DNA from: an uncultured Sphingomonadales bacterium
GTDB lineage: Bacteria > Pseudomonadota > Alphaproteobacteria > Sphingomonadales > Sphingomonadaceae
Assembly (NCBI GenBank): GCA_903848655.1
Contig: CAINGT010000078.1
Span: 1 to 33,692, forward strand
DNA: 33,692 nt
Direction of reading: 5' to 3'
A program made the position numbers and the translations under genes. Of the stretch, positions 1-33,692 are shown piece by piece. Every line of letters starts with the position of its first letter. The first letter of the stretch is position 1. The notes under the pieces were generated by a model that was not told where the DNA came from, did no database searches, and saw nothing but the letters and a program-made list of their open reading frames with translations.

Positions 1-10
1 GGGTGGGGTC

Positions 11-50
11 TAGAGCATGATGCGATAAGAAAGAATCGCATCATGCTCTA
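11..50. repeat. Perfect 16-bp-arm palindrome
   Basis: Arms 11-26 and 35-50 are perfectly complementary around an 8-nt loop. The arm contains the core ATGATGCGAT, which also appears in palindromes at 11236-11271 and 24869-24900. It abuts the dispersed repeat at 49-115. It is probably part of an intergenic repeat family; a terminator role is possible but no T-tract follows. Confidence 0.8.
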
Positions 51-115
51 GGAGTCTTTGTTTTCGCATGATTTTTTGCGAAAAACCGGTGCCCACTTTT
101 TCGCATCATGCTCTA
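49..115 (-). repeat. Dispersed intergenic repeat, copy 1 (67 bp)
   Basis: Read on the minus strand this 67-bp unit begins TAGAGCATGATGCGAAAAAG and ends AACAAAGACTCCTA. A second copy lies in direct orientation at 11271-11357, differing by one substitution (GGGCACC versus GGGAACC) and a 20-bp internal insertion. Similar GAGCATGATGCG...AACCGGTTTT elements are widespread in alphaproteobacterial intergenic DNA (general knowledge). Confidence 0.85.
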
Positions 116-153
116 TCGGCTGGGTGAGCGCGTGCCGCGCCCCCCACCCCCAG

Positions 154-175
154 CCCCTCCCCTGAAGGGGAGGGG
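154..175. repeat. REP-like palindrome CCCCTCCCC/GGGGAGGGG
   Basis: Nine-base arms (154-162 and 167-175) flank TGAA. The same design recurs at 28086-28108, 32328-32348 and 32415-32436. It lies just beyond the 3' end of tadA, so it may also act as a transcription-stopping hairpin. No gene is seen in 1-207. Confidence 0.7.
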
Positions 176-207
176 AGAAGAGCGTCACCCCCAGCCGAGG
201 ACGTGAT

Positions 208-672
208 TTACCCGCGTCGCTCGCGAAAGAACGCACGCAACTGCTCTGCCGCTTCGGCTTCGCCGATTCCGCCATACACTTCGGGCCGGTGCAGCGCGCC
301 GGGCAGATCGAACAGCCGCGCGCCATGTTCGACCGCGCCGCCTTTGGGATCGGATGCGGCGTAATAGAGCCGCGCGATGCGCGCATGGCCGATCGCGCCC
401 GCGCACATCGCGCACGGTTCGAGCGTGATCCAGATGTCGCACTGGTCAAGCCGGTCTGACCCGAGCGCAGAGGCGGCAGCGCGAATCGCCAGCAATTCGG
501 CATGGGCGGTGGGATCATGCGCGCCGCGCGGGGCATTGTGCGCAGCGGCGATAATTGCGCCAGCGCAAACCACCACGGCCCCCACCGGCACCGCGCCGGT
601 CCGCGCGCCTGCCGCCGCCTCTGCCAGCGCGCGGCGCATCGGTTCGGGCAAAGGCCAGCGGTGCGCTATCAT
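208..672 (-). CDS. tadA: tRNA-specific adenosine deaminase TadA
   Basis: This 154-aa cytidine/deoxycytidylate-deaminase-fold enzyme should deaminate A34 to inosine in tRNA-Arg(ACG). The zinc site is complete: His57-Ala-Glu59 in DPTAHAE, and PCAMC with Cys87 and Cys90. The C-terminal half (SDPKGGAVEHGARLFD...HRPEVYGGI) matches the alphaproteobacterial TadA pattern. Length is normal. The start is the ATG at 672; no clear Shine-Dalgarno precedes it, and the Met at residue 12 is an alternative. It is divergent from rpmB across a 118-bp gap. A guanine-deaminase-type relative is less likely given the RLDQCDIWITLEPC context. Confidence 0.93.
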   Translation of the reverse strand: MIAHRWPLPEPMRRALAEAAAGARTGAVPVGAVVVCAGAIIAAAHNAPRGAHDPTAHAELLAIRAAASALGSDRLDQCDIWITLEPCAMCAGAIGHARIARLYYAASDPKGGAVEHGARLFDLPGALHRPEVYGGIGEAEAAEQLRAFFRERRG

Positions 673-711
673 CGCGACGCGCTAGCATATCGCCGTGGCT
701 CGCGCGAATCC

Positions 712-739
712 TTGACTTTGCACCCCGGATCGATAAGGG
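712..739 (+). promoter_or_regulatory. Possible sigma70-type promoter for rpmB
   Basis: TTGACT (712-717), a 16-nt spacer and TAAGGG (734-739) lie about 50 nt upstream of the rpmB start. The -35 match is good and the -10 match is poor, so this is tentative. Confidence 0.35.
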
Positions 740-790
740 ACGCGGCCTGCCTCGATTCATACCCCATCGAACCCAAGCGAGTTTTTAGCC

Positions 791-1078
791 ATGTCGCGGA
801 TTTGCGAACTGACCGGTAAGGGCCGCCAAGTCGGCCATAATGTGAGCCATGCCAACAACAAGACCAAGCGCGTGTTCCTGCCCAACTTGCAGAACGTGAC
901 GCTGATGTCGGAAAAGCTCGACCGCAGCTTTCGCTTTCGTGTTTCGACCCACGGTTTGCGTTCGGTTGAACACAATGGCGGGCTTGATAACTGGCTGCTC
1001 AAGACCAGCGACGATGATCTGAGCACCCGCGCGGTCAAAGTGAAGCGCGACCTGAAAAAGGTGGCATCTGCCGCCTGA
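791..1078 (+). CDS. rpmB: 50S ribosomal protein L28
   Basis: This 95-aa basic protein has the L28 opening [21 protein letters not shown], then NNKTKR and the [23 protein letters not shown] block typical of alphaproteobacterial L28. It is a component of the large ribosomal subunit. Length is as expected. The ATG at 791 is the family start; the region just upstream (GCGAGTTTTTAGCC) has only a weak ribosome-binding site. It is monocistronic, and the next gene (P450) converges on it with a 5-nt gap. Confidence 0.97.
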
Positions 1079-1083
1079 TTCTC

Positions 1084-2418
1084 TCAAAACCTTTCGGCGG
1101 TCACCTCCAGCCGCCGAAAGCCATGCACAAAGTTGGCGCGGACGCGTTCCACTGCCCCGGTAACATGGATGCGCAAGCGCCGCGCGTGCATTTCTTCCAA
1201 CAGCACCCGCAGTTGCAGTTCGGCCAGCCTTGCGCCGATGCAGCGGTGGATGCCGTGGCCGAATGACAAGTGCCGCCGCGCATTGGCGCGCGACAGGATC
1301 AGTCGGTCGGCATCGGGGAACACCGCTTCATCGCGGTTGGCCGAAAGATACCACAGCACCACTTTATCGCCTGCGCGAATCGGCTGACCAAACAGATCGG
1401 CATCGGTGGTCGCGGTGCGGCGCATATGCGCCAGCGGGGTGACAAAGCGCAGACATTCCTGCACCGCATCGGGGATCAACGCGGCGTCGCGTTCCAGCGC
1501 GGCGCGCTGATCGGGAAAAGTGTGGAGCGCGTGGATCACGCCCGACATCGTGTTGCGCGTGGTGTCATTGCCACCAACGATCAGCAATATCAGATTGCCC
1601 ATGAATTCCTGCGGGCTCATCTGGCTCATCGCCGGGGAATGAACCATCATCGAAATCAGATCGGGACTGGGCGGGCGGCTTACCCGGTCTGCCCACAAGC
1701 GGCTGAAATAATGAGCCATTTCCTGCAAGATCGCAAACCGCTCGTCGGCCAGATCGTGCGCCAGCGTCAATTCGACATCGCCTGCCCAATCGGACCAGAA
1801 TGTCAGCAGGCGGCGATCATCCCACGGAAAACCGAACAGGATCGCCAGCATCCCGGTGGTCAATTCGATCGACACCCGGTCCACCCAGTCAAACGCTTCA
1901 CCAATCGGCAAGGCGTCGAGCACTTGGCCGGTGCGCGCGCGAATCTCGGGCTCCATCCGCACGATTTCTGCCGGAGTAAACGCCGGGGCGACGGTGCGGC
2001 GGCGGCCGGTATGGTCGGGCCGGTCCATCGCGATAAACATCGGCAACTGCCGTTCGGCCAACCGTGCCGGATCAATATCTTTGGGCGGATCGCCAATCGT
2101 AATGCCGCCATAGTGCCATGATGAGGAATAGACATCGGGCAGCGATTCGACGTGCAGCACCGCTTTGTGCGACGTGACATTCCAGTAATCGCCATAAGGC
2201 GTGCCGGTAACTTTGTTGACCGGTGCTTGCGCGCGCATCGCCGCGAACAGCGGCCCCCACGTATCGTTGAGATAGATATCCGACCGGCTGACATCCCATG
2301 GCGCAGTATGGACGGGGCGCGCCTGCGGGTTGGCGCGCAACCATTGGTCGAACGCGGCGGCGGCAGTAGGCGATTGGCGATAGGAAAAGCCCGCGTCGGG
2401 CGTTTGCTGCGTAGCCAT
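1084..2418 (-). CDS. Cytochrome P450, CYP153-like (alkane/terminal hydroxylase type)
   Basis: This soluble bacterial class I P450 has 444 aa from the chosen start. The I-helix oxygen-activation motif is GGNDTT (282-287), the K-helix ExxR is E321-CL-R324, and the haem loop HLSFGHGIHRCIGARLAE carries Cys393 as axial ligand. Segments FIAMDRPDHTGRRRTVAP, FDWVDRVSIELTTGMLA, RRHLSF and the final RANFVHGFRRLEV resemble the CYP153 family, which hydroxylates alkane and fatty-acid chain ends; this is recognised from memory, not by search. ATG 2418 is preferred because GGAG lies 9 nt upstream; ATG 2424 leaves only 3 nt. No ferredoxin or ferredoxin reductase gene lies in the window, so electrons must come from elsewhere. 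A dedicated promoter precedes it. Confidence 0.88.
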   Translation of the reverse strand: MATQQTPDAGFSYRQSPTAAAAFDQWLRANPQARPVHTAPWDVSRSDIYLNDTWGPLFAAMRAQAPVNKVTGTPYGDYWNVTSHKAVLHVESLPDVYSSSWHYGGITIGDPPKDIDPARLAERQLPMFIAMDRPDHTGRRRTVAPAFTPAEIVRMEPEIRARTGQVLDALPIGEAFDWVDRVSIELTTGMLAILFGFPWDDRRLLTFWSDWAGDVELTLAHDLADERFAILQEMAHYFSRLWADRVSRPPSPDLISMMVHSPAMSQMSPQEFMGNLILLIVGGNDTTRNTMSGVIHALHTFPDQRAALERDAALIPDAVQECLRFVTPLAHMRRTATTDADLFGQPIRAGDKVVLWYLSANRDEAVFPDADRLILSRANARRHLSFGHGIHRCIGARLAELQLRVLLEEMHARRLRIHVTGAVERVRANFVHGFRRLEVTAERF

Positions 2419-2465
2419 TGGCATTCTCTCCGCCAAGCGCGTCGACCAAGCGCCCCTTTGGCTGG

Positions 2466-2494
2466 ATTATTCCGCTAACCTACATTGATGTCAA
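2466..2494 (-). promoter_or_regulatory. Strong sigma70-type promoter for the P450
   Basis: On the minus strand: TTGACA (2494-2489), a 17-nt spacer, AATAAT (2471-2466). The -10 box ends 47 nt before the P450 ATG. This suggests the P450 is transcribed independently of the upstream ABC genes. Confidence 0.65.
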
Positions 2495-2502
2495 CAAGCC
2501 AT

Positions 2503-3699
2503 TCACGCCGCCGCGCTGCGTCGTTTGCGTTGCGGCGCGGGGCCGGATTTCATCACCGTGCGGCGGAACAGCAGCGCCCCGCCGCGCACGATCAGCAGCA
2601 CCCACAGCGCTTGCCAGCCCAGCGCGAGCGCGTGCGGCAGCAAATCGGGGCTTTGTGCCGCATGGGCGAGCATGGCATAGGGTGAACTGACCGGAAACAC
2701 TTGTGCCACCCGCTCCACCCAGCTTCCCGGCATTGCCACCGCAAAGCTGGCCATGAAAAACACGATCAGTTGCAGCATCGTGGCGGGCATCGACAGCGTC
2801 TGCACCTCGCGCACCGTATTGGCCAGCCCGCCAATGGTCAGGAACATTGCGCCCAGCAGCAGATAGGCCATCGCAAAATAGGCAAAGCCCAGCGCCAGGA
2901 ACAGCGGCCAGCCGACCGCCGGGGTCGCCAGCAGCGGGATCGCGCGTGCCCCGGCTAGCAGCATCACGCCATAACCGGCACCCCACACTGCGATGCCGAC
3001 CATGCTGACCGCCAGCATCGCCGCCAGCTTGCCCAGAAACAGCGCTTCCATCGGGATCGATGCGGCCAGCACTTCAATGATCTTGTTGGCTTTTTCTTCG
3101 ACCAGATTCGACAGCACCATGCCCGCCAGCAGCATTGTCAGCAAAAACAGCAGCACTTGCCCGGCTTGCGCGGTTACCACTTGGCCGATGTGTTCGTTTG
3201 CCGCGCTGGTCACCACGGCATCGGTGCGCACCGGGGGCGGAGCTTCGGTGCGGGTGGTCAGCGCGCGTGCGGCAAACAGTCCGATCATGCCGCGCCATTG
3301 GTCGATCCGGCCCGGCGTTGCAGTCAGCACCGGAGCGTCGAGCGTGCCGGTTACCACCGCTGCCAATTGCCGCCGTTGCAGCAGGCCGCGCGCGTCAAAA
3401 CTTTGGCCCGGACGCAGCCGTTCGATCACCGCGAATTCGGGCGCGCCGCCGGGCAACTGATCGACCATCGCGGCGCGCGCGGCGATCAGCCGGTCGCCGT
3501 CGTGCCCGACCATCGCGATACCCACCAGCGTGCGATCCAGATCTTGGCGCACGCTCGCACCCAGCATCCCGGCGGCAAGCCCCACAACCACCGGGAACAG
3601 CGGGCCGAGCAGAAAGAAAATGAACGCCTTCGAAAACACCACCGCGACAAAATCGCGCCGCGCAATCGTCCAGATCGCACGCATCGGGTTGGTCAGCAT
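2503..3699 (-). CDS. ABC-2 type exporter permease (NatB-like)
   Basis: This 398-aa membrane protein starts at the ATG at 3699 (MLTNPMRAIWTIARRDFVAV), the usual opening of NatB-type permeases. A first membrane segment (AFIFFLLGPLFPVVVGLAAGML) is followed by a long extracytoplasmic domain of about 170 residues. Five or so C-terminal membrane helices follow, starting near QVLLFLLTMLLAGMVLSNLVEEKANKIIEVLAASI, a characteristic NatB signature. The start overlaps the ATPase stop as TGATG, so translation is coupled. With the ATPase it should form a heteromeric exporter; the substrate is unknown (Na+, drugs and peptides are known for relatives). An open frame continues upstream to 4068, but that part lies inside the ATPase gene and is not used. 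Confidence 0.88.
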   Translation of the reverse strand: MLTNPMRAIWTIARRDFVAVVFSKAFIFFLLGPLFPVVVGLAAGMLGASVRQDLDRTLVGIAMVGHDGDRLIAARAAMVDQLPGGAPEFAVIERLRPGQSFDARGLLQRRQLAAVVTGTLDAPVLTATPGRIDQWRGMIGLFAARALTTRTEAPPPVRTDAVVTSAANEHIGQVVTAQAGQVLLFLLTMLLAGMVLSNLVEEKANKIIEVLAASIPMEALFLGKLAAMLAVSMVGIAVWGAGYGVMLLAGARAIPLLATPAVGWPLFLALGFAYFAMAYLLLGAMFLTIGGLANTVREVQTLSMPATMLQLIVFFMASFAVAMPGSWVERVAQVFPVSSPYAMLAHAAQSPDLLPHALALGWQALWVLLIVRGGALLFRRTVMKSGPAPQRKRRSAAA

Positions 3700-4730
3700 C
3701 AGCGGCGTCCTTTTACGGGGGCATCGTCGGCGGGTTGATCGAGCGCGCGCGCGGCGGCCTCTCCGGCGATGGCGACAAACGCATCGTGCAGCCCGGCGCG
3801 TTCGATCGACAGGCTGAGGATACCGGCCTCCCCTTCGATCAGCGCGCGCAACAGCGGCTCGGTCCCGGATTCGGGCAAGGTGAAGTACCAGAATGCCCCG
3901 CCCTGCGGCTTCGCATCGCAACGCGCATCGCTGGGCAGCGCCGCGCGCCAGCGGCCATCGCGTTCGCGCGTTTCCAGCCGCACTTGCGGGCGCAGCCGGT
4001 CGCGCGCGACATCGACCGGCCCGGCAAACGGCACTTTGCCCGCCGCGATAATCGCAATCGAATCGCACATCCGTTCGGCATGGGCGATGACATGGGTGGA
4101 AAACAGCACGGTTGCCCCGCGCGCCGCCAGCCCACGAATCAACTGTTCGAGCCGCCCCTGGTTGATTGCATCGAGCCCCGAAAACGGCTCATCGAGCACC
4201 ACCAGATCGGGATTGTGCAGCAATGTGCCGATCAGTTGCACTTGTTGCGCCATGCCTTTGGACAATTGGCGGATCTGGCGGTCGGCGGCATGGCCCAATC
4301 CATAGTCTTCGAGCATCGCTTTGGCGCGGCGGCGGCCTTCGGCGAGCGGCACCCCGCGCAGCGCGGCCAAAAACGCAATCGCCTCATAGGCTTTCATCGC
4401 CGGGTAAAGCCCGCGTTCTTCGGGCAAATAGCCGATGCGGTGGGCCAGGTCGGTCGGGTGTTCGCTGCCGAGCACGCGGCGATAGCCAAAATCGGGGTCG
4501 ATAATCCCCAGCAACATCCGCAGCGTGGTGGTCTTGCCCGCGCCATTGGGGCCGAGCACGCCATAGATTGCGCCGTGCGGCACCGCGATATCGACACCAT
4601 CGACCGCCAGTGTCCCGTCAAAGCGTTTGACCAGCCCGCGCGCTTCGATGGCCAGATCACGCGGATCGGGCGTTTCTCGCAAACCGGCTCCATTGCCCAA
4701 GACGGCCAAATCCCCCACACTGTGCTCCAT
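3699..4730 (-). CDS. ABC transporter ATP-binding protein (NatA-like)
   Basis: This 343-aa nucleotide-binding subunit has Walker A GPNGAGKTT (60-68), the signature LSKGM (156-160), Walker B LVVLDEP (Asp180, Glu181) and the switch histidine STHV (His213). A C-terminal extension of about 100 residues (VARDRLRPQVRLETRERDGRW...) resembles the DUF4162 tail of NatA-type ATPases. It pairs with the overlapping permease gene. The ATG at 4730 gives a 24-residue leader before the conserved LAIEARGLVKRF; an internal start is possible because no clear Shine-Dalgarno is visible. It is divergent from queG. Confidence 0.9.
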   Translation of the reverse strand: MEHSVGDLAVLGNGAGLRETPDPRDLAIEARGLVKRFDGTLAVDGVDIAVPHGAIYGVLGPNGAGKTTTLRMLLGIIDPDFGYRRVLGSEHPTDLAHRIGYLPEERGLYPAMKAYEAIAFLAALRGVPLAEGRRRAKAMLEDYGLGHAADRQIRQLSKGMAQQVQLIGTLLHNPDLVVLDEPFSGLDAINQGRLEQLIRGLAARGATVLFSTHVIAHAERMCDSIAIIAAGKVPFAGPVDVARDRLRPQVRLETRERDGRWRAALPSDARCDAKPQGGAFWYFTLPESGTEPLLRALIEGEAGILSLSIERAGLHDAFVAIAGEAAARALDQPADDAPVKGRR

Positions 4731-4786
4731 CGGCTGATATGCCTGCGCGCGGCCATACTCCTAGGCCATGAACAGACGGAACACCA

Positions 4787-5842
4787 ATGGTGGTTAATAT
4801 TCCCCCTGCGTTTGTCGCGCGGCTCAAAGCCGAGGCGCGCGCGCTCGGCTTTGTTGCCTGCGGCATTGCCCCGGCGCACGAGGATCCGCTGCGCAAGGCG
4901 CGGCTAGAGGCGTGGTTGGGCGAAGGCCATCATGGCACGATGGAATGGATGGCGGCGCGCGCCGACCAGCGCGGCGGCCCGCAAGCGCTCTGGCCCGAAG
5001 CGCGCTGTGTGATCGCCTTGGGCATGAGCTATGCCCCCGCCGCCGATCCGCGCGCGCTGGCCGATGCGGCGGCGCGCGCGCGGATTTCGGTCTATGCGCA
5101 AGGGGCGGATTATCACGACGTCATCAAACGCGCGCTCAAGGCACTGGCGCGCTGGATCGTGGCGCAAGCGCCCGACAGCGCGCTCAAAGTGTTCGTCGAT
5201 ACCGCGCCGGTCATGGAAAAGCCGCTGGGGCAGGCCGCCGGGATCGGCTGGCAGGGCAAACATACCAATCTGGTCAGCCGCGACCACGGGTCATGGCTGT
5301 TGCTCGGCGCGATCTATTCCACGCTGCCGCTGCCCGCCGACGCACCCCATGCCGACCGCTGCGGAACGTGCACCGCCTGCCACACCGCCTGCCCCACCGA
5401 TGCCTTTCCCGCGCCCTATCGCCTCGATGCGCGGCGGTGCTTGTCGTACTGGACCATCGAACACAAAGGCCCGGTGCCGCCCGAATTCCGCGCCGCGCTG
5501 GGCAACCGCATTTATGGCTGCGACGATTGCCTGGCCGCGTGTCCGTGGAATTCGTTTGCCAGCGCCGCCGCCGCCAACCGCGCCTTTGCCGCGCGCGCCG
5601 AACTCGCCGCACCGCGCCTTGCCGATCTGCTCACGCTCGACGATGCCACATTCCGCGCGCTGTTTGCCGGATCACCGATCAAACGCATCGGGCGCAACCG
5701 CTTCGTGCGCAATTGCCTTTATGCCGCTGGCAACAGCGGCGATCCGGCCATGGCACCGCCGGTTCAGGCTTTGCTGGCCGACCCTGACCCGGTGGTGGCC
5801 GATGCTGCCACGTGGGCATTGGCCCGGCTGAACCACCGGTAG
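4787..5842 (+). CDS. queG: Epoxyqueuosine reductase QueG
   Basis: This 351-aa cobalamin- and Fe-S-dependent enzyme performs the last step of queuosine synthesis, reducing epoxyqueuosine in tRNA. Visible features are the DUF1730 N-terminal domain; the conserved [27 protein letters not shown] block, with Asp138 at the expected catalytic position; and two 4Fe-4S motifs, [12 protein letters not shown] (Cys192, 195, 198, 202) and [11 protein letters not shown] (Cys245, 248, 252). A short HEAT-like tail follows ([31 protein letters not shown]). Length is typical. ATG 4787 is preceded by CGGA at a usable distance. It converges on the AbfD-like gene with an 8-nt gap. Confidence 0.95.
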
Positions 5843-5850
5843 ATAACGGC

Positions 5851-7392
5851 TTAATCCATCGCGCGCGATTGCGGTGCTGGCAGCGCATCGCCGGTCTCGC
5901 ACCCTTTGGCGCAGCAGCGGCCCGGCTGTTTGTCGCGCGACGGGCCCTGACCCAGATCGAGCGCGCCGCGATCGAGCAGCGACTGGACCAGCTCTTTGCG
6001 ATCCTGCACCGGGTAATTGCGCAAGATTTCCAGCTTCATCGCCTCGGGCGAGCCGCCGCCGTGCAAGCTGATCACGGAATACCAGCCGCCGGTTTCGGAC
6101 GCGGTCAGATCCTCGATAAAGCGCGCGACATTGGCGCGGTGGGCATAAGGAATATCGTGTCGGCCGCGCAGCAGATCGGCAATCATCGGCGCAGTGGCCG
6201 GATTGTGGTCCTCTTCGGGCGAAGGCAGCCCCACCACCAGCCCGCCCGACACTTCGTGCGCAATCCGGTGCATGTCATAAATCTGGTTGGCGATCAACAG
6301 CTTGCCAATATTGGCATAAATCTGTTCAGGCCGGTAATTGCCCGCCGGATCGTGTTCGCCGAAGGTCGATGCCGCAACCCCGCAGGCATAAAACCCCTCG
6401 GTAATCTTGATCAGGTCGACCATGCGGTCGCGCAGATGCGGGATACGATCAAGATCGAGCCCGTTGGCCTCGCTCATCAAGGCCCCCGCCCCGATCAGCA
6501 GATCGCCAAACCCGGCGCGCGCACCAATGCAACTGTGGCGGTGGTGCGTGGCATAGTTGGTGGTCATCAGGTGGGCTTCTTCGATTTCGCCATCGATGAA
6601 CACTTTGTCCCACGGCACGAACACGTCATCGAAGTGGACTGCAGCGACGGATTGCGCGAATTTGGCACTGAACTTCGCCGCCGCCACCCCCGGACGGCCC
6701 GCTGGTCGGGCAACGACGGTAACCCCCGGGGCATCAACCGGAACCGCACAAGCAATCGCGAAATCGCGGTCTTCTTCGCGCATCCGCCGACACGGCAGCA
6801 CCAGATAGTCGTGCATATAGGGTCCGCCGGTCACAATCGCCTTGATACCCGCGATAACCACGCCATCGGCGCGCCGTTCTTTGACCCGGACATAAGACAG
6901 CGGCTCGGCCTGGTCGGCAGGGCGCCGTGACCGATCACCTTTGCCATCGGTCATCGCGATGCCGATCGCCAGATCCTGCGCTTGCGCGTGGGCGATATAA
7001 GCCTTGAGCCGGTCGTGGTGTTCACCACCGGTGCGTTCGGTAATGCGCCAGGTTGCTTCCCACAGACCGTTGAACGCATCATGCGTCAGATAGCGCTGGG
7101 TGCAACCGGCATATTGGCAGGTCAGGCGGACGGCTTCGAGCTTGTCCAGCAAATCCTGGCGGCTGCGGTTGATCGCGAGAAAGCGGTTGGTGGGTGCGCC
7201 GGACAGGCCCGGCGTCAGCATGACCGCGCTGTGGCTGGCATTGCGCGCAAAATCATAGGTGATGCCGGTGGCATTGATGCCGGGCTCAAGCCGGGGATCG
7301 TCTGCCACCGATGGCACCAGATCGCCGCCAACGTAAACCCGCGGGCTTAGCCGCCGCAACGATTCGCGGTAGTCAACAGCCGACATCAACAT
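5851..7392 (-). CDS. AbfD/HpaB-family flavoenzyme lacking two Fe-S ligands
   Basis: This 513-aa protein of the 4-hydroxyphenylacetate 3-hydroxylase / 4-hydroxybutyryl-CoA dehydratase family aligns almost end to end with clostridial AbfD as I remember it (DYRESLRRLSPRVYVGG, AMTDGKGDR, HGGGSPEAMK). AbfD holds a 4Fe-4S cluster with Cys99, Cys103, His292 and Cys299. Here, numbering from ATG 7398, Cys99 and His286 are kept, but the other two positions are Tyr103 and Ala293. The cluster is therefore probably absent, and the protein may act as a flavin monooxygenase or isomerase. A C-terminal extension carries CCAKGC. ATG 7392 is chosen: GGGGGA precedes it at about 8 nt, and MLMSA matches AbfD's MLMTA. 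It is divergent from a CoA-transferase gene across an operator region. No flavin reductase gene is present. Confidence 0.85.
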   Translation of the reverse strand: MLMSAVDYRESLRRLSPRVYVGGDLVPSVADDPRLEPGINATGITYDFARNASHSAVMLTPGLSGAPTNRFLAINRSRQDLLDKLEAVRLTCQYAGCTQRYLTHDAFNGLWEATWRITERTGGEHHDRLKAYIAHAQAQDLAIGIAMTDGKGDRSRRPADQAEPLSYVRVKERRADGVVIAGIKAIVTGGPYMHDYLVLPCRRMREEDRDFAIACAVPVDAPGVTVVARPAGRPGVAAAKFSAKFAQSVAAVHFDDVFVPWDKVFIDGEIEEAHLMTTNYATHHRHSCIGARAGFGDLLIGAGALMSEANGLDLDRIPHLRDRMVDLIKITEGFYACGVAASTFGEHDPAGNYRPEQIYANIGKLLIANQIYDMHRIAHEVSGGLVVGLPSPEEDHNPATAPMIADLLRGRHDIPYAHRANVARFIEDLTASETGGWYSVISLHGGGSPEAMKLEILRNYPVQDRKELVQSLLDRGALDLGQGPSRDKQPGRCCAKGCETGDALPAPQSRAMD

Positions 7393-7418
7393 GCTCATGC
7401 TCCCCCGACCGGCAACGC

Positions 7419-7427
7419 AATTGGTCC
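7419..7427. promoter_or_regulatory. Half-site of the GntR operator
   Basis: AATTGGTCC repeats the left arm of the full palindrome at 7459-7474, but the right arm is not conserved. It lies 26 nt upstream of the AbfD-like ATG, about where its transcript would begin. Functional significance is uncertain. Confidence 0.35.
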
Positions 7428-7456
7428 TTGATCGATCCTAGTGCGGCGACTAGCTA
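7428..7456 (+). promoter_or_regulatory. Possible promoter of CoA-transferase 1
   Basis: TTGATC (7428-7433), a 17-nt spacer and TAGCTA (7451-7456) place the transcription start inside the palindrome at 7459-7474, as expected for a repressor that blocks initiation. Box matches are moderate. Confidence 0.4.
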
Positions 7457-7458
7457 GC

Positions 7459-7474
7459 ATTGGTCCGGACTAAT
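7459..7474. promoter_or_regulatory. Operator site B (16-bp palindrome)
   Basis: ATTGGTCCGGACTAAT is a near-perfect inverted repeat in the divergent region between the AbfD-like gene and CoA-transferase 1. The GT-N4-AC core fits the general GntR-family operator pattern. Related sites occur at 10364, 23288 and 27624. Confidence 0.7.
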
Positions 7475-7485
7475 TGGAACCTTGA

Positions 7486-8664
7486 ATGAACCCTTCCGAT
7501 GCAGCAATTGCGGCAGATGCCTTTCAGGGCTTGCGCGTGCTCGATCTCGCCACTTTCATCGCCGGACCCTATTGCGCGACATATCTGGCCGAATTCGGCG
7601 CCGATGTCGTCAAAGTGGAACTGACCGGCGCGGGCGATCCGATTCGCAAATTCGGCACGATGACCGAGTGCGGCGATACGCTGGTGTGGCTGAGCGAGGG
7701 CCGCAACAAACGCTCGATCGAGCTCGATCTGCGGGTGGCCGATGATGTTGCCACGATGAAAGCGCTGGTGGCCGAGGCTGATGTGCTGTGCGAAAATTTC
7801 CAGCCGGGCACGCTGGAGCGCTGGGGCCTTGGGCCTGATGTCTTGCAGGCGATCAACCCGCGCCTAATCATCGCCCGCGTTTCGGCTTATGGGCAGACCG
7901 GGCCTTATCGCGACCGACCCGGATTCGGGCGTATCGCCAATGCGTTCAGCGGCATTTCCTATTTGTGTGGCGATCCCGGATTGCCACCGGCATCGCCCGG
8001 CACAGCCACGCTTTCGGATTATATTTCAGGCGTCTATGCAGCACTTGGGGTGCTGACGGCGCTACACGCACGGGCGCGCACCGGGCGCGGGCAAATTGTC
8101 GATGTCGGGCTGTATGAAGGCACGTTTCGCTTGCTCGATGAATTGGCCCCGGCGTTTGCGCGCAGCGGCTTTGTGCGCGAACGCATGGGTGCCGGAACGG
8201 TCAATGCCGTGCCGCATAGCCATTATCCCACCGCCGACGGGCTGTGGGTGGCCATCGCCTGCACCAATGACAAGATTTTCGCGCGGCTGACCGCGATCAT
8301 GGGGCGCATGGATGTAACCGGTGACGGCATTTATGGCACAATTGCCAAACGCGAAGCGCGCCGCGCCGAAGTCGATGCCTTTGTCACCCACTGGACCAGC
8401 GCCATGACCCGCGAAGCGGTGCTGGCGGCGTGCGAACACGGCCAAGTCCCCTGCGGACCGGTCTATTCGATCGAAGAAATCTTTACTGATCCGCAATATG
8501 CCGCGCGCGGCAATCTGGTGGAGCTGACCGATCCGCGCGCGGGCGAACTGACTTTGCCAAATGTGTGCCCGCGCCTGTCCGAAACGCCGGGCAAATTGCG
8601 CTGGGCCGGCCGCGCGCTCGGCGCCGACAATGCGGCGGTGCGCAAGGACTGGCTGGGCGATTGA
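7486..8664 (+). CDS. CaiB/BaiF family III CoA-transferase (1)
   Basis: This 392-aa enzyme moves CoA between carboxylic acids. The N-terminal GLRVLDLATFIAGPYCATYLAEFGADVVKVE, the FQPGTLERWGLGPDVL block and YGQTGPY are family hallmarks. The catalytic aspartate is Asp178 in TATLSDYISGVYA. Full length is present. It starts at ATG 7486 shortly after GGAAC. It is divergent from the AbfD-like gene under a shared operator and converges with the CitE-like gene. It is only distantly similar to the second CoA-transferase at 13197-14387, so the two probably use different acids. Donor and acceptor cannot be told from sequence. Confidence 0.92.
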   Translation: MNPSDAAIAADAFQGLRVLDLATFIAGPYCATYLAEFGADVVKVELTGAGDPIRKFGTMTECGDTLVWLSEGRNKRSIELDLRVADDVATMKALVAEADVLCENFQPGTLERWGLGPDVLQAINPRLIIARVSAYGQTGPYRDRPGFGRIANAFSGISYLCGDPGLPPASPGTATLSDYISGVYAALGVLTALHARARTGRGQIVDVGLYEGTFRLLDELAPAFARSGFVRERMGAGTVNAVPHSHYPTADGLWVAIACTNDKIFARLTAIMGRMDVTGDGIYGTIAKREARRAEVDAFVTHWTSAMTREAVLAACEHGQVPCGPVYSIEEIFTDPQYAARGNLVELTDPRAGELTLPNVCPRLSETPGKLRWAGRALGADNAAVRKDWLGD

Positions 8665-8695
8665 AGAGGGCTGCCCCACGTTCCTGCGTTACGCT

Positions 8696-9583
8696 TTATT
8701 CGCGCTGCGCTTGCGCCAGCACCGCCCGCGCTTTTTCGACAATCGGATAGTCGATGAAATAGCCATCGACCTGGATCGACGCCGATCCGCTGTCCTCTGC
8801 CGCATCGAACGCGGCGATGATCTTGGCGGCGCGGCTGACTTCTTTTTCCGAAGGGATAAAGGCGCGGTTGGTCGGTTCGACTTGCTGCGGATGGATCAGC
8901 AGCTTGCCCTGAAAGCCGAATTTTACGCCCGTTGCAACCGAATGGGTAAAGCTGGCGGTGTCGGCCAAGTCGATATGCACCGTGTCGATTGGCGGCTCCA
9001 GCCCGCCGACGCGCGATGCCAACACCAGCGCTCCGCGCGCATGGGCCAGTTCAGGCTCATCCGCGCTCCATTTCATGCCCATGTCGCGCGTAAAATCGCC
9101 CGCGCCGAATGACAGGCGGCGCATCCGGGTGCCACTGGCGATGATCGCGTCGAGCGCGTGAATACCCTTGCCCGTTTCGATAATCGGCATCAGATCGATC
9201 CCGCCCACCGGCAAGCCGCGCTCGCGCTCGAACTCTGCCATCAGCCAATCGATCAGGAACAGCTCTTCAGTCCGTTCGACTTTGGGCAGCACGATCCCGT
9301 CGAGCCATGGCCCGATCACCGCATCGAGATCGCGCAAACACCAGATCGTGTCGGTGGCATTGATCCGGACATAACCGAGCGATGCGCGCGGGGCTTGCAG
9401 CGCGGCCACGACGGTTGCCCGGCTGGCGACTTTGTCGGCCACCGCGCATGCATCTTCCAGATCGAGGATGACCGCATCGGCCCCCGCGCCAAAGACTTTT
9501 TCGACTTTGCGCGGATGATTGGCCGGGGCGAACAAAAAGCTGCGGATGGTGCGCGGCGATTTCGTGGCGCGGGGGTCAGACAT
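8696..9583 (-). CDS. CitE-like HpcH/HpaI lyase (acyl-CoA C-C lyase)
   Basis: This 295-aa TIM-barrel enzyme belongs to the citrate-lyase-beta / malyl-CoA lyase group. Visible residues are DLED (41-44), Arg73 in RINATD, LPKVE with Lys101, Glu136 in PIIETGKGI and Asp163 in FGAGDFTRDMG (Glu136 and Asp163 as Mg2+ ligands), then KLLIHPQQVEPTNRAFIPS. The family cleaves or hydrolyses 3-hydroxyacyl-CoA esters such as malyl-CoA or citramalyl-CoA. The start is ATG 9583, within an 8-nt overlap with the GntR gene stop, so the two are co-translated. An open frame runs further upstream to 10048, but that segment is inside the regulator gene. Specificity is unknown. Confidence 0.9.
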   Translation of the reverse strand: MSDPRATKSPRTIRSFLFAPANHPRKVEKVFGAGADAVILDLEDACAVADKVASRATVVAALQAPRASLGYVRINATDTIWCLRDLDAVIGPWLDGIVLPKVERTEELFLIDWLMAEFERERGLPVGGIDLMPIIETGKGIHALDAIIASGTRMRRLSFGAGDFTRDMGMKWSADEPELAHARGALVLASRVGGLEPPIDTVHIDLADTASFTHSVATGVKFGFQGKLLIHPQQVEPTNRAFIPSEKEVSRAAKIIAAFDAAEDSGSASIQVDGYFIDYPIVEKARAVLAQAQRE

Positions 9584-10358
9584 TGCGGGCCTCGCTTTCT
9601 TTGGTGCGGGTAAGGTCGATCGAATAGGAAAACCGCCCGGCGGGGTGCTCGCTGACCGAAACTTCGAACGCGCGGCCATCGCTGTCGCGGTAGCGCCGCA
9701 CGATGATAAACGCGGCGCTGCCGGCTTCGACATCGAGCGCCGCAGCCTTTTCCTGCGACAACGCGCCCGCAAACAGTTCGGCGGTAATGTCAGTGGCAAA
9801 GACCCCGTAATGGCTTTCAACCAGGCGGAATGTCGGCGTGCCCGATTGACCGATTTGCGCGGCAATTCCGGCATATTTTTCAGGAACGTAAATATCGCTC
9901 CAGCACACGGGCGGACGCCCGGCTTCGGTGCGGATGCTTTCGATGCGCGCCCAGCGCGTGCCGACCGGGCATTGCAGCAGGCTCGCCAGCGCAATATCGG
10001 CTTCGATGATCGTGGTGCGCCGGACCGCAAGCCGGGTTTGCGGCGCATATTGCAACAGTTGATCCATCGAGCGCAGTTTCTGCACCATCACTTGCGCCGG
10101 ACGGTCGCTCAGCACCACCGTCCCGCGCCGCCGCTGACGGCTAATCATGCCCTTTTCTTCAAGCCGGCTCATCGCCTCGCGGATGGTAAAGCGGCTAACC
10201 TTGAACCGCGTGGCGAGCGCCTGTTCGGGTTCAAGCTGTTCGCCCACCGGCCAATGGCCCTCGGTGATCTCGCGCTGCAAGTGCTCGGCGATTTCGACAT
10301 AGCGGGGGATATGCTCGATGACGTTCGGGTGACCATCGGCATTTGCGGCAAGCGCCAT
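9576..10358 (-). CDS. GntR-family regulator, HutC/UTRA subfamily
   Basis: This 260-aa transcription factor has an N-terminal winged helix at about residues 18-85 (PRYVEIAEHLQREI...EQALATRFKVSRFTIREAMSRLEEKGMISRQRRRGTVV). A UTRA ligand-binding domain spans about 100-245 (WARIESIRTEAGRPPVCWSDIYVPEKYAGI...FEVSVSEHPAGRFSYSIDL). Family members are usually repressors released by a pathway metabolite. It heads an operon with the CitE-like lyase (8-nt overlap). A palindrome at 10364-10379 sits directly upstream of the ATG, consistent with autoregulation. Because the motif recurs at four intergenic places in the cluster, this is the most likely regulator of that regulon (inference). Confidence 0.93.
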   Translation of the reverse strand: MALAANADGHPNVIEHIPRYVEIAEHLQREITEGHWPVGEQLEPEQALATRFKVSRFTIREAMSRLEEKGMISRQRRRGTVVLSDRPAQVMVQKLRSMDQLLQYAPQTRLAVRRTTIIEADIALASLLQCPVGTRWARIESIRTEAGRPPVCWSDIYVPEKYAGIAAQIGQSGTPTFRLVESHYGVFATDITAELFAGALSQEKAAALDVEAGSAAFIIVRRYRDSDGRAFEVSVSEHPAGRFSYSIDLTRTKESEARNV

Positions 10359-10363
10359 AATAG

Positions 10364-10379
10364 ATTGGTCCAGACCATT
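10364..10379. promoter_or_regulatory. Operator site C, autoregulatory position
   Basis: ATTGGTCCAGACCATT lies between the regulator ATG (10358) and the divergent racemase-like gene. Its inner TGGTC-CA-GACCA is a perfect inverted repeat. It touches a possible plus-strand -35 (TTGACT, 10378-10383). Confidence 0.65.
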
Positions 10380-10458
10380 GACTGAACGCCAACCTTAGTT
10401 GAAACTTGCGCCCATTGCCAAATGTTTGATCCGCTGTTGCCACAAAATGGAGATCGTC

Positions 10459-11235
10459 ATGACCGACAAGAAAGTGCTCGTCATCGTGCCCTTCCCGCTT
10501 GACGATCAGGGCGTTGCCAATCGCAAGGACCAATTGCAGGCGGTCGATCTGGGGCCGGGGATCACCTTCGACTTCCGCCCGGTCAAGGCGGCTCCCGCGC
10601 TCTATGACAGCCACCACGATTATGTGCTGGCCGACATTTCGATTTTCGAGGCGGGTCTGTCGGCACAAGATGATGGCTATGATGCGGTGTGCATCGACAC
10701 CATGAGCGATTCGGGCATGAACGCGCTGCGCTCGGTGCTGGACATCCCGGTCATTTCGCCGGGGCGCGCCTCGTTCCTGACTGCGCTGATGTTCGCCAAC
10801 AATTTTTCGGTGCTGACGCAGTGGGACCCGTGGAAGGGTCTTTATAGCAAAACGCTGCGCGAATATGGCCTTGAACACAAATGTGTGTCGATCCGATCCC
10901 CCAATATCCCGCCCGATGTTTCCAACTTGCTGGGCGGCAAAGAGGAAGACGTGTTCCCCCTGCTGCTGGCAACCGCCGAACAGTGCATTGCCGACGGGGC
11001 AGAGGCGCTGTGCCTTGGGTCAACCACCATGCACCAAAGCCATGCCTGGCTGGCCGAACGACTGCCGGTGCCGATCATCAATCCCGGCCCGCTGACATAC
11101 AAATTGGCCGAGACCGCGCTTGCGCTCAGCCTCAGGCACAGCCGGGCAAGCTATCCCAAGCCGCATGTCTATATGCCCGACATGATCCGCGGGATGCTCG
11201 ATGGCGGCGCGCGCGTGCAGCAGGCCAAAGGCTAA
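10459..11235 (+). CDS. Asp/Glu/hydantoin racemase-fold protein (1), catalytic cysteines absent
   Basis: This 258-aa protein has the overall pattern of the Asp/Glu/hydantoin racemase superfamily. Racemases and maleate isomerases use two cysteines, one in a (G/A)C-x-x-DPG loop and one in an LGC loop. Here the first loop reads IDTMSDSG (Thr81 at the usual Cys position) and the second LGSTTMHQS (Ser188). The paralogue at 20046-20798 has the same changes. Two-base racemisation is therefore unlikely; decarboxylase, isomerase or hydrolase activity is open. ATG 10459 has GGAG 6 nt upstream and is preferred over ATG 10447. It is divergent from the GntR gene and followed by a repeat and an MFS gene. 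Confidence 0.82.
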   Translation: MTDKKVLVIVPFPLDDQGVANRKDQLQAVDLGPGITFDFRPVKAAPALYDSHHDYVLADISIFEAGLSAQDDGYDAVCIDTMSDSGMNALRSVLDIPVISPGRASFLTALMFANNFSVLTQWDPWKGLYSKTLREYGLEHKCVSIRSPNIPPDVSNLLGGKEEDVFPLLLATAEQCIADGAEALCLGSTTMHQSHAWLAERLPVPIINPGPLTYKLAETALALSLRHSRASYPKPHVYMPDMIRGMLDGGARVQQAKG

Positions 11236-11357
11236 AGCGTGATGCGATTCACTCTCATCTTATTCCACGCTAGAGCATGATGCGAAAAAGTGGGAACCGG
11301 TTTTTACCTTCGGTGGACTGCGGCTCGCAAAAAATCATGCGAAAACAAAGACTCCTA
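11236..11357 (+). repeat. Dispersed intergenic repeat, copy 2, with flanking hairpin
   Basis: AGCGTG (11236-11241) and CACGCT (11266-11271) bracket a GATGCGATT core. The unit at 11271-11357 is the direct counterpart of the minus-strand repeat at 49-115. It carries a 20-bp insertion (11306-11325, ACCTTCGGTGGACTGCGGCT). It fills almost the whole 126-bp gap before the MFS gene and ends 4 nt before its ATG. Confidence 0.85.
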
Positions 11358-11361
11358 GCGC

Positions 11362-12576
11362 ATGATCGAGACCGCATCCGAGCAGCGTGCACAAGGCGGT
11401 CTGTCCACGCTGTTTGCCACGTCGCTGATCCAGACGATGGCCTCGTTCACGGTCAGCGCGCCGCTGACCGTGTCAATCGCAATCATTGGTGATGCCCATT
11501 TGCCCGAAACGTGGATCGGGTATTACACCAGCTTGCTCTATCTGTCCGCGATGGCCGGATCGCTGCTGACCCCGCGGCTGATCGGCAGCTTTGATGGGGG
11601 CCGGATCCAGCTTGGCGGATTGGCGGCGACCTTGATCGGGTTTGCGCTGTTTGCCCGGATCGCCGCCAGCGGGACCGGCCTTGCATTGGCGCTGGGGGGC
11701 ATTGTCCTGATGGGTCTGGCCTATGGCGTGATCGTGCCGGCCAGCGCATTGCTGCTTGCCGATCGCTTCGCGCCCCGGTGGCAGCCGCTGGTGGTTTCGA
11801 TCCGCCAGACCGGCGTGCCGGTCGGAACCGCGCTGGTGGCGCTGATCGCGCCGCTGGTTGTGCTGCACTGGGGTTGGCGCAACATGGCGCTGGTGATTGC
11901 ACTGGCGGGCGGGATCGGCTTTGCGCTGTGCATCCCGGCGCTGATCGCCATTCCGCGCAGGCCGCGCGGATTAGCGCGCCCGGCAAACCTGCTCTTCGCT
12001 TTGCGCGAAACATTTCGTCATCCCGCCACTTTGCGGCTGGCGCTGGTGTCAGGCGCTTACGGCATCAATCAGGCGGCGCTCACGACATATCTGGTCCCCA
12101 GCCTGGTCTGGCTGCACCACTTGTCGATCGGCCGGGCCGCCGGGTTCCTTGCCATTGCGACCGTTGCCGGTGCCGCAGCCCGCATCGGTTTTGGCGGCAC
12201 CACCGCGCGTTTTGGCAGGCCTTATACGCATCTCAGACTGATCGGGCTGATCTCTGGACTGGCTTGGGCGCTGGTACTGTGGCCTGCCCCCACGGCGCTG
12301 CGGCTGACGTGCGGCGCGGCCATGCTCGGGGCCACCGCGATGGGCTGGAACGGCATTCTGCTTGCCCAACTGGCGCACGAAGCGCCGCGCGGCAAGACGG
12401 CGGACGCGGTCGGCGCGGGAACCGCGCTGGCCTATGGCGGCGTGCTGACCGCGCCGTTCCTCTATGCGGCGGTGCTCGCGCTGGCGCACAGCAAGACCGC
12501 CGCAATCGCCGCGCTGATCGTGCTATCGACCACGGCGGGATTGGTACTGCTGGGCCGCGGTTCAGCCCGTGCGTGA
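11362..12576 (+). CDS. MFS transporter
   Basis: This 404-aa protein has about 12 hydrophobic segments and no signal peptide. They include IGYYTSLLYLSAMAGSLLTPRL, LALALGGIVLMGLAYGVIVPASALLLAD and AALIVLSTTAGLVLLG. The loop RFAPRWQPLVVSIRQTGVPVGTALVALIAP resembles the conserved motif region of CynX/NimT/YbfB-like members. It probably moves the substrate or an intermediate across the inner membrane. The start at ATG 11362 directly follows a repeat that leaves no recognisable Shine-Dalgarno, so the true start could be downstream. The last 15 nt overlap the convergent isochorismatase gene. Confidence 0.87.
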   Translation: MIETASEQRAQGGLSTLFATSLIQTMASFTVSAPLTVSIAIIGDAHLPETWIGYYTSLLYLSAMAGSLLTPRLIGSFDGGRIQLGGLAATLIGFALFARIAASGTGLALALGGIVLMGLAYGVIVPASALLLADRFAPRWQPLVVSIRQTGVPVGTALVALIAPLVVLHWGWRNMALVIALAGGIGFALCIPALIAIPRRPRGLARPANLLFALRETFRHPATLRLALVSGAYGINQAALTTYLVPSLVWLHHLSIGRAAGFLAIATVAGAAARIGFGGTTARFGRPYTHLRLIGLISGLAWALVLWPAPTALRLTCGAAMLGATAMGWNGILLAQLAHEAPRGKTADAVGAGTALAYGGVLTAPFLYAAVLALAHSKTAAIAALIVLSTTAGLVLLGRGSARA

Positions 12577-13194
12577 GGTCAGGTGCGCGATGGCCTGCGC
12601 TTCGCCGATCACTTCGGCATATTTGGCCTGAAGATCGAACAGATTGGCCTCGTGCGGAGCAGGATGCCGATCAGCGCAGGCATCGCGCACCACAAACGGC
12701 GCAAAGCCCGCTTGCAGCGCATCAAGCGCCGTCGCGCGCACACAGCCCGATGTCGAAAATCCGGTCACGAGCACCGTATCGACGCGCAGCGCCGTCAGCG
12801 TCGAAGCGAGCGAGGTGCCGAAAAACGCCGAAGCATATTGCTTGGTCACCACGATTTCCCCGTCGCAGGGGGCCAGATCGGGATGGAATGCGCCCAGCGG
12901 CGATCCGGGGGTAAACACTTTCAGCGCGGGCACTTTGCGAAAGAACAGCCCGCCATCGCGCCCGCCCGCCTGAAACATCACATTGGTAAAAATCACCGGA
13001 ATCGCCGCCGCGCGGGCCGCGTGCAACAGCCGCACATTGCTCGCCAGCGCATCTTCGCAGGCGGCATACAAGGGTGATGCCGGATCGAGGTAGGCCATCA
13101 CCACATCGACAATGACCAGCGCAGGACTGGTGCCGAAGCGCAAAGACCCGTCGAACGCGCCGACATAGTTGGCGGTAATCTCGTCGAACGCCAT
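12562..13194 (-). CDS. Isochorismatase-fold cysteine hydrolase (1), amidohydrolase-like
   Basis: This 210-aa protein has the family catalytic triad Asp30 (VIVDVV), Lys118 (VTKQYASAFFGTSL) and Cys151 (STSGCVRATALDALQAGF). The TSGCVRAT signature is typical of N-carbamoylsarcosine amidase and maleamate amidohydrolase (NicF), so hydrolysis of a small amide or carbamoyl compound with release of ammonia is the best guess. It is the last gene of a minus-strand operon, starting 2 nt after the CoA-transferase stop. Its position behind HyuA and HyuB fits stepwise opening of a cyclic imide or hydantoin-like compound (inference). Confidence 0.88.
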   Translation of the reverse strand: MAFDEITANYVGAFDGSLRFGTSPALVIVDVVMAYLDPASPLYAACEDALASNVRLLHAARAAAIPVIFTNVMFQAGGRDGGLFFRKVPALKVFTPGSPLGAFHPDLAPCDGEIVVTKQYASAFFGTSLASTLTALRVDTVLVTGFSTSGCVRATALDALQAGFAPFVVRDACADRHPAPHEANLFDLQAKYAEVIGEAQAIAHLTSRTG

Positions 13195-13196
13195 TG

Positions 13197-14387
13197 TCAG
13201 ATCACACCGCGCGCGCGCAGCGCATCGAGGTCGGCGGCGGTCAGCCCGAGCAGTTCGCCATAGATGTCGGAATTGTGCTGCCCCACCACCGACGGCGCGG
13301 GCGAACGGATGCTGCTGGGCGTTTCCGACAGGCGCGGCACCACGTTCTGCATCCGCAACGGGCCAAAGCGCTCGGTCTCGACCGTGACAATCGCTTCACG
13401 CGCGGCAAAGTGCGGGTCTTCGAACATTTCGGGCGCGCGATAGACCCGGCCCGCCGGGATCGAATGCGCAATCATCAGCGCATCGACTTCGGCCACGGTC
13501 AACGTGCGGGTCCAGTCGTTGATCAGCGCGTCGAGTTCGATCTGATTTTTGCCGCGCGCGATATGCGTGGCATAACGCGCGTCGTCGGCCAGTTCCGGGC
13601 GGCCCATGGCGGTGCACAGCCGTTTGAAAATCATGTCGTTGTTGGCACCGATCATGAATTCCTGATCGCTGCACTGATAGACATTCGAAGGCGCGATGCC
13701 GGGCAAAAACGACCCCGACCGTTCGCGGATGATCCCCATATGATCGTATTCCGGGATCACGCTTTCCATCACTTGCAGCACGCTTTCATAGAGCGCCGCA
13801 TCGATCACTTGCCCGCGCCCGGTCGCTTGGCGCGCATGCAGCGCGGCCAACACACCCATGCAGCCATACGTCGCGGTCAGCGAATCGCCGATCGAAATCC
13901 CCATCCGGCTGGGCGGGCGATCCGGTTCGCCCACGATATAGCGCCAGCCGCCCATCGCTTCGCCGATCCCGCCAAACCCGGCGCGATCCGAATAAGGGCC
14001 GGTCTGGCCATAGCCCGACATCCGCGCGATAATCAGCCGCGGATTGATGGCGTGCAAGACATCGGGGCCAAGCCCCCATTTTTCCAGCGTACCCGGCTTG
14101 AAATTCTCGATCAGAATATCCGCCGTGGCAATCAGCCGCCGCACCAGGTCCTGCCCTTCGGGTACGCGCAAATTGGCCGAAACCGACCGCTTGTTGCGCG
14201 CGATGACCTCCCAGTTGACTTTGTCGTGGCCCTGCCCCCACACGCGCATCGGATCACCCGCGCCCGGCGGCTCGACTTTGATGACTTCGGCACCCATGTC
14301 GCCCAGCAACTGGCCGCAAAACGGGCCTGCGAGCAATTGCCCCAGTTCGATAACCCGCAGCCCGTTCAAAGCACCCTGATTTTCCAT
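13197..14387 (-). CDS. CaiB/BaiF family III CoA-transferase (2)
   Basis: This 396-aa formyl-CoA-transferase-like protein opens LNGLRVIELGQLLAGPFCGQLLGDMGAEVIKVEPPGAGDPMR. Further hallmarks are ENFKPGTLEKWGLGPDVL, YGQTGPYSDRAGFG, and Asp168 in GISIGDSLTATYG as the catalytic aspartate. It begins 3 nt after the hyuB stop and ends 2 nt before the isochorismatase start, so it is part of one operon. It should activate a pathway acid as a CoA ester for the HMG-CoA-lyase-like enzyme encoded in the same operon (inference). Confidence 0.92.
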   Translation of the reverse strand: MENQGALNGLRVIELGQLLAGPFCGQLLGDMGAEVIKVEPPGAGDPMRVWGQGHDKVNWEVIARNKRSVSANLRVPEGQDLVRRLIATADILIENFKPGTLEKWGLGPDVLHAINPRLIIARMSGYGQTGPYSDRAGFGGIGEAMGGWRYIVGEPDRPPSRMGISIGDSLTATYGCMGVLAALHARQATGRGQVIDAALYESVLQVMESVIPEYDHMGIIRERSGSFLPGIAPSNVYQCSDQEFMIGANNDMIFKRLCTAMGRPELADDARYATHIARGKNQIELDALINDWTRTLTVAEVDALMIAHSIPAGRVYRAPEMFEDPHFAAREAIVTVETERFGPLRMQNVVPRLSETPSSIRSPAPSVVGQHNSDIYGELLGLTAADLDALRARGVI

Positions 14388-14390
14388 CGG

Positions 14391-16268
14391 TTATTCAGCC
14401 GCTGCGCGTGCAGCCCACACCGGCTGCACCGGCGCGGGAAGGCCGGTTTCCGCCTGGCAGTTCGCGCGCAAGGTTTCGATATCCGGCCCGAAATCGAACA
14501 GCGCCAGCGCTGCCGGCCGGGCTGCGCGCAAGTGTGCGCGCAAGGCCTCGGTCGCGTCCGTGTCGATCTCGCCCGCGTCGTTGGCCACCACGCCATAGGC
14601 GCGCGCGCCCGCCGGGGTGACCAGACCCTGGGTGATTTCCTTGCCCACCAGCGCGGCTGGACGCTCCAGCGGATCGCCCCAACCGCCGCCGCCCCACGTG
14701 ATAAAGTGGAGCTGGTCCCCGGCTTCGACCGGATAAGCATCGGTCTTGTTGCCGATCACGATCTGCGTGCCATCGGCTTTTTCGATGATCTTGCGCGAAC
14801 GCTTGGCAGGTTCACCGCCATTGACCCCCCATGGCGGCACAAACCAGCGGTCATCGTGCGCCGACACATGTCCGGCGGCGAGGAAGCGATACGTCATGTG
14901 AATGCCGTTGCCGCCACGGTGCAGCCCTGCCCCGCCACTGTCGGGCGCGGTGTCATAGCGCTCGATCATCAGCGGGAAATAGCGTTCGAGAAACTCGTTG
15001 GGAACATTGGTGAAACCGGGCCAGAGCGAATGTCCGTCGGGACCATCGCCCAGCGGGCGACCGGGAATCCCGCCAAAGCCGATCTGGAACAGTTGGAACC
15101 ATTCATTGTTCGCGTCATAGCCCGAATAGAACAAGTGCGGCGATGACGAGAACCCGGCGGCATTGAGAAATTCCGGGGTTTTCTGGCCGAGCAAACCGCC
15201 CAGAACGTCGAAAATCCGCCCCAGCGCATGAGTCCGTCCCGACAGCGCCGCCGGAAATGTCGGCTTAAGCAGCGAGCCTTGGGGAATGCGCACATCGATC
15301 AGATCATAAAACCCGTCGTTGAACAGGATCTGCGGATCGAACACCATAATCATGTAAATGCCGAAGAACATGCGGAACATGTTTTCATTGAGCAGGAAAT
15401 TGATCGCATATTCGCTTTGCGGATCGGTACCGTCAAAATCGAGCACCACGCGTTCGCCCTCGCGCCACATCGTGCATTTGATCTTGAACGGCCCTGCGCC
15501 CATGCCATCGTCGCAGATATAGTCTTCAAAGCTGACCGGCGCTTCGCCGATTGCCCCTGCGATCAACTGCTTCATCGCGCGATGGTTGCGCGCCAGCAAT
15601 TCGTCGGTGGCCGAAACATAGACTTCATCGCCGAACCGGTCGGCCATTTCGATCACCCGGCGTGCGGCCACCCGGCACGCGGCGATCAGCGCGTTCAAAT
15701 CGGCCTGGCACCAGTCGGGCTTGCGCGTCTGATGCATAATCAGTTTGACCACATCGGCGTTGAACACGCCTTTGCTCCACAGCTTGACCGGGGGAATGCG
15801 CACGCCTTCTTCAAAGATCGACCGCGAATCGATCGGCATCGATCCAACCACTTTGCCGCCGATATCGGCCTGATGGCCAAACATCGCGGTATAGCCGATC
15901 AGCCGACCGGTCTTGAACACCGGCAGCAGCACCAGCCAGTCGTTCGAATGGCTGACCGCGCCAGCGCAACTGTAAGGGTCGGACAGCAGGATCATGTCGC
16001 CGTCTTCGATCGTGCCGTCATAGCTATCGAGAAAACCACCGATAAAGCTGCCGAACTGGCCGACGATCATCCGCCCGGCGTGATCGGCGATCAGCGGAAA
16101 GGCATCGCCTTGTTCCCGGATGCCGGGCGACATCGCGGTGCGGCTGAGCGTCGCATCCATTTCGTTGCGCGCATTGCGCAAGGCGTTTTCGATAATGTCG
16201 AGCGTAACCGGGTCAATCGGGCGCTTGGCAAACGGGGTCGAGTTCGTTTCGATGATCTGAGCGCGCAT
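14391..16268 (-). CDS. hyuB: Hydantoinase/oxoprolinase subunit B
   Basis: This 625-aa protein of the HyuB family (N-methylhydantoinase B, 5-oxoprolinase C-terminal half, acetone/acetophenone carboxylase subunit) carries typical stretches: DPVTLDIIENALRNARNEMDATLSRTAMSPGIREQGDAFPLI, LLSDPYSCAGAVSHSNDWLVLLPVF, DSGGAGLHRGGNGI, and the glycine-rich HFITWGGGGWGDPLERP. With HyuA it should form an ATP-dependent enzyme acting on a cyclic amide or hydantoin ring, or a carboxylase. GAGGGAG lies 8 nt before ATG 16268 and overlaps the hyuA stop, giving translational coupling. Confidence 0.9.
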   Translation of the reverse strand: MRAQIIETNSTPFAKRPIDPVTLDIIENALRNARNEMDATLSRTAMSPGIREQGDAFPLIADHAGRMIVGQFGSFIGGFLDSYDGTIEDGDMILLSDPYSCAGAVSHSNDWLVLLPVFKTGRLIGYTAMFGHQADIGGKVVGSMPIDSRSIFEEGVRIPPVKLWSKGVFNADVVKLIMHQTRKPDWCQADLNALIAACRVAARRVIEMADRFGDEVYVSATDELLARNHRAMKQLIAGAIGEAPVSFEDYICDDGMGAGPFKIKCTMWREGERVVLDFDGTDPQSEYAINFLLNENMFRMFFGIYMIMVFDPQILFNDGFYDLIDVRIPQGSLLKPTFPAALSGRTHALGRIFDVLGGLLGQKTPEFLNAAGFSSSPHLFYSGYDANNEWFQLFQIGFGGIPGRPLGDGPDGHSLWPGFTNVPNEFLERYFPLMIERYDTAPDSGGAGLHRGGNGIHMTYRFLAAGHVSAHDDRWFVPPWGVNGGEPAKRSRKIIEKADGTQIVIGNKTDAYPVEAGDQLHFITWGGGGWGDPLERPAALVGKEITQGLVTPAGARAYGVVANDAGEIDTDATEALRAHLRAARPAALALFDFGPDIETLRANCQAETGLPAPVQPVWAARAAAE

Positions 16269-16281
16269 TGGTACTACTCCC

Positions 16282-18330
16282 TCACGCCAGGTTGATCAGG
16301 ATATTGCCGACTTTGTCGACCACGGCAATGCAGCCACTTTCGATGAGCGTGGTCGAATCCATTTCCACGACAATCGCGGGTCCGGGGATCACATCGCCCT
16401 GTTTCAGCTTTGATCGGTCATAGATCACGGCGGCTTGTTCGCTACCGTCCATCCACAGCACATGATCGCGCATTTTGGCCGCACTCGGATCGCCATTGCC
16501 CACCGGCAGTTCGGCGGCGGGCAGATTAAGCGCCTGCCCCAGCGCCACCGCGCGCAAGTTGACGATTTCGTGCGGGGTATCCATGTTGAACGTGAACAAG
16601 CGCAAATGCTCTTCGTCAAAGCGCGCAAGAATGCCCGCGATCCCATCGCGCAACAGCACTTCGGGCGTGATCGTCAGCGGCACTTCGAACGCCTGACCGG
16701 CATAGCGCACGTCGATTTCGAACGCACTTTCGATCAGCGCAGCGGGCACCCCGTCCGAGGTAAGTTCTGCGCGGGTCTGCTGCGCCATGTCGGACAAGAT
16801 GGCATCCAGCTCTTCAGCCGTGGTCGTATGCGCCAGCCGCGAGAACGAACGCGCGGTTTCGGTGCGCATCCGTGTGGTCGCATCACCCAGCGCGCACAAC
16901 ACCCCGGGCGACACCGGCGATACCGCCGGCCAACTGCCCATCAGCCGCGCCACCGCGTTGACATGCAGCGGCCCTGCCCCGCCAAACCCCATCAGCGCAA
17001 AATGGCGCGGATCATACCCCTGCTGCACCGAAATCATCCGCAGCGCGCCGAACATATTCTCGTTCACGATGTCGATAATGCCGCGCGCCGCCGCCATCAG
17101 ATCGATGCCGAGCGCATCGGCAATCGTCTGCACCGCGCGTTTGGCGCCTGCGCGATCAAGCTGAAACGTGCCGCCGAGCAGATTTTCCGGAAGATAGCCG
17201 AGCACCACATTGGCATCGGTCACGGTCGGCAGTTCGCCGCCTTTGCCATAAGCCACCGGCCCCGGCACCGCGCCCGCGCTTTGCGGGCCGACGCGCAAGG
17301 CTTTGGTCAGTTCGGGCACATAAGCAATCGACCCGCCGCCCGCGCCCACGGTCTTCACATCGAGCGACGAGGTGCGCACCGACAGATGCCCCACTTCGGT
17401 GGTCCGCACGCGCCGTGGCTCAAGATTTTCGATCAGCGCCACATCGGTCGAGGTCCCGCCGACATCGAGCGTCAGAATATTGGTCAGCCCCGCATTGCGC
17501 GCCACCCACAAAGCGCCCGTCACGCCGCCCGCCGGGCCGGACATCAGGATATTGACAGGATGTTCTTCGGCCTTTTGGGCGGACATCAGCCCACCGTCCG
17601 ACCGCAGCAACGACAGCTTGCCGATCATGCCCGCTTTCGCCAGCCGGTCGCGCAAGCTTGCCACATAGCGCCCGACCACCGGGCGCACGGCGGCATTGGC
17701 AACCGTCGTCAACGTGCGCTCATACTCCTGCATTTCGGGCAGGACTTCGTGGCTGAGCGAAACCGGCACGTCCTGCATGATTTCGCGCGCCATCGCGCCG
17801 ATGCGCGTTTCATGGTCGCCGTTCACATAAGCATTCATCAGCGATACCGTGATCGCCTCAACCCCTTGCTCTTTAAGCTGGATCAGCGCGGCGCGCGCGG
17901 CCACTTCATCAAGCGGGCGAACTTCCTGCCCCGCTGCATTCATCCGCCCGCCGACTGCCACGGTATCTTCGAGCGCGGCCAGCGGCTTGGGCTTGGGCCA
18001 GATGATCCACCCGGCAAGGCCGCCCGGCACATAAGACCGCGCGATCTGCATTACATGGCGATAGCCTTCGGTCGTGATCAGGCCAACGCGCGCACCCTTG
18101 CCTTCGAGCATCGCATTGGTTGCCACCGTCGTGCCATGCAGAAAGAACGCGATTTCGTTCGCATCGATTCCCGCAGCGCCGCAAATCGCGTGCACCCCGG
18201 TCAGAATGCCTTCGGAACTGTCATGCGGGGTGGACGGCGTCTTGTGTCGCCAGAATGCGCCCGATTCTGCATCGAACAACAGCAAATCCGTGAAGGTTCC
18301 CCCCACATCGACACCCAAGCGATAGCCCAT
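16282..18330 (-). CDS. hyuA: Hydantoinase/oxoprolinase subunit A (ATP-dependent)
   Basis: This 682-aa member of the HyuA family has an actin-like ATPase fold with two phosphate loops, GVDVGGTFTDLLLFD near the N-terminus and LDVGGTSTDVALIE near residue 290. Other family blocks are FLHGTTVATNAMLEGKGARVGLITTEGYRHV and GFGGAGPLHVNAVARLMG. Relatives hydrolyse N-methylhydantoin, 5-oxoproline or hydantoins with ATP, or carboxylate acetone or acetophenone; these roles cannot be separated by eye. AAGGG lies 7 nt before ATG 18330. It sits 15 nt behind the HMG-CoA-lyase-like gene. No biotin- or gamma-subunit-like carboxylase partner is present, which mildly favours the hydrolase reading. Confidence 0.9.
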   Translation of the reverse strand: MGYRLGVDVGGTFTDLLLFDAESGAFWRHKTPSTPHDSSEGILTGVHAICGAAGIDANEIAFFLHGTTVATNAMLEGKGARVGLITTEGYRHVMQIARSYVPGGLAGWIIWPKPKPLAALEDTVAVGGRMNAAGQEVRPLDEVAARAALIQLKEQGVEAITVSLMNAYVNGDHETRIGAMAREIMQDVPVSLSHEVLPEMQEYERTLTTVANAAVRPVVGRYVASLRDRLAKAGMIGKLSLLRSDGGLMSAQKAEEHPVNILMSGPAGGVTGALWVARNAGLTNILTLDVGGTSTDVALIENLEPRRVRTTEVGHLSVRTSSLDVKTVGAGGGSIAYVPELTKALRVGPQSAGAVPGPVAYGKGGELPTVTDANVVLGYLPENLLGGTFQLDRAGAKRAVQTIADALGIDLMAAARGIIDIVNENMFGALRMISVQQGYDPRHFALMGFGGAGPLHVNAVARLMGSWPAVSPVSPGVLCALGDATTRMRTETARSFSRLAHTTTAEELDAILSDMAQQTRAELTSDGVPAALIESAFEIDVRYAGQAFEVPLTITPEVLLRDGIAGILARFDEEHLRLFTFNMDTPHEIVNLRAVALGQALNLPAAELPVGNGDPSAAKMRDHVLWMDGSEQAAVIYDRSKLKQGDVIPGPAIVVEMDSTTLIESGCIAVVDKVGNILINLA

Positions 18331-18345
18331 TACCCTGCCCTTTTG

Positions 18346-19257
18346 CTATGCGGATTGGGGAAACAGCGGCGCTTGCGCCACCATTCCCGGAAGTTTGCGG
18401 CCCATAACGCCTGCAAGCCAGGCGTTGGCCGCGATCATCAGACCCAGATCAAGCCCGGTGGTGATCCCGGCGCGGTCGAACATGTAAACGACGTCTTCGC
18501 TCGCGACATTGCCCGCTGCGCCGGGCGCGAACGGGCAGCCGCCAAGGCCGCCAATCGATCCGTCAACCACGCTTGCCCCGGCCATGACCGCCGCCCAGAC
18601 ATTCGCAAGCCCGGTGCCGCGCGTGTTGTGAAAATGCACGCGCACCGGCAGCGGCGCAATCGCGGCACGCACGCGCGCCACCAGCCGCGCGACATGCGCC
18701 GGATTGCCCACACCGATCGTATCGGCCAGCGCGACTTCGACCGGCCCGGCCTCGGCCAGCGCCGCCGCCATGGCAACCACCCGGTCTTCGGCCACTTCGC
18801 CTTCGAACGGACACCCGAACGCGGCACCGATCGTGGCCTGTCCGGTCAGCCCGGCGTCCCGCGCGCGGGCAATAATGGCTTTGGCCGCATCGACCGAGCC
18901 ATCGCTGGTCTGGCCCTGATTGGCCATGGCAAAGGCATCGGTGGCGACCGCGACCGCGCCAAGCTGGTTGATCCGCCCGGTGGCAATCGCGCGCTCGGCC
19001 CCGCGCTCATTCAGCACCAGCCCGATATAAGTCACATCATCACGCCGGGGCAGCCCCGCACAGACCGCATCGGCATCGGCCATCTGCGGAACTTTGGTGG
19101 GATTGACAAAACTGGTGACCTCGATCCGCCGCACGCCTGCAGCAATCGCGCGCGCAATCAGCGCAAGCTTCGCCTCGGTCGCGATCAGCGTCGCCTCGTT
19201 CTGCAATCCGTCGCGCGGACCGACTTCGACAAACTGGATGGCGTCAGGATACATCAT
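18346..19257 (-). CDS. Hydroxymethylglutaryl-CoA lyase-like enzyme
   Basis: This 303-aa DRE-TIM metallolyase has EVGPRDGLQNE (Arg15, Asp16), TSFVNPTKVPQMAD, the metal ligands in VHFHNTRGTGLAN (His208, His210) and the mobile loop GGLGGCPFAPGAAGN with catalytic Cys241 and Asn250. Canonical HMG-CoA lyase yields acetyl-CoA and acetoacetate. Because the gene lies in a catabolic operon with a CoA-transferase and hydantoinase rather than in a leucine pathway, the acyl group may differ. The start (ATG 19257, or 19254) overlaps the regulator gene by 14 nt. Confidence 0.88.
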   Translation of the reverse strand: MMYPDAIQFVEVGPRDGLQNEATLIATEAKLALIARAIAAGVRRIEVTSFVNPTKVPQMADADAVCAGLPRRDDVTYIGLVLNERGAERAIATGRINQLGAVAVATDAFAMANQGQTSDGSVDAAKAIIARARDAGLTGQATIGAAFGCPFEGEVAEDRVVAMAAALAEAGPVEVALADTIGVGNPAHVARLVARVRAAIAPLPVRVHFHNTRGTGLANVWAAVMAGASVVDGSIGGLGGCPFAPGAAGNVASEDVVYMFDRAGITTGLDLGLMIAANAWLAGVMGRKLPGMVAQAPLFPQSA

Positions 19258-19969
19258 CGAAGTTTGCCATGTTTGGATACAAATTCAAGCGCTGAATTGC
19301 ATCTGCCGTTGCGGGATCAACGCTGCCCGCCGCACGGTCCGCCCCCGAATAGGTATGGAACGCACGGCGGATATGCGTCGCCATGACCGATGCCGCCCAC
19401 ACCCCGTCGTGGCTGGCACACGCGGCCAGCAAATCTTCATGTTCGCGGTACGACCGCGCAAGATCATCGTGGTCAAAATTCTGGGCCGTGCGCCACACGA
19501 TCGGCTGTTCGACAATCCGCGCGAGGATCGTGGTCAGGCGCGCCGATTCGGCGGCTTCGATAATGCCACGGTGAAAGCGCGCGTTCTGCGTCAGAAATGC
19601 CGGCACATCGGGATAAGGGCCGGTAATTGCGGCCCGCAGCGCAGCATTGTACCCCCTCAACCGGTCGAGCAAGTGCGGGGTCATACGCTCGGCCGCGCGT
19701 TTTGCCGCATGGCTTTCGAGCATCCCGCGCAGCTCGAACGCCTGTTCGATATCGTCGGGCGACCATTCGGCGACAAAGCTGCGCTGGGTCTGGTTGCGGC
19801 GCACGAGCAAGTCCGCTTCGAGCCGGTGCAACGCTTCGCGCACGGGGGTGCGCGACACCCCGCACCGGTCCGCCAGATGCTCTTCGCGCAGTTGCGAACC
19901 CGATGCCAGTTCGCCCGAAAGGATCATTGCCCTGATCGCCGCATAGGCCCGATCCGATGCGCTTGACAT
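19244..19969 (-). CDS. GntR-family regulator, FadR/FCD subfamily
   Basis: This 241-aa regulator has an N-terminal winged helix (ASDRAYAAIRAMILSGELASGSQLREEHLADRCGVSRTPVREALHRLEADLLVRR). An all-helical FCD domain follows (DIEQAFELRGMLESHAAKRAAE...FLTQNARFHRGIIEAA...EHEDLLAACASHDGVWAASVMATHIRRAFH), whose histidines usually bind metal and a carboxylate effector. ATG 19969 has GGAG 5 nt upstream; a longer open frame to 20155 runs back through the divergent gene and is rejected. It heads the operon regulator-HMGL-hyuA-hyuB-CoA-transferase-isochorismatase. A TGTATACA palindrome lies 32 nt upstream. Confidence 0.92.
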   Translation of the reverse strand: MSSASDRAYAAIRAMILSGELASGSQLREEHLADRCGVSRTPVREALHRLEADLLVRRNQTQRSFVAEWSPDDIEQAFELRGMLESHAAKRAAERMTPHLLDRLRGYNAALRAAITGPYPDVPAFLTQNARFHRGIIEAAESARLTTILARIVEQPIVWRTAQNFDHDDLARSYREHEDLLAACASHDGVWAASVMATHIRRAFHTYSGADRAAGSVDPATADAIQRLNLYPNMANFDDVS

Positions 19970-19985
19970 GTCCGCTCCCCGCGCC

Positions 19986-20014
19986 TTGACTCCGCCAAGC
20001 TGTATACATACTAT
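19986..20014 (+). promoter_or_regulatory. Promoter with FCD-type GntR operator in the spacer
   Basis: TTGACT (19986-19991), a 17-nt spacer and TACTAT (20009-20014) form a good sigma70-type promoter for the racemase-NTF2-NTF2 operon. The last eight spacer bases are the palindrome TGTATACA (20001-20008), which fits the GT-N2-AC pattern of FadR/VanR-type operators. Repressor bound here would cover the polymerase site. Confidence 0.65.
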
Positions 20015-20045
20015 TCCAACACAAGATAGCGGGTGAGGAAGTTTT

Positions 20046-20798
20046 GTGACAGTCGAACACCGCATAAAAGTCATCGTGCCGATCCCGATGGACGCCGCCG
20101 GGGTCGCCAACCGGGCCGCACAGCTTCCGCCCGAAGTGGTCGCGCCGGGTTTCAAGCCGGAATTCGCAGCGGTCGGCTGGGGTGCCGCGCTGGGCGACAG
20201 CTATCACGACATGTTGCTGATGGACTGGACGGTGTTTCAGGCCGGAATCGACGCCGAAGCGGATGGGTACTCAGCGGTGGTCATCGACACGGTCAGCGAT
20301 TCGGGGCTGCGCGCGCTGCGGTCACGCTTGTCGATCCCGGTGGTTGGCCCGGGCGAATGCGCGTTTCACATGGCGATGATGCTCGGCAAAAAGTTCACCG
20401 TGCTGACGATGTGGGATGAATGGTTCCCGCTCTACGAAAAGACGCTGACCGAATATGGGTTCTGGCCGCGCTGCGCCTCGCTCCGCTCGATCCGCACGCG
20501 GCCCGATGTGGCAGAATTGCTGGCCGGCAAGGAAGAAGTGATCTTCGCCAAGCTAAAGGCCGAGGCCGAACGCGCAATCGCCGAAGATGGTGCCGATGTG
20601 ATCGTGCTTGGATCGACCACAATGCACCAGTCGGCTGCGTGGTTGGCGCAAAACCTGCCGATACCGGTCATCAACCCCGGCCTGGTCGCCTACAAACAGG
20701 CCGAATTGCTGGTCCAACTGGGTATCAGCCACAGCAAAAAAGCCTTTCCGAACCCCGAAGTGGGCAATGACAGTGGCATCCGAAAAGGGAGCGCATAA
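20046..20798 (+). CDS. Asp/Glu/hydantoin racemase-fold protein (2), catalytic cysteines absent
   Basis: This 250-aa protein is a paralogue of the one at 10459-11235 (shared GVANR, SDSGLRALRS/SDSGMNALRS, LTMWDEWFPLYEKTLTEYG, LGSTTMHQS and PVINPGLVAYK). As in the paralogue, the two usual catalytic cysteines are Thr82 (IDTVSDSG) and Ser190 (VLGSTTMHQ). The GTG at 20046 is chosen because GAGGAA precedes it and VKVIVPIPMDAAGVANR aligns with the paralogue's start; the next ATG (20090) would remove the first strand. The stop overlaps the next gene as TAATG. Metal-independent decarboxylation or isomerisation is possible; nothing in the sequence decides it. Confidence 0.82.
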   Translation: MTVEHRIKVIVPIPMDAAGVANRAAQLPPEVVAPGFKPEFAAVGWGAALGDSYHDMLLMDWTVFQAGIDAEADGYSAVVIDTVSDSGLRALRSRLSIPVVGPGECAFHMAMMLGKKFTVLTMWDEWFPLYEKTLTEYGFWPRCASLRSIRTRPDVAELLAGKEEVIFAKLKAEAERAIAEDGADVIVLGSTTMHQSAAWLAQNLPIPVINPGLVAYKQAELLVQLGISHSKKAFPNPEVGNDSGIRKGSA

Positions 20799-21229
20799 TG
20801 GCTGAATGGGCTGAAGCGGGCGGGGGCCAAGTGGCGCTGCCTTATCCGTATTACATCGATATCGTGACCAAGCGCTATTTCGACGGGGTCGATACCAAAG
20901 CGATGGGCCAGGTGCTCGATTGCTTCCACGACGATGCCGTGCTTACCGAAGTGACATCGAACACGGTCCACACTGGCAAAGCCGCGATCCGCGCAATGTT
21001 TACCAAGTTGTTTGCCGATTTTTCAAGCATCTGGCACGGTAATTTTGTTCACACCGCCGATCCGCACAGCAATTCGGTCTGCTCTCAGTTCACGGTCTTG
21101 ATTACGCCCAATGGCGGCGATGAATTGCGCTATGAAAACTGCAACCGCTTTTACCTGAAGGATGACAAGTTCCAGCGGGTTTACGTCTATATGAGCGGCG
21201 ACAGCTTGCTGAAGACCGGAGACGCGTGA
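20798..21229 (+). CDS. NTF2/SnoaL-like protein (1)
   Basis: This 143-aa cone-shaped alpha+beta-barrel family protein has YIDIVTKRYFDGVDTKAMGQVLDCFHDDAVLTEVTSNTVHTGKAAIRAMFTKLF, then FVHTAD...FTVLI...NCNRFYLKDDKFQRVYVYMSG. The family includes ketosteroid isomerase, scytalone dehydratase, polyketide cyclases and non-catalytic binding proteins. The start overlaps the racemase-like stop (TAATG) and the stop overlaps the next gene, so the three are one coupled unit. It is about one-third identical by eye to the next protein. The function may be isomerisation or dehydration of a pathway intermediate (inference). Confidence 0.82.
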   Translation: MAEWAEAGGGQVALPYPYYIDIVTKRYFDGVDTKAMGQVLDCFHDDAVLTEVTSNTVHTGKAAIRAMFTKLFADFSSIWHGNFVHTADPHSNSVCSQFTVLITPNGGDELRYENCNRFYLKDDKFQRVYVYMSGDSLLKTGDA

Positions 21230-21627
21230 TGCAGTACGAACCGACCCTTTCGCGCGCGGCGCTGATCGATCTGGCCACCATGCAGTATTTCGGCAATGTC
21301 GATAAAAAAGACATGGATGCCACGCTCGCCTGCTTTAACGACGAAGCGCTGTTCTGCGTCCAGACCGCGTTCACCCGCCACGCCGGCAAAGCCGCGATCA
21401 AGCGGATGTTTGAAGACTTTTTCGGCGCTTACGCCACCATCGTGCACAAGGATTTCGTCTGCACGGTCGATGAAGCGAACGGCCGCATCACCGCCTCGTT
21501 CGAAGCGGTGCTCACCGGCCACGACGGCAGCATCACGCGCTTTTTCAACACCAATTTCTGGCGTGTGCGCGATGGCAAGTTTCAGGAAGTGTACGTCTAT
21601 TTCAGCGGACCCAATGTGCTGGTCTGA
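21229..21627 (+). CDS. NTF2/SnoaL-like protein (2)
   Basis: This 132-aa tandem paralogue of the preceding protein has the matching blocks IDLATMQYFGNVDKKDMDATLACFNDEALFCVQTAFTRHAGKAAIKRMFEDFF and FFNTNFWRVRDGKFQEVYVYFSG. ATG 21229 forms TGATG with the upstream stop; a GTG at 21226 would add one residue. A heteromeric pair is plausible because both genes are translationally coupled. A strong hairpin follows at 21646. Confidence 0.82.
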   Translation: MQYEPTLSRAALIDLATMQYFGNVDKKDMDATLACFNDEALFCVQTAFTRHAGKAAIKRMFEDFFGAYATIVHKDFVCTVDEANGRITASFEAVLTGHDGSITRFFNTNFWRVRDGKFQEVYVYFSGPNVLV

Positions 21628-21645
21628 CCGGCAGAGGCGCTGATG

Positions 21646-21687
21646 CCAAAGCAGGATGCGGTCGTTATGAACCGCATCCTGCTTTGG
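21646..21687. terminator. Bidirectional hairpin between convergent genes
   Basis: Perfect 17-bp arms (21646-21662 and 21671-21687) flank an 8-nt loop. It sits between the NTF2-like gene (ends 21627) and the convergent TauD-like gene (ends 21711). There is no T-tract, so its strength as an intrinsic terminator is uncertain. Confidence 0.65.
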
Positions 21688-21710
21688 GTATGGTATGTGC
21701 GCATCGCGAA

Positions 21711-22568
21711 TTAAAACGGAATCGCGCGATCCGGTTGCGGCAGGATCGTGGTGCGGTACATCAGGCGTTCGTGCGCGCCGTCAAAATCGTCGCGGCGGTG
21801 CATGGTGCAGGCGTTGTCCCACAACAGCCCATCGCCCAGCGCCCAATCGTGGCGATAGACGAATTCATCGCGCGCCTGCCAAGCGAACAGTTCATCGAGC
21901 ACCGCGCGGCTTTCATCGTCGGGTAGCCCGCAGATTTTCACCGTCATCCCCGGACAGATATAGAGCGCGCGCCGCCCGCTATAGGGATGCGTGCGCACCA
22001 GCGGATGGGCAATATCGGGGGTCATAGTGGTCTGCGTGGCATTGGCATCGGTCGAATACATCGTGTTGAACGCCACATAGGACTGTATGGCGTTGCGCCC
22101 ATCGACAATCTGCCGCAGATGCTGCGGCAGCCGCGCATAAGCGGTGGTCATATCGGCAAAATGCGTGCCGCCGCCCACGGGCGGGATCTTGATCGAATAG
22201 AGCAACGAGCCGATTGCCGGTTTGGGCAGATAGATCTGATCGAAATGCCAGCCCACTTCCCCATCGGCCAGCGCGCCAATCGCCTTGCCGTCTTTGCGGA
22301 TATTGGTGATCTGGAGCAATTCGGGATGCGTATCGTTTAGCCATTCGGCGCGGATATGGATCTCGAGCGGCCCGATCAGGCGGCTAAAGCCCACTTGATC
22401 GTCCTTGGTCATCGCCTGCCCGCGAAACAACAAGACGCCATACCGCAGCCACAGCGCCTTGATTTCGGCGAGCGTATCGGGGCTGATTTCGCCCGACAGC
22501 GTCACCCCCAGCACTTCGGCCCCGAATGTTTCGGTCAGTGGGCGAACTTCAAGCGCTTTGGCAACCAT
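21711..22568 (-). CDS. TauD/TfdA-family 2-oxoglutarate-dependent dioxygenase
   Basis: This 285-aa non-haem Fe(II) enzyme has the facial triad His108-x-Asp110 in GEVGWHFDQIY and His257 in DNACTMHRRDDF. Arg268/Arg272 in ERLMYRTTI bind 2-oxoglutarate. Conserved openings are FGAEVLGVTLSG and GVLLFRGQ. Members oxidatively cleave taurine, 2,4-D and similar acids, or hydroxylate small molecules. ATG 22568 has AGGA 8 nt upstream; an open frame reaching 22718 belongs to the neighbouring gene. It lies 13 nt downstream of the isochorismatase-like gene in the same operon, so it probably works on the same substrate family (inference). Confidence 0.9.
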   Translation of the reverse strand: MVAKALEVRPLTETFGAEVLGVTLSGEISPDTLAEIKALWLRYGVLLFRGQAMTKDDQVGFSRLIGPLEIHIRAEWLNDTHPELLQITNIRKDGKAIGALADGEVGWHFDQIYLPKPAIGSLLYSIKIPPVGGGTHFADMTTAYARLPQHLRQIVDGRNAIQSYVAFNTMYSTDANATQTTMTPDIAHPLVRTHPYSGRRALYICPGMTVKICGLPDDESRAVLDELFAWQARDEFVYRHDWALGDGLLWDNACTMHRRDDFDGAHERLMYRTTILPQPDRAIPF

Positions 22569-22581
22569 CTTTGCGGTCCTT

Positions 22582-23268
22582 TCAGGCAGCGGCGTGCGCG
22601 GCGGCAGACGCGCGCATGTCGGCGATGATGTCGTCGGTCGTGGCAACCCGGCCCCACAGCCGCCGGAACGTATCTTCATAGGCGTGCTGCATACGATCGC
22701 TGCAGGTGCCGGTCGCATCGGAGGCGAGCACGACGCCCAGCCCCCGGTCGGCCGCTTCCTGCCCGGTCATGCCCACGCAATTGTTGGTCGAAACGCCGGT
22801 CACGATGATTTCGCGGATACCGTGGCTGGCGATATGCGCGCCCAGTCCGGTCGAAGCAAAGCCCCCCATCGTAACTTTGTTGAACACCGCTTCACCCGCA
22901 ACTGGCTGCAACGCGGGCACGATTTCGTGCTCGATCGTGCCCTGATGGTTGTTCGTCGCTGCGAAAAAGGGCCGCATGTGGCGCGGCGCATCGCTGTAAT
23001 CGGATCGTTCGCAGCCGACGGTCAGATGAATGACCGGCGCGCCCAGCGCGCGGAACGCGGCGAGCAACCGGCCGATCTGCGGGATCAGCAGCGTATCGAT
23101 CCGATCAAACCGGTAATCCGCGCTGGCCAGTTCACCGCGCGCGTCCAGCCATTTGCCCAGCCCATGCGCACGGCTGCCGCTGGCGTTCTGCATATCGACC
23201 ACGACCAGCGCGCTGGTGCGGAAATCCAGTTTGACCGGGGCCGTGAAGCCTTCCACATAGCTTGACAT
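22582..23268 (-). CDS. Isochorismatase-fold cysteine hydrolase (2)
   Basis: This 228-aa protein has Asp25 (VVVDMQN), Lys131 (NKVTMGGFAST) and Cys164 (STNNCVGMTGQEAADRGLGVVLASDAT), the full catalytic set. The NNCVGMT loop differs from the TSGCVRAT loop of the first isochorismatase, so substrate differs. The ATG at 23268 is preferred with AAGGTG 9 nt upstream; a GTG at 23280 overlaps that site. A 16-bp operator lies 20 nt upstream. It is co-transcribed with the TauD-like gene and divergent from the GST genes. Confidence 0.88.
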   Translation of the reverse strand: MSSYVEGFTAPVKLDFRTSALVVVDMQNASGSRAHGLGKWLDARGELASADYRFDRIDTLLIPQIGRLLAAFRALGAPVIHLTVGCERSDYSDAPRHMRPFFAATNNHQGTIEHEIVPALQPVAGEAVFNKVTMGGFASTGLGAHIASHGIREIIVTGVSTNNCVGMTGQEAADRGLGVVLASDATGTCSDRMQHAYEDTFRRLWGRVATTDDIIADMRASAAAHAAA

Positions 23269-23287
23269 CGGGTTTTGCACCTTGTTG

Positions 23288-23303
23288 ATTAGTCCGGACC
23301 ATT
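23288..23303. promoter_or_regulatory. Operator site D (16-bp palindrome)
   Basis: ATTAGTCCGGACCATT lies in the divergent region between the isochorismatase-TauD operon and the GST pair. It is close to the mirror image of site B. Confidence 0.7.
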
Positions 23304-23377
23304 AGCATAGCATCAGCGCGCGCCGGAATGCAAACACCGCGTGCAGGCACCATCAACGCCGCTTGGGGAGATCGATC

Positions 23378-24112
23378 ATGAAGCTCTTTTATTCGCCTTT
23401 TCATACATTTGTTCACAAGGTGCTGGTAACAGCGCACGAGTGCGGCCACTGGGAGCGCCTGACACGGGTTGCAACCTTTCCGTTCAAGAACAACCAGGGC
23501 GAAGATTGCGGCGACACCTACGACATCTCGGCGATCAACCCGCTCGACAAAGTCCCGACGCTGGTGACCGATACGGGCCAGCCAGTGTTTGGCAGCCAGG
23601 CGATTTGCGAATATCTCGATGCCACCAGCCGCGCGCGCCGCATGTATCCCGCACCCGGCCCCAAACGCTGGGATGCGCTCAGCCGCTTGTCGCTGTGCGA
23701 TACGATCTTTGAATCGACCGTGCAGATGGTGATGGAACAGTGGAAACCGCAGGACCAATGGAACATGGGCCTGTTCACATGGCTTTGGCCCAAGTTCAAC
23801 GCCGGGCTCGACAGTCTGGAACGCGGGGCCGAACGCGGCTGGGATGATTTTGACGTCGGCCACGCTTCGATGCTCCACGCCATCAGCTATCTGGGCTTTC
23901 GCGCCGAATTTTATGAAGCGAAAGACCCGGTCTATCCGCATTACAATTGGCGCGAAGGCCGTCCGGCGCTGGCCGCGTGGTTTGATACCGCCATTCAGCG
24001 CCCCTCGGTCGCATCGCACTATAACCAGCCGTTCACCAGCGACAGCAGCGCAGAGGCGTGCCAGGCGGCGGTGCGCGAATGTATCGCCTTGCGCGCGGCG
24101 CACGGGCAATGA
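23378..24112 (+). CDS. Glutathione S-transferase family protein (1)
   Basis: This 244-aa protein has a thioredoxin-like N-terminal domain (MKLFYSPFHTFVHKVLVTAHECGHWERL...INPLDKVPTLVTDTGQPVFGSQAICEYLD) and a helical C-terminal domain. The VPTL cis-proline and GSQAICEYL motifs contact glutathione in the family. ATG 23378 is preceded by GGGGAG at 7 nt; an upstream TTG is rejected. The stop overlaps the next GST start (ATGA). In a catabolic cluster, GSTs often act as isomerases, ether-cleaving or ring-opening enzymes rather than detoxifiers (known for sphingomonads). Confidence 0.88.
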   Translation: MKLFYSPFHTFVHKVLVTAHECGHWERLTRVATFPFKNNQGEDCGDTYDISAINPLDKVPTLVTDTGQPVFGSQAICEYLDATSRARRMYPAPGPKRWDALSRLSLCDTIFESTVQMVMEQWKPQDQWNMGLFTWLWPKFNAGLDSLERGAERGWDDFDVGHASMLHAISYLGFRAEFYEAKDPVYPHYNWREGRPALAAWFDTAIQRPSVASHYNQPFTSDSSAEACQAAVRECIALRAAHGQ

Positions 24113-24795
24113 TCGATTTATACTATTGGCCCACGCCCAACGGGCACAAAGTGTCAATCGCGCTGGAAGAAATGGGCCTGGCTTATACGGTCAAGCCGGT
24201 GAACATCCTGACCGGGGCGCAGCATGACGCCGCGTTCCGCGCGATCAGCCCCAATGCCCGCATCCCCGCGATCGTCGATCATGACAGTCCGGGGGGGGCG
24301 CCCCACGCGGTGTTCGAATCGGGCGCGATCCTGCTGTACCTCGCGCTCAAGGCCCCCGCGTTCTGGCCCGAAGACCCGGTTGCGCGGTCAACCATCACGC
24401 AATGGCTGTTTTTCCAGTGCGCCAATATCGGCCCGATGTTTGGCCAGTGCGGCCATTTTCGCGGCTATGCGCCCGAACATATTGCCTATGGGGTTAATCG
24501 CTACTGCGGCGAAACGATGAAGCTCTATGCGCTGCTTGATAGCACGCTGGCCGGGCGCGACTATCTTGCCGGGGCGGACTATTCGCTGGCCGACATGGCG
24601 ACATATCCGTGGTGCGCGCCAGTGATCCGCGCGCTGCACGGAGTGGATATCGCGGCCTTTCCGCATGTCCAACGCTGGGCCACCGCGATCGAGGCACGCC
24701 CCGCGGTACAGCGCGGCATGGCGCTGCTGGGCGATGTGATGAAGATCGGCAACCCCGATCCCGCCGCGCGCGAGGCGCTGTTCGGTAAACCCTGA
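24109..24795 (+). CDS. Glutathione S-transferase (2), nu-class/YfcG-like
   Basis: This 228-aa protein starts at ATG 24109, overlapping the previous stop. The N-terminus IDLYYWPTPNGHKVSIALEEMGLAYTVKPVNILTGAQHDAAFRAISPNARIPAIVDHD and FESGAILLYLA are typical of YfcG/YghU/Ure2-like (nu-class) GSTs, which are glutathione-dependent disulfide reductases or thiol-transferases. Similarity to the first GST is low, so this is not a recent duplication. A hairpin terminator follows. Confidence 0.9.
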   Translation: MIDLYYWPTPNGHKVSIALEEMGLAYTVKPVNILTGAQHDAAFRAISPNARIPAIVDHDSPGGAPHAVFESGAILLYLALKAPAFWPEDPVARSTITQWLFFQCANIGPMFGQCGHFRGYAPEHIAYGVNRYCGETMKLYALLDSTLAGRDYLAGADYSLADMATYPWCAPVIRALHGVDIAAFPHVQRWATAIEARPAVQRGMALLGDVMKIGNPDPAAREALFGKP

Positions 24796-24806
24796 ACGGA
24801 CGAAAA

Positions 24807-24840
24807 AACGGAGCGAAACTTGCGCTTCGCTCCGTTGTTT
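24807..24840 (+). terminator. Rho-independent terminator after the GST genes
   Basis: AACGGAGCGAA (24807-24817) pairs with TTCGCTCCGTT (24826-24836), followed by GTTT and more T-rich sequence. An A-run precedes the stem, so it could also act on the opposite strand for the TonB receptor gene. Confidence 0.75.
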
Positions 24841-24868
24841 GTTTGTTGCCTGTTATGTAAATTGCCGA

Positions 24869-24900
24869 CCGTGATGCGATCACACCTGATCGCATCACGG
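24869..24900. repeat. Palindrome with GATGCGAT core
   Basis: Arms CCGTGATGCGATCA (24869-24882) and its complement (24887-24900) flank CACC. It shares the GTGATGCGAT core with the repeats at 11-50 and 11236-11271. It lies 13 nt past the TonB receptor stop, so it may also help end that transcript. Confidence 0.65.
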
Positions 24901-24913
24901 ATCTGCCAGCGGG

Positions 24914-27487
24914 CTAGAACTTGAACCCGACTTCCACGCCGTAATACGCGCCCGCGCCGGGCGAGACGAAATCTCCGCCGAATTCCGGCGCCGGGATCAC
25001 TTCGGCCAGATAATGCTTGGCCAGCGCGTTGTTCGCAAAGCCGGCCAGGCTCCAGTTCTTGCCGCTGACGGTCGCGCGCAAGTTCAGGATGCCAAACGCA
25101 TCACGCTGCGAATTGAGGAAGTTGCCCTTACCAAACGCACCATTACCAAAGAAGATGTTGGGAACATCGTTGTTCTGGACCGTGTGGAAGAACGTCGGCC
25201 CGGTTACGCGGTAATCAGCCCGCAGCGCCAGGTTCTTTTCACCGCTAAAGGGCACATCGACTTGCGAGCCAAAATTGAGCGTGTAATCGGGCGTGTAAGG
25301 CGCCTTGTTACCCACCGTATAGGGCCGCGCGCTGTTCTTTCTGATTTTGCTGTTCGTCACGTTGGCCGAACCGAACACGTGCCAACCGCTCAGCACACGC
25401 ACATCGAGCGATCCTTCCGCGCCATAAAGACGCACTTTGTCAATGTTCGATACCAGCCGTAGCAGGCCGAACGGTCCGACAAAGAATTCGAAGAACTGCT
25501 GGTCGGTGACATCGGTATAATAGCCCGCTGCCTCATAGGTAACGTGCCCGTCAAGCAGCTTACCCTTTAGCCCGGCTTCAAACGCGCTGTCTTTTTCCTT
25601 GCGGTAATCGTCGTTGATGGTCAGCCCGGCGTTGATCGGGCCACCAAAAAACGATGTGCCATTGTTGAAATAGCCGTTGATGATGGCCTTGCTGCCGCCA
25701 GCGTTAAAGCCGCCCGCCTTAAAGCCGATGCCCCAGTTGGCATAAAGCGTCAGATCGCGCGATGGTTCGTAAGTCACCGAAAGCTTCGGTTCAAGCTGAC
25801 GATAGACCGCGCTGCGCGGCCCGAGCACGCCGCTCGGGTTGTAAGCCGGATCGAGGCCTGCGTTGAGGTAGTAATTGGCCGGGGTGGTCAGCGTGCCATT
25901 GGGATTGCCGGTCAGCACGTTGCCGACCCAGCGGGTGCGCCGCCCCGTCGGCACATTGTTGTCAACCTTGCGGTCTTCGATGTCATAGCGCAGCGCCAGG
26001 CTGAGCTTGAGCTGGCTTGACACCTTGTAATCAGCCGCGCCAAACGCCGCGAACACGTTGGTCCGGAAAGTATCGTCCGCCAGCGCCTCGGTCGGGTTGA
26101 TCGCGTTGGTGGTATAGCATTCCCGCAGCACGCCTTGCGCCGTATCAAGCCCCAGATTGATACACACGCGACGGTTGATGTGGATGAACGAGCTGCCAAA
26201 CTGCCACGTAAAGGCCCCACCCGATTTTGACGCGAGCCGCAGTTCGGCGGTCACGTCTTCCTGGTTGCGGCGCTGATACTGTGTCCCGTCACAAGTGCGC
26301 GGGCTATAGGGTTGCGAGCTGCGAAAACCGCCCACGGTCTGGAACGGCTCTTGCACGATCACCCCGGCAGTGGCGGTGACCGACGCGGCGCAAGTCGGCT
26401 GTTTGTCGAAAAAGCCGAAGGCACCGCTCGTACCATCGGCAAAGAAATCGTTCTTGATATTGCTGTACGAAACATAGCCGCTCAACAATCCAATCCCGAG
26501 CGCGGATTCAAATCGGCCCGACGTTTCGATCGTGCGCTGGTTGTTTTCAGGATCGATATTCATGTCGAACTTGAAGGGATGCTTGTTCACATCGATGTTC
26601 GAATCGACCGTACTGCTGATCGCAAACAGACCGGGGATCTGGAATGCAGAGTTGAACGAGATCGAACCACCCTTGTACTGGCCATAGCGCCCTTTCAGGT
26701 CGATCTTGGTGGTGCCGCCCAGGTTGAAATACAGCCGCCCATTGATGTCATACCGCTCATAATCGTCGATCGAAGCGGCCTTGGTCGAATTGCCGGGATA
26801 GGCCGCCGCATTGGCCGCCGATGGCAGGAACGTGTTGCGGAAAAACCCGTCAGACTTCGAATAATCGCCCGACAGGACAAAGCCGACGGTGCCGGACAAT
26901 GGCCCGCTGACAAAGCCCGAACCGGTGATCGTGGAATTGCTGCCATACGACGCCTTGCCCTCGACCACGAGGTGATCGCCCGGCAGGCGGGTGGTGATGA
27001 CGATGGCCCCGGCAGCGGCATTGCGCCCGTAAATCGCGCCTTGCGGGCCTTTGAGCACTTCGATCTGTTGCAGCGCGCCCTGGTTCTGGTTGAGCGCCGA
27101 CGTGTTGGTCTTCAAAATGCCATCGACGACCAGCGCAACGTTGTTTTCCGCATCGCGCGCGCCGTTCAGCCCGCGAATGTTGATCTGGGTATCGCCCGCT
27201 TCGGCCGTGCCGGTCACAATGCTGACGCCCGGCGTCAGCTTGACGAAATCGGCCGCAACTTTGACGCCCGATTGCTCAAGCATTTTGGCGGTGAACACCG
27301 TGATCGATGCCGGCACGTCCTGCAGCTTTTCATTCTGGCGGCGCGCGGTCACGATAATTTCACCGGACGCAGCACTCGCCTCGGGCGCAGCGCCAGCGGC
27401 AGATTGTGCCAGCGCCGGATCGGCAAAGCCCGCAGTTGCAAGCACGGCAGCCGACGAGAGGAAAACTGTTCTCAATCTCATCATCAT
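24914..27487 (-). CDS. TonB-dependent outer-membrane receptor
   Basis: This 857-aa protein has a signal peptide (MMMRLRTVFLSSAAVLATAGFADPALAQ, cleavage after about residue 27). The sphingomonad-type start GEIIVTARRQNEKLQDVPASITVF leads into the plug domain (GVSIVTG...INIRGLNG...VDGIL...QIEVLKGPQGAIYGRNAAAGAIVITTR). A large beta-barrel ends in the aromatic C-terminal residue of GVEVGFKF. It takes up a bulky or scarce ligand across the outer membrane with TonB energy. It is monocistronic, with a strong promoter carrying the cluster's palindrome, so it is likely induced with the catabolic genes. Three consecutive ATG codons (27487, 27484, 27481) are possible starts. Confidence 0.95.
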   Translation of the reverse strand: MMMRLRTVFLSSAAVLATAGFADPALAQSAAGAAPEASAASGEIIVTARRQNEKLQDVPASITVFTAKMLEQSGVKVAADFVKLTPGVSIVTGTAEAGDTQINIRGLNGARDAENNVALVVDGILKTNTSALNQNQGALQQIEVLKGPQGAIYGRNAAAGAIVITTRLPGDHLVVEGKASYGSNSTITGSGFVSGPLSGTVGFVLSGDYSKSDGFFRNTFLPSAANAAAYPGNSTKAASIDDYERYDINGRLYFNLGGTTKIDLKGRYGQYKGGSISFNSAFQIPGLFAISSTVDSNIDVNKHPFKFDMNIDPENNQRTIETSGRFESALGIGLLSGYVSYSNIKNDFFADGTSGAFGFFDKQPTCAASVTATAGVIVQEPFQTVGGFRSSQPYSPRTCDGTQYQRRNQEDVTAELRLASKSGGAFTWQFGSSFIHINRRVCINLGLDTAQGVLRECYTTNAINPTEALADDTFRTNVFAAFGAADYKVSSQLKLSLALRYDIEDRKVDNNVPTGRRTRWVGNVLTGNPNGTLTTPANYYLNAGLDPAYNPSGVLGPRSAVYRQLEPKLSVTYEPSRDLTLYANWGIGFKAGGFNAGGSKAIINGYFNNGTSFFGGPINAGLTINDDYRKEKDSAFEAGLKGKLLDGHVTYEAAGYYTDVTDQQFFEFFVGPFGLLRLVSNIDKVRLYGAEGSLDVRVLSGWHVFGSANVTNSKIRKNSARPYTVGNKAPYTPDYTLNFGSQVDVPFSGEKNLALRADYRVTGPTFFHTVQNNDVPNIFFGNGAFGKGNFLNSQRDAFGILNLRATVSGKNWSLAGFANNALAKHYLAEVIPAPEFGGDFVSPGAGAYYGVEVGFKF

Positions 27488-27596
27488 GACAAGTCCCCAT
27501 TTTTATGTTCGAACAACATTTATCCTCTGCAACCCAGAGCGAGTGATCGCCTGCACGGCATGAGATACGCGCGGCAATGTTTTGCCGTCTGCAAGA

Positions 27597-27625
27597 AGCA
27601 TATTTCAGGAAGAGCCGAATGTCAA
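27597..27625 (-). promoter_or_regulatory. Strong promoter of the TonB receptor
   Basis: On the minus strand: TTGACA (27625-27620), a 17-nt spacer, TATGCT (27602-27597). It lies 110 nt upstream of the receptor start. Operator site E overlaps the two outer bases of the -35 box. Confidence 0.65.
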
Positions 27626-27639
27626 AAGTCCGGACCAAT
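27624..27639. promoter_or_regulatory. Operator site E
   Basis: AAAAGTCCGGACCAAT keeps the GTCCGGACCAAT core of the palindrome with a degraded outer left arm. It overlaps the -35 box of the TonB receptor promoter. Confidence 0.6.
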
Positions 27640-27744
27640 TGTTTTAAAAGCGTTGCAACCCTGCATCGCGCGCCGCCCCCGATTGACAGCGTCGCAGCGC
27701 TGACCGATCATATTGGCTTGCAGATGCAACACGAGTCCCCGCCG

Positions 27745-28035
27745 ATGAAGCCCACCCCTGCCCTGCTTGCCCTTGCCGTCCTGACCCTTGCAGCCGGATC
27801 ACCCGCGCGCGCCGAACCCGCCCCGCGCTTTACGCTCGACTCCCCGATCGAAGCGCTGGTCGCCGATCCCAAGGCAGTCGCGGTGCTCGACACCGATCTG
27901 CCCGGTCTGACCACCAACGACAAATACGATATGTTCAAATCCATGAGCCTCAACCAGGTAGCCGGCTTCGCCCCCGACAAACTCACCCCCGAGCGCCTTG
28001 CCAAAGTCGAGGCCGACCTCGCCCAACTGAACTGA
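27745..28035 (+). CDS. Small secreted protein of unknown function
   Basis: This 96-aa protein has a clear signal peptide (MKPTPALLALAVLTLAAGSPARA) and a mature part of about 73 residues: EPAPRFTLDSPIEALVADPKAVAVLDTDLPGLTTNDKYDMFKSMSLNQVAGFAPDKLTPERLAKVEADLAQLN. The mature part resembles a short helical module that I recall appended to secreted esterases and glycosidases in sphingomonads; I do not know a function. ATG 27745 is chosen for the signal peptide; ATG 27724 would add seven residues and neither has a good ribosome-binding site. It is divergent from the TonB receptor and may share its control region. Confidence 0.65.
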   Translation: MKPTPALLALAVLTLAAGSPARAEPAPRFTLDSPIEALVADPKAVAVLDTDLPGLTTNDKYDMFKSMSLNQVAGFAPDKLTPERLAKVEADLAQLN

Positions 28036-28085
28036 ACGAATAGCTGAATCGCCAAAACCCGGCGTTTTCAGCAAAGCCGCCCCAG

Positions 28086-28122
28086 CACCTCCCCCTCTGG
28101 GGGAGGTGGCAGCCCGCAGGGC
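28086..28122. repeat. REP-like palindrome CACCTCCCCC/GGGGGAGGTG
   Basis: Ten-base arms (28086-28095 and 28099-28108) are followed by a small hairpin AGCCC-GC-AGGGCT region (28111-28122) and a G-rich tail. This is the third member of the C/G-rich palindrome family in the window. It fills the gap between the small secreted protein gene and convergent hsdR and may terminate both. Confidence 0.7.
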
Positions 28123-28204
28123 TGACGGAGGGGGCGAGGCGCAACGCCCAAACCCTGCACAATCTTGCAAACCTGCCCTGCGATCAATTCAACCCGCAAA
28201 ATGC

Positions 28205-30550
28205 CTATAAATCCGCGCCGCCTTTGCCCGCATCATAAAGCTGGCACTGGAAGCCGCGAAAGGTGCTGCGAATTTCGCTGACGCTGCCCAGTTCGCGCAC
28301 GGCATCGCGTGGCGAGCCATACTTCAGGTCGAGCAAGTTGGGCAGCTTGTCCATGCCCAGTTCGTTCTCGCCTTGCACCACGTATTGCGCCAGAACGAAA
28401 TCGAGGAAGGCCTGACTTTTGGCGTCGCGGCCCGACAGGATGCCTGCCCGGTGCGTGTTGGCCCGCTCTGCCCGCTTGAGCGGATGGCGGGTGTGGGCGA
28501 TATAGTTCAGCACGTCGAACAAGTCGGATTCGTCCGCGTCGATCATTTTGCGCACTTGCGAAAGCTGTTCACCGTCAAAGCCTCGTTCGGCGAGGCCCGC
28601 GATCAGCGCAGCGCGGGTTTCCGGTGCGCTCCAGATCTGGCGCAGCTCGTCTTCATCCCTGAACAGTTCGGGCAGCGTGCCGAACAGGCGTTCGACGAAT
28701 TGTGCGGCGGAAATCGGCTTGCCCGCTGCATCCCAGAATGTGGATGCGCTCATGTGCTGGAACACGCGTTCCCTGCCATCGGCCAGCTTTATGACCAGCT
28801 TCTGCGGCGGTACGGCCCCCTCACTGGCGTCGCCACCGACCGAATCGCCGTCTTCGTCACCCTGGCCGCCGCGCGGTCCGCCAGGCGGATTGGGCGGTTG
28901 CGGTTCGCCATCCCAATCGGGATCATTGAACAGTTCATAGGCCTTTACGAAATCATAGATCGTGAAATAGTCCTTGCCATCGAACAAGCGGGTGCCGCGC
29001 CCGATGATCTGCTTGAATTCGATCATATTGGTGACAGGGCGCATCAGCACGATATTGCGGATATTGCGCGCATCAACCCCGGTGGAAAGTTTCTGCGAAG
29101 TGGTCAGGATCGTCGGAATCGATTTCTCGTTGTCCTGAAACACGCGCAGCCATTCCTCGCCTTTGGCCCCGTCGTTCGCGGTTACGCGCACGCAATAGTT
29201 CGGGTCGGCGCTGGTCTTGGTCTGGTTGATCAGATCGCGGACCATCGCGGCGTGGGTTTGCGTGGCGCAGAACACCAGCGTCTTTTCGCGCGGGTTGATT
29301 CGCTCCATGACAATTTTTACGCGGTAGCGTTCGCGCGCCTCGATCTCGATGGTCCGGTTGAAATCGGCTTCGGTATAGCGCCTGCCTTCTTCCACTTCAC
29401 CAGACTGCACTTCGTCGCCGGGTGTATAGACATAATCATCAATCGTCGTGCCCAGCTCGACCACCTTGAACGGAGTCAGATAGCCGTCGTTGATCCCTTC
29501 TTTGAGCGAGTAGGTGTAAACCGGATCACCGAAATAGGCGTATGTATCGACATTGTCGCGCCGCTTGGGCGTGGCGGTCAGGCCGATTTGCACGGCAGGC
29601 GCAAAGTAGTCCAGAATGCCGCGCCATTCGCTGCCATCCTTGGCCCCGGCGCGGTGGCATTCGTCAATCATCACGCAATCGAAGAAATCGGGCGGATAGT
29701 CCGCATAGTTGAAGGCCGGTTCGTCCTCGTCGCCGCCATCGGTCAGCACTGACTGGAAAATGGTGAAAAACACGCTGCCATTCTTGGGCACGCGGCCCTG
29801 TTTGCGGATTTCGGCGGGGGTGATCCGCACCAGCGCATCGGCATCAAAAGCGGAAAAGCTGTTGTAGGCCTGATCGGCCAGATTGTTGCGGTCTGCCAGA
29901 AACAGAATGCGCGGGCGGCGCACAGGCTCTGCCCCGCTGCGCCAATCGTGCAAGTTCCAGCGCGCTTGAAACAGTTTCCACGCAATCTGAAACGCCACGG
30001 CGGTCTTGCCGGTGCCGGTGGCGAGTGTCAGCAAGATACGGTCCTTGCCCGCCGCGATGGCGGCCAGCGATTTTTCGATGGCGTTGTACTGGTAATAGCG
30101 TGGCTGGAACTTGCCGCCGGTTTCATAAGCCACGGCGGCGAAGCGATCCCGCCACGCATTGGCATGGGCAAAGGTTTCTTCCCACAGCTCTTGCGGAGTG
30201 GGCCAGCGCGTGACCATGCCTTCGTGGCCGGTGTGCATGTCGATGCGATAAATGGCACGGCCATTGGTGGCAAAGGCATAGCGGGTTTGCAGCCGCTCGG
30301 CATAGTCCTTGGCCTGCCCCACGCCTTCGCCCACCGGCAGCCCGACGCGTTTGGCCTCCACCGCCGCCAGCTTGGTATTGCGATAGACCAGCACATAGTC
30401 CGCCGCTTTGGCCTTGGCCCGCTTGCCCGCCCCCGTCAGCCGCCCCGGCGCAATCACCTCGCGCCGCGTGCGGCTGTCCCCCTCCACGCCCCAGCCAGCC
30501 GCGGCGAGCGCGGGATCGATCAGTTCGGCGCGGGTTTCGGCTTCGTTCAC
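28205..30550 (-). CDS. hsdR: Type I restriction enzyme R subunit (EcoEI-like HsdR)
   Basis: This 781-aa protein has the N-terminal nuclease motif Asp51 (ADYVLVYRN) and Glu65-Ala-Lys67 (AVEAK), with Gln79 in GQAKDY. The helicase motor has Walker A ATGTGKT (177-183), DECH (296-299), LTATPKR and the motif VI-like IIGRGTRL. An acidic, Pro/Gly-rich linker (EPQPPNPPGGPRGGQGDEDGD) and the EcoEI-R C-terminal domain follow. Length is complete. It cuts DNA at sites remote from recognition and needs HsdM and HsdS. The start is GTG 30550, as MNEAETRAELIDPALAAAGWG fits the family N-terminus. A MITE-like element ends 4 nt upstream of it. Only a remnant of hsdS is present in the window, and no hsdM. Confidence 0.93.
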   Translation of the reverse strand: MNEAETRAELIDPALAAAGWGVEGDSRTRREVIAPGRLTGAGKRAKAKAADYVLVYRNTKLAAVEAKRVGLPVGEGVGQAKDYAERLQTRYAFATNGRAIYRIDMHTGHEGMVTRWPTPQELWEETFAHANAWRDRFAAVAYETGGKFQPRYYQYNAIEKSLAAIAAGKDRILLTLATGTGKTAVAFQIAWKLFQARWNLHDWRSGAEPVRRPRILFLADRNNLADQAYNSFSAFDADALVRITPAEIRKQGRVPKNGSVFFTIFQSVLTDGGDEDEPAFNYADYPPDFFDCVMIDECHRAGAKDGSEWRGILDYFAPAVQIGLTATPKRRDNVDTYAYFGDPVYTYSLKEGINDGYLTPFKVVELGTTIDDYVYTPGDEVQSGEVEEGRRYTEADFNRTIEIEARERYRVKIVMERINPREKTLVFCATQTHAAMVRDLINQTKTSADPNYCVRVTANDGAKGEEWLRVFQDNEKSIPTILTTSQKLSTGVDARNIRNIVLMRPVTNMIEFKQIIGRGTRLFDGKDYFTIYDFVKAYELFNDPDWDGEPQPPNPPGGPRGGQGDEDGDSVGGDASEGAVPPQKLVIKLADGRERVFQHMSASTFWDAAGKPISAAQFVERLFGTLPELFRDEDELRQIWSAPETRAALIAGLAERGFDGEQLSQVRKMIDADESDLFDVLNYIAHTRHPLKRAERANTHRAGILSGRDAKSQAFLDFVLAQYVVQGENELGMDKLPNLLDLKYGSPRDAVRELGSVSEIRSTFRGFQCQLYDAGKGGADL

Positions 30551-30554
30551 AAAG

Positions 30555-30826
30555 TTAGGGTCTTTCCGACCTAGCTTGAGGCACCGTGATTGCCTTCAGA
30601 AGCTCCGTGACGAGGAGCAGCGCGAAGGTCGGGCTGGGGTGCCCGGACGAGCGCTGGGACGCTGTCGCGGGGCTTCTGAAGGCAACCCCTTCGGGGCGGG
30701 CCGCTTTTGGCCCATTGCGGCGTCGATCGGTCTTGAAATATTGACATATTCCCGCATCCTCTCTCCTGGCACTGGGCCAAAATCGGCTCCGTCACGGTGC
30801 CTCAAGCTAGGTCGGAAAGACCCTAA
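30555..30826. mobile_element. MITE-like element, 272 bp, perfect 35-bp terminal inverted repeats
   Basis: Positions 30555-30589 and 30792-30826 are exact reverse complements over 35 bp, starting TTAGGGTCTTTCCGACC. An inner 14-bp inverted repeat (30590-30603 with 30672-30685, TTGCCTTCAGAAGC) follows. No transposase is encoded. If the element proper begins at GGG, both ends are flanked by TA, the target duplication of IS630/mariner-type transposition. Removing one TA plus the element rejoins the DUF2283 gene as GCT-TAA, with hsdR GTG 4 nt on. Short frames inside are low-complexity and not credible genes. Confidence 0.85.
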
Positions 30827-31038
30827 GCCGCCTTTAAATTAACCAGCGGCAGCGCCTGGGTTTCCAGCGTGGTGAGATCAAGTCTGGTCGATGCGTGGTC
30901 GATATCCAGTCCGACGATTACCCCATCGGCATCGAAATCTGCGTTCAACCCATCGGCAATTTCGCGCGTTTCGGTTCCCGGTCCTGCCTTCAGTTCGATA
31001 TAGAGACTGTCTGTTTCAGCATAATAGAATAACTTCAT
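30823..31038 (-). CDS. DUF2283 family protein
   Basis: This 71-aa protein, MKLFYYAETDSLYIELK...REIADGLNADFDADGVIVGLDIDHASTRLDLTTLE, matches the DUF2283 pattern. These are small proteins often found beside DUF4258-type toxins and proposed as antitoxins. The start overlaps the upstream gene as ATGA. The stop codon TAG is formed inside the terminal repeat of the MITE-like element; before insertion it would have been TAA at the same codon, so the protein is unchanged. Confidence 0.85.
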   Translation of the reverse strand: MKLFYYAETDSLYIELKAGPGTETREIADGLNADFDADGVIVGLDIDHASTRLDLTTLETQALPLVNLKAA

Positions 31039-31286
31039 GGCGCACCTTTACGAAAATTGCGGTCGAGGAATGCGTTGTGCAGCGTTTCACCATCTGGCAG
31101 CGTTATCACGCGCAAGATGCGCGATTCTGTCTCTCCCGGCAAGGTCACGGTGCCCCAATGGCGAATCCGGCCATCGTCCTGCACTATGCGCAGCAGCGGT
31201 GCCGCCACCACATCCCGGCACATTTTTTCATTCAGATAAGCGCGCTTGCGCAAAATTTGCTCGGTGAAATAGCGGGTCGCCAGCAT
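31035..31286 (-). CDS. DUF4258-like small protein, probable toxin partner
   Basis: This 83-aa protein, FTEQILRKRAYLNEKMCRDVVAAPLLRIVQDDGRIRHWGTVTL...RILRVITLPDGETLHNAFLDRNFRKG, resembles the DUF4258/RelE-like fold of mRNA-interferase-related proteins. It overlaps the DUF2283 gene by 4 nt, the usual arrangement of such pairs. The toxin role is inferred from family and context. It lies 26 nt behind brnA in the same direction. Confidence 0.7.
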   Translation of the reverse strand: MLATRYFTEQILRKRAYLNEKMCRDVVAAPLLRIVQDDGRIRHWGTVTLPGETESRILRVITLPDGETLHNAFLDRNFRKGAP

Positions 31287-31312
31287 GTCAGATCAGGACC
31301 ATGGACGCGTGT

Positions 31313-31618
31313 TCACGCGCCATCGCGCTTGCCTACCTTCAAACCCTGACGCAAAAGATCGTCGGCGCGGGTTTGCCAGCCTGCGCCGGTTGCGCGCAGC
31401 GCCGCAAGCACGTCGGGTGACAGGCGGATATTCACCTTTTCCTTGCGCGCTTCGGGCCTGATCGGGGGGCGACCGCGCTTGCGGACCAGCAAGGCGATGA
31501 TTTCCGGCGGTAACACTTCGCTGGCCGGACGGGCGCGGGCGTGCATTTCCTCGGTCCATTCCGGATTGTCATCCCAATCCGGCGGCAGGTCAATGTTGGC
31601 GGGTTTGTCCTTGTTCAT
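31313..31618 (-). CDS. brnA: BrnA-like antitoxin
   Basis: This 101-aa protein has the acidic N-terminus and the ribbon-helix-helix-type C-terminus of BrnA: RGRPPIRPEARKEKVNIRLSPDVLAALRATGAGWQTRADDLLRQGL. BrnA neutralises BrnT and represses the operon. The gene overlaps brnT by 29 nt. The order toxin first, antitoxin second is normal for brnTA. Confidence 0.88.
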   Translation of the reverse strand: MNKDKPANIDLPPDWDDNPEWTEEMHARARPASEVLPPEIIALLVRKRGRPPIRPEARKEKVNIRLSPDVLAALRATGAGWQTRADDLLRQGLKVGKRDGA

Positions 31619-31868
31619 GCCGTTTCAACTCTTTTTCATGGGCGCGGCGAAAACTGATCAATCGCGTACGTTGTCCCCGCCTGGTAAAGACAACCGCATG
31701 GGGACGACCATCAATCCTGCCGAGCGCGATAAATCGCTTCTCGCCATAATCAATCCGGTCATCCTCTATCACGACATGCAAGGTATCGAATCCCGCAAAG
31801 TCCGCCAGCGACAGGCCATGCCGGGCAATATTTGCTGCGTCTTTCGCCGGATCGAATTCCATGCTCAT
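31590..31868 (-). CDS. brnT: BrnT-like toxin
   Basis: This 92-aa RelE-fold RNase toxin has MEFDPAKDAANIARHGLSLADFAGFDTLHVVIEDDRIDYGEKRFIALGRIDGRPHAVVFTRRGQRTRLISFRRAHEKELKRHEQ, including the FDxxKxxxNxxKHG-like opening and the ISxRRAxxxE end of the family. It is intact. ATG 31868 or 31862 can start it; the promoter position would favour the second as an almost leaderless message. Confidence 0.88.
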   Translation of the reverse strand: MSMEFDPAKDAANIARHGLSLADFAGFDTLHVVIEDDRIDYGEKRFIALGRIDGRPHAVVFTRRGQRTRLISFRRAHEKELKRHEQGQTRQH

Positions 31869-31870
31869 TT

Positions 31871-31899
31871 AATGTAGAGGCATTTATTCTTTGGCGCAA
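31871..31899 (-). promoter_or_regulatory. Possible brnTA promoter
   Basis: On the minus strand: TTGCGC, a 17-nt spacer, TACATT just before brnT. It could drive brnT, brnA, the DUF4258/DUF2283 pair and, before the MITE-like insertion, hsdR. Confidence 0.4.
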
Positions 31900-31936
31900 G
31901 CGCGCGATCGCAGCCGGGTGCGGCTTTCCGTCGCAT

Positions 31937-32236
31937 TCAAGCCGCCGCTGCCGGTTCGCGCACGGCGCTCAGGCGAAAGCCCAGCGCGTTGATCACTTTG
32001 GTGAGCGTTTCCAGCGTCGGGTTGCCGTCTTCGCTTAGCGCGCGGTACAATTGCTGCCGCTTGACCCCGGTTTCCGCCGCCAGCCCCGACATGCCGCGCG
32101 CGCGCGCAATAATGCCCAGCGCATTGGCGATATAGCCCGCATGGCCGCTGGCCAGCGCATCGTTGAGCAATTCCTCCTGCGCCTCAGCCGTGTCGTAAAA
32201 CGGCGCAAGTTCCACGGGAAAGGTTTCAAGCGTCAT
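31937..32236 (-). CDS. Addiction-module antidote protein (HI1420-like), partner broken
   Basis: This 99-aa helix-turn-helix protein, LETFPVELAPFYDTAEAQEELLNDALASGHAGYIANALGIIARARGMSGLAAETGVKRQQLYRALSEDGNPTLETLTKVINALGFRLS, is typical of the HI1420 antidote family. Its normal partner is an HI1419/RelE-like toxin encoded just upstream. That toxin gene is present but disrupted (32243-32534). ATG 32236 follows the toxin stop by 6 nt. The reading frame is intact, so it may persist as an orphan regulator of the promoter at 32541. Confidence 0.85.
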   Translation of the reverse strand: MTLETFPVELAPFYDTAEAQEELLNDALASGHAGYIANALGIIARARGMSGLAAETGVKRQQLYRALSEDGNPTLETLTKVINALGFRLSAVREPAAAA

Positions 32237-32242
32237 CACACA

Positions 32243-32534
32243 TCACTCCAATTCCGCCAGCATTGCGCGCGCCCGGGCAATGTCCCGATCCTGCGAGCCC
32301 TTGTCACCGCCCAAGCGCCGGTGAAAGCCCCTCCCCATAGGGGAGGGGTTGGGGAGGGGGTTTTACCGCCAGAAATGTCGTGCAATATCTTGACGTTAGC
32401 ACACCCCCACCCAACCCTCCCCCTTCAGGGGGAGGGCTTATTGGCGCGGCCCTACCCGGCGAGCGCAAGTTGCGCGCATCCCGCAGCCCGAGCCACCTAT
32501 CGCGAAAGCGCGCGGTTTGCCGAACTTCGATCAC
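32243..32534 (-). pseudogene. HI1419-like RelE toxin, core replaced by palindromic repeats
   Basis: The 5' part (from GTG 32534 to about 32466) encodes MIEVRQTARFRDRWLGLRDARN, the family N-terminus. The 3' part (about 32314 to 32243) encodes GGDKGSQDRDIARARAMLAELE and a stop, the family C-terminus. The roughly 50 residues between them, which normally form the RNase core (LRIHYGPGYRVYF-type segment), are absent. About 150 bp of C/G-rich palindromes take their place and put the frame into early termination. The toxin should be inactive. Confidence 0.82.
32328..32436. repeat. Pair of opposed REP-like palindromes inside the toxin gene
   Basis: CCCCTCCCC-ATA-GGGGAGGGG (32328-32348) and CCCTCCCCC-TTCA-GGGGGAGGG (32415-32436) are flanked on their facing sides by inverted G/C-rich tails (TTGGGGAGGGGG and CACCCCCACCCAA). 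This is the layout of a bacterial interspersed mosaic element. Confidence 0.75.
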
Positions 32535-32540
32535 CTGTCA

Positions 32541-32584
32541 CCTATAAGCGACAGGGTGGGAAATGTCAACATATAAGCGACAGG
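32541..32584 (-). promoter_or_regulatory. TA promoter with two direct-repeat operator copies
   Basis: On the minus strand: TTGACA (32569-32564), a 17-nt spacer, TATAGG (32546-32541), ending 6 nt before the toxin GTG. The 13-mer TATAAGCGACAGG (plus strand) occurs twice, at 32543-32555 and 32572-32584, 29 bp apart. One copy covers the -10 box and the other lies just upstream of the -35 box, as expected for antidote autorepression. Confidence 0.65.
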
Positions 32585-32630
32585 CCAGGTAGGTTGGCAA
32601 GCGGTGCAAGTTTCGGCGAGGCCCATCGGA

Positions 32631-32736
32631 TCAGGTCAGTTTACCGGTGAAGGCTTTTTGCAGGAGGGATTGCTTGAGTTCGGCGAGGGCCGCGAGTTTG
32701 GATTCGTAAACGGCTTCGAACGCTATCACCCGTTCT
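32631..32736 (-). pseudogene. hsdS: 3' remnant of hsdS, cut by IS insertion
   Basis: The minus strand encodes SERVIAFEAVYESKLAALAELKQSLLQKAFTGKLT and then TGA at 32633-32631. This is the familiar C-terminal end of type I specificity subunits (KLAALxELKQSLLxxAFxGxL). The frame is broken on its 5' side at the left inverted repeat of an IS5-like element. The rest of hsdS, and probably hsdM, should lie beyond the window end. Confidence 0.82.
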
Positions 32737-33691
32737 GAGTGTCTGACCCGAAACTCATCGGCAGAAAAGGTTGGGTGATATCAGTGAGATGTGATTCAGT
32801 CGGAGTTGCGAAACTTTGACGGAGAACCACATGTGGACAGATATCACCCGCGCGCAGCATGCACGCAAAGGGCTGCGACTGCCAAGCGATTTGACCGACG
32901 CAGAATGGGCGATTTTCGAACCGTTGATGCCGATCGCATCGACGACCGGGCGCCCGATGAAATGGACTTATCGCGAGTTGTTGGATGCGATGTTGTATTT
33001 GCTGCGCGGCGGTCTGGCGTGGCGGATGCTTCCACCGGGATTGTTCCCGCCGGTCTCGACAGTGCAACGTTGGTTCTACACCTGGCGTGACAATGGATTA
33101 TGGCGCGCGATCAACCATGAGCTGGTGATGATCGTCCGCCTTGCCGAAGGTCGTGAAGCCTGTCCGAGCGCGTGCGTGATCGACAGTCAGTCGGCAAAAA
33201 CCACGGAAAGCGGCGGTCCTCGGGGCTATGACGCGGGCAAAAAGGTGAAGGGACGCAAGCGCCATATCCTCACTGATACGTTGGGCTTGATGATCGAAGC
33301 GGTGGTGCATGCCGCAGACATTCAGGATCGGGATGGCGGCCCGCTGGTGCTCAAGCGCATTCGCGAACGCTACCCGTTTCTCTCCCACATTTTCGCCGAT
33401 GGCGGCTACGCTGGCGAGCAATTTGCTGGAAAGTGCGCCGAAATCGGCACGTGGTCGATCGAGATCATCAAGCGATCCGACACAGCCAAAGGCTTCGTGC
33501 TACTGCCAAGAAGATGGGTCGTCGAACGAACCCTCGCTTGGTTGAACCGCAACCGACGTCTCGCGAAGGACTTCGAGAGAACGATCGAAAGCGCCACCGC
33601 TTGGCTTTTCCTCGCATCCGTCCAACTGCTTACCCGAAAACTCGCAAGGATATGATCTATAACACTTTCGCGAGTTTCGAGTCAGACTCTT
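32737..33691 (+). mobile_element. IS5-family insertion sequence, about 955 bp
   Basis: The left end GAGTGTCTGACCCGAAACTC (32737-32756) and the reverse complement of 33672-33691 (AAGAGTCTGACTCGAAACTC) match at 17 of 20 positions. They enclose one intact transposase gene. The exact outer ends and target duplication cannot be fixed because the window stops one base after the right end. Insertion is within hsdS. Confidence 0.8.
32831..33655 (+). CDS. IS5-family transposase
   Basis: This 274-aa DDE transposase has an N-terminal DUF4096-like domain (LTDAEWAIFEPLMP...RELLDAMLYLLRGGLAWRMLP). The catalytic residues are Asp118 (VIDSQSAKTTESGG), Asp190 (FADGGYAG) and Glu232 (PRRWVVERTLAWLNRNRRLAKDFE). 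It is full length and intact, so the copy may be active. ATG 32831 has GGAG 6 nt upstream and is preferred to a TTG at 32816. Confidence 0.93.
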   Translation: MWTDITRAQHARKGLRLPSDLTDAEWAIFEPLMPIASTTGRPMKWTYRELLDAMLYLLRGGLAWRMLPPGLFPPVSTVQRWFYTWRDNGLWRAINHELVMIVRLAEGREACPSACVIDSQSAKTTESGGPRGYDAGKKVKGRKRHILTDTLGLMIEAVVHAADIQDRDGGPLVLKRIRERYPFLSHIFADGGYAGEQFAGKCAEIGTWSIEIIKRSDTAKGFVLLPRRWVVERTLAWLNRNRRLAKDFERTIESATAWLFLASVQLLTRKLARI

Positions 33692-33692
33692 A

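Follow-up and report, generated by a model that had tools for sequence, protein, structure and literature searches.

Described relatives

4-Hydroxybutyryl-CoA dehydratase (AbfD) is the textbook radical dehydratase that combines a flavin with an Fe-S cluster; residues E257, E455 and Y296 are catalytic, and the two glutamates are thought to act in isomerisation. The Pfam domains HpaB_N and HpaB (PF11794 and PF03241) span the entire superfamily to which AbfD belongs, including the HpaB-type phenol monooxygenases (2yyg, 6qyh, HadA, TftD). The gamma-butyrobetainyl-CoA TMA-lyase BbuA is comparable to the protein described here in its working only, with no homology implied: according to its report, BbuA is a flavin enzyme that performs a redox-neutral elimination on a CoA ester and has about 10% identity to 4-hydroxybutyryl-CoA dehydratase (4HBD), and the authors assign it to the acyl-CoA dehydrogenase superfamily in the broad sense (PMC8364193). 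The skatole enzyme of PMC13101512, a flavoprotein of group E according to that report, was considered for comparison and set aside.

A sister clade of AbfD

The window analysed here, a stretch of 33,692 nucleotides from an uncultured Sphingomonadales bacterium, encodes on the minus strand (5851–7398) a protein of 515 amino acids, counted from its ATG, that we denote T; its third codon, at 7392, the boundary given in the preliminary description of this DNA, is also ATG and a possible alternative start, with which that of AbfD aligns. In a phmmer search of the PDB, the best matches of T were the Nitrosopumilus maritimus 4HBD (6vjr; E = 4.6e-87) and the Clostridium aminobutyricum AbfD (1u8v; 1.4e-84), to which it is 34–35% identical, compared with 1.9e-29 for the best HpaB entry, so that the E-values lie over 50 orders of magnitude apart; identity to HpaB-type enzymes is about 17–22%. 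Both Pfam domains are recognised with ample scores (HpaB_N 245 bits, HpaB 190 bits, against cut-offs of 35 and 25), whereas the NCBIfam HpaB models TIGR02309 and TIGR02310 yield 115.4 of the required 480.2 and 81.2 of the required 885.2 bits. T is the sole HpaB_N protein detected in the host genome, which is 97% complete.

A structure model of T, built with 48 family sequences as input (mean pLDDT 79.9), has the AbfD fold, superimposing on 1u8v over 429 aligned residues with a Z score of 47.2 and a deviation of 1.7 A, and on 6vjr with a Z score of 46.9; the HpaB entries fit less well (Z 34.5–37.9, 2.8–3.0 A). Residues 435–515 lie outside the structural alignment with 1u8v, and pLDDT falls below 50 at residues 434–454 and in the tail, 479–515. 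Sequence and structure comparison agree with the preliminary description of this DNA, which had placed the protein with AbfD and not with aromatic hydroxylases: T is nearer to AbfD than to HpaB in both sequence and fold. Nevertheless, T is not AbfD, given the differences in ligands and catalytic residues detailed below, and it is not a typical HpaB either, falling short of the model cut-offs and missing the neighbouring reductase. Relatives in a plasmid collection are annotated as either 4-hydroxyphenylacetate 3-hydroxylase or 4-hydroxybutyryl-CoA dehydratase, and neither name fits the results for T.

The best 80 of 274 relatives are 57–87% identical to T and come almost entirely from Pseudomonadota. 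In a maximum-likelihood tree of 55 rows, rooted at the midpoint only, 23 T rows form a single branch with 100/100 support next to 12 AbfD rows, so that the phylogeny bears out the kinship with AbfD; T is not nested within the AbfD clade but forms a separate branch, and the clades that lack the cluster ligands fall outside T plus AbfD. Of 195 genomes from the genus, 8 have T-type genes (at least 57% identity), as do 8 of 398 genomes drawn across the phylum, the host genome itself being counted in both; below this level, long matches in the two draws do not exceed 38% identity, and two short fragments reach 39%. Besides Pseudomonadota, a small number of Actinomycetota (Smaragdicoccus, Rhodococcus) carry such genes, and one match, titled as a Flavobacteriaceae MAG (L047), may be misbinned. 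No relatives of T were detected in the viral contigs searched, and the literature searched, in which subscription papers were mostly out of reach, contained no recognised description of the family.

Several more distant relatives were also observed. The long branch beside AbfD, L178, counted among the 12 AbfD rows of the tree, retains the CxxxC and HxxxxxxC spacing of the ligands and lacks the E455 motif. In the actinobacterial L120, L121 and L122, on Rhodococcus plasmids, IVLKEV replaces the CxQRC motif and the cluster ligands are missing; AMP-binding ligases are encoded in the vicinity of these genes, accompanied once by a CoA-transferase. Another clade from the same genus as the host (L005, L006, L019, L020, L022) carries an ITDAKGDR motif and likewise lacks the cluster ligands, the C99 loop being gapped in L005, L006, L019 and L020. 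These ligand-free clades (L120–L122; L005, L019, L132) resemble T in the absence of AbfD cluster ligands but differ in occupying separate branches and in lacking C99, C290 and the tail.

Replaced ligands and new cysteines

We compared 81 family rows (the window plus the best 80 of 274 relatives, the set to which all invariance counts refer) with 28 canonical AbfD rows, L178 being left out. In the phmmer alignment, the AbfD ligands C99, C103, H292 and C299 correspond to C99, Y103, H286 and A293 of T. All four ligands are present in 28 of the 28 AbfD rows, where K300 is invariant as well, and in T the retained C99 (7102–7104, this and all following residues on the minus strand) and H286 (6541–6543) are found together with Y103 (7090–7092) and A293 (6520–6522) in all 81 rows. 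The same ligand columns recur in all 7 T members of a second genome draw, some of which may overlap the 80. The preliminary reading of these positions, with only the first cysteine and the histidine kept, thus extends to the whole family. R102, M149, T150, K153, T190, R156 and H446 are also common to AbfD and T.

The catalytic residues have changed as well. I443 (6070–6072) occupies the place of E455, and C290 (6529–6531) that of Y296, both without exception among the 81 rows, compared with Glu and Tyr, respectively, in 28 of 28 AbfD rows; position 251, the column of E257, is divided in T between Thr (57 of the 81 rows) and Val (24), and R294, also invariant, stands for K300. The loss of AbfD's Glu/Glu/Tyr set along with two ligands makes a change in the chemistry of T very probable, as the preliminary description had supposed, to judge from these alignments.

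Two of the changes, both close to lost ligands, had been overlooked in that description. C94 (7117–7119), five residues ahead of C99, is invariant in 81 of 81 rows (the window plus the best 80 of 274), a position held in AbfD by Gly (27/28) or Ala (1/28), and C290 lies one helical turn from H286 in a helix that spans residues 272–311 of the model. Counted in sequence, C94, C99, C290 and H286 again amount to three cysteines and one histidine. The exchange of C103/Y296 of AbfD for Y103/C290, together with the new cysteine before C99, reads as a package. Given these new cysteines, the statement that the protein is without its Fe-S ligands holds for two of the four, which are replaced in every member, but the absence of a cluster is not to be concluded from it, and a re-ligated Fe-S or metal site would be just as possible. 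The retention of C99 with two added cysteines suggests that the site is in use, since the ligand-free relatives L120–L122 do not keep C99. The gain of a cysteine is by itself no proof of a ligand because other cysteines, C217 (new and invariant, 81/81) and C203 (76/81), were gained elsewhere in the same rows.

The oxygen tolerance proposed for T is plausible, several of the carriers being aerobes; ligand loss would be unnecessary for such tolerance because the PDB entry of the N. maritimus AbfD, 6vjr, is titled as oxygen tolerant.

A conserved cysteine tail

The C-terminal tail spans Q491–C500 (QPGRCCAKGC; 5899–5928, minus strand). The preliminary description had listed its CCAKGC motif (C495, C496, C500) as absent from AbfD and its conservation as a point to check: CCxxGC is found in none of the 28 AbfD rows and in 79 of 81 T rows (the window plus the best 80 of 274), the two rows in which it is not readable being L045, at a contig end, and L049, with unread bases. 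Entropy is 0.00 bit at C495, C496, G499 and C500 (79–80 rows with a letter), whereas the flanks are variable (mean 2.29 bits at 479–490 and 2.80 bits at 501–510); exceptions are confined to single rows at Q491 and at P492 and to a few rows at G493. The linker from R477 to Q491 measures 11–15 residues in the 80 rows that are not cut by a contig end. Both TGC and TGT occur at each of the three tail cysteines across 78 loci from the best 80 of 274, so that it is the residues that are conserved and not the DNA.

CCxxGC is also present in 7 members obtained by sampling 398 genomes evenly across the phylum; these members may overlap the 80. On the Mycolicibacterium gilvum plasmid pMSPYR101 (L034), an unannotated fragment at 12001–12558 comprises only the last third of a T gene, 61% identical there, and ends in QPGKCCATGC; located near an IS1380 transposase, it is probably a remnant. 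A Pfam search with four tail peptides at E-values up to 10 yielded nothing, a comparison with the PDB yielded a single chance-level match (E = 0.85), and in the 80 loci (best 80 of 274) no other ORF of at least 100 amino acids carries CCxxGC in the final 60 residues. The motif does not occur among the 12 literature matches listed of 433.

Alternatively, T may be a cluster-free flavoenzyme with redox-active thiols. A disulfide formed by C94, C99 and C290 would then lie next to the FAD and be re-reduced or re-oxidised by the CCxxGC tail, a swinging dithiol arm similar in layout to the cysteine arms at the C termini of mercuric reductase and thioredoxin reductase. The tethering of an invariant cysteine motif by a variable linker, the invariance of several core cysteines and the replacement of two AbfD ligands in every member are in line with such an arrangement. 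However, the invariant G499 and the nearly invariant QPG make the tail resemble a binding loop more than a plain dithiol, and H286 would be retained without need. We consider a thiol enzyme rather unlikely.

Gene neighbourhood

T sits in a conserved catabolic gene cluster. Divergent from T, a class III CoA-transferase (7486–8664, plus strand; PF02515, E = 9e-115) is followed on the minus strand by a CitE-like C-C lyase (8696–9580; PF03328 at 8888–9544), the upper end of which is an estimate: the ORF is open to 10048 (450 amino acids), its first third overlaps the gene of a GntR/UTRA regulator (9576–10358, minus), and the true start is probably near 9580. Then come, on the plus strand, an Asp/Glu racemase family protein (10399–11235; PF01177) and an MFS transporter (11362–12576; PF07690) and, on the minus strand, isochorismatase-family hydrolase 1 (12562–13194; PF00857), a second class III CoA-transferase (13197–14387; PF02515), HydB (14391–16268) and HydA (16282–18330), for which the nearest NCBIfam models are the caprolactamase beta and alpha subunits, both under cut-off, an HMG-CoA lyase-like protein (18346–19257; NF004283, 298 bits against a cut-off of 246) and a second GntR regulator, of the GntR/FCD type (19244–20155). 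A second Asp/Glu racemase family protein (20046–20798; PF01177) and two SnoaL-like proteins (20798–21627) lie on the plus strand, and a TauD-family dioxygenase (21711–22718; PF02668), isochorismatase-family hydrolase 2 (22585–23280; PF00857 at 22633–23214) and a TonB-dependent receptor that is a possible uptake component (24914–27487; PF00593/PF07715) on the minus strand. The window also contains, beyond the catabolic cluster, an EcoEI R-like restriction helicase subunit (28205–30550) and, close to the contig end, an IS4/5-type transposase (32816–33655); at 1084–4730, a cytochrome P450 (best NCBIfam model SolI, under cut-off) adjoins an ABC permease and ATPase.

Neighbourhood counts were made over the best 80 of 274 loci, in only 45 of which 5 kb is available on both sides of T. 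Homologues of the window proteins were found most often for CitE (40/80), followed by the GntR/UTRA regulator and TauD (25/80 each), the first CoA-transferase (21/80), HydA (20/80), isochorismatase hydrolase 2 (19/80), HydB (18/80), isochorismatase hydrolase 1 (12/80), the HMG-CoA lyase-like protein (11/80) and the TonB-dependent receptor (8/80). Much of the gene set accompanies T in Novosphingobium MAGs, HTCC2080, an HTCC2207-like MAG and IMCC14465, with varying order and content; the catabolic route to which the cluster points is common to marine and sphingomonad bacteria. In Luminiphilus, the loci further include an acyl-CoA dehydrogenase and proteins of the MmgE/PrpD and MaoC types, the latter matching mesaconyl-CoA hydratase. 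More distant members have instead, within 5 kb, a TetR regulator (18/80) and a TetR-linked isochorismatase (14/80). Both styles are combined in 2 loci, and 19 of the 80, some with short flanks, have neither.

An isochorismatase-family gene lies within 5 kb of T in 31 of these 80 loci and in 23 of the 45 with full flanks. The only two such matches of the host genome are both in the window, and those of IMCC14465 (2/2), of genome G234 (2/2) and of HTCC2080 (3/3) are all about 11 kb or less from T, as judged from contig number and coordinates; the 12 other genomes searched have 1–17 matches each. The available portion of the literature searched contained no catabolic route matching the cluster.

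The neighbouring CoA-transferase and CitE-like genes indirectly suggest that T uses a CoA ester. On such a substrate, T might also work as a lyase or isomerase with FAD alone, through a redox-neutral elimination or double-bond shift, the cysteines and the tail being structural. H286 is kept as a possible base, and BbuA offers a precedent, an elimination at C4 by an enzyme that needs oxidised flavin according to its report (PMC8364193); the precedent is loose, however, as the same report leaves the mechanism open and notes a ferredoxin gene in the gene cluster. The invariant C94, C290 and tail would be left unexplained, and the AbfD residues E257 and E455 are gone. We regard a flavin-only enzyme as unlikely.

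A group D two-component monooxygenase of the HpaB type, hydroxylating or opening a ring ahead of an amidase, would by analogy follow the order of RutA and RutB. The HpaB_N and HpaB domains and the TetR-associated neighbourhoods speak for such a role, as does a flavin reductase encoded at any place in the genome, which 23 of the 24 carriers tested possess; the remaining assembly, which may be incomplete, has none. A reductase partner encoded beside T was, nonetheless, rejected. Neither of the two PF01613 matches of the host genome, located on C117 and C54, shares a contig with the window, and a phmmer search seeded with the host reductases found a reductase beside T in a single locus (L043) of the best 80 of 274, although a reductase may be encoded at a distance. 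A match in L054 was dropped because the seed ORF, from locus L116, is probably not a reductase, and the ORF search found none in L070, L075 and L099, where three PF01613 coordinates could fall. Together with the scores far under the HpaB cut-offs and the much closer relationship of T to AbfD in sequence, fold and tree, the rarity of an adjoining reductase makes a phenol-type monooxygenase improbable.

Proposed working of T and its implications

We propose, with a probability of roughly 40%, that T is an FAD-dependent catabolic enzyme of an AbfD-derived clade that split from AbfD and in which the cofactor site was rebuilt to hold a metal or a re-ligated Fe-S cluster; this site is tentatively ranked above the thiol enzyme, the flavin-only lyase and the monooxygenase, all of them close calls. 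FAD would still be bound, to judge from the retained MTDxKG[DE]R motif and T190, and the CoA-ester pocket may persist from AbfD. Beside the flavin, C94, C99, C290 and H286 would constitute a new site with three Cys and one His. The tail on its linker could close over this candidate site or provide a ligand or electrons; joint action of these residues and the tail is suggested by their shared conservation. Counting against a metal site, two ligands are certainly lost to Y103 and A293, the tail and residues 434–454 are modelled with pLDDT below 50, and 19 of the 80 loci (best 80 of 274) have neither neighbourhood.

Judging from the neighbours, the pathway would proceed from removal of amide nitrogen (the isochorismatase hydrolases and HydA/HydB) through CoA activation (CoA-transferase) to cleavage (the CitE-like and HMG-CoA lyase-like proteins). 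The substrate of T would probably be a branched or unsaturated acid derived from a nitrogen compound, as a CoA ester or amide, acted upon before the CitE-like cleavage, and T would catalyse its elimination or isomerisation and not the hydroxylation of a phenol; that the substrate is a breakdown product of a pyrrole or imide is a guess. A more doubtful extension holds that the cluster moved and was not lost, so that C94, C99, C290 and H286, with one cysteine of the tail, would carry a re-ligated Fe-S or metal centre by the FAD, with new redox chemistry. The enzyme would then belong to an aerobic pathway, not described so far, for a compound that contains nitrogen and a methyl branch.

The T clade is widespread and probably consists of flavin enzymes. 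With the ligands, the acid-base residues and the Tyr/Cys pair exchanged together and a new cysteine tail added, it represents a natural experiment on the role of the cluster and its replacement or re-ligation, and a test case for the remaking of a radical enzyme for a new reaction.
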